Origin: Sporichthya brevicatena
GTDB taxonomy: Bacteria > Actinomycetota > Actinomycetes > Sporichthyales > Sporichthyaceae
DNA: 64,000 nucleotides
Direction of reading: 5' to 3'
Assembly (NCBI RefSeq): GCF_039525035.1
Contig: NZ_BAAAHE010000007.1
Coordinates: 124,001-188,000, forward strand
Part shown: positions 1-64,000 of the stretch, one piece after another
Position numbering within the stretch: position 1 is the first letter of the stretch
Layout: every line of letters begins with the position of its first letter
The notes under the pieces: model-generated
The model's input: only the letters and a program-made list of their open reading frames with translations
Databases searched by the model: none
Told to the model about the DNA's origin: nothing
Position numbers and translations under genes: made by a program

Positions 1-644
1 CCGCCGGTGGCGCGCGCCCCTACGTCGAGGAGAAGTTGACGGAGGGTCTGGGTGAGTCCCTGTTCCTCCTCACCGCCGGCGTCGCGCCGAAGCAGTACGG
101 CTCGTGCGGCCTCACGCACCAGACGATCCACGGCACGATCGACATCCTGCGTTCCGAGGGCATCGGTCCCGACGACATCGCGACCGTCGACCTGCACATC
201 CCCGCCTGGGCGGACCGCATCGCACCCTACCGCGACCCGATCAACGGTGAGCAGGCGAAGTTCAGCATCCGGCACGGGGTGGCCGGACTGCTCGTCGAGG
301 GCATCCCGGAGCTGCCGTACACCAGCGCGTTCACCGACGAGGCGTCGCGGGACCCGCGCTACGTGGCCGCTCGCGAGCGCGTCCGGATCCACGTCGACGA
401 CAGCGCCAGCGTCCGCGCGTTCGCGGACCAGACCGTCGTCGTGACCACGCGGGACGGCCGGACGGTCACTCGCGTCGTCCCGAGCCTGACGGCCTCGCTG
501 CCTTCCCTCGACGAACGCATCGCGATGGTGGAGCGCACCCTGCGCCGCCTCCCGGCGGAGAACGTCAAGCGCCTGATCGACGTCGTCCTGCACCTGGAGG
601 ACCACGACCTCGCCGAGGTCGCCGAGCTCGCGCTCGGAGGCTGA
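1..644 (+). CDS. MmgE/PrpD family protein, C-terminal part (partial)
   Basis: The reading frame is open from the left edge of the window (first full codon at base 3), so this is the last ~213 residues of a longer protein. A KQYGSCGLTHQTIHGTIDIL segment near the visible start matches the conserved 'K-x-Y-x-x-C-x-x-x-H' region of the MmgE/PrpD family, whose members include 2-methylcitrate dehydratase and iminodisuccinate epimerase. Family members are usually 430-480 residues, so about half is missing. Substrate cannot be told from this part. It is followed convergently, 7 bases later, by an SRPBCC gene. A TTG at 36 should not be taken as the start, because the frame continues upstream without a stop. 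Confidence 0.75.
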   Translation, partial: AGGARPYVEEKLTEGLGESLFLLTAGVAPKQYGSCGLTHQTIHGTIDILRSEGIGPDDIATVDLHIPAWADRIAPYRDPINGEQAKFSIRHGVAGLLVEGIPELPYTSAFTDEASRDPRYVAARERVRIHVDDSASVRAFADQTVVVTTRDGRTVTRVVPSLTASLPSLDERIAMVERTLRRLPAENVKRLIDVVLHLEDHDLAEVAELALGG

Positions 645-651
645 CGCGCCC

Positions 652-1083
652 TCAGGTCCGTTCTGCGTGGGCGATCAACGCCGACGCCAGCCGGCTGACC
701 CCGGCCTTGAGGAACGCCCGGACCGGACGCCCGCTGCCCGGCCAGGCCCGGTGGAAGGTCGTGGTCCACACGATGTCGGTGCCGCCGTCGGGGCGCGCGG
801 TCAGGTGGACGTCGGCCCGGTGGTCGCGCATCGGGATCACCGAGCACACCGAGTAGGCGTGGTGCGCCGGTGCGGTCTCGGACAGCACCGCCTCCCGCAC
901 CGTGACCGGCCCGATCCGCATCAGACGCACCGGCGGGTTCGCGCCCGGCTCCCAGTCGACGCGCTTCAGGCCGCGGAACCAGGTGGGCCACCCCGGGGCG
1001 TCGGAGAGCAGCGCGAACAGTCGCTCCGGGGGCGCGCTCGAGGTCCGGCGGATCTCGAAACTCAGAACGGATTGATCGGTCAC
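652..1083 (-). CDS. SRPBCC-family (polyketide cyclase/START-like) protein
   Basis: A 143-residue protein beginning MTDQSVLSFEIRRTSSAP from a GTG. The opening strand 'FEIRRTSSAPPERLFALLSDAPGWPTW' pattern (residues ~8-33) and the later 'DIVWTTTFHRAWPG' strand are typical of the SRPBCC helix-grip fold, which binds hydrophobic ligands in a deep cavity. Many small actinobacterial members have no known ligand, and none can be assigned here. The frame continues upstream into the neighbouring gene, but the GTG at 1083 fits the family length and leaves a 51-base gap to the divergent SDR gene at 1135, with which it shares the promoter region. Confidence 0.7.
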   Translation of the reverse strand: MTDQSVLSFEIRRTSSAPPERLFALLSDAPGWPTWFRGLKRVDWEPGANPPVRLMRIGPVTVREAVLSETAPAHHAYSVCSVIPMRDHRADVHLTARPDGGTDIVWTTTFHRAWPGSGRPVRAFLKAGVSRLASALIAHAERT

Positions 1084-1100
1084 GGAATTAACACTAGCGT
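1072..1100 (+). promoter_or_regulatory. Putative sigma70-type promoter of the SDR gene at 1135
   Basis: TTGATC (1072-1077), a 17-base spacer and TAGCGT (1095-1100) form a good -35/-10 pair. A purine-rich ribosome binding site (gaagaggga) lies just before the ATG at 1135. The -35 lies inside the start region of the divergent SRPBCC gene. Confidence 0.5.
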
Positions 1101-1134
1101 TGACGGGAGCGGACGAACAGGAAGAGGGACGGTC

Positions 1135-1974
1135 ATGGGAGTTCTGGACGGTCAGGTCGCCATCGTCACCGGTGGTGCGCGCGGACAGGGGCGCTCCCAC
1201 GCGATCGCGCTCGCTCGGGAGGGTGCCGCCGTCGTCGTGGCCGACATCGCGGCCGACATGCCGACGATCGACTACCCGCTCGCGACGCCGGCCGAGCTGG
1301 AGGAGACGGTCCGGCTCGTCGAGAAGGAGGACCGGCGCGCGCTCGGTCTGCAGGCCGACCTGCGGAACACCGCCGCGGTCCAGGGCGTCGTCGACGCGAC
1401 GCTGGCCGAGTTCGGCCGGATCGACATCCTGGTCGCCAACCACGGCGTCATCAACTACGGGACGGTCGAGAACACCACCGACGAGATGTGGGAGACCGTT
1501 CTCGCCACGAACATCACGGGCTACTTCAAGATGATGCGCGCCGTGATCCCCACGATGCGCGCGCAGAACTACGGTCGCATCGTCTGCACCGCGTCGTTCG
1601 GTGCCCGCGGCGGGTTCCCGAACCTGCCGGCGTACACGGCGGCGAAGTGGGGCGTCATCGGCCTCGCGAAGGGCACGGCGCTCGAGGTCCAGAACAGCGG
1701 CATCACCATCAACGTCGTCGCCCCGGCGGCGGTCGGGACCGGGCTGTTCCTCAACCAGCCGACCTACAACCTGTTCTGCCCGGACATCGAGAACCCGACC
1801 CGCGACGACTTCGAGGCCCGCCTGGTCCAGAACAACGCCGGCCTGAACGGACGGCGGTACCTGGACCCCGAGCACGTCACGCGCGCCGTGATGTTCCACG
1901 TCACCGACGTCGACGGAGTTATGACGGGTCAGGTCACGGACGTCGGGCTGGGGGCCTCCGCCTTGCGGTGGTAA
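1135..1974 (+). CDS. Mycofactocin-coupled-type SDR oxidoreductase
   Basis: A 279-residue short-chain dehydrogenase. The nucleotide-binding motif TGGARGQG is at 12-19, the catalytic triad is S154, Y167 and K171 (YTAAK), and there is an NHG at 102-104 in place of NAG. Two features mark the mycofactocin-coupled subgroup: an insertion after beta-2 carrying 'YPLATPAELEETV' (48-60) and a C-terminal 'LFCPDIENPTRDDF' loop. In that subgroup the nicotinamide is held tightly and re-oxidised by mycofactocin rather than exchanged (family knowledge). No mycofactocin biosynthesis gene lies in this window. The substrate is probably an alcohol but is unknown. A closely similar enzyme is encoded at 47050. Confidence 0.85.
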   Translation: MGVLDGQVAIVTGGARGQGRSHAIALAREGAAVVVADIAADMPTIDYPLATPAELEETVRLVEKEDRRALGLQADLRNTAAVQGVVDATLAEFGRIDILVANHGVINYGTVENTTDEMWETVLATNITGYFKMMRAVIPTMRAQNYGRIVCTASFGARGGFPNLPAYTAAKWGVIGLAKGTALEVQNSGITINVVAPAAVGTGLFLNQPTYNLFCPDIENPTRDDFEARLVQNNAGLNGRRYLDPEHVTRAVMFHVTDVDGVMTGQVTDVGLGASALRW

Positions 1975-1989
1975 CGGCCCTCACCGCCC

Positions 1990-1995
1990 TAGAAT
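1990..1995 (+). promoter_or_regulatory. -10 box (TAGAAT) upstream of the Lsr2-like gene
   Basis: TAGAAT fits the actinobacterial TAnnnT -10 consensus, and it lies 27 bases before the GTG at 2023. A strong GGAGGAGG ribosome site (2009-2016) decides that GTG start. No clear -35 is visible. Confidence 0.4.
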
Positions 1996-2022
1996 CCCCC
2001 GCAGTGGCGGAGGAGGTCTCGG

Positions 2023-2247
2023 GTGGCGCGCAGGACGGTGAAGGCGCTCCAGGACGACCTGACCGGAGGACCGGCCGACGAGACCGTGCGCTTCTCGCTG
2101 GACGGGATCGACTACGAGATCGATCTGTCGGCGAAGAACGCCGAGCGCCTGCGTAGCGATCTCGACCTGTATGTCGCCGCGGCTCGCCGGGTCCGCGCGA
2201 ACTCGCTGCTGCGGGAGGCGGGCCGCTACCGGAGCCGGGCGGGCTGA
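2023..2247 (+). CDS. Short Lsr2-like protein (N-terminal dimerisation domain only)
   Basis: A 74-residue basic protein starting at GTG after a strong GGAGGAGG site. It matches the N-terminal half of Lsr2, the actinobacterial H-NS-like nucleoid protein: 'DDLTGGPADETVRFSLDGIDYEIDL' pattern at ~10-35, then helix 'NAERLRSDLDLYVAAARRV'. Lsr2 is normally ~105-115 residues with a C-terminal DNA-binding domain carrying an RGR minor-groove hook. Here the protein stops shortly after the helix, with RYRSRAG as its end, so that domain is missing. It could dimerise with a full-length Lsr2 and modulate it, or contact DNA through its short basic tail. It stands alone between the SDR and the nitroreductase. 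Confidence 0.75.
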   Translation: MARRTVKALQDDLTGGPADETVRFSLDGIDYEIDLSAKNAERLRSDLDLYVAAARRVRANSLLREAGRYRSRAG

Positions 2248-2279
2248 CGGCGCCTCGGCGCGTGCGGGATGCTGACGGC

Positions 2280-2924
2280 ATGAGCCAGTTGGATCTCGCC
2301 GTCACGGACGAACTGCTCGCCACCACGCGCAGCATCCGCAGGAAGCTGGACCTGGAGCGGCCCGTCGACCTCGCGCTGGTCGACCAGTGCATCGAGCTCA
2401 GCCTGCAGGCTCCGACCGGCAGCAACGCGCAGGGGTGGCGCTGGCTGGTCGTCACCGACGAGAAGCTCCGGGCCGGGCTCGCCGATATCTACCGCCGCGG
2501 CTCGGCGACCTACTTCGCCAAGCAGGCCGAGGCCCTCGCCGGCGACAAGGGCAGCCAGAACGCGAAGGTCTACAGCAGCGCGCAGTACCTGGTCGACGTG
2601 CTGCACCGCGTCCCGGTCCACGTCATCCCGTGCGTCCGCGGCCGGCTCTCGGACAACGCCTTCGCGAACGCGTCGATGTACGGCTCGATCCTGCCGGCGG
2701 TGTGGAGCTTCATGCTCGCGGCGCGGGCCCGGAACCTCGGCACGGTCTTCACGACCCTGCACCTCAACCTGGAGGCCGAGGCGGCCGAGCTCCTCGGCAT
2801 CCCGCCGAAGTTCCTGCAGATGGGGCTCATCCCCGTCGCCCACACCGATCCGTCGGTGTTCAGGCCGGTGAGCCGGCAGCCGCTCGACACCGTCCGGTTC
2901 GTCGATCGCTGGCCGACGGACTGA
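2280..2924 (+). CDS. Nitroreductase-family protein
   Basis: A 214-residue protein of the FMN-binding nitroreductase fold. The 'TTRSIRRKLDLERPVD' opening is the usual 'R-S-x-R-x-F' phosphate-binding region, followed by 'SLQAPTGSNAQGWRWLVV' (the conserved A-P-S/T-x-x-N-x-Q-x-W motif), and 'GSILPAVWSFMLAARARNLGTV' is the helix lining the flavin. The family reduces nitro groups, quinones or enones with NAD(P)H. In catabolic islands members can act as ring or enone reductases, but the substrate is open. An in-frame GTG at 2262 would add six residues; the ATG at 2280 is preferred on family length. It converges with the hydrolase gene at 2936. Confidence 0.8.
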   Translation: MSQLDLAVTDELLATTRSIRRKLDLERPVDLALVDQCIELSLQAPTGSNAQGWRWLVVTDEKLRAGLADIYRRGSATYFAKQAEALAGDKGSQNAKVYSSAQYLVDVLHRVPVHVIPCVRGRLSDNAFANASMYGSILPAVWSFMLAARARNLGTVFTTLHLNLEAEAAELLGIPPKFLQMGLIPVAHTDPSVFRPVSRQPLDTVRFVDRWPTD

Positions 2925-2935
2925 CCGACGCTCCG

Positions 2936-3772
2936 TCAGAAGGCGAGCGCCTCCACCGCGGCGGTCGCGATCTCACCCGGGCGCTCGAACGGGCCGAAGT
3001 GCGTCGTCCCGCGGTGCACGACGAGCCGGGCGGTCGGCAGGGTGTCCGCGAGGATGCGGGCGCTGCGGGCCGCGCGGATCTGGTCCGGCTCGGTGCCGAC
3101 CGCGACGGTCACGGGCACGGCCACGTCGATGACGCCGGTGCGCTCCGCGCCCGAGGCGTAGCAGGCCGCCTCGGTCTCCGGGGCGCAGCGCAACTCGACG
3201 CTGCCGTCCTCGGTCTCCCGGAAGCCGTGGTCGAGGAACGCCCGCAGACTCTCGTCGGCCCACCCGGCGAAGGTCGGCGTCTGGCGCAGTCGCTCGCCCG
3301 CGAGCCCGCGGGACGAGAACCGGGACATCCGACGTCGCGTCCGCGCGACGAAGGCCGTGGGGTCCGGCCGCTCGTCCGTGTCCGCCAGCAACGCGGGCTC
3401 GAAGACGTACGCCGCCCGCACCGTACCCGGCCACCGGGTCTCCGCGATCAGCGCCGCCGCGGCTCCCATCGAGTGCCCGAACACCGCCACCCCGGACGGG
3501 TCGAGCGTCGTCGCCACGGCGTGGACGTCCTCCGCCATCCGGTGCCACGAGCAGTCGTTCCCGGGCGCCGGGTCGGACCGGCCGTGACCTCGGAAATCCA
3601 GCGCGTACACATGGAACCGGTGCGTCAGCGCCGCCGCCACCGGGGCGTACGCACCTCCGCAGAACCCGGTCGCGTGGCAGATCAGCAGCGGCGGACCGTC
3701 CCCACCGAAGTCCTCCACGTGGAGCGTTACGTCGTTCGCCGAACTGATCCGAAGGTCGTCGCGCACGCGCAT
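2936..3772 (-). CDS. Alpha/beta-fold hydrolase
   Basis: A 278-residue alpha/beta hydrolase. The oxyanion-hole strand 'PLLICHATGFCGG' (28-40), the 'DFRGHGRSD' turn (59-67) and the nucleophile elbow GHSMG (Ser101) are plain, and a His in the C-terminal 'HRGTTHFGPFE' completes the triad. Such enzymes hydrolyse esters, C-C bonds or epoxides; nothing here selects one. It is divergent from the importer operon starting at 3901, with a 128-base shared control region. Confidence 0.8.
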   Translation of the reverse strand: MRVRDDLRISSANDVTLHVEDFGGDGPPLLICHATGFCGGAYAPVAAALTHRFHVYALDFRGHGRSDPAPGNDCSWHRMAEDVHAVATTLDPSGVAVFGHSMGAAAALIAETRWPGTVRAAYVFEPALLADTDERPDPTAFVARTRRRMSRFSSRGLAGERLRQTPTFAGWADESLRAFLDHGFRETEDGSVELRCAPETEAACYASGAERTGVIDVAVPVTVAVGTEPDQIRAARSARILADTLPTARLVVHRGTTHFGPFERPGEIATAAVEALAF

Positions 3773-3887
3773 GACGGTACAAGGGGGCCGGGCGAACCTT
3801 CCGCAACGCTCTGACCAGGAACGACGGCGTAGAGCGACCAGGTTCCAAGGGTCGGAACGAGACCCGGCTCACACGGTTCGCGATCCC

Positions 3888-3893
3888 TAACCT
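3888..3893 (+). promoter_or_regulatory. -10 box for a probable leaderless transcript of importer operon 1
   Basis: TAACCT (TAnnnT type) ends 7 bases before the ATG at 3901, the spacing expected when transcription starts on the A of the start codon. No Shine-Dalgarno sequence precedes the ATG. A 17-base dyad GTTCC-N7-GGAAC lies upstream at 3842-3858 and could be an operator. Confidence 0.4.
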
Positions 3894-3900
3894 CCTCGGC

Positions 3901-5430
3901 ATGTCGAAGTCGAGTAGTCGGTCCAGGCGGCTCCGCCGTCGCACGACCAACAGATTCCGCAGGCCCCAGCGGGTCGCAGCCGTCGTGGCCGTCGGCATGC
4001 TGGTGACGGCCTGCGGCACACGTGTGAGCGACGAACGGCTGACCGCTGCCGGCAGCCTCGGCGCGGGCGAGCAGGTGGTCCAGGGCGGGGTCCAGTCGGC
4101 GGCGACGAGTTCGGACGGCGGTGCCGTGGCCGCGCCCGACGCTCCCGGCGTGACAGCGGGCGCCCCGGCCGCGACGGCCGGACCGAGTGCGACGAAGCCG
4201 GGCGCCACCGCCCCAAACCAAACCACCACCGGGACAGCGGCCGCCGCGGGCAAGCCGGCGGCCTCCGCAGGCTCTGGCGCGGCCGCCCCGGGTGCTACGG
4301 CTTCCGCCGCCTGCACCAAGACACTCGATCCGATCAGCATCGGCCAGGTCGGCGCATTCAGCGGGTTCCTGGAGCCCACGCTCGGGGGTTACCGACCAGG
4401 CCTCGCTGTGTGGGCTGCTGAGGTGAACGCCCGTGGCGGCGTGCAGTGCCATCCGATCCGGCTCTCCCAGCGCGACGACGGCTCCGACCCGGCCCGGACG
4501 ACTTCGGTCGTTCAGGAACTCGTGAAGAGCCAGAAAGTCGTCGTCATGCTCGCCGGCGACATGCCGATCACCATCGCGGCCTACCGCGCAGCGATGAAGC
4601 CGACGGGGATCCCGACGATCGGCGGCGACATGATCACCCCGGACTGGACCCAGGACCCGCTGCTCTACCCGGCCGGCGGAGGCAACTCGATCAACGGATT
4701 CGCCGGCGCCCTCAAGGCGGCGGTCGAACACACCGGTAAGAAGAAGTTCGGCCTGGTGCACTGCATCGAGGCGACGATCTGCGGGCTCATTCGCGACAAC
4801 ATCAAGGACATGGCCGCCAAGGCCGGCGCGGAGGTCGTGTCGCAGCAGTCGGCGTCGCTGACCCAGACCGACTTCACCTCGCAGTGCCAGAGCGCGAAGA
4901 ACGCCGGTGCGGAGCTGATGTTCACTGCCCTTGACACCTCCAGCGTCGCGCGGCTGTTCAAGTCCTGCGCGGCCATCGGATTCCGACCGCCGACAGCGAC
5001 AAGCGCAATTGCTGTCGGTCCAACCACCGCCTCCGATCCCAACGTCCAGGCTGCAGGTGTCTACCTGAACTCGCAGAACATGCCCTACGTCAACGAGGGC
5101 TCGCCGGCGGTTCAGGAGTTCCTGGCTGCCATGAGGAAGTACGCGCCGGGTGTCCGCGTCGACCAGAACGCTCTGGCGGCCTACAGCTCGGGAAAGCTCC
5201 TCGAGGCGGCTCTGGCCAAGGTGGCCGAGCAGGCCCGTTCGGGTCCCGTCGACAGTGAGCTGATCATCCGTGGCCTGCATCTCGTCAAGAACGAGACGCT
5301 GAATGGCCTCTCCTCCGTGCCGCTGACGTTCAAACCGGGTCCGCACGAGGTGGGCAACTGCTACTTCGTCACGCTGATGGACCGTCGCGGAATCTCGGAC
5401 CTGACCAAGGGGCGGCCGCAATGTCTGTGA
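3901..5430 (+). CDS. LIV-type ABC importer, substrate-binding lipoprotein (cluster 1)
   Basis: A 509-residue secreted lipoprotein. A basic N-terminus rich in Arg leads to a hydrophobic segment and the lipobox LVTAC, giving a lipidated Cys at 38. Residues ~40-137 are a low-complexity Ala/Gly/Thr/Pro linker, which probably lifts the binding domain off the membrane. From ~140 the 'ISIGQVGAFSGF' strand starts a periplasmic-binding fold of the branched-chain amino acid/receptor type (Peripla_BP_6). It delivers ligand to the permease encoded at 7659. Its stop overlaps the next gene by 10 bases. The paralogue at 57568 has the same lipobox-linker-domain layout. The ligand is unknown; the surrounding catabolic genes suggest an aromatic or terpenoid acid rather than an amino acid (inference). 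Confidence 0.85.
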   Translation: MSKSSSRSRRLRRRTTNRFRRPQRVAAVVAVGMLVTACGTRVSDERLTAAGSLGAGEQVVQGGVQSAATSSDGGAVAAPDAPGVTAGAPAATAGPSATKPGATAPNQTTTGTAAAAGKPAASAGSGAAAPGATASAACTKTLDPISIGQVGAFSGFLEPTLGGYRPGLAVWAAEVNARGGVQCHPIRLSQRDDGSDPARTTSVVQELVKSQKVVVMLAGDMPITIAAYRAAMKPTGIPTIGGDMITPDWTQDPLLYPAGGGNSINGFAGALKAAVEHTGKKKFGLVHCIEATICGLIRDNIKDMAAKAGAEVVSQQSASLTQTDFTSQCQSAKNAGAELMFTALDTSSVARLFKSCAAIGFRPPTATSAIAVGPTTASDPNVQAAGVYLNSQNMPYVNEGSPAVQEFLAAMRKYAPGVRVDQNALAAYSSGKLLEAALAKVAEQARSGPVDSELIIRGLHLVKNETLNGLSSVPLTFKPGPHEVGNCYFVTLMDRRGISDLTKGRPQCL

Positions 5431-6824
5431 CGCGACGCGCCCGGGCCGCGGCGTGGACCGTCGTGGCCATGACGTCCTCGACGGCGCTGGCGCTGTTCAC
5501 CGGTGCAGGCGTGGCCAAGGCCAACTACGTCGTGCCGACCGGCTCCTACGACGCAACCGCCCAGGCGATCGCCCTGAACGCCACGATCGCGAACCCGAGC
5601 ATCCCGCTCGGGCTCGTGATCGAGGGGCTCGGCCCGGAGGCGTCCTCGCGGGTGAACTCCAGCGGCACGTCCGACGCCGAGGCGTCCTTCCCCTATCTGG
5701 GGCCGGTTGCGCCCGGCCTCATCGGCATTGCGGCCGGCCTGTACGGCCTCCCGTGGCCGGGTTATCCGCTGCAAGCGACGACCAGCGCGGGGGAGGCGCC
5801 TAGGACCGTCACGTATCCCGGAATTCGCCTCCACGCAGAGAGTGGCAATGACACGAACGTCGGCTCGGCGTCGGTGTCGGGTCCGGCCGGCGGAGGCACT
5901 GCGGACACGCGCATCTCGGTGAACTCCAGCGGTGGCGTCACCGCGGTTGCGGACACCGCGTTGGACGCGGTCAACCTGGGGAACGGTGTCCGACTGGCCG
6001 GGGTGCTCTCCACCGCCCGGGTCGTCGCCGACGGCACGACGGGAAAGCTCGTCCGAACATCGTCCTTGAGCATCGGCCGCATCACGGTCCCCGGCTTGGC
6101 GATCACCGTCCCGAAGACGACGCCGGGCGCTGCGCCGATCCCCATTCCGCTGCCCGGTGTGCCGCAGCTCCCGGACACGCAATTCCCCACGATCCCCCTG
6201 CCGTTCGGCGGTCAGACGCTCCCGGCGCCCGACCTGGGGTTCGTCGACGGGGTCTTCACCATGACGCTGCCCGGGTTCGGAAGTACCGAGTACGCCGTGC
6301 CGGCCGCCGCGGTCCTCGAGGCGTTCGAGGCGGCCGGCTTGAACATGTCCTACCAGCCCGCGGAGGCGACTCCGACGGGTGTCACCGGCGCGGCCTTCAA
6401 CCTGCGCACGGAGTTTCCGGCCCCGCCGGACAACCCGTACGCCTACGGGTCCACCTCGGTCAGCTATTCCGTCGGCAACGTCGCCGCGAACGTCACCTTC
6501 AACAAGTTCGCCCCGGAGAGTGCAGCGGGTGTCGACGGCGCGGTGCCAGGGTCGGCGGCACCCGACGCCGTCGGAGCTGTCCCGGACCTCGACCCGGTCG
6601 ACGCGGCCGGCTTGCCGGCCACCGTCCCGGGCCTCGTGCCCGCCGTTACCGGCGGGGTGCCGGTAGACCAGGCGGCACCGGTCAACGTCGCCCGGCTACT
6701 GCCGGTGCACGAGTCGATCGATCTCACCAGTTACTACGTCGCCCTGTTCGTCGTGGCGCTCGCCGCTCTGGCTGCGATGACGATCCTGCGGTTGTTGGGA
6801 GTGCGTTCGCTATGGAGCTCATGA
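5421..6824 (+). CDS. Unrecognised secreted, C-terminally membrane-anchored protein (cluster 1)
   Basis: A 467-residue protein I do not recognise. It has a Sec-type signal peptide with probable cleavage after AKA (residue ~34), a long Gly/Ala/Val/Pro-rich exported region, a Pro/Ile-rich stretch at ~230-265, and one C-terminal transmembrane helix (~440-460) with a short basic tail, so most of it should lie outside the membrane. It starts inside the end of the lipoprotein gene and overlaps the next gene by 13 bases, so it is translationally tied to the importer. The gene at 52882 is a clear paralogue: both share 'GSYDGTA/DATA', 'NPSxPLGL', 'GxxLHAESG', 'LSIGRxT' and 'PDLGFVDG' segments in the same order. 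An accessory or scaffold role for the importer is inference only. Confidence 0.8.
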   Translation: MSVTRRARAAAWTVVAMTSSTALALFTGAGVAKANYVVPTGSYDATAQAIALNATIANPSIPLGLVIEGLGPEASSRVNSSGTSDAEASFPYLGPVAPGLIGIAAGLYGLPWPGYPLQATTSAGEAPRTVTYPGIRLHAESGNDTNVGSASVSGPAGGGTADTRISVNSSGGVTAVADTALDAVNLGNGVRLAGVLSTARVVADGTTGKLVRTSSLSIGRITVPGLAITVPKTTPGAAPIPIPLPGVPQLPDTQFPTIPLPFGGQTLPAPDLGFVDGVFTMTLPGFGSTEYAVPAAAVLEAFEAAGLNMSYQPAEATPTGVTGAAFNLRTEFPAPPDNPYAYGSTSVSYSVGNVAANVTFNKFAPESAAGVDGAVPGSAAPDAVGAVPDLDPVDAAGLPATVPGLVPAVTGGVPVDQAAPVNVARLLPVHESIDLTSYYVALFVVALAALAAMTILRLLGVRSLWSS

Positions 6825-7123
6825 CACTCGTCCGGGCGCAGTGGGATCGCGGGCTCGCGATTCTGTTCGTCCTCATCGGGTTGGCGATGCTGCTGGTCGG
6901 GTGGGTCGGCGTCAGCGGCGCGGAGGTGGTCGTCAAGCAGTTGCCGTACGTGATGTCGCTCGGCATCACCGGCGTGGTGATGGTCGCGATCGGGGCGGTG
7001 CTGTGGGTGTCGGCCGACTTGCGGGACCAGTGGCGTGAACTGCGGCTGGTTCGCCTCAGTTTGCGCGAGCTCAGCGGCATCTCGGACCTGGCGACGCCCA
7101 CCGCGGCCCACCGTAAGGCCTGA
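6812..7123 (+). CDS. Small two-helix membrane protein of the importer module (cluster 1)
   Basis: A 103-residue protein with two predicted transmembrane helices (~14-36 and ~48-67) and a charged C-terminal region. It is not a family I can name. Its paralogue at 54165 shares the N-terminal 'QWDR', the 'VxQLPY' between the helices and 'SADLRDxWREL' after helix 2, which are the likely functional surfaces. The reading frame overlaps the secreted protein gene by 13 bases, and the next gene starts 3 bases after its stop. Strict conservation of position in both clusters suggests it works with the permease or the zinc-site protein next to it. Confidence 0.8.
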   Translation: MELMTLVRAQWDRGLAILFVLIGLAMLLVGWVGVSGAEVVVKQLPYVMSLGITGVVMVAIGAVLWVSADLRDQWRELRLVRLSLRELSGISDLATPTAAHRKA

Positions 7124-7126
7124 CTG

Positions 7127-7666
7127 ATGACGACGACTTCCTTCGTGGAGCTGCCGGCGGGCGCGCTTCGCATGCCGGTCTCGCGGACCAACGACCTGGT
7201 CCTCGATGTAGCCGACCCGGCCTCGCCGTGGCGCCGGCGGGATCTTGCGATCAGCGGCCTGCTCCTCGGCGCCGGGCTCGTGGGCATCTTCGCCTGCTGG
7301 TTCACCGGGTCCGGCGAGCTGACCTACACCGACCAGGTGCCGTGGCTGGTGAACAGCGTTCTGTGCGGGGTCGTCAGCGTTCTCGGGCTGGTGTACTGGC
7401 TGGTCCGCGGCTTCCGTCAGGTGAATCTGATGCAGCGTGATGTTCAACGCTGGCTGGTGCCGTGGGTGACCGAACAGCACGCCGCGCTGCGTACCGGCGA
7501 CGCCGTGCCCATTTCCGCAGGAACCCTGGTCTCGGCACCGACGATGACGCGCGTGCACCACGCGCACTGCCCGATGGTGCGCGGCAAGAGCGGCGTTGCC
7601 GCGGTGACCGAGGATGAGATCCGCGAGCGCGGCCTGACCCAGTGCGGGGCGTGCCACCGTGGCTGA
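7127..7666 (+). CDS. Two-helix membrane protein with C-terminal His/Cys putative metal site (cluster 1)
   Basis: A 179-residue protein with a ~38-residue leader, two transmembrane helices (~40-62 and ~72-92) and a soluble tail. Near the C-terminus it carries H-H-A-H-C-P (within residues ~143-149) and a final C-G-A-C-H. The paralogue at 54449 keeps the pattern H-x3-C ... C-x2-C in the same place. This looks like a small zinc-binding knuckle, reminiscent of Ada-type 'H/C-x3-C ... C-x2-C' sites, but no family can be named. The stop overlaps the permease GTG start by 8 bases. A role in gating, assembly or sensing for the importer is possible but is inference. Confidence 0.75.
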   Translation: MTTTSFVELPAGALRMPVSRTNDLVLDVADPASPWRRRDLAISGLLLGAGLVGIFACWFTGSGELTYTDQVPWLVNSVLCGVVSVLGLVYWLVRGFRQVNLMQRDVQRWLVPWVTEQHAALRTGDAVPISAGTLVSAPTMTRVHHAHCPMVRGKSGVAAVTEDEIRERGLTQCGACHRG

Positions 7667-9599
7667 GTATCTGCCGTTCATCATTTTCGGTCTGATCACC
7701 GGGTGCATCTACGGCATCTCGGCCATGGGCCTGGTTCTGACGTACAAAACATCGGGCGTCTTCAACGTCGCGCACGGGGCTACCAGCGCCGTCGGCGCGT
7801 ACATCTTCTACGAGCTTCGCCAGGAACACGGCATCGCTTGGCCGATCGCGGCCGTGGTGGCGGTGCTGATCTTCGGTCCGATCTCCGGCCTTCTCCTGGA
7901 GCGCATGGCCGCCTCGTTGGCGGGTGTCACGGTCACCTACAAGATCGTCGCGACTGTCGGGGTGTTCATCTGCATCCAGGCGGGCATCGGCCTGATCTAC
8001 GGGTCGAACTCCACCTTCGTGTTCCAGCCCTTCCTGTCGCAGGAGGAGGCATTCGCGGTCGAAGGCGTGTCGGTCACCTACGACAACGTCCTCGACATGC
8101 TCTTCGGCATCGCTCTGGCGGTCGGTCTCTGGCTGCTGTTCACGCGAACCCGCCTCGGGGTCAGCATGCGTGGTGTTGTTGACGACCCGGCGCTGCTCGA
8201 CATGACCGGTGAGGCGCCCACAAAGGTCCGACGCCGCGCATGGATGATCGGCTCGACCCTGACCGCGGTGTCGGGAGTTCTCTTTGCGGCCGCCCAGCAG
8301 CAGCTGGACATCAGTGTGCTCTCGCTGCTCGTCGTCCAGGCGTTCGGCGCGGCGGCGCTCGCGCGCTTCACCAGCCTGCCGCTCGCCTTCGTCGGTGGAC
8401 TCGTGGTCGGGCTCGTGCAGAAGATTGTCGCCAAGGAGGTCGCCGAGTACCCGGGTCTCCAAGGTCTGGACCTGAACGTTCCGTTCATCATCCTGTTCCT
8501 GACTCTGCTGATCGTGCCGCGGCACAAGCTCGTCGAGGTCGGCCGGCCGATCAAGATGCGTCCGCCGCGCCCGAGTCGGCTGTCGATGCAGACGCGCTCG
8601 GTCGGCTGGGGAGCTGTCGCCGTCGTCGCCCTCGTCGTGCCGCACGTCGCAGGCTCACACCTGATTGCCTGGAACCAGGCGGCGAGCCAGGTGGTGCTCT
8701 TCCTCTCGCTGGGACTTCTCGTCCGGACGTCGGGACAGATCTCGTTGTGCCACATCGCGTTCGCGGCGATCGGGGCGTGCGCCTTCGGGCACTCGGTGAC
8801 AAGTGGGATGCCCTGGGCCGCGGCGGTGCTCTGGGGCGGGCTGGTCGTCGTCCCGGTCGCGGCGTTCATCGCCGTGCCGGCCATTCGGCTCTCCGGCCTG
8901 TACCTGGCGCTCGCCACCCTGGGCTTCGGCATTTTCGTCGCGCAGTTCGCGTACGGCAAGTCGTACATGTTCGGCTACGGCAACCTGGAGACGCGTCGGC
9001 CGACCGGGTTCGACGTGGGCAACGACGTGCGCTTCTACTATCTCTTACTCGCGATCGCGGTCGCGGCCATCGGCTTGATCCTCGTGATCGAGCGTTCGCG
9101 TCTGGGTCGGTTGCTCCGAGGGATGGCCGACTCCCCGACCGCCCTCTCGACGTTGGGGGTCAACCTCAACATGTCGCGTGTCATTGTCTTCTGCATCTCC
9201 GGCTTTCTCGCCGGTGTCAGCGGCGCGACGTACGCATCACTGTTCGGCTCGGTCAACCAGGAAAGCTTTGGCTACTTCCAGTCCTTGCTCGTACTCGCCG
9301 TGCTTGCGATTTCCGGCAGTCGCACGGTGCCGGCCGCGATCGTCGGCCCGGTTCTGCTTTACGTCGTTCCGAACTACCTCAACGACGCCCGGATGATCTA
9401 TCTGCTTCAGTTCGCCTTCGGCCTTTTCGCCATCCTCGCGGCCGCGGCGTCCCAGGGTGGCATCTCGAAACTCATCGGTCGTCTGAACGTGAAGTCTGCC
9501 GAGCGTCTGGTCGGCCCGCTGGCCGATCGGCTGGAGTTGGCGCGACAACCTCGTGCGACGACGCGGCAACCGGCGACCAGCGGGATGACGGGAAGTTGA
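7659..9599 (+). CDS. LIV-type ABC importer permease, LivH-LivM fusion (cluster 1)
   Basis: A 646-residue integral membrane protein. The first half (to ~300) is a LivH-type permease: 'GLITGCIYGISAMGLVLTYKTSGVFN' start, and 'LLDMTGEAPTKVRR' cytoplasmic coupling loop. The second half (~320-620) is LivM-type: 'SLGLLVRTSGQISLCHIAFAAIGA', 'RLSGLYLALATLGFG' and a second coupling loop 'RGMADSPTALSTLGVNLN'. LivH and LivM are normally separate subunits of ~300 residues each, so one chain here supplies both halves of the channel. GTG start, overlapping the previous gene by 8 bases. The paralogue at 54898 is fused in the same way. Confidence 0.9.
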   Translation: MAEYLPFIIFGLITGCIYGISAMGLVLTYKTSGVFNVAHGATSAVGAYIFYELRQEHGIAWPIAAVVAVLIFGPISGLLLERMAASLAGVTVTYKIVATVGVFICIQAGIGLIYGSNSTFVFQPFLSQEEAFAVEGVSVTYDNVLDMLFGIALAVGLWLLFTRTRLGVSMRGVVDDPALLDMTGEAPTKVRRRAWMIGSTLTAVSGVLFAAAQQQLDISVLSLLVVQAFGAAALARFTSLPLAFVGGLVVGLVQKIVAKEVAEYPGLQGLDLNVPFIILFLTLLIVPRHKLVEVGRPIKMRPPRPSRLSMQTRSVGWGAVAVVALVVPHVAGSHLIAWNQAASQVVLFLSLGLLVRTSGQISLCHIAFAAIGACAFGHSVTSGMPWAAAVLWGGLVVVPVAAFIAVPAIRLSGLYLALATLGFGIFVAQFAYGKSYMFGYGNLETRRPTGFDVGNDVRFYYLLLAIAVAAIGLILVIERSRLGRLLRGMADSPTALSTLGVNLNMSRVIVFCISGFLAGVSGATYASLFGSVNQESFGYFQSLLVLAVLAISGSRTVPAAIVGPVLLYVVPNYLNDARMIYLLQFAFGLFAILAAAASQGGISKLIGRLNVKSAERLVGPLADRLELARQPRATTRQPATSGMTGS

Positions 9600-9601
9600 C
9601 G

Positions 9602-10393
9602 ATGGATTACCAGGGTGGCAACCCCGCCGGTGCCGGCGGACTGGTCGTGGACAAGCTCGTCGTCAAGTACGGCGGGCACACCGCGGTCAACCAGATCTCG
9701 TTGACCGCTCCCCCCAGGGGACTGATCGGACTGATCGGACCCAACGGCGCCGGCAAGACGACGACCTTCAACGCCTGCACGGGACTCTTGCGGCCGACGG
9801 GCGGACGCGTCTCGTTCTTCGGTGACGAGATAACCGATGAGGCGCCGCACCAGCGTGCGCAGCGCGGCATCGGACGGACGTTCCAGCGGATGGAGTTGTT
9901 CGACTCGCTCTCGGTGCGCGAGAACGTGGCCCTCGGCCGCGAGGGAGGGATGGCGGGGAGCCGTCCGCTCCGGCACCTCCGGTCCTCGCGCTCGGACGCC
10001 GCGAAAGTCCGGGAGGCAGCCGAGTCCGCGCTGGCACAGTGCGGCATCGAGGCTCTCGCCGATCGACGGCCCGCGGACCTGTCGACGGGGCAGCGTCGGC
10101 TCGTTGAGCTCGCGCGGTGCATCGCGGGAGGTTTCCGCATCATGTTGCTCGACGAGCCGTCGTCAGGCCTCGACAAGGCCGAGACTGTCGTTTTCGGTCA
10201 GATCTTGCGGTCCCTGATCGCAGACCGCGGAGTGGGCATCCTGCTCGTCGAGCACGACATGGCGCTGGTGATGAGCGTTTGTGACTACCTGTATGTCATG
10301 GACTTCGGCCAACCGATCTTCGACGGCACCCCGGCGGAGGTCCGGGAGAGCGAGATCGTGCGGGCCGCCTACCTGGGCAGCGAGGCCGCCTGA
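9602..10393 (+). CDS. LIV-type ABC importer ATPase, LivG-like (cluster 1)
   Basis: A 263-residue ATPase. Walker A GPNGAGKT is at 46-53, the Q-loop region is 'GRTFQRMELF' (91-100), the signature is LSTGQRR (160-166; LSYGQQR in most LivG proteins) and Walker B is IMLLDEP (180-186), followed by the H-loop 'LLVEHDM'. The long insert between Q-loop and signature is typical of LivG. It starts 2 bases after the permease stop and its own stop shares one base with the LivF start (TGATG). No equivalent gene is present in the second importer cluster. Confidence 0.9.
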   Translation: MDYQGGNPAGAGGLVVDKLVVKYGGHTAVNQISLTAPPRGLIGLIGPNGAGKTTTFNACTGLLRPTGGRVSFFGDEITDEAPHQRAQRGIGRTFQRMELFDSLSVRENVALGREGGMAGSRPLRHLRSSRSDAAKVREAAESALAQCGIEALADRRPADLSTGQRRLVELARCIAGGFRIMLLDEPSSGLDKAETVVFGQILRSLIADRGVGILLVEHDMALVMSVCDYLYVMDFGQPIFDGTPAEVRESEIVRAAYLGSEAA

Positions 10394-11094
10394 TGCTGGA
10401 GCTGAAGGGAATCGTCGCCGGGTACGGCGGGACCACCGTCCTACGCGGGGTCGACTTGTTGGTGCCGGAAGGTTCAGTTGTCGCGATGCTGGGAGCGAAC
10501 GGTGCCGGGAAAACGACGCTGCTGCGTGTCGCGTCAGGGTTGTTGCCTGCCACCGGTGGCCAGCTGGTCCTGGACGGCACCGACGTCACTCGCTCCAGCC
10601 CGCACCAGTTGGTGACGCGCGGGATCTGCCATGTGCCCGAGGGCCGTGGTGTGTTCCCGTCGTTGACGGTCCAGGAGAACCTGATTCTCCAGTCGCTTCG
10701 GGGCGAGGAGAAACGTGCGATCGAGCGCGCCGTCGAGGCTTTCCCGCGCCTCGGTGAACGGCTGTCCCAGGTCGCCGGGACGATGAGCGGTGGCGAACAG
10801 CAGATGCTGGCCCTCGCCCGGACCTATGTCCAACACCCGAAAGTGGTGCTGCTGGACGAGGTCTCGATGGGCTTGGCGCCCAAGATCGTCGACGAGATCT
10901 TCGACTTCCTGGCCAGGCTGCGCAATGAGGGCTGCAGCCTGTTGCTCGTCGAGCAGTACGTCACGCGTGCCCTCGAGGTCGCCGACTACGTGTATCTGCT
11001 GAACCGAGGCGAGGTGGCATTTGCCGGCGAGCCGAGCGAGCTCGCCGGCGAGGACGTTTTCACGCAGTACGTCGGGGCCGACATCGGTCATTGA
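10393..11094 (+). CDS. LIV-type ABC importer ATPase, LivF-like (cluster 1)
   Basis: A 233-residue ATPase. Walker A GANGAGKT is at 34-41, 'HVPEGRGVFPSLTV' is the LivF-specific region after the Q-loop, the signature is MSGGEQQ (131-137) and Walker B is VVLLDEV (151-157), with Val replacing the usual Pro after DE. The C-terminal 'LVEQYVTRALEVADYVYLLNRG' contains Gln in place of the H-loop His, as is normal for LivF ('VEQN'). It is the last gene of the operon, followed by a bidirectional hairpin and the convergent IclR gene. Confidence 0.9.
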   Translation: MLELKGIVAGYGGTTVLRGVDLLVPEGSVVAMLGANGAGKTTLLRVASGLLPATGGQLVLDGTDVTRSSPHQLVTRGICHVPEGRGVFPSLTVQENLILQSLRGEEKRAIERAVEAFPRLGERLSQVAGTMSGGEQQMLALARTYVQHPKVVLLDEVSMGLAPKIVDEIFDFLARLRNEGCSLLLVEQYVTRALEVADYVYLLNRGEVAFAGEPSELAGEDVFTQYVGADIGH

Positions 11095-11113
11095 TGCGAT
11101 CGATGGCACCGCC

Positions 11114-11136
11114 GGACGGCTGACGTCAGGCCGTCC
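11114..11136. terminator. Hairpin between convergent importer operon 1 and IclR gene
   Basis: The arms GGACGGC (11114-11120) and GCCGTCC (11130-11136) enclose TGACGTCAG, which is itself nearly symmetric (TGACGTCA). The hairpin overlaps the stop codon of the IclR gene. No T-tract is present, but a strong dyad between convergent genes is a plausible terminator for both. Confidence 0.5.
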
Positions 11137-11995
11137 CCTCGAGGTAGGGAGCGGCGCGACGCATCAGGCGAGCCGCCGCCTCCTGCACGAGGCCGGCGTG
11201 TCGCACCGGATCGAATCGATTGGCCGGCCCGTCGACGGACAGGGCGGCGACCGAGAAGTCACGGCAGGCAAGTCGAACCGGGGCGGCTACACCGACGAAC
11301 TCCGGCTGGGTCGAGTGCCGACCGGCGAGCGCGCCCTTCGTGCGCACCGCGGAGATCCATGCCTGGCGATTGAGGGGCGGTTCGTCAGCGAGGTCGCCGT
11401 AGGCCAGCAGCACGCGACCGATGGGCGTGTGCTCGGCGGGGACCCATCGGCCGACACGCGTGCTGATCCGGCATCCTCCGCGTGCGTTGACCTTCTCCAG
11501 GTACAGGGTGTGCGTCCCGTCGAGCACTCCGAGGTGAACGGTCTCGTGCGTGCGTTCGAAGAGCCACTCCATCGCTGGGATCGCGTGGTCCATCAGAACT
11601 GCGTACTGTGAGAAGCGCGCGACGGAGGACAGCTGCAGGGAACGAACGCCGACCTTGTACTTGGCGCCGTCCCTGCCCACGAAGCCGCGCTGCTCCATTG
11701 CCTTCAGCAGGCGATGCGCCGTGCTCTTCGGCATGTCGGTCGCATTGGCGATGTCGGAGACACCGATCGATCGGCCGTCGGACAGGGCCATGGCCTCGAG
11801 GATCGCCAGGGCCTTGGCCACGGACGACATGGTGTCGTCGAGCTTGCTGGGGCGGACGGTCGGAGTCTCAGTCGTAGGGGTGGCGCTCAGCGGGGCGGTG
11901 CTCAGCGGGGCGGTGCTCAGCGGGGCGGTGCTCAGCGGGGCGGTGCTCAGCGGGGCGGTGCTCAGCGGGGCGGTGGGTGTGATGGTGGTGGTCAC
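11126..11995 (-). CDS. IclR-family regulator with repetitive N-terminal extension
   Basis: A 289-residue IclR protein. A tandem APLST repeat and acidic linker occupy residues ~8-55, then the winged-helix domain ('VAKALAILEAMALSD', 'DIANATDMPKSTAHRLLKAME') covers ~60-120 and the ligand-binding domain (~135-280) follows with 'THETVHLGVLDGTHTLYLEKV' and 'HTPIGRVLLAYG'. IclR proteins are usually 240-270 residues; the excess is the repeat. GTG start at 11995, with the GTGA overlap to the TetR gene showing the two regulators are cotranscribed. IclR members often control aromatic degradation genes; targets here may be the dioxygenase or importer genes (inference). Confidence 0.85.
   Translation of the reverse strand: MTTTITPTAPLSTAPLSTAPLSTAPLSTAPLSTAPLSATPTTETPTVRPSKLDDTMSSVAKALAILEAMALSDGRSIGVSDIANATDMPKSTAHRLLKAMEQRGFVGRDGAKYKVGVRSLQLSSVARFSQYAVLMDHAIPAMEWLFERTHETVHLGVLDGTHTLYLEKVNARGGCRISTRVGRWVPAEHTPIGRVLLAYGDLADEPPLNRQAWISAVRTKGALAGRHSTQPEFVGVAAPVRLACRDFSVAALSVDGPANRFDPVRHAGLVQEAAARLMRRAAPYLEGTA
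11883..11972. repeat. 15-bp in-frame minisatellite in the IclR gene
   Basis: Six head-to-tail 15-base units: one GCGCTCAGCGGGGCG at 11883-11897, then five identical GTGCTCAGCGGGGCG to 11972. On the minus strand each unit encodes five residues (APLST), so copy-number change keeps the frame. The units are identical at every base, including synonymous sites, which points to recent expansion. Confidence 0.9.
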
Positions 11996-12639
11996 GTTGC
12001 TTTGCCTCCCAACGGGCCGGGGTCGAAGAAGCCGAAGGAGGCCACGACCTCGGTGTACCGCTCGATGAAGTCGGCGTCGCGGGGGTCGACGTCGTACAGC
12101 TGTTGGCAGAGCGAGGGAACGGCGAAGATGCTCGACGCCGCGCCCATGAACAAGAAGCAGGCCATCGCGTGCTCCTCGGGCGAGGCGACGCCGGCCGTGC
12201 CGGTGACCTCGCCGAAGAACTCGATGGACTTGCGCAATTCCTTGGCGACCTCCGCCATGCGGACGGGGTCGTTGCCGTGGACCATGAGCAGGCGCCAGAA
12301 CTCCGGGTGCCTGCTCGCGAATCCGACGTACAGCTTGAGAAAGACCTTTGCCCGCTCGGCCGGCGAGACCACGCTGAGCACTGGGCGATAGCGCACCATC
12401 TCGTCGTGGAACTTGGCCATCAGCAGGTCGACGCACGCCCGCCACAGGTCTTCCTTCGACCCGAAGTGATACGCGATCAGACCGCGGTTGACGCCACAGG
12501 CCCGTTCGATCTCCCGAACGCTGACGCCGTCGTAGCCCTGCGAGGAGAAGGCTCGCACCGCGGAGACCAACAGCCGCTCCCGAGTGCCCAGGGGCTCGGC
12601 GTCCTCGAACAGCAGCTCAGCCATCCGCGCTTGGCTCAT
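11992..12639 (-). CDS. TetR-family transcriptional regulator
   Basis: A 215-residue TetR protein. The helix-turn-helix is 'RERLLVSAVRAFSSQGYDGVSVREIERACGVNRGLIAYHFGSKEDLWR' in pattern, residues ~20-67. The rest is a ligand-binding helical domain of the type seen with C-terminal 'YVGFASRHPEFWRLLMVHGND'. It overlaps the IclR gene by GTGA, giving a two-regulator operon. Its promoter carries a perfect dyad over the -35, so autorepression is likely. A nearby target could be the Rieske ferredoxin gene ending 89 bases upstream. Confidence 0.85.
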   Translation of the reverse strand: MSQARMAELLFEDAEPLGTRERLLVSAVRAFSSQGYDGVSVREIERACGVNRGLIAYHFGSKEDLWRACVDLLMAKFHDEMVRYRPVLSVVSPAERAKVFLKLYVGFASRHPEFWRLLMVHGNDPVRMAEVAKELRKSIEFFGEVTGTAGVASPEEHAMACFLFMGAASSIFAVPSLCQQLYDVDPRDADFIERYTEVVASFGFFDPGPLGGKAT

Positions 12640-12645
12640 GACAAG

Positions 12646-12678
12646 AAGCTAGCCGTGGATTTTGTCACTTGACAAGTG
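12646..12678 (-). promoter_or_regulatory. TetR gene promoter with palindromic operator
   Basis: On the minus strand, TTGTCA (12670-12675), an 18-base spacer and TAGCTT (12646-12651) form a promoter whose -10 ends 6 bases before the ATG at 12639, so the transcript is probably leaderless. The perfect 13-base dyad CACTTGACAAGTG (12666-12678) covers the -35. Two further half-sites lie nearby: TGACAAG at 12639-12645 and CTTGTCA at 12725-12731. Confidence 0.6.
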
Positions 12679-12728
12679 TTGCTGGCAAATTTTCAGTCAG
12701 GTAGCAATTGAACGGCGCTCATTACTTG

Positions 12729-13040
12729 TCAGTCGCCGTACTTGATCCACACGTCGTCCCCGGAAACCTCTACCGGGTAGGTCTCGAGCCCCACGGTGGC
12801 CGGCAGGGCGGTCGCCTCGCCGGTGCGGACGTCGAAGCGGGCGAGGTGCAGGCAGCAGATGACCTCGTAGCCGTCCATCTCGCCGTCCTCGGCGAGAGAC
12901 CACTCTTCGTGTGTGCAGGTGTCTGCCGTGGCGAAGAACTCGCCACCCACCCGGTACACCGCGAGCGGCGGATCGCACTCGACCCGGAGGCACGAGCCGT
13001 CGGGCAGGTCGGAGACGCGGCAGGCGCGGATCTTGGTCAT
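12729..13040 (-). CDS. Rieske [2Fe-2S] ferredoxin
   Basis: A 103-residue Rieske protein. The cluster ligands are C42-x-H44 and C62-x2-H65, in 'CTHEEW...ICCLH'. Length and layout match the small ferredoxins (BphF/NdoA/HcaC type) that pass electrons from a reductase to a ring-hydroxylating dioxygenase. The only dioxygenase alpha/beta pair in the window is 12 kb away at 25317, so partnership with it is inference, and no ferredoxin reductase is seen. ATG at 13040 is chosen on family length. Confidence 0.85.
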   Translation of the reverse strand: MTKIRACRVSDLPDGSCLRVECDPPLAVYRVGGEFFATADTCTHEEWSLAEDGEMDGYEVICCLHLARFDVRTGEATALPATVGLETYPVEVSGDDVWIKYGD

Positions 13041-13086
13041 CGTGCTGTCCCTTCGTCGCGGTGAACCACGACCAGCGTCGAGCACC

Positions 13087-13128
13087 GCGGGTCCGGACGA
13101 CGTGCATCGTTCCGGCGTCCGGACCCGC
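13087..13128 (-). terminator. Strong hairpin after the AAA ATPase operon
   Basis: Perfect 13-base arms (13087-13099 and 13116-13128) with a 16-base loop. It lies 25 bases downstream of the AAA gene stop and 46 bases upstream of the Rieske gene start. There is no T-tract, so it is either an intrinsic terminator of the short-tail actinobacterial kind or an operator/attenuator for the ferredoxin gene. Confidence 0.5.
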
Positions 13129-13152
13129 CCGGCCGATGTCCCAGCCCGGCTC

Positions 13153-13980
13153 TCAATGCACGACGTCCCACGCGTCCATTCGCTCCAGCGCCAACTCGAC
13201 ATGTACCCAGCGCACCGCCTCGCACCGGGCTCGGACAGCGAGCAGCGCCGCCTCGTTGACGAGGTTTGCCAACTCGGCCGGCGAGCGACCTTCGGTCTTC
13301 GCTGCCACGGTTGCCCAGTCGAGATCGGCCGCGCCGGGGCGCGTGGCCGCGTGGAGCCGAAGAACTGCGAGCCGGCCGTCGAGGTCGGGAAGTGGCACCC
13401 GAATCTTCCGGTCGAACCGGCCCGGCCGGATCAATGCGGGATCCAGTAGCTCGGGGCGATTCGTCGCGGCCAGGGTTACCACTCCAGGGGCGCTGAAGAA
13501 CCCGTCGAGATCGACCAGCAACTGGTTCAGCGTGTGGTCGAACTCCCGGTCGCCGTCTCCGTCGCTGCGTCGCCGCCCCGCGGCGTCCAGTTCGTCGAGG
13601 AAGACGATGCAGGGGGCGTCGGCCGCGGCGTTCTCAAAGACCTCGCGTACGCGGGACGCGCCCAATCCGACGAAGCGTTCTACGAAGCTGGTCGCTGAGA
13701 CGAAGTAAAAGGGCACGTTGATCTCGGCGGCCAGCGCGCGGGCGAGCAGCGTCTTGCCGCATCCGGGTTCGCCATGGAGCAAAATGCCCCGTGGTGGACG
13801 GGCGTTCAGTCGCTCGAACCGGCCCGGGTCAGAGACGTAGTCCACGAGGTCGCGGAGCTCCGCGACGATGTGGTCCAACCCGGCCACATCGGAGAAGTGT
13901 GTTCGGCTGTCATGGTCGGTGAAGCCCAGCGGAGGTTCCGTGCGGGTCCGAACCTCGCCCGAGCGGCGGAAGACTCTCAT
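13153..13980 (-). CDS. FtsH-like AAA+ ATPase without protease domain
   Basis: A 275-residue soluble AAA+ protein. Walker A GEPGCGKT is at 70-77, the pore loop 'FVERFVGLG' at ~99-107 keeps the aromatic-Val-Gly of FtsH, Walker B CIVFLDELD is at 124-132, and the second region of homology 'ATNRPELLDPALIRPGRFDR' at ~172-191 carries the arginine fingers. It ends after the small helical lid; there is no HEXXH zinc-protease domain and no transmembrane segment. FtsH itself is ~650-750 residues. The ATG at 13980 overlaps the stop of the upstream membrane gene (ATGA). It is therefore likely an unfoldase or remodelling motor acting on or with the membrane proteins of its operon (inference). Confidence 0.85.
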   Translation of the reverse strand: MRVFRRSGEVRTRTEPPLGFTDHDSRTHFSDVAGLDHIVAELRDLVDYVSDPGRFERLNARPPRGILLHGEPGCGKTLLARALAAEINVPFYFVSATSFVERFVGLGASRVREVFENAAADAPCIVFLDELDAAGRRRSDGDGDREFDHTLNQLLVDLDGFFSAPGVVTLAATNRPELLDPALIRPGRFDRKIRVPLPDLDGRLAVLRLHAATRPGAADLDWATVAAKTEGRSPAELANLVNEAALLAVRARCEAVRWVHVELALERMDAWDVVH

Positions 13981-14684
13981 GGTTTCCAAAGATCCCGTCG
14001 AACCGTGTGCAGGTAGGGCAACAGCACGAGCGGGCCGAGGAATGGCACGTTGACGAGGAGCCAGAACCCGATCACGCCGTAGTCGGAGCTACCGAAACGC
14101 AGCGGGAAGTCCTGCATCATGTTGGTCAGGTAAACCATCCAGAAGGCGAAGTACATCCAGTACGCAATGAGCGTCCACTGAAGACCCCACTGCTTCATTC
14201 GCAGGAATCCCCAGGCAGCGACCATCTTGATCGGCATACCCATGAGGACCATGCCGAGTTGAACGGCCTTCTCGCCGTTGTCGGCGACGCCGCCGATGCG
14301 ATCGACGTTGTAGTCGTACATGTAGCCGCCGTCGACGAGACGGCCATAGTCGATCCACAATGACGACCCGATGGTCGAGTCATGCGCCCACAAGAAGTCC
14401 ATGCCCCAGGCGAAGAAGTTCACCGAGGTGTCGACGAGGATGAAGCCGCCGATGCACGTGATCGCCCATGGCCGGATGTGTGCCCCGCGGGCTTCCGCTC
14501 GTTTCATCTGCAGCATTCCGTAGAGCAGCATGAACACGCCGATGGGTCCTAGCACCCATGTTCCGCAGACGACGCAGCCGCTGATGAACCAGCGGTCGCC
14601 CCGATCGGCCTGAGCTTGGGCTTGGGCCAACTCCTCGGCCTCGGTGAGAGATTGGGCTTGGGCGGAACTCAGAGTCTCGGTCAT
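13977..14684 (-). CDS. Unrecognised multi-pass membrane protein
   Basis: A 235-residue protein that I cannot assign. After a polar, Ala/Gln/Glu-rich N-terminal segment (1-38) there are about five or six hydrophobic helices: ~45-66, ~83-105, ~140-160 (weaker), ~165-180 and ~185-228. A large Asp/Tyr/Gly-rich loop around 108-145 ('YMYDYNVDR') probably faces outward. It overlaps the genes on both sides (TGATG and ATGA) in a four-gene operon ending with the AAA ATPase. Confidence 0.7.
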   Translation of the reverse strand: MTETLSSAQAQSLTEAEELAQAQAQADRGDRWFISGCVVCGTWVLGPIGVFMLLYGMLQMKRAEARGAHIRPWAITCIGGFILVDTSVNFFAWGMDFLWAHDSTIGSSLWIDYGRLVDGGYMYDYNVDRIGGVADNGEKAVQLGMVLMGMPIKMVAAWGFLRMKQWGLQWTLIAYWMYFAFWMVYLTNMMQDFPLRFGSSDYGVIGFWLLVNVPFLGPLVLLPYLHTVRRDLWKP

Positions 14685-14956
14685 CACTGCAGTCCGTACT
14701 TCAGGAAGAGAACGGGGACGAGGACGGCGCCTTCGACGATGAGCCAGACAAAGAAGATGATGTCGACGCGCAACGACGAGCGGTGCAGCCGGGCGTAGCG
14801 CTCCGCCCGTTTGCGTTCTGCTTCGGCCTGGGTGGGGGTGAAGGTGCTGGGCCACGGCGTCAAGTTGGGCAGGACGAGCGCCCACAGCACGAGCAGCAGC
14901 CCGAGTACGCCAAGAGTTGCGGTAATGCGAGCGGTCTCCGCCAGCGCCTCGCTCAT
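14684..14956 (-). CDS. Unrecognised small membrane protein (two helices)
   Basis: A 90-residue protein with a helix at ~10-30, a Pro-rich turn and a charged, Arg/Glu-rich amphipathic segment (~42-60), then a second helix at ~63-86. No family recognised. It is translationally coupled on both sides: its start lies in the stop of the upstream gene (ATGA), and its own stop shares one base with the next ATG. Confidence 0.65.
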   Translation of the reverse strand: MSEALAETARITATLGVLGLLLVLWALVLPNLTPWPSTFTPTQAEAERKRAERYARLHRSSLRVDIIFFVWLIVEGAVLVPVLFLKYGLQ

Positions 14957-15195
14957 CGGTTAGTCAGCTCCATCAGCTCCTCCTTCGTCATGCCGGGGGT
15001 GCCGCCGAATCGCTCGACGACCTCGTCCGGCAGGTGCCCGCGGTTGGTGATGCCGCTGCCGTAGCCGTGGTGGTTGATCTGCCAGCCCTGGATGATCAGG
15101 CACACGCCGATCCACCCGAGCAGGAAGGCGGTGAGCAGGAAGACGGCCAACTTCTCGCGCGACGGCGCATCCATGTCTACGTAGCGTCGAATCAT
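14953..15195 (-). CDS. Unrecognised small membrane protein (one helix), first gene of the AAA operon
   Basis: An 80-residue protein with one strong transmembrane helix (~17-38) and a polar C-terminal tail ending 'TPGMTKEELMELTNR'. It is the first gene of the four-gene operon 15195 to 13153. The ATG at 15195 sits 6 bases after a TAGGCT -10 box, implying a leaderless message; an internal ATG at residue 8 is less likely for that reason. No homologue recognised. Confidence 0.65.
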   Translation of the reverse strand: MIRRYVDMDAPSREKLAVFLLTAFLLGWIGVCLIIQGWQINHHGYGSGITNRGHLPDEVVERFGGTPGMTKEELMELTNR

Positions 15196-15201
15196 GGGGC
15201 G

Positions 15202-15231
15202 AGCCTAGACACTAAGGAGTGGCCGCTCCTT
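15202..15231 (-). promoter_or_regulatory. Promoter and operator of the AAA/membrane operon (twin operator, copy 1)
   Basis: On the minus strand, TAGGCT (15202-15207) ends 6 bases before the ATG at 15195. Upstream, an 18-base near-perfect palindrome (15214-15231; AAGGAG arms around a GGCC core) covers the -35 position. It lies inside the last codons of the upstream gene, encoding its KERPLL tail. Read in the opposite sense, it differs by one base from the site at 15957. Confidence 0.65.
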
Positions 15232-15936
15232 AAAAGTTTCCGGTGATCGGAACTTGGTGGCCGGCCACAAGGCCCAACTCATCACTGCCATCCAGACACA
15301 GAAGGATGCGGTCGGCAGGTAGAACCCAAACAGTCCGTTCCAGGCGAACGGCCCGGTCTTGAAGAAGGCGATCAGGGCGAACGGGACGAGGAAGATTGCC
15401 TCCCAAAGGTTGTAGTAGCCGACCCAGCGGGGGAGCAGACCATTGCGGTCGGTGAAGACCGCGACCGCGATGAGAGTGCAGAAGATGGCGAAAGGTGGCC
15501 AGCTGAAGAGAATGCTGAACCAGGCCCAGTCGTTGAGCGCACGTACGGTCTCGGGTGCGTAGTCACCGGGTCGGAATGCCGCGACGGCCCAGGTCAGTGG
15601 GGCAATCGTGAAGAACACCGTGCCGGCGCCGACGCACGCGAGGGCCGCGTAGGTCAGCACCGGGACCGGTCCTTCCATGCGGCGCATCATCGCGATGATC
15701 ACCGCGGACCACGTCGCGAAGAAGGTGAAGAACACCATCATGACGACGCAACCGAGGCGCATTCCTGTGGTGTTCGACGCGAAGAAGTCCGCGATCTCTT
15801 CGGGCGATTTGGTCGGTGCTGGTGGAGGAATCAGATGGGCGAGCGGGATCAACGCCACGATCAGCGCGAAGATCAGTGCAGGTCCGGTGCACAGGAGCAG
15901 TCGAGCGGTGAAGGTCCGGGATTGTGGGCTCGTCAT
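15205..15936 (-). CDS. Unrecognised multi-pass membrane protein, paralogue of the 42272 gene
   Basis: A 243-residue protein with about seven transmembrane helices and very short loops. It is clearly paralogous to the protein at 42272: both end in the order 'PRWVxYxxxW', 'GPFAWNGL', then a helix with 'LPxxxFxxW' and 'VM'. The N-terminal half has a conserved 'PP/PPF' loop and a 'SPEEIADFFASNTTGMRLG' helix, comparable with 'SAAEAAETFGERRNAIRTG' in the paralogue. Function unknown. It has its own leaderless promoter with the twin operator, and ends 9 bases before the AAA operon start, so both units are probably co-regulated. Confidence 0.7.
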   Translation of the reverse strand: MTSPQSRTFTARLLLCTGPALIFALIVALIPLAHLIPPPAPTKSPEEIADFFASNTTGMRLGCVVMMVFFTFFATWSAVIIAMMRRMEGPVPVLTYAALACVGAGTVFFTIAPLTWAVAAFRPGDYAPETVRALNDWAWFSILFSWPPFAIFCTLIAVAVFTDRNGLLPRWVGYYNLWEAIFLVPFALIAFFKTGPFAWNGLFGFYLPTASFCVWMAVMSWALWPATKFRSPETFKERPLLSV

Positions 15937-15942
15937 CTGCCG

Positions 15943-15974
15943 AGGCTAAGGCCGATAAGGAGCGACCACTCCTT
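15943..15974 (-). promoter_or_regulatory. Promoter and operator of the membrane protein gene (twin operator, copy 2)
   Basis: On the minus strand, TAGCCT (15943-15948) ends 6 bases before the ATG at 15936, so the message is probably leaderless. The 18-base dyad at 15957-15974 (AAGGAGCGACCACTCCTT on the plus strand) covers the -35 region. This mirrors the arrangement at 15202-15231. Confidence 0.65.
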
Positions 15975-16020
15975 TATTTCCCGACCGCTGGAACGTTCTC
16001 CGGACCAAGCTCAGCCCTTT

Positions 16021-16794
16021 TCACATGCTGCGCAGCAGCCGGGCCATCGTGGTGGGTGGAACGATCCGGCTCAGGAACTTGGCGACCTGTCCCGAGGACC
16101 CGACGGTGACGGTGGGCTTCCCGGCGCGCATGGCGGCGAAAGCCTTGCGGGCAACGCTGGCGGCGTCGAGCTTCTCCCGCTCGTACACCTTGGTGAGCAG
16201 GGCCGGACCGGAGACGCCGGCGGTGTCGGCGAACTTCGACCGGAATCCTCCGGGAGTCACCACGGTCATCGTCACCCCGGTGCCGCGCAGTTCCGCACCC
16301 AGACTCCACGCGAAGGTGTTGGTGAACGCCTTCGTGGCGCAGTAGGCCCCCAGGCGCGGGGTCGGTGCCATGCCCGCAGTGGATCCCATGACGAGAATTC
16401 GCCCACGGCCCCGCTCGCGCATCCGGCGCGCGAAGAGCACGGAGAGCTTCAGACAGGTGACGACGTTCAGCCCGATCATCGTCTCGACGCGATCCAGGTC
16501 GACCTCGGTGGGCATCCCGTAGACGGCAAAGCCGGCGTTGTTGATCAACGTGTCGACCACGATGCTCTGCTCGTCGCACCACTCGACGAGCCGCTCCGCG
16601 GCGTCGGGCTCGGAGAGATCGGCCTGGTGAATGACGAGCCGGTCGCCGGCCGCCATCTCCTCCGCCAAATCGTCGAGCTCCGTCTTGAGCAGGCTGACGG
16701 CAACGACGGTCGCGCCCTCCGCGAGCAACAGCTTGACGTACTCACGGCCGGTGCCGGCTCCGGCGCCGGTCACGAGCGCGGTCGAACGGGTCAT
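16021..16794 (-). CDS. Short-chain dehydrogenase/reductase
   Basis: A 257-residue classical SDR. The nucleotide-binding motif is TGAGAGTG (9-16), there is an NNAG in 'DTLINNAGFAVYG', and the active site is in 'MGSTAGMAPTPRLGAYCATK'. The C-terminal 'KPTVTVGSSGQVAKFLSRIVP' extension resembles the SDRs of the DltE/YqjQ type that act on membrane-associated or acyl substrates. The ATG overlaps the stop of the upstream aldehyde dehydrogenase gene (ATGA); it is the last gene of the five-gene operon that starts at 21131. The substrate is unknown. Confidence 0.8.
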   Translation of the reverse strand: MTRSTALVTGAGAGTGREYVKLLLAEGATVVAVSLLKTELDDLAEEMAAGDRLVIHQADLSEPDAAERLVEWCDEQSIVVDTLINNAGFAVYGMPTEVDLDRVETMIGLNVVTCLKLSVLFARRMRERGRGRILVMGSTAGMAPTPRLGAYCATKAFTNTFAWSLGAELRGTGVTMTVVTPGGFRSKFADTAGVSGPALLTKVYEREKLDAASVARKAFAAMRAGKPTVTVGSSGQVAKFLSRIVPPTTMARLLRSM

Positions 16795-18269
16795 GGGGTG
16801 ATCTCCTTGGAAGCGAGTCGGCGGAACCGTCGGCCGCAGACCCTGATGGTCAGTCGCAGTGCCTTCTCCAGCCGCGGGTGGAAGGGCGGGGAAAGCATGG
16901 AGACCGGGCTGAAGGCTTCGGGAGAGACCGCGACCGAGCGCAGGTGGCTGAACGTGTCGAAGCCGAACTGTCCGTGGTAGTAGCCGGTACCGCTCTGGCC
17001 GACCCCGCCGAAGGGAAGGCCCGCGACTGAGGCGTGGAGTGCGAAGTCGTTGCGGGTCACTCCGCCGCTGCGGGTCCGGGCCACGAACCGGCGGAACTCG
17101 GCCGAGTCCGGGCCGAACCAGTACGCGGCAAGCGGATGTGGCTGATCGTTGACCTGGCGGATGACCTCGTCGACCGAGTCGTAGGGGAGAACCGGGAGAA
17201 CCGGACCGAATATCTCCTCCTGCATCAGCCGCATGTCCGGCTTGGTGTTGGTGACCAGCGTGAACGGGATTCGGCGGCTGGACGCAGGCGGACGCTGCTC
17301 GTCGGGTGGGAGAACTTCCCGCACTACGGCGCCCTGGGCCCGCGCTTCTTCGATCAGTGCGGTGATCCGGCGGTAGTGCTGATCGTTGACGATCGTGCAG
17401 TAGTCCGGGTTCTCGGCCAACGTCGGTAACGCGTGGCGACAAGCTGATTCTGCGGCCGCGAGAAACTCCCGCTCCTTCGCTCGGGGGACGAAGACATGGT
17501 CCGGGCTCAGGCAGAGCTGGCCGCTGTTGGCCAGTCGCGCCGCGACGACTCGGCGGGCTGCGGCCGCGACATCGGCGTCCGGAGCCACGACCGAGGGATT
17601 TTTCCCACCGAGCTCGAGGGTGACGGGCGTCAGGTGCTCGGCGGCTGCGCGTTGTACCTGTCTTGCCACTGCCGGCGAGCCGGTGAAGAACAGATGGTCG
17701 AACGGGAGCGCGGCGAACGCCGTCGCGATCTCCAGGCCTCCGGTGACCACCGTGAGCTCGTCGTGGTCGAAGTGCTCGGCGATCGCCTGACGCAACGCCT
17801 CGCCCGTGCGCGGCGTCAGGTCGGACATCTTGATCGCTACCCGATTGCCCGCGGCGAGGGCCGCGATCGTCGGCTGGATCGCCAGGGCGACCGGAAAGTT
17901 CCAGGGGGAGATCACTCCGACGACGCCGAGCGGAGTCGGTTCCACCCAGGCGTCGACACCGGCGGCACGGAAGTATCGCGGCTGGGGGCGGCGAGGGGCC
18001 ATCCAGGCGCGCAGGTTCTTCTTCGTCGTGCGGATTTCTTCGAGCTGCAGCAGCACCTCGGCTGCGAGGGCGCCGGCGAGAGGCCGGTTGCCGTAGTCGG
18101 CGCTGATCGCGCGGACCAGCGCGTCGGCGTGCTTCGAGAGGGCGGCCCCGAGACGGTCGAGACGATGAACGCGGACCTCGTAGGAAGGTGGTCCGGACTC
18201 GCAGTGCGCGCGGACTTGGGACTCGAAGGCCTCGCCGAGCCCGTCGAGCGTCCAGGAGGAGGCGGTCAT
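16791..18269 (-). CDS. Aldehyde dehydrogenase (NAD(P)-dependent), coniferyl-aldehyde-type
   Basis: A 492-residue ALDH. The 'SPWNFPVALAIQP' region, catalytic Glu219 (LELGGK) and catalytic Cys253 (NSGQLC) are intact. The C-terminus has the hydrophobic 'HPRLEKALRLTIRVCGRRFRRL' segment typical of class 3-like ALDHs (coniferyl aldehyde and fatty aldehyde dehydrogenases), which suits a hydrophobic aldehyde. It is flanked by ATGA overlaps with the aldolase gene upstream and the SDR gene downstream, so its aldehyde is probably an intermediate of the same pathway. Confidence 0.85.
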   Translation of the reverse strand: MTASSWTLDGLGEAFESQVRAHCESGPPSYEVRVHRLDRLGAALSKHADALVRAISADYGNRPLAGALAAEVLLQLEEIRTTKKNLRAWMAPRRPQPRYFRAAGVDAWVEPTPLGVVGVISPWNFPVALAIQPTIAALAAGNRVAIKMSDLTPRTGEALRQAIAEHFDHDELTVVTGGLEIATAFAALPFDHLFFTGSPAVARQVQRAAAEHLTPVTLELGGKNPSVVAPDADVAAAARRVVAARLANSGQLCLSPDHVFVPRAKEREFLAAAESACRHALPTLAENPDYCTIVNDQHYRRITALIEEARAQGAVVREVLPPDEQRPPASSRRIPFTLVTNTKPDMRLMQEEIFGPVLPVLPYDSVDEVIRQVNDQPHPLAAYWFGPDSAEFRRFVARTRSGGVTRNDFALHASVAGLPFGGVGQSGTGYYHGQFGFDTFSHLRSVAVSPEAFSPVSMLSPPFHPRLEKALRLTIRVCGRRFRRLASKEITP

Positions 18270-19390
18270 CCGACGGGAGCAGCGGCACGCGCCGCGGCGA
18301 GCCCGGCGGCAACCTCGACGATGAGATCCTCCTGGCCGCCGACCGCCTTGCGGCGTCCGATCTCCAGCAGGATGTCCGCAATCGGAACCCCGAACTGGGC
18401 GGCCGCCCGTTCGGCGTGGATCAGGAACGAGCCGTAGACCCCGGCGTACCCGAGCAGAACGCTGGGCCGGTCCCCCTGGACCGGACGCGCCATCACCGGT
18501 CGGACGACGTCCTCCGCCAGGTCGATCGCTGCGCGGACGTCGACGCCGGTGCCGATCCCGGCGCGCTCGAACGACGCCGCGATCATCTCCAGTGGCGCGT
18601 TGCCTGCTCCGGCACCGAGACCGACGCCGCAGGCATCCACCCAGCGGGCGCCGGCGTGCACGGCAGCGAGACTGTTCGCCACCGCCAGACCGAGGTTGTG
18701 GTGCGCGTGAACGCCGACCAGCACGGAATCGTCGGTCGCGTCGCGGATTGCCAGGACCCGGGCGGCGAAGTCACCCGGCAGCATCGCGCCCGCGCTGTCG
18801 ACGACGTACACGACTTCGGCACCGGAGTCGGCCATGATCCGCGCCTGCGCTCCCACCACTGCGGGCGTCGCCATATGACTCATCATCAGGAAGCCGACCG
18901 TCAGCATGCCTCGGTCGCGGGCGTGGCGGATGTGGACGTCGGCGATGTCCGCCTCAGTGCAGTGCGTGGCGATGCGGGCGACGGAGGCGCCGAGCTCCTG
19001 CGCCCGGTCCAGGTCGTGGCGTACCCCGATTCCGGGCAGGAGCAGCACGGCGAGGGCGGTGTCGGTGGTGACCTCGGCGGCCGCACGGATCAAGTCGTAC
19101 TCATCCGTGCCCGAGAGGCCGTACACCAGCGACGAGCCGGAGAGCCCGTCGCCGTGGGACACCTCGATGACCGGAACCCGCGCGGCCTCCAGCGACGCGG
19201 CGACAGCACGCACCTGCTCCACGGTGAACTGGTGGTTCACCGCGTGGCTCCCGTCGCGCAGGGTGCTGTCGACGAGAGTGACCTCGATGCCTGCCATCCC
19301 GCCCGCGCCGAAGTCGGCCGCGGCCTGAACCTGTTGCGTGTGCACGGGCGACGGGGCGGTCTCCCGGCCGAGTCGGTACACCGCGCTCAT
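18266..19390 (-). CDS. 4-hydroxy-2-oxovalerate aldolase
   Basis: A DmpG/BphI/HsaF-type aldolase, which splits 4-hydroxy-2-oxo acids into pyruvate and an aldehyde (acetaldehyde or propanal). The TIM-barrel opening 'VTLVDSTLRDGSHAVNHQF' with the catalytic Arg, and the metal-binding 'HAHHNLGLAVANS', are present. In known systems it forms a channelling complex with the acylating dehydrogenase, which is encoded directly upstream here with an ATGA overlap. The ATG at 19390 gives 374 residues; an ATG at codon 32 (19297) would give 343, the usual family length, so the true start may be there. Confidence 0.9.
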   Translation of the reverse strand: MSAVYRLGRETAPSPVHTQQVQAAADFGAGGMAGIEVTLVDSTLRDGSHAVNHQFTVEQVRAVAASLEAARVPVIEVSHGDGLSGSSLVYGLSGTDEYDLIRAAAEVTTDTALAVLLLPGIGVRHDLDRAQELGASVARIATHCTEADIADVHIRHARDRGMLTVGFLMMSHMATPAVVGAQARIMADSGAEVVYVVDSAGAMLPGDFAARVLAIRDATDDSVLVGVHAHHNLGLAVANSLAAVHAGARWVDACGVGLGAGAGNAPLEMIAASFERAGIGTGVDVRAAIDLAEDVVRPVMARPVQGDRPSVLLGYAGVYGSFLIHAERAAAQFGVPIADILLEIGRRKAVGGQEDLIVEVAAGLAAARAAAPVG

Positions 19391-20319
19391 GCGGCAGCCC
19401 CCTGAAGTCGGTGTGCGCGGATCTCCTGCGCGAGACGAACCGCGGCGCAGGTGATGATGTCGAGATTCCCCGCGTAGGTGGGCAGAGTGTCGCCGGCACC
19501 CTCGACCTCGATGCTCACCGCGAGGCGGTTCAGCGAAACGTCCGACGACCAGCCCGGGAAGCGGAGAACGTCGGAGGAGAACGAGGGGGCCGCGGTCAGT
19601 CGGTAGCCAGGCACGTACTCCGCCACTCGGCTCTGCATCTCCTCGATCGAGGCGACGATCTTGTCGTGATCCGCGTCGGCCGGAACCGCGCAGAAGACCG
19701 TGTTCCGCATGAGCACGGGCGGGTCGGCCGGGTTCAGAACGATGACGGCCTTGCTCCGTTCCGCGCCGCCGATCTCGGCGACGCCCCCGGCGGTCGTGAC
19801 TGTGAACTCGTCGATGCTTGCCCGCGTTCCCGGCCCGGCCGACTTCGAGGCGATCGTCGCCACGATCTCCGCGTACGGCACCGGCGTCACGGCTCCGACT
19901 GCGGCGACGACGGGGATCGTCGCCTGGCCGCCGCAGGAGATCAGATTGATGTCCGGGGCGTCGAGCGCGACGTTCAGGTTCACCGGCGGTACGCAACCGG
20001 GCCCGAGCTTGGCCGGGGTCAGGTCGATGCACTGCAGCCCGAGCTCGGCGTAGAGCGTCGCGTTCGCGCGGTGCGCGCCCGCGCTCGTCGCCTCCATCAC
20101 CAGATCCACCTCGTCGTGGTGGCGGCGCAGCCAGTCGACACCGTCCGCGGTGGCGACGACGTCCCGCGCCGCGGCCCAGGTCAGCCCTTCGCTGTCGGGA
20201 TCGATGCCGATCAGGGCGGCGGGTTCCAGGCCGGGCGTGCGCAGCAGCTTGGCGATGAGGTCGGTACCGATGTTGCCGGACCCGACCACGGCGCAGCGCA
20301 GCTCCGACGACGGGGTCAC
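19387..20319 (-). CDS. Acetaldehyde/propanal dehydrogenase (acylating)
   Basis: A 310-residue DmpF/BphJ/HsaG-type enzyme, which converts the aldehyde from the aldolase to acetyl- or propionyl-CoA with NAD and CoA. The Rossmann motif GSGNIGTD is at 13-20, and the catalytic Cys129 is in 'ISCGGQATIPVVAAV'. 'ASIDEFTVTTAGGV' and the C-terminal dimerisation segment 'YAGNLDIITCAAVRLAQ' match the family. It sits between hydratase and aldolase genes with ATGA overlaps on both sides, the standard order for the lower meta-cleavage pathway. Confidence 0.92.
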   Translation of the reverse strand: MTPSSELRCAVVGSGNIGTDLIAKLLRTPGLEPAALIGIDPDSEGLTWAAARDVVATADGVDWLRRHHDEVDLVMEATSAGAHRANATLYAELGLQCIDLTPAKLGPGCVPPVNLNVALDAPDINLISCGGQATIPVVAAVGAVTPVPYAEIVATIASKSAGPGTRASIDEFTVTTAGGVAEIGGAERSKAVIVLNPADPPVLMRNTVFCAVPADADHDKIVASIEEMQSRVAEYVPGYRLTAAPSFSSDVLRFPGWSSDVSLNRLAVSIEVEGAGDTLPTYAGNLDIITCAAVRLAQEIRAHRLQGAAA

Positions 20320-21131
20320 GCCTCGACCCCGGGAAAGCGGACGCTGACGGTGCCGAGGGAGGAGGTGACCGCGAAGACCTGACCCGGGCCGACCGGTACG
20401 GAGGCGTGCAGCGCACCCGAGAGGATGACCGACCCCGCGCGAAGGACCTCGCCACGCGCGGCCAGTTCACGCGCCAGCCAGAGCACGCACTCCGCAGGGT
20501 GACCGAGTGCGGCACTGCCGCGGCCGCGGCCGACCTCCGTCGGTCCGACGCCCTCGTCACAGGTCAGCACGAGCTCGACATCGCGCAGGTCGGTGGAGAG
20601 GTCCACCGGCGGGCCCAGCACGAAGGCCCCCGAACTTGCGTTGTCCGAAACCGTGTCGATGAGGCCGATCTTCCAGCCTGCGACTCGGCTGTCGATGATC
20701 TCCAGCGCCGGCATCACCTTGCTGGTGGCGGCGAGCACGTCGTCGACAGACAGATTCGGCTTGTCGAGGTCGGCTCCCAGCAGGAACGCGATCTCGGCCT
20801 CGATGCGGGGTTGCAGGAGCAGTTGGCCGGCGGTCCCGCCGTTCGGCACCTGCATCGATCCCAGCAGAACCCCGAAATCGGGGGAGTCGACTCCCAACTG
20901 CTGCTGCATCGCCAGGCTGGTCAGGCCAATCTTGTGCCCGACGCGTACGTCACCTCGAGCCAGTGCACGGCGGATGTTCGCCTGCTGAATCTCGTATGCG
21001 GCGTCGAGGTCGAGCTCGGGGTGACGGCTGATGGGCGGCGCGGTGGGAATTCCGAGCCGGGCAGCCTGGTCAAGATCGTCGGCGACAGAACGCACGATGA
21101 TCTCGAGTTCGGTAACGGAGGCGCTTGTCAT
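20316..21131 (-). CDS. 2-hydroxypenta-2,4-dienoate (2-keto-4-pentenoate) hydratase
   Basis: A 271-residue MhpD/BphH/HsaE-type hydratase. It adds water to 2-hydroxy-2,4-dienoates to make 4-hydroxy-2-oxo acids for the aldolase. 'GHKIGLTSLAMQQQLGVDSPDFGVLL' (active-site Lys region) and 'PRIEAEIAFLLG' (metal-binding Glu pair) are clear. The frame runs further upstream without a stop, but the ATG at 21131 gives the family length. It is the first gene of the five-gene operon (hydratase, acylating dehydrogenase, aldolase, ALDH, SDR), divergent from the IclR gene at 21284. Confidence 0.9.
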   Translation of the reverse strand: MTSASVTELEIIVRSVADDLDQAARLGIPTAPPISRHPELDLDAAYEIQQANIRRALARGDVRVGHKIGLTSLAMQQQLGVDSPDFGVLLGSMQVPNGGTAGQLLLQPRIEAEIAFLLGADLDKPNLSVDDVLAATSKVMPALEIIDSRVAGWKIGLIDTVSDNASSGAFVLGPPVDLSTDLRDVELVLTCDEGVGPTEVGRGRGSAALGHPAECVLWLARELAARGEVLRAGSVILSGALHASVPVGPGQVFAVTSSLGTVSVRFPGVEA

Positions 21132-21175
21132 GGCCTCAGGTTGTCGCCGTGGCACCTTCCGTGCCGCCCGCAGTA

Positions 21176-21186
21176 CCGCCTGGCGG
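21176..21186. promoter_or_regulatory. Short dyad in the divergent hydratase/IclR control region
   Basis: CCGCC-T-GGCGG lies in the 152-base gap between divergent genes. It is a candidate operator for the adjacent IclR protein, but the arms are GC-only and short, so chance is not excluded. Confidence 0.25.
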
Positions 21187-21283
21187 AACGACCTTCCCCG
21201 TGGGCTCGTTGCCTGCGTGAAGCTGACACCACCTGCCCGAAACATCAGCCCGAACGACCCTGCCTACGAAGAGGTGAGCCAGG

Positions 21284-22084
21284 GTGACCACTGCACTTCA
21301 GCCGCGGTCGTCGACGCGCCGCGTCGACGACGACTTCGGCAGCAGCGCCGGCAAGGCCATCGCAGTCCTGGAGGCGTTCCGGGGGGCCGGCGCCGTGCTG
21401 GGCGTCACCGAGATCGCCAACCGAACGGGCCTCTCCAAGAGCACAGCGCACCGCCTGCTCGCCGTTCTCGTCGAGCGGCGCTTCGTCCAGCGCCACGACA
21501 ACCGCTACATGCTGGGGCGTGCGCTCTTCGAACTCGGCAGCCTGGTGCCGGACTGCCGGCCGCGGAGCCTGCGCGAGGCGGCGGTGCCGGTCATGGCGGA
21601 TCTCTACGCCACCACCCGCGCCACTGTGCACCTCGCCGTGCTGGAGGAGGCCACGGAGGTCCTGTACGTCGAGAAGTTGCACGGACCGGGCAGCGTCTCG
21701 ACTCCGAGCCGGGTGGGCGGCCGGATGCCCGCCATGTGCACCGGGGTGGGCAAGGCGATGGTTGCGTTCTCCTCGCCCGATGTGATCACCGCGAACCTCG
21801 CCCAACCGGTTCGTCAACTCACCCCCCGCACACTCGTCCGCCCCGACCTGCTTCGCGAGAACCTCAGGAAGATCCGCGAGACGGGCGTCGCGTACGACCT
21901 CGAGGAGTGCCAACTCGGACTGCGTTGCGTTGCTGTGCCGGTGCTCCGCGCCGGAACCGAGGAGCCGATTGCCGCGTTGTCCTTGACGACGCGTACGAAC
22001 GAAGTTGTCCGCCGACAGGTCGCCAATGAGCTGCGCTGGGCGGCCAACCAGATCGCCACCGCCTGCCGGAGCCACGGGCTCTAG
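21284..22084 (+). CDS. IclR-family transcriptional regulator
   Basis: A 266-residue IclR regulator. The winged helix is at ~22-80 ('GKAIAVLEAFRGAG', 'EIANRTGLSKSTAHRLLAVLVERRFV') and the effector domain at ~95-260 ('ATVHLAVLEEATEVLYVEKLHG', 'TGVGKAMVAFS'). Its place divergent from the meta-cleavage operon strongly suggests it controls that operon, as many IclR proteins do for aromatic pathways. GTG start at 21284 after 'gccaggg'; an in-frame GTG does not precede it closely. A P450 gene follows 22 bases downstream and may be cotranscribed. Confidence 0.85.
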   Translation: MTTALQPRSSTRRVDDDFGSSAGKAIAVLEAFRGAGAVLGVTEIANRTGLSKSTAHRLLAVLVERRFVQRHDNRYMLGRALFELGSLVPDCRPRSLREAAVPVMADLYATTRATVHLAVLEEATEVLYVEKLHGPGSVSTPSRVGGRMPAMCTGVGKAMVAFSSPDVITANLAQPVRQLTPRTLVRPDLLRENLRKIRETGVAYDLEECQLGLRCVAVPVLRAGTEEPIAALSLTTRTNEVVRRQVANELRWAANQIATACRSHGL

Positions 22085-22106
22085 GCCTTCACGAAATTGG
22101 TGAACC

Positions 22107-23273
22107 ATGACCGACAGGACCAGTGACTGGAGCCCGCTCGTCACCGACCCCGACGGGACGTACGCGCAAACCTTCCAGGACATGCGCGGCCGCTGCCCAG
22201 TGGCGTGGAGCAACGACTTCGGCGGATTCTGGGCGCTCACGAAGCACGAGGACGTCGTCAAGGCCTGCAAGAACCCGGCCGTCTTCTCGTCTGCGCCGCA
22301 GTTCACCGTGCCGCACCTTGATCTCGGCTTCCCCTGGCTACCGCTTCAGTCCGACGCGCCGGCGCACACCGCCTATCGCTCGGTGCTGACGCCCTTCCTG
22401 GCCAAGCCGCGTATCCAGGGGATGGTGCCGCAGTTCCGCGAGCTGGCCCGCAACCTCATCGCGCCGTTGCGAGGGAAGTCCGAGTTCGACGCGTCGATGG
22501 AGTTCGCCCAGCCCTTCGCCGGCGAAGCGCTGTGCCTGGCGCTCAACGTGCCCGAGGACATGTGGGCGGAGTTCCGCAGTTGGACCTCGAACATCGTCAC
22601 GGCCTTCTCCACCGGCAACCTCCCGCTGATCCTCGAAGTCTCGAACGCCGTGTCGGAGTACGTGACGCGCGAGATCAAGGATAAGAGCGAGAACCCGGGA
22701 GACGACCTCATGAGCGCGATGCTGCAGGCACGCGTGGACGGTCGACCGCTGACCCAGCCGGAGATCCACGGGTACTACATGCTCCTGACGTCGGCGGGTC
22801 ACGACACGTCGTCGAACTCGCTCGGACAGGCTCTGCTGCACCTGGCCACGCACCCGGAGCATGCGGCCCGCCTGCGCGCCGAACCAGAGCTCATCCCCAG
22901 GGCGGTCGAGGAGATCGTGCGGTTCTACGGGCCGCTGATCGGGCTGGGGCGGCAGGCCGTGCAGGACGTCGAGATCCGCGGCCGTCAGATCAAGGCCGGC
23001 GAACAGGTTGCGCTGGTGTGGGCCGCCGCTGCGCGCGACGAGGAGCAGTTCGAGGACGCCAACAGCTTCATCCTCGACCGCCCGGTGACGCGCTCGGTGA
23101 GCTTCGGGTTCGGCACGCACTACTGCGTCGGGGCGGACCTCGGTCGAGTGCAGCTCGCGGTTGCCATCGAGGAGTTCCTGACCGAGTTCGGCAACTTCGA
23201 GCTCAGCGGCGAGGTCGGGCGCACGATCTGGCCGACTCAGGGCATTCGGAACGTGCCCGTGCGGACCAGCTGA
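22107..23273 (+). CDS. Cytochrome P450
   Basis: A 388-residue soluble bacterial P450. The I-helix is AGHDTS (230-235), the K-helix ExxR is E269-R272, and the heme-binding loop 'FGFGTHYCVGADLGR' gives Cys340. All catalytic landmarks are intact. It should hydroxylate a hydrophobic substrate using an external ferredoxin; the only P450-type ferredoxin in the window is at 33776. It is followed convergently by the amidohydrolase gene. The family within CYP cannot be named. Confidence 0.88.
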   Translation: MTDRTSDWSPLVTDPDGTYAQTFQDMRGRCPVAWSNDFGGFWALTKHEDVVKACKNPAVFSSAPQFTVPHLDLGFPWLPLQSDAPAHTAYRSVLTPFLAKPRIQGMVPQFRELARNLIAPLRGKSEFDASMEFAQPFAGEALCLALNVPEDMWAEFRSWTSNIVTAFSTGNLPLILEVSNAVSEYVTREIKDKSENPGDDLMSAMLQARVDGRPLTQPEIHGYYMLLTSAGHDTSSNSLGQALLHLATHPEHAARLRAEPELIPRAVEEIVRFYGPLIGLGRQAVQDVEIRGRQIKAGEQVALVWAAAARDEEQFEDANSFILDRPVTRSVSFGFGTHYCVGADLGRVQLAVAIEEFLTEFGNFELSGEVGRTIWPTQGIRNVPVRTS

Positions 23274-23286
23274 CCGGACCCGGACG

Positions 23287-24255
23287 TCAGAGGCCGAGCA
23301 GGTGGGCGGCATTGCCGCCCGACACCTGCTCGGCCACGTCGTCGGGCAAGCCCTTCAGAAGCTCTCCGGTCTGCTCGGCTGCCGCCGGCAGCGGATAGTC
23401 GGTCCCCCACACCACCCGATCGCGGCCCACGCGGGCGATCAGGTAGTCGAGGTTGTCGCGCGCGTACACGACGCTGTCGACCCAGATGTTGCGGACGAGT
23501 TCCGACAGCGGGACGTCGGAGGTCATCGCCCAGGCGTGCTCGGTCCGGGGCGTCGACCAGACGAACGTGCCACCGCCGTGTGCAAGGCAGACCCGCAGGT
23601 TCGGCAACTCGGCGGTGACCCCACCGAGCACGAGGGCCGCCGCCGCGATCGCGGTGTCCGTGGTCATGCCGAGGCCGAAAGCCAGCGGCAGCCCGCGGAT
23701 ACGGTCCGTCCACGGCACCGACGCGCCCAGGATCAACGGGTGGACGAAGACGACCATCTCCAGTTCGGCCGCCCGGCGGAAGAAGTCACGCAGCGCGGGA
23801 GCATCGAGTTCGGCATCGCCGCCCCGCGTCCCGATCTGGACCCCCCGCAAGCCGGCGGCGTGTGCCGCCTCCAACATCGCGACCGCACGGGCCCCGTCCT
23901 GCAGCGGCACCATGCCGAGTCCGCTCAGCCGTGACGGTGCCTCCGCGACCATCGCCGCGATGCCTTCGTTGACTCGTGCGCAGAACTCCGTGGCGAGCGT
24001 AGGGTCCGCCCAGTCCACGACGAGTGGTGGGAGCGGGGAGAGCACGTGATGGTCGGTGCCTACGGCGTCCATGTGCTCCAGGCGGCGGGACACTGACCAC
24101 GCCTCCTCCGGCACGGTGCGCACCTCGACCCCGTTCTGCCAGAGGCGCCCCGTGCTCCCGTCGACGCGGAACACCGGCCAGCGGGGGTCCCCGTGCTCGG
24201 TGGCCAGATCGGGGAGGCCGGCGGGAGCGACATGGGTGTGGAAGTCGATGCGCAC
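23287..24255 (-). CDS. Amidohydrolase-2 family metal enzyme (ACMSD-like)
   Basis: A 322-residue TIM-barrel metal hydrolase/decarboxylase. It has the N-terminal H-x-H in 'IDFHTHVAP', a central 'VFVHPL' His, 'LAHGGGTF' and 'VVWGTDYPLP' (metal Asp), the order seen in aminocarboxymuconate semialdehyde decarboxylase and gamma-resorcylate decarboxylase. It probably removes a carboxylate or hydrolyses a ring-derived intermediate. The reading frame could extend to an ATG at 24357, but that collides with the divergent hydrolase start; the GTG at 24255, just before the H-x-H strand, fits the family best, and an ATG at 24321 is a second choice. Confidence 0.78.
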   Translation of the reverse strand: MRIDFHTHVAPAGLPDLATEHGDPRWPVFRVDGSTGRLWQNGVEVRTVPEEAWSVSRRLEHMDAVGTDHHVLSPLPPLVVDWADPTLATEFCARVNEGIAAMVAEAPSRLSGLGMVPLQDGARAVAMLEAAHAAGLRGVQIGTRGGDAELDAPALRDFFRRAAELEMVVFVHPLILGASVPWTDRIRGLPLAFGLGMTTDTAIAAAALVLGGVTAELPNLRVCLAHGGGTFVWSTPRTEHAWAMTSDVPLSELVRNIWVDSVVYARDNLDYLIARVGRDRVVWGTDYPLPAAAEQTGELLKGLPDDVAEQVSGGNAAHLLGL

Positions 24256-24355
24256 CCCGTCAGGGTGCTGGGAGGGGAAACGCTGCCGAGGGCGGAATTT
24301 CACCCCGTGGAACGCGGGCATCCGCACCGAGCGGAAGCGGAGTTGACTTCCGCCC

Positions 24356-25315
24356 ATGGCGCTGACGAGTGAAGGTTTGCTGGAGATCGAAGGTGCGCAG
24401 AGCCGCTACGTGCGGCTGGCCAACGGGTCGCGTGCGCACTACCTGAGCTGGGGCCGGGACGGCATCCCCGTCCTCGCCCTCCACGGCGGGATCATCGGGT
24501 CCTCGGGGGCTGCCGGATTCCGCAACACCGGGACGTACCTGGCCGAGCGTGGATTCCAGGTCTTCGCGCCGGACATGCCCGGCTGGGGCCTGTCCGACCT
24601 GCGCGAGGACTACTGGCCGCGCAACGGCTTCTACGACCACACCGAGTTTCTGCACCAGTTCGTGAACGCGATGTGTATGGACTCGTTCCACATCACCGGC
24701 AACTCGATGGGCTGCATCAATTCCATCAACTATCTGATCGCGCACCCGGACCGGGTTCGCAGCTTCGCCGTCATTGCGGGCGGGTTCGGGGACGCCGCCC
24801 CGATCCAGCGTTTGAACTTCAACCCCGCGGACGCCTGGGACGGCACCCGTGAGGGCATGTTCAAGCTGATGCAGCTCATCATCAACAACGACGAGCACAT
24901 TACCGACGAGGTTCTCGACATGCGCATCGCCCACGCGACCCGCAACATGGAACCTTTCCGTGCGTTCTGGGATGCGCAGGAGGCCGTCAATGTGGCCAAG
25001 GACCTGAATCTGCGTCAGGTGAACGTCACGCGCGGTCGGCTGACAGAGATGACGACGCCGGGAATCTGCATCTATCCGGTCGACGACCGGATCATTCCGG
25101 TCGAGACGGGCCGCGAGCAGGAGGACGCCCTGCCCAACGTCCAGTTCTTCTACGTCACCGGCGCCGGCCACCAGGCTCAGACGGACCGCCCGGATGTCGT
25201 GAATCCGCTGCTGGCGGAGTTCTTCCGTGACGGCAAGATCTCGGCCGCCACCGCGGCCCTCGCCGGGGTGTCCGACCGGCGCCCGCCACTTCCGCACATC
25301 GTCGAAGGATCCTGA
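24356..25315 (+). CDS. Alpha/beta hydrolase, probable meta-cleavage product (C-C bond) hydrolase
   Basis: A 319-residue alpha/beta hydrolase. 'VLALHGGIIGSSG' is the oxyanion region, the nucleophile elbow GNSMG has Ser117 (GNSMGG/A is typical of BphD/HsaD hydrolases), 'YPVDDRIIPVE' carries the acid and 'TGAGHQAQTDRP' the His. HsaD/BphD-type enzymes cut the ring-opened product of extradiol cleavage. The gene is followed one base later by the Rieske dioxygenase alpha gene, which supports that role. At 319 residues it is about 30 longer than BphD, with an extra C-terminal segment. Confidence 0.8.
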   Translation: MALTSEGLLEIEGAQSRYVRLANGSRAHYLSWGRDGIPVLALHGGIIGSSGAAGFRNTGTYLAERGFQVFAPDMPGWGLSDLREDYWPRNGFYDHTEFLHQFVNAMCMDSFHITGNSMGCINSINYLIAHPDRVRSFAVIAGGFGDAAPIQRLNFNPADAWDGTREGMFKLMQLIINNDEHITDEVLDMRIAHATRNMEPFRAFWDAQEAVNVAKDLNLRQVNVTRGRLTEMTTPGICIYPVDDRIIPVETGREQEDALPNVQFFYVTGAGHQAQTDRPDVVNPLLAEFFRDGKISAATAALAGVSDRRPPLPHIVEGS

Positions 25316-25316
25316 C

Positions 25317-26639
25317 GTGAAGCTGCAGCCCAGATTCGTCCAGGAGGATCGTGTCGCCGGCACGTTCCGTGTGCACCGCGACGTCTTTCTGTCCCAGGAA
25401 GTGCTCGAGGCCGAGAAGGCCGAGTTCTTCGACAAGGTGTGGCTCTACCTCGGCCACGAGTCGGAACTCGACAAGCCGGGCGACTTCATCGCGCGGCAGG
25501 TCGGCGGCCGGCCGATCATCTTCACCAAGGACCGCAAGGGCCAGATCAGAGCCCTGCTGAACACGTGTCGGCATCGGGGTGCGCAGGTCTGTCGCGAGGA
25601 CTTCGGCAACGCGAAGATCTTCACCTGCTTCTACCACGGGTGGGCGTACGGCACCGACGGCTCGTTGGTCAGTGTCCCGGACGCGGACAGCTACTCCAGC
25701 CTCGACCGCGAATCGCACGGTCTCGTGCAGCCCAAGCTCGACAGCTACAGCGGGTTCTACTTCCTCTCTTACAACCCGGACGTCGAGCCGCTGACCGACT
25801 ACCTGGCCGACGCGAAGGAACTGCTGGACCTGGTCGCGAACCAGTCCGAGTCCGGCATGGCCGTGGTCAAGGGCGCGCACCACTACTCCATGAAGGCCAA
25901 CTGGAAACTGCTCATGGAGAACAGCTGCGACGGCTATCACGGCATGAGCGTGCACCAGACCTACGTCGAGATGATGATGAGCCTGGGCATGACGCCCAGC
26001 CTCGTGAAGCAGAGTGGCGACGGCGCGGTCGTCGCCGATTACGGCATCAACCTCGGCAACGGTCACGCCACAACGTGGTTCCCGGAGTTGGGCCGTCCGT
26101 TGATCAGCGAGCGTGGACTGGAGCTGGTGGCGGCTCACCGCGAGCGCATGGTGGAGCGCCTCGGTGAGGAGTACACCCGCCGCGCACTCAACACGAGCCG
26201 GAACACGATCGTCTTCCCGAACCTGGTGATCGTCGACCTGAACTTCGGCATCCAGATCCGGACGATGTTCCCGCTGTCCCCGACCGAGACGGCCATCACC
26301 GGGTGGCAGATCTCGCCGGCCGAGGTCGGGGACGAGCTCAAGGGCTACCGCATCGACAACGCGCTGACCTTCTGGGGGCCCGGAGGACTGGCGACGCCCG
26401 ACGACGTCGAGGCGTTGGAGCAGTGTCAGATCGGCTTCGCCACCTCGAAGGAAGTGCCGTGGTCGGACATCTCGAAGGGGTTCGGGAAGCCGCGGCCGAC
26501 GACCTTCGACGAGCTGCAGATGCGCACGTTCTGGCGTCGGTGGAACTTCCTTGTCACTGGCGAGCAGTTGCCTGAGGAGGGCGAGTCGTACGCGCAGCTG
26601 CTCGGACCGATCTCGGAGAAGGCGAAGGTGAGCTCCTGA
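25317..26639 (+). CDS. Aromatic-ring-hydroxylating dioxygenase, large (alpha) subunit
   Basis: A 440-residue Rieske oxygenase alpha subunit. The [2Fe-2S] ligands are C84-x-H86 and C104-x2-H107. The mononuclear iron site is in 'ENSCDGYHGMSVH', with H208, H213 and bridging D205. These enzymes add O2 to a ring to make a cis-diol, fed by a ferredoxin (12729 is a candidate). The GTG at 25317 follows the hydrolase stop by one base, and the stop overlaps the beta-subunit ATG (TGATG). The substrate cannot be read from sequence. Confidence 0.92.
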   Translation: MKLQPRFVQEDRVAGTFRVHRDVFLSQEVLEAEKAEFFDKVWLYLGHESELDKPGDFIARQVGGRPIIFTKDRKGQIRALLNTCRHRGAQVCREDFGNAKIFTCFYHGWAYGTDGSLVSVPDADSYSSLDRESHGLVQPKLDSYSGFYFLSYNPDVEPLTDYLADAKELLDLVANQSESGMAVVKGAHHYSMKANWKLLMENSCDGYHGMSVHQTYVEMMMSLGMTPSLVKQSGDGAVVADYGINLGNGHATTWFPELGRPLISERGLELVAAHRERMVERLGEEYTRRALNTSRNTIVFPNLVIVDLNFGIQIRTMFPLSPTETAITGWQISPAEVGDELKGYRIDNALTFWGPGGLATPDDVEALEQCQIGFATSKEVPWSDISKGFGKPRPTTFDELQMRTFWRRWNFLVTGEQLPEEGESYAQLLGPISEKAKVSS

Positions 26640-27166
26640 TGGGCGCGACACTCGGGTCGGTGGACCCCGCGCTGGACAACGGGCGCGCAGCCGCGGTCGC
26701 GCGCGCCGACGTCGAGGACTTTCTCTACCGGGAGGCTGCACTCCTCGATTCCTGGGAGCTCATGGAGTGGCTGGAGCTGCTCACCGACGACGCGGTGTAC
26801 GAGATTCCCGCACCGGATCGACCGAACGAGGACCCGGGCCAGACGTTCTCGCTCATCCACGACCACCGCGAGATGATCGAACAACGGGCAATCCGGCTCA
26901 CGAAGCTGCAGGCCTACGCCGAGCAGCCGCGGTCGCGCACCCGCCGCTTCATCTCGAACGTCCGGATCGACAGCACGGCCGGTGACGAGTTGATGGTCGC
27001 GGCGAACTTCATGGTGAGCCGGATCCGGCGCGAGCACGTGACCTACGTCGGGCGGTACGAGTACGTGCTCGTGGTCACGGACGCGGGTCTGCGGATCAAG
27101 TACCGCAAGGCGATCGTCGACCACTTCGCGTTGAACCCGCACGGCAAGATCTCGATCCTTCTCTAG
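26639..27166 (+). CDS. Aromatic-ring-hydroxylating dioxygenase, small (beta) subunit
   Basis: A 175-residue beta subunit with the SnoaL/NTF2-like cone fold typical of BphE/HcaF-type chains. 'VEDFLYREAALLDSWELMEWLELLTDDAVYEIP' in pattern at ~25-58, 'RTRRFISNVRI' at ~100-110 and the C-terminal 'GKISILL' match that family. It has a structural role in the alpha3beta3 complex. It overlaps the alpha gene by one base, and the next gene starts directly after its TAG. Confidence 0.9.
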   Translation: MGATLGSVDPALDNGRAAAVARADVEDFLYREAALLDSWELMEWLELLTDDAVYEIPAPDRPNEDPGQTFSLIHDHREMIEQRAIRLTKLQAYAEQPRSRTRRFISNVRIDSTAGDELMVAANFMVSRIRREHVTYVGRYEYVLVVTDAGLRIKYRKAIVDHFALNPHGKISILL

Positions 27167-27940
27167 GTGATCGTCTCTCTGCCCGAGGCCGTCGCCTCCG
27201 TGCCCGATCGCGCCTGCGTGTACCTCGGTAACTTCGGAGCCCAGCTCTTCGCGGTCGGGCACGAGATGATCCGGGTCCGTCGTCGCGGACTGCGGATCGT
27301 TGCGGCGTCCGGAGGAATCCTGCTGGACGAGCTGATCGCCGAGAACGTCACCACCGACGTCGTCACCTCGCACTGCTGGAACCCGGTCGGACCGGCGCGC
27401 ACCGAACACTTCCAGCGAGGGGCACAGGAAGGGTGGTTGACGATCACGGAGCTGTCGTTCGGTGCGCTGTGCTCGGCGTTGACGGCGGCCGCCGCGGACG
27501 TGCCGTTCACGACGACCAGCGACCTGAGTCGTACCGACTACCTCGCGCGGAGCGGCGGGATGCTCGCCGAGATCCGCTGTGAGTTCGGCAGTGCGACGGT
27601 GGTGAAGGCGCTGGCCCCGGACGTCGCGTTCCTCCACGTGGACTCTGCGACCGAGGACGGCCGCGGCTGGGTCGTTTCGCCGCTGGCGGACGTTCTGGTC
27701 GCCGCGCAAGCCGCGCGACGGACCGTCCTTGTGGCGGAAGAGATCGGTGAGGGGGAGGGACCGGCCACCATCCCGGGTGTCCTGGTCAGCAGCGTGGTGC
27801 ATGCACCAGGAGCAGTCCGGCCGGACGGGGCCGCGGGCCGGTACGCGCGGGATCCCACTGCCTATGCCGTCTACTCCACCGTGGCCGGGACGGCGGAAGG
27901 GCGCGCGGCCTGGCGCCAGACCCTGAGGAGCACACCATGA
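27167..27940 (+). CDS. CoA-transferase-family subunit, IpdA-like
   Basis: A 257-residue protein of the class I CoA-transferase alpha fold. It resembles IpdA, the subunit that with IpdB opens the last ring of cholesterol's C and D rings as a hydrolase rather than a transferase (family knowledge). 'GGILLDELIAEN' and 'TITELSFGALCSAL' with Glu95 are the likely active-site elements. GTG start immediately after the dioxygenase beta stop; the stop overlaps the IpdB-like gene by 4 bases. Similarity is at fold and gene-pair level, so ring-opening of a hydrocarbon-CoA is a reasonable inference but not shown. Confidence 0.72.
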   Translation: MIVSLPEAVASVPDRACVYLGNFGAQLFAVGHEMIRVRRRGLRIVAASGGILLDELIAENVTTDVVTSHCWNPVGPARTEHFQRGAQEGWLTITELSFGALCSALTAAAADVPFTTTSDLSRTDYLARSGGMLAEIRCEFGSATVVKALAPDVAFLHVDSATEDGRGWVVSPLADVLVAAQAARRTVLVAEEIGEGEGPATIPGVLVSSVVHAPGAVRPDGAAGRYARDPTAYAVYSTVAGTAEGRAAWRQTLRSTP

Positions 27941-28692
27941 CTACGTCCGCTGCGGCCCGGTTGGTGTCTCCGGCGACGGACACAGCTGCGTTCCTGGCCC
28001 GGGCTGCGCGGTGGGTCCCGGACGGCGCCTCGGTGTTCGCCGGGTTCAACTGGCCGATCCTCACCGTGCGTACCGCTCGCCGCCAGGGCCGTCGTGTGGT
28101 CGAGTTCTACGAGGCCGGCGCCGCGATCACTCTCACGCCACAGCAGATGCCGAGCAGCAGCACCGATTACGACAGCTACGCCGATCGCATGAGCTGGCGG
28201 GGCTCGACCTTCGATCTGCTGGGCATGGTGCCGCGGTTGCACGCGGTCCTGCTCGACGCGGCCACCGTCGACCTGCGCGGTTGCGTCAACTCCTTCGGTG
28301 AGGGCACCACGTTCCGATCGGCGGGTGGGGGCGGTTCGGCGGACGTGGCCGTCCGGGCCCGCCGGCTGGTGCTCCTGCACGGTGGCACTCGTCCGGAGCG
28401 GATCGTGAGCCGCGTGAGCGCGGTGACCGCTGCCCCGCACCCCGACGCGGAGGTTCTGCTCGTCACGCGGTGGGGGACTGCGCGGCTGGGTGAAGAGCCG
28501 ACCCTGCTGGAGCTCGCCGCGGGGGCCGGGGAGTTCGCGCAGCACCTGCACCGACTCGGGGTCGACACGTCCGGCGCGGTCCGGTCACCCATGCCCAGCG
28601 CGGACGAGCTCGGCGCCGCCGATAGCGTGCTGGCCGAAGCGGGACCACGCGGTTACCGGGTCGGCAGGGACGTCGGAAGGAAGCAAGTATGA
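27937..28692 (+). CDS. CoA-transferase-family subunit, IpdB-like
   Basis: A 251-residue beta-type partner of the preceding gene. The N-terminal 'FLARAARWVPDGASVFAGFNWPILTVRTARR' pattern and 'GCVNSFGEGTTFRSAGGGGSADVAVRARRLVLL' match the CoA-transferase beta fold with its glycine-rich loop. It lacks the standard S-E-N-G glutamate motif of true transferases, as does IpdB, in keeping with a ring-opening hydrolase pair. It overlaps both neighbours by 4 bases (ATGA). Confidence 0.72.
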   Translation: MTTSAAARLVSPATDTAAFLARAARWVPDGASVFAGFNWPILTVRTARRQGRRVVEFYEAGAAITLTPQQMPSSSTDYDSYADRMSWRGSTFDLLGMVPRLHAVLLDAATVDLRGCVNSFGEGTTFRSAGGGGSADVAVRARRLVLLHGGTRPERIVSRVSAVTAAPHPDAEVLLVTRWGTARLGEEPTLLELAAGAGEFAQHLHRLGVDTSGAVRSPMPSADELGAADSVLAEAGPRGYRVGRDVGRKQV

Positions 28693-29417
28693 ACGTGACC
28701 CTCGAGGTCGACGGCACCGTCGCGATCGTCACGCTTGACGACGCGAAGACGCGGAACGCCTTCACCGGTGAATCCGCGCAGGCGTTCCTGGACGCGATTG
28801 CGGAGGTGCAGAACAGCCCGGGAGTCGCGGCCCTCGTGCTGCGCGGCGCGAACGGCGCCTTCTGCTCGGGCGCAGCCCGGCCGTTGCTCGCGGCGGCGCG
28901 GGAGAACCCCACCGATCCCGAGGTGTTGGCCGCGCTGAACAAGGTCTACCAGTGCTTCGTGGCCGCCGGGACGGTCGACGTCCCGGTCATCGCATGTATG
29001 CGTGGTCCCGCCGTCGGCGCGGGTGTCAACCTCGCGCTCGCCGCCGACGTCCGCGTCGTCTCCCACGAGACGAAGTTGCTCTCCGGGTTCCTGCGGATCG
29101 GCCTGCATCCCGGCGGTGGCCACTTCATGCTGCTCGACAAGATCGCCGGGCCGCAGACCTCCGTCGCGATGACGTTGCTCGGCGAAGAGGTCGTGGGGCA
29201 GAAGCTGGTCGACCTCGGCCTGGCATGGGAGGCCTTGCCCGACGACGAGGTCGACGCCCGCGGCCTGGAGCTCGCGAAGCGGTGCACCGACCCCGAGCTC
29301 GTCCGCGCCGCGATGCAGACCTTCCGCGCACAGAACGAGTCCCGTCAGCTCCCTTGGCACTCCGCCCTCCGCGCCGAGCAGGCCGCCCAGATGTGGTCGA
29401 TGGGCCGCAAGGCCTGA
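28689..29417 (+). CDS. Enoyl-CoA hydratase/isomerase family protein
   Basis: A 242-residue crotonase-fold protein. The oxyanion-hole segments 'LVLRGANGAFCSGA' (50-63) and 'IACMRGPAVGAGVNLALAADVRV' (~98-120) are typical. In the position of catalytic Glu144 of hydratases there is 'HPGGGHFML', with no Glu, so it may be an isomerase or ring hydrolase (IpdAB operons carry EchA20, a ring-opening crotonase) rather than a simple hydratase. It overlaps the IpdB-like gene by 4 bases, and its stop abuts the convergent ligase stop. Confidence 0.8.
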   Translation: MNVTLEVDGTVAIVTLDDAKTRNAFTGESAQAFLDAIAEVQNSPGVAALVLRGANGAFCSGAARPLLAAARENPTDPEVLAALNKVYQCFVAAGTVDVPVIACMRGPAVGAGVNLALAADVRVVSHETKLLSGFLRIGLHPGGGHFMLLDKIAGPQTSVAMTLLGEEVVGQKLVDLGLAWEALPDDEVDARGLELAKRCTDPELVRAAMQTFRAQNESRQLPWHSALRAEQAAQMWSMGRKA

Positions 29418-30956
29418 TCAGGACCCGGCGACGCGGCGCTCGTGGCCGGCCCAGTAGGGCTCGCGGAGCACCTTGCGCTGGATCTTGCCGACGATGCTGC
29501 GCGGCAGGGGTTCGGTCTGGAACACCACCTGGTGGGGCTTCTTGTACGAGCCCAGCTTGTCGCGGCAGGCGGCGATGACGGTCTCCTCGTCCAGGGCCGA
29601 CCGGCCGTCCGTCACCACGACGGCGAGCGGTGCCTCGCCCCACTTCTCGTGCGGGACGCCGAAGACGACCACCTCGCGGACTCCGTCCATCATGACGATG
29701 ACCTGCTCGAGCTCGGCCGGCCAGATGTTGAAGCCGCCGGAGACGATCATGTCGTCCACCCGGTCGATGACGTAGAGGAATCCGTTGGCGTCCAATCGGC
29801 CGATGTCGCCGGTGAGCACCCACCCATCCTTGAGGCGGCGGGCCGAGAGCTCCTCGTCGTCCCAGATCCCGGTCATCTGGCCCTCGCACCGGATCGCGAT
29901 CTCGCCCTCCTTGCCGATCGGCACCGGCAGGTTGTCCTCCGACCGGATCTCAAGCTCGGCGAAGGGCGTAATGCGGCCGGCCGCTCGGAGGGGGTCGGAA
30001 CCGGGAAGCTCGGAGAACCACTCACGCGGGCCCATGAAGGTGACGGGCACGGCTTCGGTCTGCCCGTACATCTGGTACATCCGGTCGCCGAAGACGACAT
30101 GGCCGTCGAGTGCGGTCCGCGCGCTGATCGGCGCCGCGGAGATCATGACGACCTTGAGGTCGGGGAGATCCTGCGGGGCGACGCCGCAGCGGCTCACGAT
30201 GTCCGCCACCATCGTCGGCACGGCGAAGAAGTACGCGATCTTCTCCTGACGCAGCACGTCGAGGAAGCCTTCGCCCTCGAACTTCGGAGCAAGCACGTTC
30301 CGGCCGCCACCGAGCCAGATCGGCAGGAACAGGTAGCCGGACCCGTGCGAGATCGGGCCCACGTGCAGGCAGCTGTCGCCGAGTTCGACCGGCGGGAGCA
30401 TGTAGAACCAGTCGCGGGTCGTGGACGTCCACGCCCGATGCGTGTACGCGATGCCCTTGGCACGGCCGGTGGTGCCGGCTGAGTGCCGGATGACGAAGAC
30501 GTCGTCGAGTGCGATCGGCGGGTCGGGGTCCTCGTTCGACTGCGAGGCGAGCCAGGGCTCATAGCTCTCGTCGCGGACGATGACCTGCAGTCCGTCGATC
30601 TCCTCCGCGAGACCGTGGAGTTCGTGGGCGTACTCAGGGGACACCACGACCGCTCGGCACTGAGTGTGCGTCAGCATGTGGCGGTGCGCCTCTCCGGAGT
30701 TCCGCCGGTACAGCGGCACACGCACCAGGTTCGCGATGGCAGTGCCGAGGTAGAAGTCGGCCGCCTCCAAGCAGTTGTCCTCCAGCACGGCGACTCGGTC
30801 GCCCGGCTGAAGTCCCATCGCCAGCAGGCCGTTGGCGAGTCGCAGGCCGCGGTCCCACGCTTGGGCGTAGGTCAGAGTGTCCTCACCACTGGTGACAGCG
30901 GGAAGATCGGCGTGGAACTGGGCGGAGCGGCGCATGGCCGAGCGGACGTCGAGCAT
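29418..30956 (-). CDS. AMP-dependent acyl-CoA synthetase/ligase
   Basis: A 512-residue ANL-superfamily ligase, which activates a carboxylate to acyl-CoA with ATP. The P-loop 'HSAGTTGRAKG' is at ~158-168 (Ala and Arg replace the usual S/T and P), 'YGQTEA' is motif A5, 'VLTGDIGRLDANGFLYVIDR' is the ribose-binding and hinge region, and a catalytic Lys lies in 'RSIVGKIQRKVLRE'. FadD-type ligases in degradation islands load the side-chain or ring-derived acid. It stands alone on the minus strand between two convergent/tandem genes. Confidence 0.88.
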   Translation of the reverse strand: MLDVRSAMRRSAQFHADLPAVTSGEDTLTYAQAWDRGLRLANGLLAMGLQPGDRVAVLEDNCLEAADFYLGTAIANLVRVPLYRRNSGEAHRHMLTHTQCRAVVVSPEYAHELHGLAEEIDGLQVIVRDESYEPWLASQSNEDPDPPIALDDVFVIRHSAGTTGRAKGIAYTHRAWTSTTRDWFYMLPPVELGDSCLHVGPISHGSGYLFLPIWLGGGRNVLAPKFEGEGFLDVLRQEKIAYFFAVPTMVADIVSRCGVAPQDLPDLKVVMISAAPISARTALDGHVVFGDRMYQMYGQTEAVPVTFMGPREWFSELPGSDPLRAAGRITPFAELEIRSEDNLPVPIGKEGEIAIRCEGQMTGIWDDEELSARRLKDGWVLTGDIGRLDANGFLYVIDRVDDMIVSGGFNIWPAELEQVIVMMDGVREVVVFGVPHEKWGEAPLAVVVTDGRSALDEETVIAACRDKLGSYKKPHQVVFQTEPLPRSIVGKIQRKVLREPYWAGHERRVAGS

Positions 30957-31010
30957 TGGGCACTCCCGGTCTGGAGGGGAACTGGCCGGAACGCTAGACC
31001 GCGGCGTGAG

Positions 31011-31568
31011 CTAGCTCTCGTCCTTGTTTCCCATGCTGGAACGCCGATCCAGGACGGGGATCATCACCGGCGAGTCCCGACGCAGGGAGAAGCAGACGTC
31101 GAGCAGATTCGGCTCGACCTCGAGGCTCCGGTCGAGCCACCTGCCGTCGGTCCGGGATTCCCGAGTGCACTCCGTCGTGCTGTTCATCTCCAGGAAGATG
31201 ACCTGCGTCGTGATCTCCGCGAGGCCGAGCAGCAACGTTGTCATGTGCGTGCAGCCCTTTGCTCCGCCGAGGTGTGCGAGCACGGTCTTGCGCCAGCCGC
31301 TGCGCAATGACGCGCCGACAAGTGCAGCGGCTGCCGGCGCGACCGTGGGGCACGTCCGGTACGGAAGCTCGTGCGGGGTGACCGTAAGCGAGACGACGGT
31401 CAGTTCCGGACCGCGCAGCCGCCCGGTGATCTCGATGTCGTGGATGACGGTGTCCGACGGTCCGCCGTAGTCGCCGCCGAAGGCGCGGTCCGTGAGACGG
31501 GCCTCGAACGAGTACTCGCCCTTGCCGGTCGGTTGCACATCGACCGTCTTGGTGCGTCGCGCCCTCAC
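31011..31568 (-). CDS. DUF2889 family protein
   Basis: A 185-residue protein matching the DUF2889 pattern: 'EARLTDRAFGGDYGGPSDTVIHDIEITGRL' near the start, 'PHELPYRTCPTVAPAAAALVG' in the middle, 'AHLGGAKGCTHMTTLLLGLAEI' and a C-terminal Cys-rich 'NSTTECTRESRTDGR'. The Cys/His-rich conserved positions (TCP, GCTH) may bind a metal. DUF2889 genes often lie in aromatic or terpene catabolic clusters, but no activity is established. GTG start overlaps the stop of the cyclase gene (GTGA), so they form a two-gene operon. Confidence 0.72.
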   Translation of the reverse strand: MRARRTKTVDVQPTGKGEYSFEARLTDRAFGGDYGGPSDTVIHDIEITGRLRGPELTVVSLTVTPHELPYRTCPTVAPAAAALVGASLRSGWRKTVLAHLGGAKGCTHMTTLLLGLAEITTQVIFLEMNSTTECTRESRTDGRWLDRSLEVEPNLLDVCFSLRRDSPVMIPVLDRRSSMGNKDES

Positions 31569-32485
31569 AGGATCGCCACCGGGCACACCGGTCCGCCCAC
31601 GCCGCCGGCCACCGGTAAGGGGTTGGCGACGAACAGGAACGTCGAGCGGCCGCTCGCAGCGAGCTCGGCCAGTGCCATCAACTCGCAGAAGAACACCCCA
31701 TGTCCCCGCAGCAATGCCAGGTGCAGCGGCACCTGGCACTCGGGATCCGACGACGGATAGGCCTCCACCCCGATGTTGTCCGCGCCGAGCACGGAGAGGT
31801 CTTGTTCGGACAGCCATTCCGCACAGTCGGCGTCCAGCCCGGGCCATACGCCATCGGTGTTCTGTCCTTGCTGCCAGGCCTCAAGCCAGCCAGTTCGGAC
31901 GAGGAGGGCGTCCCCGGACTCGAGCGTCACGCCCGTGCGGTCGAGCAGCGCCCGCAGTTCGTCGACCCCGACCGAGGTGGAGCCCGGCAGCCACGAGGCC
32001 GCCGCCGGGACCAGGTCGACCAGGACACCTCGGGTCACGACCGGTCCGGCGGTCTCGATGCCGAGGCGCCTTGCCCCGCGGCTGCTCACCGCAGACGCCG
32101 GGTGGCCGTTGTACATCAGACCGTCCCGCCACACATGACTGAGCGCGTCGAAGTGGGTGACTCCGTGAGTCGGGATCTGGATGACGTCGTCGGCGAAGGC
32201 GAACCCACCCCGTTCCGGGTGACCCGCTGCGTAGTCGCCGCCGTCCCGGAGCATGAAGTGGGCCGGGTCGGGACGTCCGACGGCGCCGGTACCGCGACCG
32301 GGGACGACCGGCGCGGTCAGGGACAGGCTGCGGCCCTCGGTCACGCACGCCATCCCTCGTGTCAGCGCAGCGGGACCGAGGGTGTTCAGTGCCCCTCGTT
32401 CGTCGTCGTCGCCCCACCGGCCCCAGCCGGCGGGGCGGTGAGCTGCGTTGTTCTGCGATGCAGAAACCGACGTTGCCTGTGGCAT
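31565..32485 (-). CDS. Cyclase-family (kynurenine formamidase-like) metal hydrolase
   Basis: A 306-residue member of the 'putative cyclase' family (PF04199 type). The metal-binding motif H-G-V-T-H-F-D-A-L-S-H (~107-117) corresponds to the family's H-x-G-T-H-x-D-x-P-x-H, and a later His/Glu in 'PLHLALLRGHGVFFCE' completes it. Members hydrolyse formamides, lactones or cyclic diketones; in catabolic clusters they often open lactones. It overlaps the DUF2889 gene and is divergent from the P450 at 32532. Confidence 0.8.
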   Translation of the reverse strand: MPQATSVSASQNNAAHRPAGWGRWGDDDERGALNTLGPAALTRGMACVTEGRSLSLTAPVVPGRGTGAVGRPDPAHFMLRDGGDYAAGHPERGGFAFADDVIQIPTHGVTHFDALSHVWRDGLMYNGHPASAVSSRGARRLGIETAGPVVTRGVLVDLVPAAASWLPGSTSVGVDELRALLDRTGVTLESGDALLVRTGWLEAWQQGQNTDGVWPGLDADCAEWLSEQDLSVLGADNIGVEAYPSSDPECQVPLHLALLRGHGVFFCELMALAELAASGRSTFLFVANPLPVAGGVGGPVCPVAIL

Positions 32486-32531
32486 GTACGTCCCGTTCCA
32501 TCGGGAGCACCACGAGGAACAGGGGTGCTCG

Positions 32532-33779
32532 GTGACGATTGACGACGGTCGGCAGATCGCTCCGCCCGGATTGGACGACCTCCTCAGCGAGGAGGCCGTG
32601 AACGATCCTGTCCGTTACTACGGGCGTTTGCGAGACGTGAGTCCCGTCGTGTGGAACGCCCGTTGGAGCGGCTGGGTCGTGACCGGCTACGACGAGGTCA
32701 TCGGGGGCTACAAGAACCACGAGCAGCTGTCGTCGGACCGCTTCACCGGTCCGTTCGCCGAGTCGTTGCGCACGCAGGCCTCGACCTACGAGCAGTTGCT
32801 GACATTCCTGTCGGCGTTCTTCGTGTGGAAGGACCAGCCGTACCACACGCACATCCGCACACTCGTGAACAAGGCCTTCACGCCTCGCGCGGTCGAGGCA
32901 CTGCGACCGCGGGTGCGCGAGTTGGTCCGTCAGTTGGCGGATCCGCTTGAGGGCCGTGACGACGTCGACTTCTTCGCCGAGTTCGCTTTCCAGTTGCCGG
33001 TGATCGTCATCGCCGAGTTCCTGGGCGTCCCGCCCGAGGCGCGTGAGGACGTCAAGGTGTGGTCCGAGGATCTCGGGGCGGTCATTTTCGTCAACGGCGA
33101 CGACGACGAGCGGCACCGCAGGGGTGAGGAGGCGATGCGCAACCTCGTCGACCTGCTGCGGCCCATCGTTCGGGCGCGACGAACCGACCCACGGGACGAC
33201 TTGCTCTCCGGCATGGTCCAGGCCGAGGAACGCGGAGACTTCCTCTCCGAGGACGAGGTCATCGCCAACGCGGTGCTCATGGTGTTCGCGGGCCACGAGA
33301 CGACCATGAACCTCATAGCCAACGGCATCGTTGCCTTCGATCGGTTCCCCGAGCAGTGGCAGCGTCTGCACGACAACCCGGACCTGGCCCGCACCACCGT
33401 CGAAGAGGTGCTCCGGTACGACGGCCCGATCAAGGCCATGGCCCGCTTCGCGAAGCAACCGCTGGTCATCGGGGACCAGAAGATCGGTACGAACGACCGC
33501 GTGCTCCTGGCGATGTACGCCGCGAACCACGATCCCAAGCAGTTCGGCAACCCGGAGGAGTTCGACATCGCTCGGATGCCGAACCGGCACGCGGGCTTCG
33601 GGTATGGCATCCACATGTGCCTCGGTGCGCCGTTGGCCCGGCTGGAGGCCTCCGAGGCCTTCACCTATCTGACGGAGCGCTACTCCCGGATCGAGGTGCG
33701 GACTCCTGAACTGCGCTACAACCCGAACATGGTCTCCCGCAGCCTGAAGCGACTGCACGTCGCGCCGCACGCGCGATGA
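32532..33779 (+). CDS. Cytochrome P450 (paired with ferredoxin)
   Basis: A 415-residue P450. The I-helix is AGHETT (253-258), ExxR is E292-R295, and the heme loop 'FGYGIHMCLGAPLAR' has Cys363. The frame extends upstream to an ATG at 32484, but that collides with the divergent cyclase start; the GTG at 32532 has a purine-rich site before it and gives normal length. The ATG of a 3Fe-4S ferredoxin gene lies in its stop (ATGA), so this pair forms a complete terminal oxidase/electron donor unit. Confidence 0.88.
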   Translation: MTIDDGRQIAPPGLDDLLSEEAVNDPVRYYGRLRDVSPVVWNARWSGWVVTGYDEVIGGYKNHEQLSSDRFTGPFAESLRTQASTYEQLLTFLSAFFVWKDQPYHTHIRTLVNKAFTPRAVEALRPRVRELVRQLADPLEGRDDVDFFAEFAFQLPVIVIAEFLGVPPEAREDVKVWSEDLGAVIFVNGDDDERHRRGEEAMRNLVDLLRPIVRARRTDPRDDLLSGMVQAEERGDFLSEDEVIANAVLMVFAGHETTMNLIANGIVAFDRFPEQWQRLHDNPDLARTTVEEVLRYDGPIKAMARFAKQPLVIGDQKIGTNDRVLLAMYAANHDPKQFGNPEEFDIARMPNRHAGFGYGIHMCLGAPLARLEASEAFTYLTERYSRIEVRTPELRYNPNMVSRSLKRLHVAPHAR

Positions 33780-33970
33780 GTCTCCGAGCGGTGGTGGACC
33801 GCACCAGATGCGCGAGTGTGTCGATGTGCCTTCAGTTGGCACCGGGGGCGTTCGAGCTTGACGCCGAGGGGATCTCGACCTTCGTACCCGGGCCGGACGT
33901 GGATGAATGGGAGCTGAACGAGGCCGCCGAAGGGTGTCCGAACAGCGCGATCACGGTGGTGGTCGCGTGA
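33776..33970 (+). CDS. [3Fe-4S] ferredoxin
   Basis: A 64-residue ferredoxin of the type that serves actinobacterial P450s. Cysteines are at 12 and 18 (C-x5-C) and near the end in 'EGCPNSAI'; the missing fourth Cys (Ser/Val in its place) indicates a 3Fe-4S cluster. It lies directly between the P450 it should serve and the thiolase-like gene, overlapping both by 4 bases. Confidence 0.88.
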   Translation: MSLRAVVDRTRCASVSMCLQLAPGAFELDAEGISTFVPGPDVDEWELNEAAEGCPNSAITVVVA

Positions 33971-35007
33971 CCCGCCCGGTGTACGTGGCGGGGTCCGCCG
34001 TCACTCGCTCGTGGGCCGACGCTACCCGCAATCTCACGGAGTCGATCTTCGACGGCGTGACCGCTGCGATGGCCGACGCCGAGCTCACCATGGCGGACGT
34101 CGACGGCGTGGTCCTCTCGGCGCACGACCTCACCGACGGGCGTGGTCTGACCAGCATGGTGACGGCGCCGGCCGCGGGCGCATATTTGAAGGACGAGGTC
34201 CGCCTCGGCGACGACGGCGCCTCCGCCCTGGCGCTCGCCGCGGCGCGCATCCGCGGCGGTCATTCCGACGTCTGCGTGGTCGCGGGCTGGGGCCGCGCGA
34301 GCGAAGGGTCGCCGAACGACATCGCCCGCCAGCTCTTCGATCCCTTCACTGCTCGGCCGTTCGGTCTCACTGAACTGTCGGTGTCCGCAATGCGAGCGGC
34401 CGCGGCGCTACGAGTCTTCCCGGACTACGAGCGTTGGCGTGACGAGGTGGCATCACGGCGAGCCGGCCTACCGGCCCAGCGCGTGGCGACCGGGCCCTAC
34501 CCGCTGCGAACCTCCGACCTGCCGGTCTGGAGCGACGTGGTCGCCGCAGTCGTCCTCACCGCGGAGCCGCGCTCGGTCCAGGTGCGGGGTTTCGGCATGT
34601 CGACGGAGCCATACGACATCGGCTCCCGTGACCTGGTGGGAATGCCTGCCCTGGCGCAGGCCGGTGACCGCGCCCTGACGATGGCCGATGTGCTGATCGA
34701 GCAGGTGGACGTCCTGGAGATCGACGGCCTGACCACGTTCGACGAGGCCCTCGGCCTTGAAGCACTCCGCGCCGCCGCTCCCGGTGCTGGCATGAAGCTG
34801 CTCGCGCTCTCGCCCGACGTCAACGCCGACGGTGGTTGCGCGGCCGGCTACTGCGCCCCGGCAATGGGCCTGGTCCGCGTCTCACGGGCCCACCAGGCGC
34901 TGTTGGCCGGCGACCGGCGCTTCGCCCTGGCCACGGGGTCGTCCGTCGTGGCCGCCCAAACCCAAGCCGCAATCATCCTCGGCCGCACCGGAACGGACCG
35001 GACATGA
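33967..35007 (+). CDS. Thiolase-like protein (lipid-transfer/SCP2-x type), non-canonical
   Basis: A 346-residue protein with the thiolase fold ('ITRSWADAT', 'AMADAELTMADVDGVVLSAHD', 'DVCVVAGWGRASEG'). The Cys that attacks acyl-CoA in true thiolases should follow 'VRLGDDGASAL', but no Cys is there. Such Cys-less members (Ltp2 class) act with a DUF35 partner as retro-aldolases that cleave beta-hydroxyacyl-CoA side chains (family knowledge). The DUF35 gene is immediately downstream with an ATGA overlap, and a second thiolase-like gene follows at 36213. GTG start overlaps the ferredoxin stop. Confidence 0.75.
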   Translation: MTRPVYVAGSAVTRSWADATRNLTESIFDGVTAAMADAELTMADVDGVVLSAHDLTDGRGLTSMVTAPAAGAYLKDEVRLGDDGASALALAAARIRGGHSDVCVVAGWGRASEGSPNDIARQLFDPFTARPFGLTELSVSAMRAAAALRVFPDYERWRDEVASRRAGLPAQRVATGPYPLRTSDLPVWSDVVAAVVLTAEPRSVQVRGFGMSTEPYDIGSRDLVGMPALAQAGDRALTMADVLIEQVDVLEIDGLTTFDEALGLEALRAAAPGAGMKLLALSPDVNADGGCAAGYCAPAMGLVRVSRAHQALLAGDRRFALATGSSVVAAQTQAAIILGRTGTDRT

Positions 35008-35486
35008 ACGTCTTCACACCGACCGACGAAGCACCACTGGTCACCATCCCGGGCGAGTGGAACTTCGGATACCACTACTTCGCCGGCGAGATGGCGAGCC
35101 GCTTCTTCCACGAGCTGAGGAACAAGCGGATCGTGGGGTCGATCTGCCCATCCTGCCGGCGTGTGCTCGTGCCGGCCCGCGGGTTCTGCGACGCCTGCTT
35201 CGTTGCAGCGACCGAGCTCCGCGAGGTCGGTCTTCACGGCACGGTGGAGACCTTCACGATCCTGACCGAGCCGTTCCCCAAGCTACCGGAACCGCCGCTC
35301 GTCGTCGGACTGGTCCTTCTGGACGGAGCGGACAGTGCGGTCCTGAACGCGATCACCGGCGTGGACCTCGACGACCTCGACGCCGCCGCGAAACTGCTGC
35401 TGTCCGGACCGCGCGTCCGTGTCGAGTTCCGCGACGAGTGCGAGGGTCGGATCACCGACTTCCACTTCGTGTTGGACGAATCGTGA
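35004..35486 (+). CDS. DUF35 zinc-ribbon/OB-fold protein
   Basis: A 160-residue DUF35 protein. The rubredoxin-like zinc ribbon is C-P-S-C ... C-D-A-C (~46-63), followed by an OB-fold ('GTVETFTILTEPFP', 'VLLDGADSAVLNAI'). DUF35 proteins bind thiolase-like partners and form the acyl-CoA entry site (ChsH2 with Ltp2; BbsA with BbsB). It is placed between two thiolase-like genes, so a heteromeric lyase is likely. Overlaps both neighbours (ATGA, GTGA). Confidence 0.85.
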   Translation: MNVFTPTDEAPLVTIPGEWNFGYHYFAGEMASRFFHELRNKRIVGSICPSCRRVLVPARGFCDACFVAATELREVGLHGTVETFTILTEPFPKLPEPPLVVGLVLLDGADSAVLNAITGVDLDDLDAAAKLLLSGPRVRVEFRDECEGRITDFHFVLDES

Positions 35487-36223
35487 GGCCACCCGGGGCG
35501 GTCGCCGTCGTCACCGGTGCCGCGGGCGGACTGGGCCAGGCGATCACCGCTGCTCTGGTCGGGGACGGCGTGCATGTCGCGGCCTTGGACGTGGCCGAGG
35601 ACCCGCTGAAGGACCTGACGGATACTCACCCAGGTTCGGTCAGTCCCTTCGTCACCGACATCACCTCCTCGGACCAGGTGCGCGAGACCGTGCGACGTGT
35701 GGCCGAGGTCGGGCCGCCGCTGATCCTCATCCACAATGCCGGCCTGATCTTCGGTGCCGGTCGCATCGAGGACATCTCGGCCGACCTGTGGTCCGACGAG
35801 TTCGCGGTCCACACGACCGCGGCGCTGCTGCTCACCCAGGCAACACTGCCCGCGATGAGGGCCGCCGGTTGGGGTCGCATCGTGCACGTCTCGTCGATCG
35901 CCGCGTCGATGGGCGACTTCGGGCACGGAGCGTACGCCGCGAGCAAGGCGGCATTGTCCGGTCTGGCGAAGACGACGGCGCTGGAGGGTGCACGGCACGG
36001 CATCACTGCCAACTGTGTGCTGCCAGGTCTCGTCGACACCCCGGCCTTCCAGCAGTTTCCGGAACAGTTGCGGACGCGGATCGAGGTCACCACGGCGATA
36101 CGGCGGCCCGGCCGACCCGCCGAGGTCGCAGCGGTTGTGGCGTTCCTCGCGAGCCCGGGTGCCTCCTACCTCACAGGCCAGGACATCACTGTCGACGGGG
36201 GGCTGGGTCTCTATGTCTTCTGA
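35483..36223 (+). CDS. Short-chain dehydrogenase/reductase
   Basis: A 246-residue classical SDR. The nucleotide motif TGAAGGLG is at ~12-19, 'IHNAG' replaces NNAG, and the active site is in 'HVSSIAASMGDFGHGAYAASKAAL'. Inside an operon of acyl-CoA side-chain enzymes, a beta-hydroxyacyl-CoA or hydroxy-steroid-like substrate is likely but not shown. GTG start in the DUF35 stop; the end overlaps the thiolase-like gene by 11 bases. Confidence 0.82.
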   Translation: MRPPGAVAVVTGAAGGLGQAITAALVGDGVHVAALDVAEDPLKDLTDTHPGSVSPFVTDITSSDQVRETVRRVAEVGPPLILIHNAGLIFGAGRIEDISADLWSDEFAVHTTAALLLTQATLPAMRAAGWGRIVHVSSIAASMGDFGHGAYAASKAALSGLAKTTALEGARHGITANCVLPGLVDTPAFQQFPEQLRTRIEVTTAIRRPGRPAEVAAVVAFLASPGASYLTGQDITVDGGLGLYVF

Positions 36224-37385
36224 CGAGATCGCCGTCATCGGGGTCGGTCAGTCCGCCTACGCCCGCAACCTGGGCGCATCGACCCCGGACCTGGTTTTCG
36301 AGACCGTCAACCGGGCTCTCGTCGACGCCGGAATCACCATGGCTGACGTCGACGTCGTCGTCGGCGGCTTCGCCCCCGACGGCTTGGCGGGTGAGGCGTC
36401 GCCCGACAAGAGCTTCCTGCCGGCCGCGGGTTCGGTGGGGCGGGCGAGCTTCCGCGTGAACACCGGCGGCGCCACCGGCATCGGAGCCGCGTTCTCCGCG
36501 ATGGAGTGGCTCGAGGGCGGGATGGGCGACGTCGCCGTCGTCGTCGCGGCTGAACGCATGGCGCAGGCCGTGACGGTCCCGGCGATCTTCAACTCGATCT
36601 TCGACCCGGTCTACGAACGGGACACGGGACTGTCGACGCTCTCGATGTGCGCCATGCGCGCCACGCGGATGATGAAGCTCTGGGGATACACCCGCGAGCA
36701 GTGGGCCTCGGTGTCTGTCCGCAACTACGCGCACGCCCTACGGAATCCCTACGCGCAGATTCGTAAGCGAATCACGGTGGACGACGCGCTGAACTCCCGC
36801 ATGCTCGTGTGGCCGATCGCGCAGTACGACGCGTGCCCGATCTCCGAGGGCGTCTGCGTCGTCGTTCTCGCACGGGGTGCTGCGGTCGGGCGGAGCTCGC
36901 GCCCCGTGGCGTGGGTACGTGGGCGAGGCAGCACCTCGGACACCTACGAGATGGGGGACCGCATCGGTCGGCCGGAGGGCGATCTTGTCGAGCTGTTGTC
37001 GTTGCAGCGTTCCGCCGACCGGGCCTACGCGCAGGCCGGGATCTCCTCCGGGCACGACGCACAGGTGATCGAGGTGCACTCGCCGTTCAGCAGTGCGGAG
37101 ACCATGGCGTACATGCCGCTGAAGTTGTGCCAGGCGGCGGACGGGCCGGAGTTGGTCGCTTCCGGGTTCGGGGCATGGGGGACCGCAACGGTGCTCCAGC
37201 CCTCCGGTGGACCGCAGACCGCGAACCCGGTCGGCGCGACCGCGCTCGTCCGGCTGGCGGAGTGCGCGGAACAGGTTCGCGGTACGGCCGGCGAGCGGCA
37301 GGTGCCGGGTGCGCGGATCGCCATCGCCACCGGCCAGGGCGGCGCCAGCCAGTTCTCCACCTGCACCGTGCTGTCCGCGAACTGA
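36213..37385 (+). CDS. Thiolase-like protein (acetyl-CoA acetyltransferase fold), non-canonical
   Basis: A 390-residue thiolase-fold protein ('IAVIGVGQSAYARNLG', 'VVVAAERMAQ', 'GGPQTANPVGATALVRLAE', C-terminal 'TGQGGASQFSTCTVL'). In the position of the nucleophilic Cys it reads 'VNTGGATGIG', so the Cys is replaced by Gly and standard thiolysis is unlikely. The C-terminal glycine-rich segment keeps the later catalytic region. Together with the 33967 protein and DUF35 it may form a heteromeric lyase, as in Ltp/ChsH2 or BbsAB systems. Starts 11 bases inside the SDR gene. Confidence 0.78.
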   Translation: MSSDEIAVIGVGQSAYARNLGASTPDLVFETVNRALVDAGITMADVDVVVGGFAPDGLAGEASPDKSFLPAAGSVGRASFRVNTGGATGIGAAFSAMEWLEGGMGDVAVVVAAERMAQAVTVPAIFNSIFDPVYERDTGLSTLSMCAMRATRMMKLWGYTREQWASVSVRNYAHALRNPYAQIRKRITVDDALNSRMLVWPIAQYDACPISEGVCVVVLARGAAVGRSSRPVAWVRGRGSTSDTYEMGDRIGRPEGDLVELLSLQRSADRAYAQAGISSGHDAQVIEVHSPFSSAETMAYMPLKLCQAADGPELVASGFGAWGTATVLQPSGGPQTANPVGATALVRLAECAEQVRGTAGERQVPGARIAIATGQGGASQFSTCTVLSAN

Positions 37386-37497
37386 GGCTTGCGCACGCCG
37401 GCCCGGGTGCATTCCCGCCCACCGGAACGCGCACGCTCACCGCCGTCGCATCGGCCGCAAGATTCCCTCAGGAGCCACACTCAGGAGGCAGACGCTC

Positions 37498-38409
37498 ATG
37501 CACGTCGTCAGCAAGTTCGGCTACCTCACCCTCGGGGTCCAGGACATGGACGAGGGCGTCGACTTCTACCAGCGGATCGCGCGACTCAACCTGACCAAAC
37601 GCGATGGCAGCAGCGCGTTCCTCTCGGGTGGCGAGGAGCACCACTGGGTGCGCCTCGAGGAGAGCTCGCAAGCCGGCGCGATCCGGCTCGCCTACGAGGT
37701 CGTCGACGAGGACACCTTGACCGCCATTGCGAAGCAGCTCGCAGAGCGAGGAATGAGCTACACGGAGGGCGGCGACTACCGCACCGACGCGGTCGGGCGT
37801 TGGCTGCGTTTCGTCGATCCGGGCGGCATGGAGATCGAGCTCTACGTGTCGATGATGGCGCGCGGTGTTGCGGCTCCCGCGATGGGCGTGAACCTCGAGA
37901 AGTTCGTGCACGGCGGCATGATGGTCGCCAACTACGACGAAACGCTCTCGTTCTATCGCGAGGTTCTCGGGTTCAAGATCTCCGACCAGATCTCGAACAT
38001 GGTGACGTTCCTCCGTTGCGGCGACCGGTACCACCACAGCCTGGTCCTGATCCGTTCGCCGCAGAACAAGCCGAAATTCGACCACTTCTGCGTCGAGGTG
38101 GAGTCGATCGACGACGTCATGCGTTTCCGCAGCAACGCCGTCCGCAATCAGGTGCCGCTGCGCACCGACCTGCTCCGGCATGCGCCTTCCGGTTCGATCG
38201 GCGTGTACGTCGAGGACCAGGCGCGTGGCCTCGCCGTCGAGTTCTGCACCGGTCACCCGCAGGTCGACGACGAGACGCACTGCGCACGAGTGCTCCCGAT
38301 GTCGTTGGAGACGGTCGACATCTGGCAGTCGCCGCTGCCCGAACCGGCACCCACGCCGGCCCTGGTGCCGATGGTCGGTGCTCCGCCGGCAGTGGCGGGC
38401 GCGCAGTGA
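37498..38409 (+). CDS. Extradiol (VOC-fold) ring-cleavage dioxygenase
   Basis: A 303-residue, two-module vicinal-oxygen-chelate dioxygenase of the BphC/HsaC type, which opens a catechol ring next to its hydroxyls. The Fe(II) ligands expected in this family are seen as H138 (VHGG), H196 (FDHF) and E248 (VEF) in the C-terminal module; the N-terminal module (1-120) lacks them, as usual. A strong AGGAGG site precedes the ATG. It would supply the substrate of the hydrolase at 24356 and the trio at 18266-21131. A proline/alanine tail (~280-303) is extra. Confidence 0.88.
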   Translation: MHVVSKFGYLTLGVQDMDEGVDFYQRIARLNLTKRDGSSAFLSGGEEHHWVRLEESSQAGAIRLAYEVVDEDTLTAIAKQLAERGMSYTEGGDYRTDAVGRWLRFVDPGGMEIELYVSMMARGVAAPAMGVNLEKFVHGGMMVANYDETLSFYREVLGFKISDQISNMVTFLRCGDRYHHSLVLIRSPQNKPKFDHFCVEVESIDDVMRFRSNAVRNQVPLRTDLLRHAPSGSIGVYVEDQARGLAVEFCTGHPQVDDETHCARVLPMSLETVDIWQSPLPEPAPTPALVPMVGAPPAVAGAQ

Positions 38410-40214
38410 CTGCGCCGATCGCCCTGAAGGAGGCCAGCCTTTCCGAACTGGCTGACGTCGATGCCGGCGGCATCTTCGACGAGTGGTTGAAGCATTTCGC
38501 CGCTGCAGTCGCGAGCGGATCCGCCGAGCGCATCGCCGCCCAGTTCGCTCCGGACGGCTACTGGCGCGACCTCTTGGCCTTCACGTGGGACTTCCGGACC
38601 CGGTCCGGTCGTGAGGACATCGCCGCCGGCTTTGCGGAGACGTTGGAGCGGACCGCACCGCAGGCCGTCCGTCTTGCGGCCGAGCGAATGGCGCCGCGCG
38701 CAAGCAAGTACCTCGGCCAGCCTGTGGTCGAGGGATACGTCGACTTCGAGACCGCGGTGGGCCACGGCACGGCCTACGTGCGGTTGCGTCTGCCGGAGGG
38801 ATCCGAACGTGCGCTCGCCTGGGTGGCGCTCACGACGCTGCAGAGCCTGACCGGTCACGAGGACCGCGTCGGGGAGCGCCGCCCCACCGGCACCGAGTTC
38901 TCCTGGGAGTTCGGCGGCGACAACTGGCTCGATCTGCGCAACAAGGAGATCGAGTACAGCGACCGTGACCCGCAGGTGCTGATCATCGGCGGCGGGCAGG
39001 CCGGTCTCGCGCTCGGCGCCCGACTCAAGCAGTTCGGTGTCGACGCGCTGCTGGTCGAGAAGAACCCCCGGATCGGTGACAACTGGCGCAACCGCTACCA
39101 CTCATTGACGTTGCACAACGAGGTCTGGGCGAACTCACTGCCGTACATCCCGTTCCCCGCGACCTGGCCCACGTTCCTGCCCAAGGACAAGCTCGCCGGC
39201 TGGCTGGAGTACTACGCCGAGGCGATGGAGCTCAACGTCTGGACCGGCACCGAGCTGCTGCGTGCCTCCTTCGACGAGGAGACCGAGCGGTGGAGTGCCA
39301 CTGTCCGCCGCGCCGACGGGACCGAACGAACCCTGGCGGTGCCGCACCTTGTGTTCGCCACCGGCGGCGTCAGCGGACGGCCGAAGATGCCCTCGATGCC
39401 CGGCCTGGAGAATTTCGCCGGCGAGGTCGTCCACTCCAGTGGGTTCTCCAGCGGCACGTCCTACGCGGGCAAGAAGGCCATTGTGGTCGGGGCCGGGAAC
39501 AGTGGCCATGACGTCGCGCAGGACCTGCACGCCAACGGCGCCGCGGAGATCACGATGATCCAGCGGGGACCGACGGTCGTCGTGAGCCTGCTGCCGAGCG
39601 GAATCCTCGTCTACTCGCTCTACCGCACCGGCCCCGCCGAGGACATCGACTTCATCACCGCGGCGAACCCGTACGACCTGCTGGTGCAGAGCTATCGGTG
39701 GCTGACCAAGCGGACGAGTCAGTACGACTCCGAACTGCTGGAGGGTCTGCAGAAGGCCGGGTTCAAGGTCGGCTTCGGCGAGGACGACACCGGTTTCCAC
39801 ATGCAGTACCTGCGCCGCGGCGGTGGCTACTACATCAACGTCGGCTGCTCCGAGCTGATCATCGACGGGAAGATCCGCGTCGTGCAGGACGAGAACGTCG
39901 GCACCTTCGACCGCGACGGGCTCGTGCTCGCCGACGGCGAGAAGCTCGACGCCGACCTGGTCGTGATGGCCACCGGCTACGACAACATGCAGGAACAGAT
40001 CCGCTGGTTCTGCGGTGATGCCGTCGCGGACCGCGTCGGGCCCGTCTGGGGATGGGACGACCAGGGCTTCATGCGCAACATTTGGCGTCGGACGCCGCAG
40101 GACGGGTTGTGGGTCATGGGTGGCGGACTCAACGAGTGCCGGCTGTACTCGCGGTTCCTGGCCGTACAGATCACCGCGGCGCTGGAAGGCATCCTCCCGG
40201 AGCGTGCGTCATGA
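38406..40214 (+). CDS. Flavin-containing monooxygenase with N-terminal SnoaL-like domain
   Basis: A 602-residue protein in two parts. Residues ~20-165 look like an NTF2/SnoaL-type cone domain; from ~188 the FAD motif GGGQAG (195-200) starts a class B flavoprotein monooxygenase, with the NADPH motif GAGNSG at 362-367, the 'FATGGVSG' linker and 'VVMATGYDN' near the end. Class B enzymes add oxygen to ketones (Baeyer-Villiger) or heteroatoms. The SnoaL-like fusion recurs in actinobacterial flavoproteins but its role is unknown. Overlaps the dioxygenase stop (GTGA) and the next gene (ATGA). Confidence 0.85.
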   Translation: MTAPIALKEASLSELADVDAGGIFDEWLKHFAAAVASGSAERIAAQFAPDGYWRDLLAFTWDFRTRSGREDIAAGFAETLERTAPQAVRLAAERMAPRASKYLGQPVVEGYVDFETAVGHGTAYVRLRLPEGSERALAWVALTTLQSLTGHEDRVGERRPTGTEFSWEFGGDNWLDLRNKEIEYSDRDPQVLIIGGGQAGLALGARLKQFGVDALLVEKNPRIGDNWRNRYHSLTLHNEVWANSLPYIPFPATWPTFLPKDKLAGWLEYYAEAMELNVWTGTELLRASFDEETERWSATVRRADGTERTLAVPHLVFATGGVSGRPKMPSMPGLENFAGEVVHSSGFSSGTSYAGKKAIVVGAGNSGHDVAQDLHANGAAEITMIQRGPTVVVSLLPSGILVYSLYRTGPAEDIDFITAANPYDLLVQSYRWLTKRTSQYDSELLEGLQKAGFKVGFGEDDTGFHMQYLRRGGGYYINVGCSELIIDGKIRVVQDENVGTFDRDGLVLADGEKLDADLVVMATGYDNMQEQIRWFCGDAVADRVGPVWGWDDQGFMRNIWRRTPQDGLWVMGGGLNECRLYSRFLAVQITAALEGILPERAS

Positions 40215-41497
40215 CGGACTTCGACGTCCTCGTCGTAGGTTCCGGCATCGGTGGTCTGGCCGCGGCCGCCTCGTTGGCCCACGCGGGCAAGTCGGTGCTG
40301 GTGGTCGAGACCCACGAGCGCGTCGGGGGACGCGGGTCAACGGTCGAGATCGACGGTTTCAAGGTCAGCACCGGAGCCGTCGCGTTGGAGCTCGGCGGAC
40401 CGATGGAGGATCTGTTCCGCTCGGTCGGCGCCCCCTACGACGTCCGCCGGCCGAACGAGCCGGCTCAGTGCGTGCAGTTCCGCGGTCGCCTGTACAACAC
40501 CACGTCGCGGCCGGCGCGGCTCCTGATCGACTCAGGGCTGCGCCGCGTGGGCCGACGGCTCACCCGCGGCTGGGACGGTCCTCCGCAGGGCGACGACCCG
40601 ACGTTCGAGCAGTGGCTCTCGCGTTTCCCGGTGGGTAGGACTGTGCGCCGTCTCGGGCGCAACGTCGCCGCCGGGGTCTTCTCGGTCAACAGTGACGAGG
40701 TCTCCGCCCGGGCGATGCTCACTTACGTCACGCAGAAGAGTTTGTTCCGTGACTACGGGTTCCCGCCCGCGGGCACGATCGGCCCCATGCAGGAACTTGC
40801 GGCCGTGGTCGAGCGCCGGGGCGGCGAAGTCTGGCTGTCGTCGTCGGTGCAGAGTCTCGACGTCCGGGACGGGCTCGTCCGTGGGGCATCCGTGCGCCGC
40901 GGTGACGAGATCGTGACGGTGACCTGCCGGGCCGTCGTGAGCAACGCCGGGCCGACGGCGACGATCCAGCTCTGCGGAGACAGCGCCCTGCCGGCCGACT
41001 ACGTGTCGCTGGTGAAGGAGAAGGTGCAGCCGGCGCCCATGTTCGCCGTCACCTTCGCCTCGCGACGGCCGGTCGCGAAGCCGGCCGGGATCGTGTTCTT
41101 CGCCGACACCGAGCGCGTCTGCGCGTTGGCGCACCTGACCTCCGCATGCCCCGAGGTGGCCCCGCCCGGTTGGCACCTGTACGTCGCCTACGCGGTCCCC
41201 GTCCCTGCGATGTCGCCCTTCGACGAGGACGCGGAGCGGGCTGCCGTTCTCGCGGAACTCGACCGCGAACTCGACGGCTTCGGCGAGGCCCGGATCTTGG
41301 CCGCCCCGCTGTTGGCGGGGGACTGGCCGGCGCAGCGCGTCGTCTCCGGGTGCGAGATCGACTCGGCCACCCCGATCCCGAACCTCTGGAACGTCGGCGA
41401 CGCCACTCGCGCCTACGGCGACGGAGGGCTGCAGGGCTGCGCCACGAACGGCCGCGAGGTGTCGACCCGCGTCCTCGCCTACCTCGGACGCCGGTAG
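40211..41497 (+). CDS. FAD-dependent oxidoreductase, phytoene-desaturase-like
   Basis: A 428-residue flavoprotein. The N-terminal FAD motif 'VVGSGIGGLAAAASLAHAG' followed by 'ETHERVGGRGSTVEIDGF' is the signature of the carotenoid desaturase/amine oxidase superfamily, and 'NLWNVGDATRAYGDGGLQGCATNGRE' closes the FAD site. Members desaturate or isomerise C-C bonds, or oxidise amines. Here it follows the monooxygenase with an ATGA overlap, so it probably acts on the same hydrophobic compound. The substrate is unknown. Confidence 0.82.
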   Translation: MTDFDVLVVGSGIGGLAAAASLAHAGKSVLVVETHERVGGRGSTVEIDGFKVSTGAVALELGGPMEDLFRSVGAPYDVRRPNEPAQCVQFRGRLYNTTSRPARLLIDSGLRRVGRRLTRGWDGPPQGDDPTFEQWLSRFPVGRTVRRLGRNVAAGVFSVNSDEVSARAMLTYVTQKSLFRDYGFPPAGTIGPMQELAAVVERRGGEVWLSSSVQSLDVRDGLVRGASVRRGDEIVTVTCRAVVSNAGPTATIQLCGDSALPADYVSLVKEKVQPAPMFAVTFASRRPVAKPAGIVFFADTERVCALAHLTSACPEVAPPGWHLYVAYAVPVPAMSPFDEDAERAAVLAELDRELDGFGEARILAAPLLAGDWPAQRVVSGCEIDSATPIPNLWNVGDATRAYGDGGLQGCATNGREVSTRVLAYLGRR

Positions 41498-41510
41498 CCC
41501 GTGCGCCGGC

Positions 41511-42275
41511 TCAGAGCATCGTGCTGCCGCCGTTGATGCTCAGCACCTGACCGGTGGTGAAGCCGGATTCGTCGGAGGCGAGGTACGCGGTGAGAGCAGC
41601 GATCTCCTCCACGGTGCCGGCGCGGCCGGCGGGGATGACGGCCAGAACCGCGTCCAGCGTCGCCCGCATCGCCGGGTCGGTCGCGGCGGCCGTCTCGAAG
41701 GCGTCGTAAGCCTCGGTCCGCGTAGCGGACGGGGCGATGGCGTTCACCGTGATCCCGTCTGAGGCGAACTCCCGGGCCCAACCGGTGGTGAGCCCGTGGA
41801 CACCACCCTTGGCCGCGTTGTAGATCGCGTGCCAGTCGAGTCCGTTGCGGACCGAGTCCGCGCCCATGTTGATGATGCGGCCGTATCCGGCGGCCTTCAT
41901 CAGGGGCAGAGCCTCGAGAGAGCAGTAGATCGTCGTCCAGAGATTGCGATCGATCGTCGCGCGCAGCGTCTCCTCGGTGTGCGACAACGTCGGCCGGATG
42001 ACACCGCCGCCGGCGTTGTTGACGAGGATGTCGACCCGGCCGTAGCCGTCGCGGCAGGTGGCGATCAGTCGCGTCGCGTTCTCGCGCACGGAGAGGTCCC
42101 CCACGAAGACCAGGGGCGTGATCGGAAGGTCGGCCGCCACCTTCTCGACCAGGTCCCCGTCGATGTCGGCCAGCACCAGGCGCACACCCTCGTCGGTGAG
42201 GCGGCGTGCGATGGCCTTGCCGATCCCGACACCGGCGCCGGTGACGATTGCGGTCCGTCCAGGGGCGAATTTCAT
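41511..42275 (-). CDS. Short-chain dehydrogenase/reductase
   Basis: A 254-residue SDR. TGAGVGIG is at ~12-19 and NNAG at ~88-91. The catalytic Ser position reads 'INMGADSVRNG' and the Tyr/Lys are in 'WHAIYNAAKGG'. The C-terminus 'LASDESGFTTGQVLSINGGS' is typical of FabG-like enzymes. It overlaps the membrane protein gene at 42272 by ATGA, forming a two-gene operon on the minus strand. The substrate is unknown. Confidence 0.82.
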   Translation of the reverse strand: MKFAPGRTAIVTGAGVGIGKAIARRLTDEGVRLVLADIDGDLVEKVAADLPITPLVFVGDLSVRENATRLIATCRDGYGRVDILVNNAGGGVIRPTLSHTEETLRATIDRNLWTTIYCSLEALPLMKAAGYGRIINMGADSVRNGLDWHAIYNAAKGGVHGLTTGWAREFASDGITVNAIAPSATRTEAYDAFETAAATDPAMRATLDAVLAVIPAGRAGTVEEIAALTAYLASDESGFTTGQVLSINGGSTML

Positions 42276-43012
42276 GCGGTCTGCTCCACGAGTGCGGGGA
42301 CGTCTGCCGTGCGGAGGGCCGGCAGGTCGGCGCGTCGGATGGAATCGAACGTCATGACGGTCATGACGAGGATCCAGATGAAGAACGCGATGGCAGGGAG
42401 AAAGAAGGCGACGAGCCCGTTCCAGGCGAAGGGCCCGTCGTGGAAGTACGCGAGCGCGCCGCCCGGTAGGTAGAGGACGGCGCACCAGACGCTGAAGTAC
42501 GCAACCCAGCGAGGGTAGGCGGGGGATTCCCGCGTGTCGGTCAGGATCGCGAGCGTCACGCCGAGGTTCCAGACCACGAACATGATGAACGGCATGATCG
42601 CGAAGATGAAGCCGGCGTCGACGAGCATCTGGGTCAGCTCAGGATCGCGCTCGGGGCGGAAGCAGGCAACGACCCAGAACATCATCGCGACCAGGATGAC
42701 GGCGGTTGACGTCGCGGCAGCCGCGATCTGTACCCACTCATTGACCGGTCGTCGACCGTCGCGCACGCGCGTCTGGGCGGCAACTACCGCGGCGAACGGC
42801 ACCCAGAGCATCGTTCCGACGATCATGATGAGTGCCCCGGTCCGGATGGCGTTGCGTCGCTCTCCAAAGGTCTCGGCGGCCTCGGCGGCCGAGTGGCCGG
42901 GGGAGAACGGGGGCAGGAACTGTGCGAACCCCACCCAGCCGACGAAGAACGCCACAATGGAGAGCACGCCGCCCCAGAGCCAGAACTGCTGCGTGCGTCG
43001 GTCCAGGTCCAC
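42272..43012 (-). CDS. Unrecognised multi-pass membrane protein, paralogue of the 15205 gene
   Basis: A 246-residue protein with about seven transmembrane helices. It shares with the 15205 protein the C-terminal block 'PRWVAYFSVWCAVLYLPGGALAY', 'GPFAWNGL' and 'LPxxxFxxWxxVM' in pattern, plus the N-terminal short-loop layout. No known family comes to mind. It is the first gene of an operon with the SDR at 41511; the paralogue sits beside the AAA operon. Both being near oxidoreductases suggests a membrane enzyme or lipid/sterol-linked role, but that is a guess. Confidence 0.68.
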   Translation of the reverse strand: MDLDRRTQQFWLWGGVLSIVAFFVGWVGFAQFLPPFSPGHSAAEAAETFGERRNAIRTGALIMIVGTMLWVPFAAVVAAQTRVRDGRRPVNEWVQIAAAATSTAVILVAMMFWVVACFRPERDPELTQMLVDAGFIFAIMPFIMFVVWNLGVTLAILTDTRESPAYPRWVAYFSVWCAVLYLPGGALAYFHDGPFAWNGLVAFFLPAIAFFIWILVMTVMTFDSIRRADLPALRTADVPALVEQTA

Positions 43013-43077
43013 GGAGTCTCCTTCCCGAGCCCGGCCCCGGCACGGTACGCGCGCGGCGCTGGCGTTGACCTGTCGTG

Positions 43078-43139
43078 GTTCCGGACGGCGGAACGATGTG
43101 GACGGCGTGGCGGTCCGGATACGGCACGTCTTCTAGGGT
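43078..43139 (+). promoter_or_regulatory. Dyad and -10 box upstream of the TetR gene at 43146
   Basis: TAGGGT (43134-43139) ends 6 bases before the ATG at 43146, fitting a leaderless start. A 17-base dyad GTTCC-N7-GGAAC lies at 43078-43094. The same GTTCC-N7-GGAAC spacing occurs at 3842-3858. These short arms could be chance. Confidence 0.35.
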
Positions 43140-43145
43140 CTGCTC

Positions 43146-43775
43146 ATGGCTGAGCAGACCCGAGTTCGACGCCGGCGCCCGAGCGCAGAGGTGCGGACTG
43201 CGATCCTCGCCGCAGCGGAGGAGTTGTTCGCCGAACGGGGATTCCCGGGCACCAGCACCAAAGCGATCGCCGAGCGCGCGGAGGTGTCCGAGGCGTTGGT
43301 GTTCACGAACTTCGGTACCAAGGCGGCATTGTTCGAGGCCGCGGTCATGGACCGCTACGAGGCGTTCGTCGAAGCTTTCATGGCGGAGGTCGCGAAGGGC
43401 GAACTCGAGCAGTACACGACCGCGTTCGACCTCGTGCACAGCTTCGTCGAGGCGTTCGCCAAGTTTCTGACCGAGAATCGCAGCATCGTGCTGTCCTACC
43501 TGGACTACTACCGACTCGCCGCGGACGATTCGTCGGGCCCGGCGGCGAACTTCGCGCTCGCGCTGGTCGATCTGGAGCAGTTGCTGACCCGACGTGGGCC
43601 GGAGCTGGGACTGCGCGTGACCGACACCCGGTTGGCTGTGCGCGCGATCATCTCGATGGTGCTCGGCCTGGTGCTGCACGAGGACTTGATGTTCTCGGGC
43701 GTCCGCCGCCCGGCCCGTGCGCGCATGCTTCGCGAGATTACTGATCTCGTCGTCAGCGGTCTGGTGGAACGCTGA
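43146..43775 (+). CDS. TetR-family transcriptional regulator
   Basis: A 209-residue TetR protein. The helix-turn-helix spans ~13-60 ('AILAAAEELFAERGFPGTSTKAIAERAEVSEALVFTNFGTKAALFE' in pattern). The rest is a ligand-binding helical domain without a recognisable ligand. It is divergent from the membrane protein/SDR operon at 43012, the most likely target, and its 3' end overlaps the convergent CoA-transferase gene by 23 bases. Confidence 0.82.
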   Translation: MAEQTRVRRRRPSAEVRTAILAAAEELFAERGFPGTSTKAIAERAEVSEALVFTNFGTKAALFEAAVMDRYEAFVEAFMAEVAKGELEQYTTAFDLVHSFVEAFAKFLTENRSIVLSYLDYYRLAADDSSGPAANFALALVDLEQLLTRRGPELGLRVTDTRLAVRAIISMVLGLVLHEDLMFSGVRRPARARMLREITDLVVSGLVER

Positions 43776-44970
43776 CCGCCACCGTGCCCTCCTGCTCGAG
43801 CCGGCCGATCTCGGCGGTGGTGAGGCCGAGGACCTCGGAGAGAACCTCCTCGGTGTGTTCGCCGAGGAGCGGGGCGCGGCGGACGGGCTGGCGGGGGAGG
43901 CCGGAGAACTCCAGAGGAGTTCCGGGCATCAGGTAGGACCCGACGCCGGGGTGCTCGACGGTCTCCCACATCGGGCTGGCCTCGGAGCACCGGGGGTCGT
44001 CGGCGACCAGCTGGGTGAAGGTCTGGTACGGGCCCCAGGAGACGCCGGTGCCGTCGAAGAGCTCACGGAGCTCGGCGAGGGTGCGCGCGCCGAACCAGGG
44101 ACGGAGGATGGCGGCGATCAGGTCGCGGCCCTCGTACCGGCCCGACTCGGTGTCGAGGTCGAGACCGGTCGCCTTCGCGATCTGGTCGAAGGCTTTCTGC
44201 TGGCCCGTCACCTCGCGCAACGCGTTCCACTGACGGCTCGTCAGTGCGACGACCATGACGCGCCGGCCGTCGGCCGTCGCGAAGTCGTGCCCGAACGCGC
44301 CGTAGAGGTAGTTCCCGTCCTTGTCCTGGTCCCGTCCGCCGAGCTGGGCCTCGGCGACGCGGCCGAGGTGCCCCACCATCGCGAACGCGACGTCGGAGAG
44401 CGCGAGCCCGATCAGCTGGCCCTCGCCGGTCCGGGAGCGGTGCCGGTCGGCGGCGAGCAGCCCGGTGGCGGTGAGCCCGCCCATCGCGACGTCCCACGTC
44501 GGCATCAGTGAGTTCGCGGGCTCGGCCAGGTTGCGCGGACCGGAGGCGAGCGGGAACCCGGTCGCCGGATTGACCGTGTAGTCGACCTCGCTCGTGCCGT
44601 CCCGGTTGCCGGTGAGCGCGACCATCACCAGGTCCGGCCGGTGCTCCCGCATCCGCTCGTAGGACAGCCACCCGCGGGCCGGGAAGTTCGTGATCAGGTT
44701 GCCCGCCTTCGCGACCAGCCCGGTCACGAGCTCGCGCCCGGCCTCGCTGCGCAGGTTGACGCTGACCGACCGCTTGCCCTTGTTCATCCCGGCCCAGAAC
44801 AGGCTCTGCCCGCCCGGCGCCAGCGGCCACCGCTGGTAGTCGAGCCCGCCGCCGATGTCGTCGAAGCGGATGACGTCCGCCCCGAGCTGCGCGAGCGTCA
44901 TTCCCCCGAGGGGCGCGGCGACGAACGCCGAGCCCTCGATCACCTGAAGACCTTCCAGAACCCCGCTCAT
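43753..44970 (-). CDS. CaiB/BaiF family III CoA-transferase
   Basis: A 405-residue class III CoA-transferase. The opening 'LEGLQVIEGSAFVAAPLGGMTLAQLGADVIRFD' and 'GGQSLFWAGMNKGKRSVSVNL' are the typical N-terminal fold of this family, and 'TWDVAMGGLTATGLLAA' probably carries the catalytic Asp. Such enzymes move CoA between acids, often for bile-acid, carnitine or aromatic substrates. It is the second gene of an operon with the MaoC protein (ATGA overlap), and converges on the TetR gene with a 23-base overlap. Confidence 0.85.
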   Translation of the reverse strand: MSGVLEGLQVIEGSAFVAAPLGGMTLAQLGADVIRFDDIGGGLDYQRWPLAPGGQSLFWAGMNKGKRSVSVNLRSEAGRELVTGLVAKAGNLITNFPARGWLSYERMREHRPDLVMVALTGNRDGTSEVDYTVNPATGFPLASGPRNLAEPANSLMPTWDVAMGGLTATGLLAADRHRSRTGEGQLIGLALSDVAFAMVGHLGRVAEAQLGGRDQDKDGNYLYGAFGHDFATADGRRVMVVALTSRQWNALREVTGQQKAFDQIAKATGLDLDTESGRYEGRDLIAAILRPWFGARTLAELRELFDGTGVSWGPYQTFTQLVADDPRCSEASPMWETVEHPGVGSYLMPGTPLEFSGLPRQPVRRAPLLGEHTEEVLSEVLGLTTAEIGRLEQEGTVAVSVPPDR

Positions 44971-45944
44971 GGCATCAACCCCACCGCTCGCCAGTCCAAC
45001 ACCGCACGCGGGGTCTCCTCCCCGGGGGAGAGCGCCGCGCTCCGCGCCCGGAAGTGGACGAGCCCGCCGTCGGCCAGGGGCTCCAGCTCCTCGAGCGTGA
45101 CCTCGGTCCGCAGCAGGTCGCCCTCGAACGTCGGCCCCGTGTGGTCGCAGGAGTGCCAGGCCAGCACCGTCGCGAGGTCCGGCAGCAGCCGCGTCACGTG
45201 CCCGAGCGCGATCGCGATGACGTGCCCGCCGTAGACCAGCCGCCGTCCGTGCGCCCCGGCGGTCGCGTCGGTGTGCGTCATCGCCATGTTCAGCGTCAGC
45301 CGCGCGAGCTCCGGTGCGCTCGTCACCGTCTCGCCGGCGACGATGCGATGGGTCCCGGGCGTGAGGTCGGCGAAGAGCGGCCCGAGGGGCTCCGTCCGGA
45401 GCGGGGCCAGGTTCCACGACGACGGCACCAGCGCGGCGACGTCCACCGGACGGCCGACCGCGTCGAGGTCGGCGTCGTGCTGCGGCGGTTCGGCCGTGCG
45501 TGCCGGGAGCAGCGGGCAGCGCCAGAAGTCGAGCACCGGGGTACCGTCGGAGTCGGTCGTCGTGCATCGCAACGCCGCGATGCCGCGCCCGCGTGAGGCG
45601 GTCTTGAGGGCGACGACCTCGGTCCGCGTCCGCAGCGTCGTGCCGACGGGGACCGGCCGTGCGGCCAGGCCGCGGTAGAAGAGGTTGCCGAGGACGCGGC
45701 CGCTCGGTGCCGTCGACTGCCCGATCGCGACGTCGCACACCAGCGCCGGGTGGGCCAGCAGCCCCGGCGTCCCGGTGACGGCCTCGAACAGCGGCGAGTC
45801 GAGCGCCAGTCGGAGGCGATCACCCGTGATGGCCTGGTGCAGGGCGGCGTGCCCCGGGGTGAGGGTCAGCCCGGGCGCGGAGAAGACGTCGCCGACGGAC
45901 AGGTCGTCGAAGAACGGCGGGCCGACCTCGGCCTCGGAACTCAT
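44967..45944 (-). CDS. MaoC-like (double hot-dog) dehydratase
   Basis: A 325-residue protein with two hot-dog units. The first (~5-150) opens 'PFFDDLSVGDVFSAPGLTLTPGHAALHQAITGD', the usual MaoC entrance with the R-specific enoyl-CoA hydratase Asp/His region; the second (~190-320) has 'LTLNMAMTHTDATAGAHGRRLVYGGHVIAIA'. MaoC proteins hydrate enoyl-CoA thioesters. A clear ggagg site precedes the ATG at 45944. It is the first gene of the operon with the CoA-transferase. Confidence 0.82.
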   Translation of the reverse strand: MSSEAEVGPPFFDDLSVGDVFSAPGLTLTPGHAALHQAITGDRLRLALDSPLFEAVTGTPGLLAHPALVCDVAIGQSTAPSGRVLGNLFYRGLAARPVPVGTTLRTRTEVVALKTASRGRGIAALRCTTTDSDGTPVLDFWRCPLLPARTAEPPQHDADLDAVGRPVDVAALVPSSWNLAPLRTEPLGPLFADLTPGTHRIVAGETVTSAPELARLTLNMAMTHTDATAGAHGRRLVYGGHVIAIALGHVTRLLPDLATVLAWHSCDHTGPTFEGDLLRTEVTLEELEPLADGGLVHFRARSAALSPGEETPRAVLDWRAVGLMP

Positions 45945-45957
45945 CAATCCTCCAAGC

Positions 45958-45976
45958 TGTCTGGACAGTATGTCCG
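45958..45976. promoter_or_regulatory. Shared operator, copy A (divergent MaoC / SnoaL-like promoter)
   Basis: TGTCTGGACAGTATGTCCG contains the dyad CTGTC-TG-GACAG. Seventeen of its 19 bases are the same as at 61481-61499. It sits 14 bases upstream of the MaoC start and 29 upstream of the SnoaL-like start, between divergent genes, so one repressor could control both. Confidence 0.6.
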
Positions 45977-46004
45977 CATCGGTCGTGGCCGACACACTGG
46001 GGGC

Positions 46005-46523
46005 ATGACTTCCGTGGACACTCTGGAGCAGAACATCGCGATCGTTCGGGAGTACTTCTCGGCACTCAATGATCGCGACCTCGATCGGGCCGTTCGCTGC
46101 TGGGTGCCGTCCGGCGGCGTCGAGGCCGTCCCCGGCAACCGGGGCCTGCCCGTGCCGGTCGGCCTGCGCGGCTTCTTCGGCTCGCTCTTCGACGCGATGG
46201 GCGAGTGGAAGCTTGAGGTCCTCGAGACCACAGCCCAGGACGACCGGGTCTGTGTGCACTGGCGTGCCCAGGCGGCCTTCACCGGGCCGGGCCGCTTCGA
46301 CGGCTTCCTCCCGACCGGCGCCGGCGGTGAGGTCCAGGGCCTCGACCAGCTCACCGTGCGGGACGGCCTCATCGTCCGCAACGACGCCTACTTCGACGCG
46401 ATGGAACTCGGCCGCGCGATCGGCCTCATGCCCCCGGCCGGCAGCCCGCCGGACAAGGGCATGAAGGGCATGGTCAACCTGCAGACGCGGGTCAAGGGCC
46501 TCCTGGCGAAGCGGAAGAAGTAG
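46005..46523 (+). CDS. SnoaL-like/NTF2-superfamily protein
   Basis: A 172-residue protein of the SnoaL-like cone fold ('[32 protein letters not shown]' and '[24 protein letters not shown]' in pattern, residues ~13-115), with a C-terminal basic tail. The fold houses polyketide cyclases, isomerases and ketosteroid isomerase; catalytic residues cannot be assigned with confidence. It is divergent from the MaoC operon and shares operator copy A with it. Confidence 0.7.
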
Positions 46524-46567
46524 GCACGCGCCGCGGTCTCCGATCGCACCAGTTCCCGTGGCGACGG

Positions 46568-46585
46568 GACGCCGGCGTCTAGCGT
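46568..46585 (+). promoter_or_regulatory. Leaderless -10 box with an adjoining perfect dyad, for the VOC gene
   Basis: TAGCGT (46580-46585) ends 6 bases before the ATG at 46592. The perfect 12-base palindrome GACGCCGGCGTC (46568-46579) lies directly upstream of it, where a repressor would block RNA polymerase. Confidence 0.4.
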
Positions 46586-46591
46586 CGGCCC

Positions 46592-47032
46592 ATGGCGTTC
46601 TTCCAGATCACGATCGACTGCCTCGACCCGCCGGCGCTGGTCCGGTTCTGGTCCGTGGCCCTCGGCTACACGCCGGTCCCGCCGGCGGAGCCGGACACCC
46701 CGTGGAACCGGCACTACCGCGGGCGGCTCGGTGCCGGCGAGTCGTTCGACAACCGGCTCTTCGATCCGGAGGGGCTACGACCCCCGATCTGGTTCCAGCA
46801 GGTGCCCGAGCCCAAGGCCGGGAAGAACCGGGTGCACCTCGACGTGTACCCGACCGCTCGCGACGACTCGTTGACGCAGGGCGAGCGGGTCGCCAGGGTG
46901 GACGCGCGGGTCGACGAGCTCGTCGCCCTCGGCGCCGCCGTGCAGTGGCGGGACCGGGACGACGACCCCGCCGACCCGTACTACTACGTCGTCCTGCAGG
47001 ACCCCGAGGGCAACGAGTTCTGCGTCAGCTGA
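46592..47032 (+). CDS. VOC-superfamily (glyoxalase-like) protein
   Basis: A 146-residue single-domain vicinal-oxygen-chelate protein. The opening '[23 protein letters not shown]' and the closing '[13 protein letters not shown]' (metal-type Glu in the final strand) are standard for the small glyoxalase-like family, which includes many antibiotic-resistance and isomerase proteins of unknown function. It has a leaderless promoter of its own. The SDR gene follows 17 bases later. Confidence 0.78.
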
Positions 47033-47049
47033 TTGCGAAGGAGCGTCAG

Positions 47050-47874
47050 ATGGGTCGTCTCACCGGCAAGGTCGCGTTCATCACCGGAGCCGCCCGAGGG
47101 CAGGGGCGGTCACACGCGCTCCGGCTCGCGGAGGAGGGCGCGTCGATTCTCGGCGTCGACCTGTGTTCGCAGATGGACTCGGTCGGCTACCCGATGGCGA
47201 CGCCCGACGATCTCGCCGAGACGGTGAAGCTCGTGGAGGAGCGGGACGCCCGGATCGTCGCCACCCAGGCCGACGTCCGCGACGCCGGCGCCCTGCGACA
47301 GGCCGTCGAGTCCGGCGTCGCCGAGCTCGGCCGCCTCGACATCGTCGTGGCGAACGCCGGCATCTTCCCCGGCATCGGGGCGGTGTCGAAGACCGGGCAG
47401 GCCTTCGACGACGTCGTCGACGTCAACCTCACCGGCGTCTACAACACGGTCGAGGCCGCGATGCCGACCCTGATCAGCCAGGGCCAGGGCGGCAGCATCG
47501 TGCTCACGTCGTCCGTCGCCGGCCTGTCCGGGCGGCTGAACATCCCCGACAACGCCGGGATGATGGGCTACATCGCCGCCAAGCACGGCGTCGTCGGGCT
47601 GATGCGCACGTACGCGAACATGCTCGCCCCGCACAGCATTCGCGTGAACAGCGTCCACCCCGGCGCGGTCAACACCCCGATGATCGTCAACGAGGGCTTC
47701 GGCGAGCTCGCGGCGGCGTACCCCGACGAGCTGTCGAAGCTGGCTCACGCGATGCCGGTCGAGATGCTCGAGGCCCTCGACATCAGCAACGCGATCCTGT
47801 GGCTCTGCTCCGACGAGGCCCGCTACGTCACCGGCGTGACGCTGCCGGTGGACGGCGGGTTCATGGTGATGTAG
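47050..47874 (+). CDS. Mycofactocin-coupled-type SDR oxidoreductase
   Basis: A 274-residue SDR closely similar to the one at 1135. TGAARGQG is at 12-19, the subgroup insertion '[24 protein letters not shown]' follows at ~47-70, NAG is at 102-104, and the catalytic residues are S154/S155, Y174 and K178 (YIAAK). Unlike the 1135 protein it has an extra '[10 protein letters not shown]' before the Tyr, common in the subgroup. These enzymes are expected to pass hydride to mycofactocin. A gaaggag site precedes the ATG. Confidence 0.87.
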
Positions 47875-47895
47875 GGCGGGACTGCTGAGGCAGCG

Positions 47896-49635
47896 TCAGG
47901 CCTCGATCACCGTCACCGCGCCGGTCGTGCCGTCGACCTCGAGCAACGCGCCGTCCGGGATCCGGACGGTGGCGTCGATCGCGGAGACGACGCACGGGAT
48001 GCCGAGCTCCCGGCTGACGATCGCGGCGTGGGAGAACGGTGCGCCGACGTTGACGACGACCGCCGACGCGCCGACGAACAACGGCGTCCACGACGGGTCG
48101 GTGATCGGGGCGACGAGCACGTCGCCGGGCTCGAAGTCGTCGGCCGCGTCCGGGTTCAGCACGATGCGGGCCCGGCCGCGAGCGACGCCCGGGCAGCCGG
48201 AGACGCCGGTGAGAACCTCGCCGGCCGAGAGGCGCGCGGCGGTGTGCGCGTCGCGGCGCTCCCACTCGGTGTAGTCCGCCGGCTGGCCCGCGACGACGAA
48301 CGGCGGGATGTAGTTGAACAGGTCGAGGTAGACGCGCTCCCGCTCGGCGAGGGTGTCCGTGAAGGCCGCCGGGTTCTCGACGTACGCGGGCAGCTCGTCG
48401 GCGAACAGCATGAAGATGCGCTTGGGCTCGGGCAGCGCTCCGGCGGCCGTGCCCCGGCGGCCGAGTTCGAGCGACGCCAGCCGCAGCTCGTGGATGAGCA
48501 TCGCGGCCGACGTCCGTTGCCGCTCACGTGCGCGCACCCACAGCGCGGCCGCATGCAGTGCGGCCTCGAACTGCGGCAGGGCCTCGTTCCCGGCGAGCGC
48601 CTCGCGGATCCCGGCGGCCGCGGCCTCGCGCTCGGCGGCACGCTGCGCGTTCTTCGCCTCCGGAGCCTCGTCGTCGGAAACCAGGCGCAGACGCTCGATC
48701 ATCGACAGCGCGAGTTCGGGGTCGGTACTCCACGTCTCGGCGCGGATCTCCCACTCGCTCTGCCCGCGGAAGTCCCACTCGTCGAGGAACGACTCCAGGT
48801 CGACCCGGAACGCCTTGGCGTCCACGGAGTCCAGCGACTGCAGACGGCCCATCAGACCGGAGACACCCGCGTCGAAGGCGGCGGTCAACTCGGCGTTCGC
48901 GCGGACCTTGCGCGAGAGCGCCCACATCCCGCGCGAGGCGCCCGCGGAGTCGACGTCACCGATGCCCGCGACGAGGGTCAGCGAGAGCTCCGGCTTCCCG
49001 ATCGCCGCACACAACTGCGCGACCGCGCCGAGCCCGACGCCGGAGGCAAGGCTCGCGACGATGTGGTTGCAGAAGAAGTGCCGCAGGTCGTCGTTGAACG
49101 AGGTGATGCGGGCGGCGAGGTCGGCGTCGGACAGCGTCGTCAGGTCCGGGCGCGTACGGCGGATGTCCAGCACGCGGGCACGGTCGGCGTCGAACGGCGC
49201 GAGGTCGGTGGCCCCGAGGACCTGCCCGACCAGCCACGCGCCGGCCTTCTCCGAGGCGGCAGCGTCGGAGTCGAAGTCGCGCTTCTCCGACTCGTACGAG
49301 GGGATGCCGGGCATGTCTCCGAAGTACTGCAGGTCGACGGCCTCGGGCGTGAAGCCGGGGACGCGTACACCGAACAGCCGCATCAGCGACATGTTGATGT
49401 AGATGTAGCTGCCGAACATGATGATCGGGTTGTGCGGGATCGCCGCGTCGTAGAGGTCCTGGTTCCACGCGCCCGTCGCGACGTACGCGTCGCGCCAGCC
49501 CTTCTCCAGGTTCGCGAAGAACCCGGTCGAGGCGTTCAGCGGCGTGATGGGGTCCGGGAAGATCTCGCCCACGTTGGCCCGCGAGGTGAGCGGGAAGACG
49601 GTCGACGCGGTGTCGTTCAGCGGCCAGGCGTGCAC
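47896..49635 (-). CDS. PEP-utilising-enzyme-type protein (phosphohistidine swivelling domain, no ATP-grasp)
   Basis: A 579-residue protein. The C-terminal ~80 residues form a PEP-utiliser mobile domain with 'GAPFSHAAIVSRELGIP', whose His536 is the phosphorylation site in PEP synthase, PPDK and rifampin phosphotransferase. The N-terminal ~480 residues are helical and I do not recognise an ATP-grasp or PEP-binding barrel in them. So it is a stand-alone or split phosphotransfer protein, comparable in layout to phenylphosphate synthase subunits or to uncharacterised mycobacterial 'PEP-utilising enzymes'. ATG start at 49635; the TetR gene lies upstream on the same strand. Confidence 0.72.
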   Translation of the reverse strand: MHAWPLNDTASTVFPLTSRANVGEIFPDPITPLNASTGFFANLEKGWRDAYVATGAWNQDLYDAAIPHNPIIMFGSYIYINMSLMRLFGVRVPGFTPEAVDLQYFGDMPGIPSYESEKRDFDSDAAASEKAGAWLVGQVLGATDLAPFDADRARVLDIRRTRPDLTTLSDADLAARITSFNDDLRHFFCNHIVASLASGVGLGAVAQLCAAIGKPELSLTLVAGIGDVDSAGASRGMWALSRKVRANAELTAAFDAGVSGLMGRLQSLDSVDAKAFRVDLESFLDEWDFRGQSEWEIRAETWSTDPELALSMIERLRLVSDDEAPEAKNAQRAAEREAAAAGIREALAGNEALPQFEAALHAAALWVRARERQRTSAAMLIHELRLASLELGRRGTAAGALPEPKRIFMLFADELPAYVENPAAFTDTLAERERVYLDLFNYIPPFVVAGQPADYTEWERRDAHTAARLSAGEVLTGVSGCPGVARGRARIVLNPDAADDFEPGDVLVAPITDPSWTPLFVGASAVVVNVGAPFSHAAIVSRELGIPCVVSAIDATVRIPDGALLEVDGTTGAVTVIEA

Positions 49636-49658
49636 GGGTCCTCCTGGGACGGGACGGA

Positions 49659-50369
49659 CTACTTCTTGGCGGGGGGCTTCTTGTTCGCTGTCTTGGGGTT
49701 CGCTGTCCTGGTGTTGGCTGCCTTGCGGGGGACCGGCGGGAGCGCCCGGTGCCAGACGTCGCCGATGACGCGGGCGATCCGCTGGATCTCCTCGTCGCGG
49801 GGCGTCCGGTCGGGCAGGCCGATCTGGACGTAGGCGACCTGCTCGACCATCGCGCCGAGCACCGCCGCCAGCTGAGGGAAGTCGCCGTCACCGATGCGCC
49901 CGTCGGCGTGCAGCCGCTCGAGCCACCCCTGGGTGCGGGCGACGAAGTTGCTGCGCAGCTGCAGCCACAGCTCGTCGAAGCCGTCGCTGCGGACCGCCGC
50001 CGCCTCACGCATGACGCGCAGGATGTGGCGGTGCCGGCTGTACGTGCGCAGGTAGAGGACGGTGTCGGCGGCGAGCGCGTCCGCGTCGGTGTGGTCCTGC
50101 AGTCCGGCGCGCGCCTCCAGCAGGTCCTCGAGACCGGGCTTGAGTGCCTCGAGGAAGATCTCGCGCTTGGACTCGAAGTGCCGGTAGAAGTTGCCCTGCG
50201 AGACCCCGGCACGGGTGACGATGTCCTGGATCCGCGTGCGCTCGTAGCCGTACTCCCCGAAGCACGCGGTGGCCGCGTCGACCAGCTGGGCCCGGGTGCG
50301 GCGGCCGCGGGCGTTGCCCGGCTTCGGCGTCGGATCGGAGACCGCAAGCGCCAGGACGTCGGACTCCAC
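49659..50369 (-). CDS. TetR-family transcriptional regulator with basic C-terminal tail
   Basis: A 236-residue TetR protein. The helix-turn-helix is 'AATACFGEYGYERTRIQDIVTRAGVSQGNFYRHFESKREIF' in pattern, residues ~32-72. The last ~22 residues are Lys/Thr/Pro/Ala-rich ('TANPKTANKKPPAKK'), a histone-like tail found on some actinobacterial regulators. It is divergent from the aldehyde dehydrogenase/SDR operon at 50529 and precedes the PEP-utiliser gene by 23 bases, so either could be its target. Confidence 0.82.
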   Translation of the reverse strand: MESDVLALAVSDPTPKPGNARGRRTRAQLVDAATACFGEYGYERTRIQDIVTRAGVSQGNFYRHFESKREIFLEALKPGLEDLLEARAGLQDHTDADALAADTVLYLRTYSRHRHILRVMREAAAVRSDGFDELWLQLRSNFVARTQGWLERLHADGRIGDGDFPQLAAVLGAMVEQVAYVQIGLPDRTPRDEEIQRIARVIGDVWHRALPPVPRKAANTRTANPKTANKKPPAKK

Positions 50370-50452
50370 GCGACACCTCCCGGACGGCTGACGGCGCCGC
50401 GGAATGCGACTGCCGAGTCACACCATACGGATCGGAGCCGGTCGGGGGAACC

Positions 50453-50464
50453 CCTTCCGGAAGG
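50453..50464. promoter_or_regulatory. Dyad between TetR and aldehyde dehydrogenase genes
   Basis: Perfect 12-base palindrome CCTTCCGGAAGG in the 159-base divergent gap, extended imperfectly by outer GGAACC / GGTTCC arms (50447-50468). A likely operator for the adjacent TetR protein. Confidence 0.45.
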
Positions 50465-50528
50465 TTCCAGGACTGGTCTTGCCTGGTGGCGACCAATGTG
50501 ATTCGCTCGTCGCAAACAAGGGAGTCCC

Positions 50529-51884
50529 GTGGACGAGATCCAGGTGATCAGCCCGGTCGACGGCTCCGTCGTCGCCGCCGTCGCGGAGACGGAGCCCGCC
50601 GGCGTGCGGACGACGGTGGCTGCCGCGCGCGCTGCGGCCCCGGCCTGGGGCGACGTGCCGGTGGCGGACCGCGCGGCGATCCTCGACCGCTGGGCCCAGG
50701 CCGTCCTCGACGCCGGTGACGAGATCGCCGCCGTGACGTCGGCCGAGATGGGGATGCCCCTCGCGCTCGCGCGGGTGACGCAGGTCGAACTCGTCGCCGC
50801 CGTCCTGCAGAACACCGCTGCGGCGGCGCGCGACTTCCCGTGGCTGCAGAAGCACGACGGCTTCGAGGTGCACCACGTGCCCGCCGGTGTCGTCGCCGCC
50901 ATCACTCCGTGGAACTTCCCCGTCTACCAGTGCGCGACCAAGCTCGCGCCCGCGTTGGCGGCCGGGTGCGCCGTGGTGCTCAAGCCGAGTGAGCTCGCCC
51001 CGACCGGGCCGACGCGGTTCGTCGAACTCGCGATCGCGGCCGGTGTCCCCGCCGCCGTGTTCGGCCTCGTGCACGGGCGCGGCCCGACGGTCGGGGAGAC
51101 CCTCGTGACCGCGGACGGCGTCGACGTCGTGTCGTTCACCGGATCGGTCGCGGTCGGCTCGAAGGTCGGCGCGCTCGCGGGTGCGGCCATCCGGCGCGTG
51201 GCGCTGGAACTCGGGGGCAAGAGTGCGGCGGTGGTGCTCGACGACGTCGACCTCGACGAGGTGATCCCGCGCGCGGTCCGAGCGGCGTTCGTGAACAGCG
51301 GCCAGGCGTGCAACGCCCCGACGCGCTTGCTGTATCCCCGCGCGTCGGCGGATCGGGTCGAGGCGCTCGCGGCCGCCGCGGCGTCCGCGCTCCGGGTCGG
51401 CGATCCGAGCGATCCCGCGACCGACCTCGGGCCGCTGGTCAGCGCCGCGCAGTACGAGCGGGTCCGCGGGTTCGTCGACCGCGCGATGGCGGCGGGCGCG
51501 CGCCCGCTCGGGCCGGTCGCCGAACTGGCGCCGCCGTACTGTGCGCCGGTCGTGCTCGCGGACGTCGAGCGGGACGCCGAGGTCGCGCGCGAGGAGGTGT
51601 TCGGGCCCGTGCTCGTCCTGCTCCCGTACGACGACGACGCCGACGCGATCGCGGTGGCCAACGACACCGACTACGGCCTGTCCGCGGAGATCTGGGGTGC
51701 GGACCCGGCGCGGATCGCCGCGATCGCCGCGCGTCTGAGGGCGGGTCAGGTGAAGGTCAACGGCGTCCGGACGCGGACCCGTCCCGGCGCCCCGTTCGGC
51801 GGGTTCGGGAAGTCCGGCGTCGGCCGCGAGCTCGGTGAGTGGGGCCTGCTGGAGTTCTGCGAGGTCAAGGCGGTGCTGGCGTGA
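50529..51884 (+). CDS. Aldehyde dehydrogenase family protein
   Basis: A 451-residue ALDH. 'ITPWNFPVYQCATKLAPALAAG' is the cofactor region, 'LELGGKSAAVVLDD' holds catalytic Glu227 and 'NSGQACNAPTRLL' catalytic Cys261. The C-terminus 'PFGGFGKSGVGRELGEWGLLEFCEVKAV' is complete. At ~450 residues it is slightly short at the N-terminus compared with 480-500 for the family. GTG start at 50529, cotranscribed with the SDR at 51881 (GTGA overlap). The substrate is unknown. Confidence 0.86.
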   Translation: MDEIQVISPVDGSVVAAVAETEPAGVRTTVAAARAAAPAWGDVPVADRAAILDRWAQAVLDAGDEIAAVTSAEMGMPLALARVTQVELVAAVLQNTAAAARDFPWLQKHDGFEVHHVPAGVVAAITPWNFPVYQCATKLAPALAAGCAVVLKPSELAPTGPTRFVELAIAAGVPAAVFGLVHGRGPTVGETLVTADGVDVVSFTGSVAVGSKVGALAGAAIRRVALELGGKSAAVVLDDVDLDEVIPRAVRAAFVNSGQACNAPTRLLYPRASADRVEALAAAAASALRVGDPSDPATDLGPLVSAAQYERVRGFVDRAMAAGARPLGPVAELAPPYCAPVVLADVERDAEVAREEVFGPVLVLLPYDDDADAIAVANDTDYGLSAEIWGADPARIAAIAARLRAGQVKVNGVRTRTRPGAPFGGFGKSGVGRELGEWGLLEFCEVKAVLA

Positions 51885-52651
51885 GCAGGTATCTCGTCAC
51901 GGGCGCGGGTTCCGGGATCGGGCAGGCGCTCGCGACCTCGCTCATCGCCGCGGGGCACTCGGTGGTGGGTGTCGACCGTGACGTCACCGGGGTGCCGGCC
52001 GGCTGCGAGCGCGTCACGCTCGACCTGACCGACACCGCGGGCATCGACGCCTTCGCCGCGGGCATCGGCGCGCTCGACGGCCTCGCGAACGTCGCCGGGG
52101 TACCGGGCACCGAGGCGCCGGACGTCGTGCTGCGCGTCAACTTCCTCGCCGCGCGCCGGCTCACCGACGCGGTGACGGGCCGGATGTTCGCCGGTTCCTC
52201 CGTCGTGCACGTGACCTCGCTGGCGGCGCGCCGGCCCGGGGTCGAGGACGACGTGGCGTGGTCTCTGGTCGACGCCGGCGACGACGAGGTGCTCGCCTTC
52301 GCCGCGGCCCAGGGCGTCGACGGGTCAGCGGCGTACGACCTGTCGAAGAAGCTGCTCGTTCTGCACGCCCGTGCACGCGCGGCGGCCCTGCTCGGCTCGG
52401 GCGTCCGCGTCAGCGCCGTCAGCCCGGGCCCGATCGAGACCCCGATCCTCGGCGACTTCCGTGTCTCCATGGGCGCGAGCGTGGACGGGTCCGCCGACGT
52501 CGTCGGCCGTCTCGGCCGCCCCGAGGAGGTCGCGGCCGCCGTCGCCTTCCTCCTCTCGCCCGCCGCGTCCTGGGTCAACGGCGTCGACCTCGAACTCGAC
52601 GGCGGCCTCCTCGCGGCCCGCGCCCTCGCCGCCCGCTCCGCCCCCGCCTGA
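51881..52651 (+). CDS. Short-chain dehydrogenase/reductase (3-alpha-HSD-like layout)
   Basis: A 256-residue SDR with TGAGSGIG at ~8-15 and active site 'AYDLSKKLL' (Tyr-x3-Lys), preceded by a long loop after the Ser ('VTSLAARRPGVEDDVAWSLVDAGDD'). A short NAD-binding region, 'LANVAGVPG' instead of NNAG, and that long loop resemble bacterial 3-alpha-hydroxysteroid dehydrogenase/carveol-type SDRs, but this is weak. GTG start in the ALDH stop. A long hairpin follows, so it ends the operon. Confidence 0.75.
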   Translation: MSRYLVTGAGSGIGQALATSLIAAGHSVVGVDRDVTGVPAGCERVTLDLTDTAGIDAFAAGIGALDGLANVAGVPGTEAPDVVLRVNFLAARRLTDAVTGRMFAGSSVVHVTSLAARRPGVEDDVAWSLVDAGDDEVLAFAAAQGVDGSAAYDLSKKLLVLHARARAAALLGSGVRVSAVSPGPIETPILGDFRVSMGASVDGSADVVGRLGRPEEVAAAVAFLLSPAASWVNGVDLELDGGLLAARALAARSAPA

Positions 52652-52680
52652 CGGGCCCCGCCTGACCGCCCACCTCGGCC

Positions 52681-52742
52681 GACGTCAAGAAAGGGTGACA
52701 CCCCTTACTGCGCAGTAAGGGGTGTCACCCTTTTTTGACATC
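52681..52742. terminator. Very long palindrome, probable bidirectional terminator
   Basis: A perfect 44-base palindrome without loop bases (52690-52733, centre GC at 52711/52712) is extended on both sides by nearly matching flanks to about 62 bases. A six-T run (52731-52736) follows on the plus strand. As RNA it would make a very stable hairpin of the Rho-independent type, ending the ALDH/SDR operon 39 bases after its stop. Confidence 0.75.
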
Positions 52743-52824
52743 AGCGACGCAGGAGTCACATCGACTGTTCGGGCTGTGCGTGGCGGGTGCGCGGAAACAG
52801 GCGCGAATTTGGCGGTTCGACCCC

Positions 52825-52872
52825 TTGTGATCCGGAGCGCACCGGCTTAGTTTGTGACAGTCACGTCACAAA
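52825..52872 (+). promoter_or_regulatory. Promoter and operator of importer operon 2
   Basis: TTGTGA (52825-52830), a 17-base spacer and TAGTTT (52848-52853) form a well-spaced promoter. A perfect dyad with 8-base arms TTTGTGAC/GTCACAAA and a 6-base spacer (52851-52872) overlaps the -10 and start region, and an inner GTGAC-A-GTCAC dyad lies at 52854-52864. The half-sites resemble Crp/Fnr boxes (TGTGA...TCACA), but with an 8-base instead of 6-base gap. Ribosome site aaaggag precedes the GTG at 52882. Confidence 0.6.
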
Positions 52873-52881
52873 GGAGATCGC

Positions 52882-54165
52882 GTGAAGCTGCTCGTCGGGA
52901 TCGCCGTGGCCACCGGGGTCGCCCTGTTCGGCGTGGCCCCGCTCGCCGCGGCCGACGTCACGCCCGGGGGAAGTTACGACGGGACCGCCGTCGCCTACGG
53001 CAACCTCGTCACGGCGACGAACCCCTCTGTCCCGCTCGGTCTGAGCCTCGAGCAGTCGGCCCCGGAGTCGCGGGTCCGGCTGACGTCGCTGGGGGAGTCC
53101 TCGGCGCTCGCGGCCGGTCCGTACCTCGGTGACTCCGCCACCGGCATCGCGTTCAGCCAGGCCGGCGGCAAGGGACTGGGCGGCCTGGACTTCCCGCTCG
53201 TCGCGGTCACCTCGGCCGGTGACAAGCCGAAGGACGTCACCGCCCCCGGCGTCGACCTGCACGCCGAGAGCGGTGTGAACCTCGCGGCCGCGCGGGCCGC
53301 CCTCGGCACCGGAGCGAACCGGGCCGCGACCGACGCCCGCGTCGAGCGCGTCACCGGCGGTACGTCCGCCTCCGCCTCCTCGCTCATCGACACCGTCGTG
53401 CTGTTCGACAAGCTCCTCATCTCCGGTCTGCGGTCCTCGGCCGAGACCGTCGCCGACGACAGCGGCAACCGCACCCGCCGCGGCACGTTGAGCATCGGCC
53501 GCCTGACGGCGCGGGGCATCACGATCACGGTCCCACCGGAGTCGCCGCTCGGCGCCGGCGCGCAGATCACCGGCCCGGACCTCGGCTTCGTCGACGGCCA
53601 GTTCTTCCTCGAGGTTCCGGGCGCACCGAAGAACTCCGTGCCCGTCGACGCGGCGGCCGTCGCGGACGCGTTCCGGGCGGTCGGCCTCACGATGACGTTC
53701 GCCAAGGCCGTCGAGACCGACACCGGGATCATCTCCCCGTCGCTCACGATCTCCGGCGTCCTGCCCGCGCCGCCGGAGAACCCCCAGGTCAACGGCGAGA
53801 CCCCCGTCAGCGTGACGCTCGGGCGCACCGCGGCCTCGGTGACCGTCCGCCCGGCCGCCGCGATCCCCGCCCTCGCGCCGGCGACGGGGACCACTCCGGC
53901 CGCCACGACTCCCGACACCACCCCGGCGGTCGACAACGCCGCGCTGCCCGGTCTGATCCCTGACGCTGCGTCAGGTGCGACGGTCCCGACCGTCGACCTC
54001 GGCACCGCCCCGGCCGCGGGTGACCGCGCCGCCCTCACGAGCGCGTCGTACGCGCACCCTGACCTCGCCCCGGTCTACCTGGCCCTCGGACTGGCGGCGG
54101 CGGTGGCGATGGGTGCCGCCGGAATCGTCCGATCGATGAGCGTCTCCCGCGGAAAGGGTGTCTGA
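52882..54165 (+). CDS. Unrecognised secreted, C-terminally membrane-anchored protein (cluster 2)
   Basis: A 427-residue paralogue of the 5421 protein. A signal peptide (cleavage probably after AAA, ~24) leads into an exported region, an Ala/Pro/Thr-rich stretch (~335-365) and one C-terminal helix (~395-420) with a basic end. The shared segments with cluster 1 ('GSYDGTA', 'NPSVPLGL', 'GVDLHAESG', 'LSIGRLT', 'GPDLGFVDG') are in the same order, which shows common descent, while the linker regions differ. Here it is the first gene of the operon, behind the dyad-controlled promoter. Function unknown. Confidence 0.8.
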   Translation: MKLLVGIAVATGVALFGVAPLAAADVTPGGSYDGTAVAYGNLVTATNPSVPLGLSLEQSAPESRVRLTSLGESSALAAGPYLGDSATGIAFSQAGGKGLGGLDFPLVAVTSAGDKPKDVTAPGVDLHAESGVNLAAARAALGTGANRAATDARVERVTGGTSASASSLIDTVVLFDKLLISGLRSSAETVADDSGNRTRRGTLSIGRLTARGITITVPPESPLGAGAQITGPDLGFVDGQFFLEVPGAPKNSVPVDAAAVADAFRAVGLTMTFAKAVETDTGIISPSLTISGVLPAPPENPQVNGETPVSVTLGRTAASVTVRPAAAIPALAPATGTTPAATTPDTTPAVDNAALPGLIPDAASGATVPTVDLGTAPAAGDRAALTSASYAHPDLAPVYLALGLAAAVAMGAAGIVRSMSVSRGKGV

Positions 54166-54452
54166 TGGGGTTCCTCAGCTGGCTGCGGGTCCAGTGGGAC
54201 CGCGCGGCCGCGGGCGCGGCGTTCGTCGCCGGGCTGGTCGCGCTCGTCCTCGGCTGGATGGGGATCAGCGACGCCCTCTACGTCGTCGAGCAGCTGCCGT
54301 ACCTGATCTCCGGCGGTCTCGTCGGGCTCTTCCTGCTCGGGCTCGGCGCGGTCCTGTGGATCTCGGCCGACCTGCGGGACGAGTGGCGCGAGCTCCGCGC
54401 CCTCCGCGAGCTGCACGCCGAGCGCCTGCCGCACCTCGCGGAGCACCGGTGA
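54165..54452 (+). CDS. Small two-helix membrane protein of the importer module (cluster 2)
   Basis: A 95-residue paralogue of the 6812 protein with two helices (~13-33, ~45-65) and the same three conserved patches: 'QWDR', 'VEQLPY' and 'SADLRDEWREL'. Its first base is the last of the previous stop (TGATG), and its stop overlaps the next GTG (GTGA). The patches lie on the likely cytoplasmic side, so they could contact the ATPases; this is inference. Confidence 0.8.
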   Translation: MGFLSWLRVQWDRAAAGAAFVAGLVALVLGWMGISDALYVVEQLPYLISGGLVGLFLLGLGAVLWISADLRDEWRELRALRELHAERLPHLAEHR

Positions 54453-54901
54453 CCGTCCTCCCTCCCGAGCACCGCGCGCCCTACCTGGGCCCGGCCGGCG
54501 CCTGGACGCGCGGCACCGCCGTCGCCTCCGTCGCGCTCGCGGCGCTGTCCGCCGTCGGCGTCACCGCGGCGTGGGTCGGTGCCAGCGGGCGGACGCACAT
54601 GGACGACGTCGTCCCGTTCCTCGTTCTCGGTGTCGTGGCCTTCGCCGTCGGCGGTCTCGCGGGCGCGGTCTGGCTCGGTGGCGGGCTGCGGAGCATCCGC
54701 GCGGAGCGGGTCGCGCTGCGTCGCCGCCTGCTCGCGATGGACCTCGGCCGCGTCGAGGTGGTCGCCACCGCTGACGTCCGCGTCATCGGACCGGGCATGA
54801 CGAAGGTGCACCGCCCGGACTGCGAGTACGCCCGTGGCAAGGAGGTCGCCGAGGTCCCGGCGGACGCCGAGGTCCCCGAGTGCCGGGTGTGCGCGGCATG
54901 A
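54449..54901 (+). CDS. Two-helix membrane protein with C-terminal His/Cys putative metal site (cluster 2)
   Basis: A 150-residue paralogue of the 7127 protein. Two helices (~22-44, ~55-77) are followed by a basic segment and the C-terminal pattern H-R-P-D-C (119-123) ... C-R-V-C (145-148), keeping the H-x3-C ... C-x2-C spacing logic of cluster 1. Conservation of these His/Cys residues between otherwise diverged copies is good evidence that they matter, most simply as a zinc site. GTG start at 54449; the stop overlaps the permease ATG (ATGA). Confidence 0.75.
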   Translation: MTVLPPEHRAPYLGPAGAWTRGTAVASVALAALSAVGVTAAWVGASGRTHMDDVVPFLVLGVVAFAVGGLAGAVWLGGGLRSIRAERVALRRRLLAMDLGRVEVVATADVRVIGPGMTKVHRPDCEYARGKEVAEVPADAEVPECRVCAA

Positions 54902-56832
54902 ACGACCTGCTGCCCTACGTCATCTTCGGCGTCACCGCCGGCGCGATCTACGGCCTCTCGGCGATGGGTCTCGTCCTCACCTACAAGACCTCGGGCCTGT
55001 TCAACTTCGGCCACGGTGCCGTCTCGGCCGCGGCGGCGTTCGTCTTCTACAGCCTCCACGTCGAGAAGGGGCTGCCCTGGCCGCTCGCCGTGCTCGTCGT
55101 CGCGGCGGTGTTCGGCCCGCTCGCCGGCCTGCTGCTCGAGCGCATGGCCGCGGTCCTCGCCGACGTCCCGGTCACGTACAAGATCGCCGGCACCGTCGGC
55201 CTGCTCGTCGGCCTCCGCGGCCTGATCGAGCTGGTCTACGGACCCGAGGCGAAGACCCTCGCGCCGTTCCTGCCGCAGGGCACCGCCTTCTCCGTCGACG
55301 GCGTGCGCGTCACGGTCGAGAACCTCATCACCGTCGGCGTCGGGGTCGCGGCGGCCGTCGGCCTCTACGTGCTCTTCCGCGTCTCGAAGCTCGGAGTCGC
55401 GATGCGCGGCGCGGTCGACGACTCGATGCTGCTCGACATGACGGGGTACGACCCCGCCACCGTGCGCCGCATCAGCTGGATGATCGGCGGGGTCTTCGCC
55501 GCGGTCTCCGGCGTCCTGTTCGCGAGCGCGCAGGGCCAGCTCGACGTGGACGTCCTCTCGCTCCTCGTCGTCCAGGCCTTCGGCGCCGCCGCGATCGGAC
55601 GCTTCGCCAGCCTGCCGCTCGCGTTCGTCGGCGGCATCGGCATCGGCGTCGTGCAGAAGCTGGTCAGCCAGCAGGTCGTCGACTACCCGGCGCTCACCGG
55701 CCTCGACCTGAACGTCCCGTTCCTCGCGCTCTTCGCGATCCTGCTGTTCACCCCGCGCGGCAAGCTCGTCGAGGTCGGCCGCTCGGTGAAGTCGCGCGCC
55801 GTCCCGGTCAGCCGGTTTCGCGTGCGCACCCACGTCGCCGGTTATGGCCTCGCGCTCGCGGTGCTTCTCGCGATCCCGACGCTGGTCGGCGCCAAGCAGC
55901 CGGTGTGGAACCTGGCGATGGCTCAGGTCCTGCTGTTCCTCTCGCTCGGTCTGCTGGTCCGCGTCTCCGGCCAGATCTCGCTGTGCCAGGTCGGGTTCGC
56001 CGCCGTCGGCGCCGCTGCGTTCGGGCACCTGCTCGGCCGCGGCGTCCCGTGGCTGCCGGCGCTGCTGGTCGCGGGTCTGATCACGATCCCGGTCGGCGCG
56101 TTCGTCGCGATCCCGGCGATCCGCCTGTCCGGCCTCTACCTCGCGCTGGCGACGTTCGGCTTCGGTGTCTTCCTCGCGCAGTTCTTCTACACCAAGGACT
56201 ACATGTTCGGCTTCGGGCAGAAGCTGCAGACGCACCGCCCGGCCGGCTTCGAGTCCGAGGAGCGCTACTACTACGTGCTGCTCGCGGTGGCGGTCGCCGG
56301 CTCGCTGGTCGTCGCGGTCGTCGAGCGCAGCCGCCTCGGCCGTCTGCTGCGCGCGCTCTCGGACTCCCCGACCGCGCTGGTCACCCTCGGCGTCAGCACG
56401 ACGGTGACGCTGGTCCTCGTCTTCTGTCTCTCCGCCGCGATGGCCGGCGTGAGCGGCGCGATGTACGCGGGCCTGTTCGGCTCGGTCGGCGGGTTCGCGT
56501 TCCCCTTCACCGCCTCGCTGATCGCGCTCGCGGTCCTCACCATCTCCGGTCGCGCCACGATCCCGGCGGCGTTTCTCGCGCCCGTCCTGCTCTACGTGGT
56601 CCCGGCGTACCTGGAGGGGGAGCGGACGGGCTCGGCGATCCAGGCCCTGTTCGGCTTCAGCGCGATCGTCGCCGCCGCGGCGTCGCAGGGCGGCCTCGAC
56701 CGCTGGTTCGGCGCGCGGGCCGTGGCGTCCGCCGAGCGCCGGCGCGGCCCCGCCGGCCTGGCCGGCAACCTGCCCGGGCGCAAGCCGCGTCCCCGGACCA
56801 CCCGCGCCCGGACGGCGGTGACCTCGGCATGA
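54898..56832 (+). CDS. LIV-type ABC importer permease, LivH-LivM fusion (cluster 2)
   Basis: A 644-residue paralogue of the 7659 permease with the same two-in-one build: LivH half with 'YGLSAMGLVLTYKTSGLFNFGHG' and coupling loop 'LLDMTGYDPATVRR', LivM half with 'LFLSLGLLVRVSGQISLCQVGFAAVGAAA', 'RLSGLYLALATFGFG' and 'RALSDSPTALVTLGVS'. Both coupling loops, where the two ATPases should bind, are present, although only a LivF-type ATPase gene follows. The ATG at 54898 overlaps the previous stop (ATGA). Confidence 0.9.
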   Translation: MNDLLPYVIFGVTAGAIYGLSAMGLVLTYKTSGLFNFGHGAVSAAAAFVFYSLHVEKGLPWPLAVLVVAAVFGPLAGLLLERMAAVLADVPVTYKIAGTVGLLVGLRGLIELVYGPEAKTLAPFLPQGTAFSVDGVRVTVENLITVGVGVAAAVGLYVLFRVSKLGVAMRGAVDDSMLLDMTGYDPATVRRISWMIGGVFAAVSGVLFASAQGQLDVDVLSLLVVQAFGAAAIGRFASLPLAFVGGIGIGVVQKLVSQQVVDYPALTGLDLNVPFLALFAILLFTPRGKLVEVGRSVKSRAVPVSRFRVRTHVAGYGLALAVLLAIPTLVGAKQPVWNLAMAQVLLFLSLGLLVRVSGQISLCQVGFAAVGAAAFGHLLGRGVPWLPALLVAGLITIPVGAFVAIPAIRLSGLYLALATFGFGVFLAQFFYTKDYMFGFGQKLQTHRPAGFESEERYYYVLLAVAVAGSLVVAVVERSRLGRLLRALSDSPTALVTLGVSTTVTLVLVFCLSAAMAGVSGAMYAGLFGSVGGFAFPFTASLIALAVLTISGRATIPAAFLAPVLLYVVPAYLEGERTGSAIQALFGFSAIVAAAASQGGLDRWFGARAVASAERRRGPAGLAGNLPGRKPRPRTTRARTAVTSA

Positions 56833-57560
56833 GCGACGGACTGTTCCGCCTGCGCGGCATCCGGGCCGGCTACGGCGCGACCACGGTGCTCCGCGGTGTC
56901 GACCTGACCGTGCCGCCGCGGAGCGTCGTCGCGTTGCTCGGCGCGAACGGCGCCGGCAAGACGACCCTGCTGCGCGCTGCCTCGGGCGTGATCGGCCTGT
57001 CCGCGGGCCGCCGGACCTTCGACGGCGAGGACCTCACCACAGCGACCCCGCACCAGCTCGCGCGCCGCGGCATCTGCCACGTGCCTGAGGGTCGTGGGGT
57101 CTTCGGCAGTCTGACGGTGCGTGAGAACATCCGCCTCCAGGCGACGAAGGGCAGCGAGTCCGAGGCGTTCGACCGCGCGGTCTCCGCCTTCCCGCGTCTC
57201 GGCGAGCGAATGAACCAGCTCGCCCGGACGATGTCCGGCGGCGAGCAGCAGATGCTCGCCCTCGCCCGGGCCTACATCCAGCGGCCGCGCGTCGTCCTGC
57301 TCGACGAGGTGTCGATGGGCCTCGCGCCCCGCATCGTCGACGAGATCTTCGAGTTCCTGCGTCGCCTCGCCGCGGAGGGCGCGAGCCTGCTCATCGTCGA
57401 GCAGTACGTCCAGCGCGCCCTCGAGGTGGCCGACGCGGTCTACCTGCTGAACAAGGGTCAGGTCTCCTTCGCCGGCGAGCCGTCCGAGCTCGACGGCGAG
57501 GACCTGTTCACCAGCTACGTCGGCGGCAGCGTCGGCAGCGCCGATCGAGTTTCCGCTTAG
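56829..57560 (+). CDS. LIV-type ABC importer ATPase, LivF-like (cluster 2)
   Basis: A 243-residue ATPase highly similar to the 10393 protein. Walker A GANGAGKT is at 38-45, 'HVPEGRGVFGSLTV' at ~84-97, the signature MSGGEQQ at 135-141 and Walker B 'VVLLDEVSMGLAP' at ~155-167, with the same DEV variant. It is the only ATPase in this operon: no LivG gene is found between the permease and the binding protein, where cluster 1 has one. Overlaps the permease gene by 4 bases. Confidence 0.9.
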   Translation: MSDGLFRLRGIRAGYGATTVLRGVDLTVPPRSVVALLGANGAGKTTLLRAASGVIGLSAGRRTFDGEDLTTATPHQLARRGICHVPEGRGVFGSLTVRENIRLQATKGSESEAFDRAVSAFPRLGERMNQLARTMSGGEQQMLALARAYIQRPRVVLLDEVSMGLAPRIVDEIFEFLRRLAAEGASLLIVEQYVQRALEVADAVYLLNKGQVSFAGEPSELDGEDLFTSYVGGSVGSADRVSA

Positions 57561-57567
57561 GAGCGAC

Positions 57568-59049
57568 ATGCGTCAGCACAAGTCCCGTTACGCCCTGCTG
57601 GCTCTCGTGCTGGCCGGGACGATGGCGACCTCGGCCTGCGGTACCCGGCAGAGCATCGAGGCCATCGCGGCCGCCAACGGCCCGGGCGGCTCCACGGTCT
57701 CCGCCGTCGAGAACGCCGTCGGCGGCGTCGGCGCGCTCCCGGCTCCGGGCACCGCCCCCGGCGCGGTCGACGGATCCGCGGCGGCCGCCCCGTCCCCCGC
57801 CGCGGGCTCGGCGACCACCGCGCCGGGCACGACGGCCGGCAGCACCGAAGTCGCGACCGCGTCCAACGGCTCGGCGAAGGCCGCCAAACCGGGGGGCGCG
57901 GCCCAGACCGCCGAGGCCCCGAAGGCGGCAGGGTGCACACAGTCCCTGGCGCCGATCACCATCGGCCAGGTCGGCGGGTTCACCGGGATCGTCAGCAACA
58001 CCCTCGCGGGGTCGAAGATCGGTCTGCCGGTCTGGGTGGCAGCGATGAACGCCCGCGGCGGCATCGCGTGCCACCCGATCCGGCTCGTCCAGGCCGACGA
58101 CGCGTCCGACCCGTCGAAGTCGAACGCCGCCGTCCGCGACCTGGTGCAGAACAAGGGCGCGGTCGCGCTGGTTGGCAGCTCGGTCCCGATCTCGATCAAG
58201 GGCTTCCGCGCCGCGGTCGAGGCGCTCAAGGTGCCGGCCGTCGGTGGTGACTCGCTGAACTTCGACTGGAACCAGTCGCCGTACCTGTTCCCGCAGGGCA
58301 CCACGTTCTCCGCGACGATCATCGGCGCGGTGAAGCAGAACGTCGAGGCGGGCAGGAAGAAGATCGGTCTCGTCTACTGCGTCGAGGCGAACAACTGCAC
58401 GGACGCCTACCAGGTGCTCAAGCAGGGCGGCGCGACGAAGGCCGGCGCGCAGGTCGTCTACGAGACGCAGATGAGCATCACCGGCACCGACTTCTCCGCG
58501 CAGTGCCGCTCGGCCCAGAACGCCGGGGCGGACCAGCTCCTGCTCGCGATGGACGGCTCCGCGATTCAGCGGTTCCTGCGCTCCTGCGCGGCGCTGAACT
58601 ACTTCCCGGCGATCGCGACCTCCGCGATCGCGACCGGCAGCGTCGTCAGCAAGGACGCCAATGCGCAGAAGGCGACGGTCTCGGTCGCGCACATCGTGTT
58701 CCCGTGGATGCGCGCCGACAACGCCGCTCAGCAGGCGTACGCGAACGCGATGAAGCTGTACGCGCCCGACGCCGACTCCGACGGCGCCACCTCGCAGGCC
58801 TGGGTCGCGGGCGAGATGCTTCGGGTCCTCGTCGAGAAACTCGGCGCGAAGGCGGCCGAGCCTCTCACGACGGCCGCGATCCTCGACGGGCTCGGAAAGC
58901 TGAAGAAGGAGACGTTCGGCGGGTTGAGCGCGCCGGTCACCTTCTCGCCCGGGCAGAAGAGCTCACCCGAGAACAACTGCTACTACCCGGTGAAGCTGGA
59001 CTCGCGCGGCTGGACGTCGCCGAGCAGCAAGCCCGTCTGCTTCACATGA
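57568..59049 (+). CDS. LIV-type ABC importer, substrate-binding lipoprotein (cluster 2)
   Basis: A 493-residue lipoprotein. The lipobox ATSAC places the lipidated Cys at 24; residues ~26-125 are an Ala/Gly/Pro/Thr-rich linker, and from ~128 the '[13 protein letters not shown]' strand starts the binding fold. Shared features with the 3901 protein include 'NARGGxxCHPIRL', 'GLVHC/VYCVEA' and 'DFTSQC/DFSAQC', so both copies have a conserved set of Cys residues that may form disulfides. It is last of the importer genes here, first in cluster 1. The P450 start lies in its stop (ATGA). Confidence 0.87.
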
Positions 59050-60308
59050 CCGACACGGACACGCGAGACTGCGTACGGGCGGTGACGCCATCGACGGACC
59101 CGAGGACTGACGTGCGGCCAGAGCAGATCGACCTGATGGATCTCGACCCGTTCGTCCGGGCCGAGGACGGGGCCCTGTTCCGCGTCCTGCGTGACGAGGA
59201 TCCGTGCCACTGGAACGACGAGCCCGACGGCGGGGAAGGGTTCTGGTCGCTCACGCGGTACGAGGACGTCAAGGCCGCCGGGTCGGACTGGGAGACGTTC
59301 TCCAGCGCGCAGGGTACGCAGATCCAGAGCCGGCGGGCGGAGGGTCACGGCAAGCCGTCGATCCACAACATGGACGCCCCACGCCACCGCGAGATGCGCG
59401 AGCTCGTCGCCGCCGAGTTCACCCGCGCGCGGATGCTCCGGCTCGAACCGCGGATCCGTGAGCTCGTGACGGCCCACCTCGACGACGTCGTCGCCGCGGG
59501 GGAGACCGACCTGGTCCCGATCGCGACCGCGCGCATCCCGATCCTCGTCCTCGGCGCGCTGCTCGGCGTCGAGCCGGAGGACACGTCCCAGCTGATCGCC
59601 TGGACGAACGTCATCTCGGGTCAGACCGACCCGGACTACGTCGCCGACCCCTCGGTGGTCGCCCGGACCCGGACCGAGATCTTCGACTACTTCCACACGC
59701 TCACCGCCGCGCGCCGCGCGCAGCCCACGGACGACCTGATCAGCCTGCTCACCCACGCCGACATCGACGGCGTCCCGCTCGACCAGGAGGAGCTCGACGC
59801 CTACTACCTGCTGATGCTGGTGGCCGGGAACGAGACCACGCGGAACCTCATGACCGGCACCGTCCTGCTGCTCCACGAGAACCCGAGCGAGTGGGCGCGG
59901 CTGAAGGACGGGCAGGTCAAGCCCCGGGTCGCGGTCGACGAACTCGTGCGGATGATCTCCCCGATCGTCTGCATGCGCCGCACCACCACCCGCGACGTCG
60001 AGCTCCACGGCAGGCAGATCCGCGCCGGGCAGAAGGTCGTGCTCTGGTTCACCTCCGCGAACCAGGACGAGCGCGTCTTCGACGACCCGGACCGGCTCGT
60101 CCTCGACCGCAGTCCCAACAAGCACCTCGGCTTCGGGTGGGGCCCGCACTTCTGTCTCGGCTCGCATCTCGCCAAGCTGGAGGGCGAGATCCTGCTGGAG
60201 GAGCTGATCCGGCGCGACCTGCGCCTCGACGTCGTGGGGGAACCCGAGCGGCTGCGGTCCAACTTCTTCCGGGGCATCAAGAAGCTGCCGGTCAAGGTCG
60301 GCTCCTGA
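59046..60308 (+). CDS. Cytochrome P450 (importer operon 2)
   Basis: A 420-residue P450. The I-helix is AGNETT (260-265; Asn where His/Asp/Glu is common), ExxR is E299-R302 and the heme loop '[15 protein letters not shown]' gives Cys370. It is translationally coupled to the importer binding-protein gene before it and to the AttH-like gene after it, so it probably acts on the imported compound. No ferredoxin gene is next to it. Confidence 0.88.
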
Positions 60309-61372
60309 TGCTCACCGGGGCCGACGAGTGGTTCGTCCACCAGACCCCTGAACCCCTCGCCGTCGCCGGCACCGACCGCAACTTCTACGACCGCGCCTAC
60401 CTGGGCGCGTTCGGCGAGGACGGGCTGCTCGTCACCGTGGCGTTCGGGCTCTACCCGAATCTCGGGGTCGCGGACGCGCACCTGTCCGTGGTGCAGGACG
60501 GGAAGCAGTACTGCCTGCACGTCTCGCAGACGCTCACCGACCGCGCGACGACGGCGATCGGGCCGGTGCGGCTGGAGATCGTCGAGCCGCTGCACGAGAT
60601 CCGCGTCGTCGTCGAGGACGACGAGCTCGCCTGCGACCTCACGCTGACCGGGCGTCACTTCCCGATCGAGGAACCGAGGTTCATCCAGCGCGTCGGCACT
60701 CGGTCGTTCATGGACTACACGCGCCTGTCGCAGGCCTGCGACGTCAGCGGCACCGTGACGGTCGCCGACCGGACGCACCGGCTCTCCGTGGTCGATGGCC
60801 TGCGCGACCGGTCGTGGGGTGTGCGCCCGGTCGGAGCACGGGACCCGCAGCCGCTCCAGCCCCCGGTCGAGCCGCAGTACTTCTGGCTCTGGACGCCGGT
60901 GCATCTTCCGGGCCGCACGCTGTTCTGGCACACGAAGGCGGACGCCGACGGGCGGCCGTGGAACACCCAGCTGGTCCTGTGCCCGCACGGGTCCGGGCCG
61001 GAGAAGTTCGTCCACGGCACCGGGACGATGGCCCTCGACCTCGAGCCCGGGACGCGCTGGGTGCGCTCGGCGACCCTCACCGCGTTGACGGAGGACGGCG
61101 AGCAGCTGCGACTGCGATTCCGGCCGACCGCGCACCTGGAGATGCAGGGTCTGGGCTACCGCCATCCCGAGTGGGCGCACGGCCTCGCGCACGGGGAGTA
61201 CCGCCTCGCCCGCGAGGTCCTCGACCTGGCCGGCCCCGACCCGCAGCAGCTCCACCGCTGGCACCGCCAGGTCCGCTGCGACGTCGACGTGGAGTGCGGC
61301 GCCGGCACCGACACCGCCCGCGGCCTCCTCGAGCACCTGATCATCGGCCGGTACCACCCCCTCGGCCTCTGA
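60308..61372 (+). CDS. AttH/CrtC-like lipocalin-fold protein (uncharacterised)
   Basis: A 354-residue protein that appears to be of the AttH/CrtC (hydroxyneurosporene synthase-like) two-lipocalin type: 'RNFYDRAYLGAFGEDGLLVTVAFGLYPNLGVADAHLSV' in pattern at the start, 'DGLRDRSWGVRPVG' in the middle (the conserved R-D-R-S-W-G motif) and 'GEYRLAREVLDL' late. Related folds include hydratases of terpenoids and pericyclases. Its place after a P450 suggests it acts on the same hydrophobic compound. Family call is moderate; function open. The last gene of the operon, followed by a nested hairpin. Confidence 0.65.
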   Translation: MLTGADEWFVHQTPEPLAVAGTDRNFYDRAYLGAFGEDGLLVTVAFGLYPNLGVADAHLSVVQDGKQYCLHVSQTLTDRATTAIGPVRLEIVEPLHEIRVVVEDDELACDLTLTGRHFPIEEPRFIQRVGTRSFMDYTRLSQACDVSGTVTVADRTHRLSVVDGLRDRSWGVRPVGARDPQPLQPPVEPQYFWLWTPVHLPGRTLFWHTKADADGRPWNTQLVLCPHGSGPEKFVHGTGTMALDLEPGTRWVRSATLTALTEDGEQLRLRFRPTAHLEMQGLGYRHPEWAHGLAHGEYRLAREVLDLAGPDPQQLHRWHRQVRCDVDVECGAGTDTARGLLEHLIIGRYHPLGL

Positions 61373-61386
61373 CGCCCCTGCCGAAC

Positions 61387-61460
61387 GCGCTTCACTCGCC
61401 GGCGACAGCGCTTACTCGCCCGGCCTGGCGAGTGAGGCCTGGTTGCAGCGAGTGAAGCGC
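61387..61460. terminator. Nested inverted repeats after importer operon 2
   Basis: Perfect 13-base arms GCGCTTCACTCGC (61387-61399) and GCGAGTGAAGCGC (61448-61460) enclose a second hairpin ACTCGCC/GGCGAGT (61414-61420, 61427-61433). The unit ACTCGC thus appears four times in alternating orientation. It ends the operon 15 bases after its stop; there is no T-tract. Confidence 0.6.
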
Positions 61461-61480
61461 GGGCCGTGGGGCGTGCAGGT

Positions 61481-61499
61481 TGTCTGTACAGTCTGTCCG
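61481..61499 (+). promoter_or_regulatory. Shared operator, copy B (SDR promoter)
   Basis: TGTCTGTACAGTCTGTCCG differs by two bases of 19 from copy A at 45958. It contains the perfect palindrome CTGTACAG and a TACAGT -10-like box (61487-61492), and lies 35 bases before the SDR ATG. Confidence 0.6.
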
Positions 61500-61533
61500 A
61501 GTAGTCGTTGAGGGCGTCGGACGAGGAGCAGGC

Positions 61534-62397
61534 ATGGCGGGAGTGCAGGACCGGGTCATCGTCATCACCGGGGCGGGTAACGGCCTCGGGCGCGAGTACG
61601 CGCTCGCGCTGGCGGCGGCGGGCGCGAAGGTGGTCGTCAACGACCTCGGTGGTTCGCGGGACGGCACGGGCGCCGGGTCGGCCGCGGCGGACGCGGTCGT
61701 CGCGGACATCACCGGTGCGGGCGGGACGGCGGTCGCGAACTACGACAGCGTCGCCACCGCGGCCGGGGGTGCGGCGATCGTGCAGACCGCGCTCGACGCC
61801 TTCGGTCGCGTCGACGGTGTGATCGCGAACGCGGGCATCCTGCGTGACCGCGCGTTCCACAAGATGACCGCGGAGGACTGGGACGCCGTCCTGCAGGTCC
61901 ACCTCTACGGCGCGTTCCACACGATCCACGCCGCCTGGCCGCACCTGCGCGAGCAGCAGCACGGCCGCATCGTCGTCGCGACCTCGACCTCGGGCATCTT
62001 CGGCAACTTCGGTCAGGCCAACTACGGAGCCGCCAAGGGCGGGATGATCGGCCTGATCAACACCCTCGCGATCGAGGGTCGCAAGGCGAACATCCTCGCC
62101 AACGCCGTCGCCCCGATGGCCGCGACGCGCATGACCGAGGACGTCGCCCCGCCGGAGGTCCTCGCTGCGCTCGACCCCAAGCACGTCGCGCCGGTGGTCG
62201 GGCACCTGTGCACCGACGAGCTCACCGAGTCCGGCAGCGTCTTCGTGGTCGGCGGTGGCCGGGTCTACCGGGTCGCGCAGTTCCAGAGCAAGGGCGTCAC
62301 GTTCTCCGACGTCCCGACCATCGACGAGGTCGGCCGGCGCTGGAACGAGATCTCCGACCTCGACGGTGCGGAGGTCGGCGTCAACCCGGTGGGCTGA
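61534..62397 (+). CDS. SDR, peroxisomal-MFE/17-beta-HSD4-like (3R-hydroxyacyl-CoA dehydrogenase type)
   Basis: A 287-residue SDR with TGAGNGLG at ~14-21 followed by 'VVVNDLGGSRDGTGAGSAAADAVV' (the long loop specific for the SDR part of multifunctional enzyme type 2), NAG in 'IANAGILRDRAF', and active site 'TSTSGIFGNFGQANYGAAKGGM'. These enzymes oxidise (3R)-hydroxyacyl-CoAs in the breakdown of branched or steroid side chains. A gaggag site precedes the ATG at 61534; the frame has no better upstream start. Controlled by operator copy B. Confidence 0.87.
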   Translation: MAGVQDRVIVITGAGNGLGREYALALAAAGAKVVVNDLGGSRDGTGAGSAAADAVVADITGAGGTAVANYDSVATAAGGAAIVQTALDAFGRVDGVIANAGILRDRAFHKMTAEDWDAVLQVHLYGAFHTIHAAWPHLREQQHGRIVVATSTSGIFGNFGQANYGAAKGGMIGLINTLAIEGRKANILANAVAPMAATRMTEDVAPPEVLAALDPKHVAPVVGHLCTDELTESGSVFVVGGGRVYRVAQFQSKGVTFSDVPTIDEVGRRWNEISDLDGAEVGVNPVG

Positions 62398-62404
62398 CCC
62401 GCAA

Positions 62405-62830
62405 TCAGGATTCCTGCTCGACGAGCAGGTGAGCAGCGAAGGCCTCGCGGACCTCGGTCGGCGGGGCCTTCGGCTTGTGGGTCTCGGTGTCGACCCAGAC
62501 GTAGCGCGTCGTCACCTGGGTGATCAACTCGTCGTTCTTCGTGATGTCGAACCGCAGCACCATCGAGGTGTTCCCGAGCCGCTGCGTCCACACCGCGACG
62601 ATCAGCTCGTCGTCGAACCCCGCCGACCCGAGGTACCGAACGTTCGCCTCCGCCACCACGACGTCGGACCCGGTCGCCTCCAGCGCCCCGTAGCTCCCGA
62701 ACAGCTCCCGCGCCGCCTCGGTCAGCGCGATGTCGGCGTACGCGAGGTACCACGCGTTGAAGACGATCTTCTGTCCGTCGCACTCGTGGTACCGGACGCG
62801 GATCGGGGTCCGGACGATCGGTTCGCTCAT
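62405..62830 (-). CDS. Acyl-CoA thioesterase (hot-dog, 4-hydroxybenzoyl-CoA thioesterase type)
   Basis: A 141-residue hot-dog thioesterase. 'IRVRYHECDGQKIVFNAWYLAYADIALTEAARE' contains the catalytic Asp-x-Gln/Asp-x-Asn arrangement of the 4HBT family, with Asp/Gly in 'CDGQKIVF'. It hydrolyses acyl-CoA or aroyl-CoA esters, often to free CoA during aromatic degradation. The ATG at 62830 is preferred over an upstream GTG. It converges with the SDR gene, 7 bases between stops. Confidence 0.85.
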   Translation of the reverse strand: MSEPIVRTPIRVRYHECDGQKIVFNAWYLAYADIALTEAARELFGSYGALEATGSDVVVAEANVRYLGSAGFDDELIVAVWTQRLGNTSMVLRFDITKNDELITQVTTRYVWVDTETHKPKAPPTEVREAFAAHLLVEQES

Positions 62831-62874
62831 GCGCCCGACCTTAACCGCCACCGCCGTGCGTTCATCGTGACAAC

Positions 62875-62907
62875 CCCTGCATTGGAGATGTCATCTCTGG
62901 TGCAGGG
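62875..62907 (+). ncRNA. RNA hairpin element upstream of the hemerythrin gene
   Basis: Outer arms CCCTGCA/TGCAGGG and inner arms GAGAT/ATCTC are separated by TTG opposite TGG. As plus-strand RNA these form three G-U wobbles, giving a continuous 15-base-pair stem with a 3-base loop. On the minus strand the same positions would be A-C mismatches, so the structure favours a plus-strand transcript. It may be a leader hairpin of the hemerythrin gene (ATG at 63017). Confidence 0.4.
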
Positions 62908-63016
62908 TCGAGCGCGACTCTGCCCGCCGCGGCGCCCGCATGCGAAGCGGAATCCCGGGCAGGGAATGGCCACAGTTCCCGGAGTCGCCCGCTCCGTACC
63001 GGAAGGACAGAGGCCC

Positions 63017-63613
63017 ATGTCGACCGATGCGATCGTCGTGCTGCGTGAGGAGCACAAGGAGATCAAGCGGTTGTTCCGTCGCTTCGAGAAGGCGGAGAAG
63101 CCGGCGGAGAAGCAGAAGATCGTCGGGCAGATCCTGGAGATGCTCGCGGTGCACACCTACATCGAGAACGAGGGGCTCTACCCGAAGGTCCGCGAGATGG
63201 TGCCGGACATCGAGTCGGACATCCTCGAGTCCTACGAGGAGCACCACGTCGCCGACCTGCTCTGCGCCGAGCTGGCGGAGATGGATCCCGACGACGAGCG
63301 GTACACGGCGAAGGTGACCGTGCTCATCGAGAGCGTCGAGCATCACATTGACGAGGAGGAGTCCTCCTGGTTCCCCGACGTCCGCGAGGCCCTCGGACGC
63401 AAGCAGTTGCAGGAGATCGGGGCCGAGATGATCGAGCTCCGCAAGACTGCGCCGCGGGAGCCGAAGATGATCGCCCCGCGCCTGGTGGACCGGGCAAACG
63501 CGCAGGTCCCGGGCCAGCGGCCGGCTCCGGCGAAGGTCCGCAGTACCCGCCGTCCGACCCGCACCCGAGTCGTCGCCGCGGCCCACGGGGCGAGGACCAC
63601 GCCGCGCGGTTAG
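63017..63613 (+). CDS. Hemerythrin HHE-domain protein
   Basis: A 198-residue protein. The four-helix hemerythrin domain spans ~1-140 with ligands H13, H46 and E50 (HTYIE), H76/H77 and H109/H110-x-x-E (HHIDEEE), enough for a di-iron site binding O2 or sensing oxygen/NO. The C-terminal ~50 residues are Pro/Arg/Thr-rich and disordered. Many actinobacterial HHE proteins are of unknown role. A 13-base-arm hairpin follows its stop. Confidence 0.85.
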   Translation: MSTDAIVVLREEHKEIKRLFRRFEKAEKPAEKQKIVGQILEMLAVHTYIENEGLYPKVREMVPDIESDILESYEEHHVADLLCAELAEMDPDDERYTAKVTVLIESVEHHIDEEESSWFPDVREALGRKQLQEIGAEMIELRKTAPREPKMIAPRLVDRANAQVPGQRPAPAKVRSTRRPTRTRVVAAAHGARTTPRG

Positions 63614-63635
63614 GCCCCGTCAGGTCGGTTACGCC

Positions 63636-63667
63636 GTTCGGGTCAGTGTGCGAGCACTGACCCGAAC
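63636..63667 (+). terminator. Terminator hairpin after the hemerythrin gene
   Basis: Perfect 13-base arms GTTCGGGTCAGTG (63636-63648) and CACTGACCCGAAC (63655-63667) with a 6-base loop, 22 bases after the stop. No long T-run follows, but the stem is strong. Confidence 0.65.
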
Positions 63668-63674
63668 TGTTCAC

Positions 63675-63700
63675 TTGACACTTTTGTCCGAAAGTGTCAA
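63675..63700. promoter_or_regulatory. Palindromic operator overlapping the -35 of the final P450 gene
   Basis: A 26-base dyad with perfect 10-base arms TTGACACTTT and AAAGTGTCAA and a 6-base spacer. The first six bases form a consensus -35 (TTGACA, 63675-63680), and an AACCAT -10-like box follows 18 bases later, 6 bases before the ATG at 63711. A TetR- or GntR-type repressor site is likely. Confidence 0.6.
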
Positions 63701-63710
63701 CCATGTCGGC

Positions 63711-64000
63711 ATGACCCTCACCTCGCCGCGGGCCACCACCCCCGCGACCCGGCCGATTCCGCGGCCGGACCTGAAGTCGGCCCTGCGTTGGTCGCTGCGT
63801 CAGGCCGCCCCTGCCGTCAGCATGAAGCTCGGCGCCCGGACGGGCGACACCTTCGCCCGCTTCAACGTGGACCGGGCCCTGCAGCGCAATCCCCTCCCGG
63901 TCTACGACCAGCTCCGCGCGCAGGGGCCGATCGTCCCCGGCCGCTACATGATGACCACCGCCCGGCACGACGTGTCGTACCAGTTGCTGCGGCACGAGTC
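63711..64000 (+). CDS. Cytochrome P450, N-terminal part (partial)
   Basis: The frame starts at ATG 63711 and is open to the right edge, giving the first ~96 residues. 'NPLPVYDQLRAQGPIVPGRYMMTTARHDVSYQLLRHE' in pattern matches the start of bacterial P450s ('NPYPVYERLRAEGPV ... VTRHADV'). The heme-binding region lies beyond the window. An unusually basic, Pro/Thr-rich leader of ~30 residues precedes it. The upstream dyad at 63675 suggests tight regulation. Confidence 0.7.
   Translation, partial: MTLTSPRATTPATRPIPRPDLKSALRWSLRQAAPAVSMKLGARTGDTFARFNVDRALQRNPLPVYDQLRAQGPIVPGRYMMTTARHDVSYQLLRHE

Follow-up and report, generated by a model that had tools for sequence, protein, structure and literature searches.

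ABC importers of the LIV/HAAT type (LivJ/K, LivH, LivM, LivG and LivF; UrtABCDE) are textbook systems for which we know of no extra subunits. A literature search for accessory subunits of LIV importers found none, and searches on choice-of-anchor P, on Sporichthya and steroids, and on LIV accessory proteins returned no description of the gene module presented here. The module shares its receptor, permease and ATPase families and its transport logic with LIV/HAAT importers, but differs from them in having three extra linked proteins, a fused permease, a LivG that is sometimes missing and about thirty-fold paralogy. Mce importers of mycobacteria and Rhodococcus can be compared by analogy only: they are actinobacterial ABC lipid importers that include surface proteins as well as small accessory proteins of the membrane, and they share an ATPase between systems (PMC6678751). 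The module proteins, however, have no MCE (MlaD) domain in a Pfam scan, and an Mce-type identity was ruled out, as the MlaD hits of the host genome are on contig C19 only. This contig carries a single Mce-type cluster of six genes with MlaD domains (2009-7508), well away from the modules described here.

The window (the whole 64,000-nt stretch of Sporichthya brevicatena DNA that we analysed) contains two clusters that an earlier note, made from the letters alone, had described as LIV-type ABC importers accompanied by a large secreted protein (SEC) and two proteins with two helices each (SM, described as small, and HC; together the 2TM proteins, after their two transmembrane helices). Pfam assignments (Peripla_BP_6 and BPD_transp_2) bear out the importer part of this description, and the coordinates were confirmed. 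Cluster 1 consists of the following genes:

3901..5430, + strand: SBP1, LIV-type substrate-binding lipoprotein (Peripla_BP_6, Pfam 8.4e-47)
5421..6824, + strand: SEC1, secreted beta-rich protein (AF2 model) with a signal peptide and a C-terminal TM anchor
6812..7123, + strand: SM1, two-TM hairpin with QWDR / QLPY / SADLRDxWREL patches
7127..7666, + strand: HC1, two-TM hairpin, SM homologue, with a C-terminal H-x3-C...C-x2-C site
7659..9599, + strand: LivHM fused permease (BPD_transp_2 twice, 9.1e-50)
9602..10393, + strand: LivG ATPase (NF008449 LivG, 3.6e-60; BCA_ABC_TP_C)
10393..11094, + strand: LivF ATPase, by homology and position

Cluster 2 consists of:

52882..54165, + strand: SEC2 (iterated SEC profile, 2e-102; alignable to SEC1)
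54165..54452, + strand: SM2, SM homologue (SM search and profile)
54449..54901, + strand: HC2 (GTG start)
54898..56832 (alternative start 54880), + strand: LivHM fused permease
56829..57560, + strand: LivF ATPase
57568..59049, + strand: SBP2, lipoprotein receptor (Peripla_BP_6, 2e-43)

Both clusters have a receptor and a permease of the LIV/HAAT type: each has a Peripla_BP_6 receptor, and two BPD_transp_2 halves are fused in one ORF. The ATPase pair, LivG with its BCA_ABC_TP_C tail and LivF, is present in cluster 1; LivF is the sole ATPase of cluster 2, which has no LivG. SBP1 has the lipobox LVTAC, read in the sequence, and its nearest solved chains are 4f06 and 4evs, both ABC-type extracellular ligand-binding receptors. 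The SM and HC motifs given in the earlier note are present in the window sequences, and the genes do overlap or nearly touch, with gaps of at most 7 nt in both clusters (at most 3 nt in cluster 1, where SBP, SEC, SM, HC, LivHM, LivG and LivF follow one another on the + strand). The claim of a common gene order holds for SEC-SM-HC-LivHM in the window; the receptor is placed differently (at the 3' end in cluster 2), and the order varies among modules elsewhere. Downstream of cluster 1, an IclR-type regulator (11126-11995, - strand) begins with a short tandem repeat (STAPLSTAPLSTAPLS...).

The two clusters had been taken for two copies; they are two of the 32-33 module copies carried by the host, whose 5.2 Mb genome is in 89 contigs. 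A search with the SM protein found 33 places, one of which is an HC gene, leaving 32 modules (a contig scan with one sequence returned only a single locus). Profiles derived iteratively from the proteins of the window detected SEC and LivHM in all 32 SM modules, with a receptor close by in almost every one; the joint recurrence of SM, SEC and LivHM is far beyond chance. HC with the H-x3-C...C-x2-C tail is encoded in 28 of the 32 (counting one HC fused to SM), three modules have a tail-less hairpin (L012, L021 and L034) and one has no HC (L039). An extra module (L096; contig C17, 140-6330) has SEC, LivHM, receptor, LivG and LivF without the 2TM pair; together these five exceptions indicate that the 2TM parts are not always needed. 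SEC lies upstream of SM in some modules and downstream of LivF in others, the ATPase genes are incomplete in several modules, with one or both absent, and several have LivF alone. Receptor genes vary in number too: five tandem SBP genes follow one LivHM permease in L027 (contig C16, 12192-19501), and two tandem receptors are found in L017, L018 and the distant locus L084.

The accessory genes belong to one LivHM branch, since SEC and 2TM genes are both absent from at least seven other LIV-type permease systems of the host genome (L097, L100-L105). Three further LIV-type systems (L095, L098 and L099) have different secreted proteins: two different large ones (465-581 aa) are encoded directly upstream in each of L095 and L099, and L099 also encodes a permease-ATPase fusion of 1264 aa.

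The modules are not confined to this genome. SM matches number 16-35 in each of the five family genomes searched (two genera), some of these matches being HC genes. A profile search across Actinomycetota found distant 2TM homologues in at least 32 of 396 genomes, mostly of other classes; at most 11 candidates were scored per genome, so that these counts are lower bounds. We inspected 40 distant or divergent 2TM loci, including seven divergent loci from the host's own family, and 37 of them adjoin LIV genes. Of the other three, two are cut off by contig ends, and the third, a borderline hit at E 3.6e-4, has no LIV genes beside it; apart from these three, none of the 40 places the 2TM family away from LIV genes. 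Gene order is rearranged at the distant loci with linkage kept, and the adjacent gene often encodes a protein of 440-530 residues with a signal peptide and a C-terminal helix. The expected co-occurrence with fused LivHM permeases is seen for LIV genes as such; in distant genomes the two permease halves, LivH and LivM, often have a gene each. Because the linkage of SEC, SM and HC with LivHM is kept in 32 host modules and in other classes, it is very likely that these proteins form a single functional unit, as the earlier note had proposed.

None of SEC, SM and HC in the window belongs to a Pfam or NCBIfam family above cut-off, which fits the idea of three unrecognised families in part only: SM and HC are homologous, judging from the comparison of their profiles (hhalign E 4.5e-10 over 61 columns), and appear to be duplicates of one family. 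In L030 (8618-9496), SM and HC form one continuous frame of 293 residues, a natural fusion, and many distant 2TM proteins combine an SM-like hairpin with an HC-like tail in a single chain. The simplest history suggested by these sequences is one ancestral SM/HC protein, later duplicated. The His and three Cys of the HC tail are invariant in 22 alignment rows, and the tail is likely to be a zinc site; a search of the HC profile against PDB sequences gave chance-level rows only. A conserved His and three Cys would also suit a zinc- or redox-responsive sensor or regulatory pair that gates the importer, with SEC sensing a ligand or the cell wall, so that SM and HC would regulate and take no part in translocation. 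This is a tentative alternative that we consider rather doubtful. The zinc tail is missing from a few modules, as regulation would allow, and the small hairpins have no room for a substrate cavity; however, SM, HC and SEC contain no signalling domain, the tail-less SM is almost as universal as the permease, and TetR or IclR regulators are already found near many modules.

SEC is secreted and C-terminally anchored according to both sequence and model (signal peptide, C-terminal TM). The AF2 model of SEC1 (pLDDT 79.5 at full length; 89.5 for the domain alone, pTM 0.84) has a confidently modelled domain, rich in beta structure, whose long strands run antiparallel, followed by a proline-rich low-confidence linker (370-434) and a TM helix (435-458); the predicted anchor of SEC is a single helix in the cytoplasmic membrane. 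Comparison of the full-length model and of the domain with PDB folds gave no clear solved match, the viral fold library gave none, and a profile search against PDB sequences gave chance-level rows only. A porin reading was rejected: only porin-like rows were returned, with Foldseek TM of about 0.2 or lower and VIA-align Z up to 6.1 at rmsd 4-9, which may reflect a common arrangement, and the model shows no sign of a barrel through an outer membrane. An envelope-spanning machine of a new type, as once suggested for these clusters, is therefore beyond the evidence, and we found none for an envelope-spanning channel; we prefer to describe the modules as LIV importers with new accessory subunits.

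Module SECs of other classes (nine proteins aligned) match the SEC profile with an hhalign E of 1.2e-19 over 280 columns. Four distant-module SECs (L072, L075, L076 and L079) pass the cut-off (27 bits) of NF040603, NCBI's model of the uncharacterised choice-of-anchor P family, and one host-genome SEC scores 27.9 in the genome search and 22.4 as a whole protein. SEC1 and SEC2 do not match this model, and the SEC profile resembles typical family members weakly (hhalign probability 15). We regard SEC as a remote relative of that family: both are secreted with a C-terminal anchor, but typical choice-of-anchor P members do not adjoin LIV genes. Choice-of-anchor P surface proteins are often found without importers, and the linker at 370-434 could extend into the wall; SEC might then be a protein of the cell wall or a scaffold with no tie to the substrate, keeping the importer at the surface or arranging it in domains. 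We think this unlikely, as a generic scaffold would not require 33 versions and each copy has its own diverged SEC that tracks its permease.

This tracking can be seen in the pairwise distances among host modules: the correlation with LivHM is highest for SEC (r=0.90), followed by LivG (0.87), SBP (0.80), LivF (0.78), HC (0.60) and short SM (0.53), all with p=0.001, although co-divergence is partly mere co-duplication. The fastest-diverging proteins are SEC, HC and SBP (median identity 26, 27 and 30%). SEC diverges at about the rate of the receptor (26% vs 30%), as would be expected if SEC meets the substrate or the receptor. Recent block duplication does occur: over 4.2 kb, the DNA of L010, at the end of contig C20, and that of L011, at the end of contig C8, show about 90% identity, with 93% in another stretch, and this duplication is probably the source of the assembly break. 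One might thus suppose that the SEC, SM and HC genes only hitch-hike with a duplicated transporter, with no functional coupling. Such an explanation is very improbable, since linkage survives at 26-43% median identity within the host genome, and in distant classes despite rearranged gene order.

Neighbouring genes fit the uptake of carbon sources that are degraded via CoA pathways. The leading classes among 139 module-flanking genes are TetR regulators (10), luciferase-type monooxygenases (eight), SDR proteins (seven), CoA ligases (six), enoyl-CoA hydratases (six), P450s (five), thiolases (four) and acyl-CoA dehydrogenases (four); in a background set of 139 genes on other contigs, each of these classes has three members at most, and the enrichment is modest against a background of only this size. 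The substrates are probably compounds degraded through CoA pathways, and it is plausible that they are hydrophobic. One module adjoins a relative of the steroid-24-oyl-CoA synthetase CasG, with a score below the cut-off of that family. Between the two modules of the window lies an aromatic-type catabolism gene cluster (16021-29417), which encodes 4-hydroxy-2-oxovalerate aldolase, acetaldehyde dehydrogenase and a relative of 2-oxopent-4-enoate hydratase as well as a benzoate-dioxygenase-like subunit and a P450. Steroid catabolism in the window, an idea drawn from gene order, is unsupported, as the genes at 16-29 kb are of meta-cleavage and benzoate-dioxygenase-like types.

Given the linkage, homology, copy number and co-divergence observed, the best reading of the data is a massively paralogised LIV importer that has accessory subunits of a new kind; we put the probability that the modules are LIV/HAAT-type ABC importers with dedicated extra subunits, acting in a complex with the topology, substrates and roles that we infer below, at roughly 0.5. 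The likeliest mechanism has SEC handling substrate and SM and HC acting as permease subunits. The lipoprotein receptor would capture the substrate outside the cytoplasmic membrane, and the beta-domain of SEC, tethered beside the permease, would either concentrate substrate or dock and present the loaded receptor, which would aid poorly soluble substrates; substrate handling by SEC is a guess, as SEC has no solved relative. By homology, LivHM would then translocate the substrate, powered by LivG and LivF, and modules without these ATPases presumably borrow them from other modules. The hairpins of SM and HC may pack on LivHM as a four-helix accessory unit, whose tails on the cytoplasmic side, one of them bearing a probable zinc site, could stabilise the complex or regulate ATPase coupling. 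The module would have been duplicated as a unit about thirty-fold, with copies specialising together with neighbouring catabolic genes of steroid, terpenoid, aromatic or branched-acid type.

Steroid uptake systems in actinobacteria lacking mycolic acids had not been identified as of 2016 (PMC4810484). It is possible, if speculative, that the modules represent a distinct class of ABC importers, in which a LIV core depends on a substrate shuttle (the membrane-tethered beta-domain of SEC) and on a two-protein 2TM unit, and that they provide a major route of steroid-, terpenoid- or aromatic-type uptake in mycolic-acid-free actinobacteria. If our reading of the modules as LIV importers with dedicated extra subunits is true, a role could be assigned to proteins that are labelled 'hypothetical' at present: the variant would have two subunit families not described before, and it is found in further classes of the phylum Actinomycetota and is amplified to 30-odd copies in this genome of 5 Mb.
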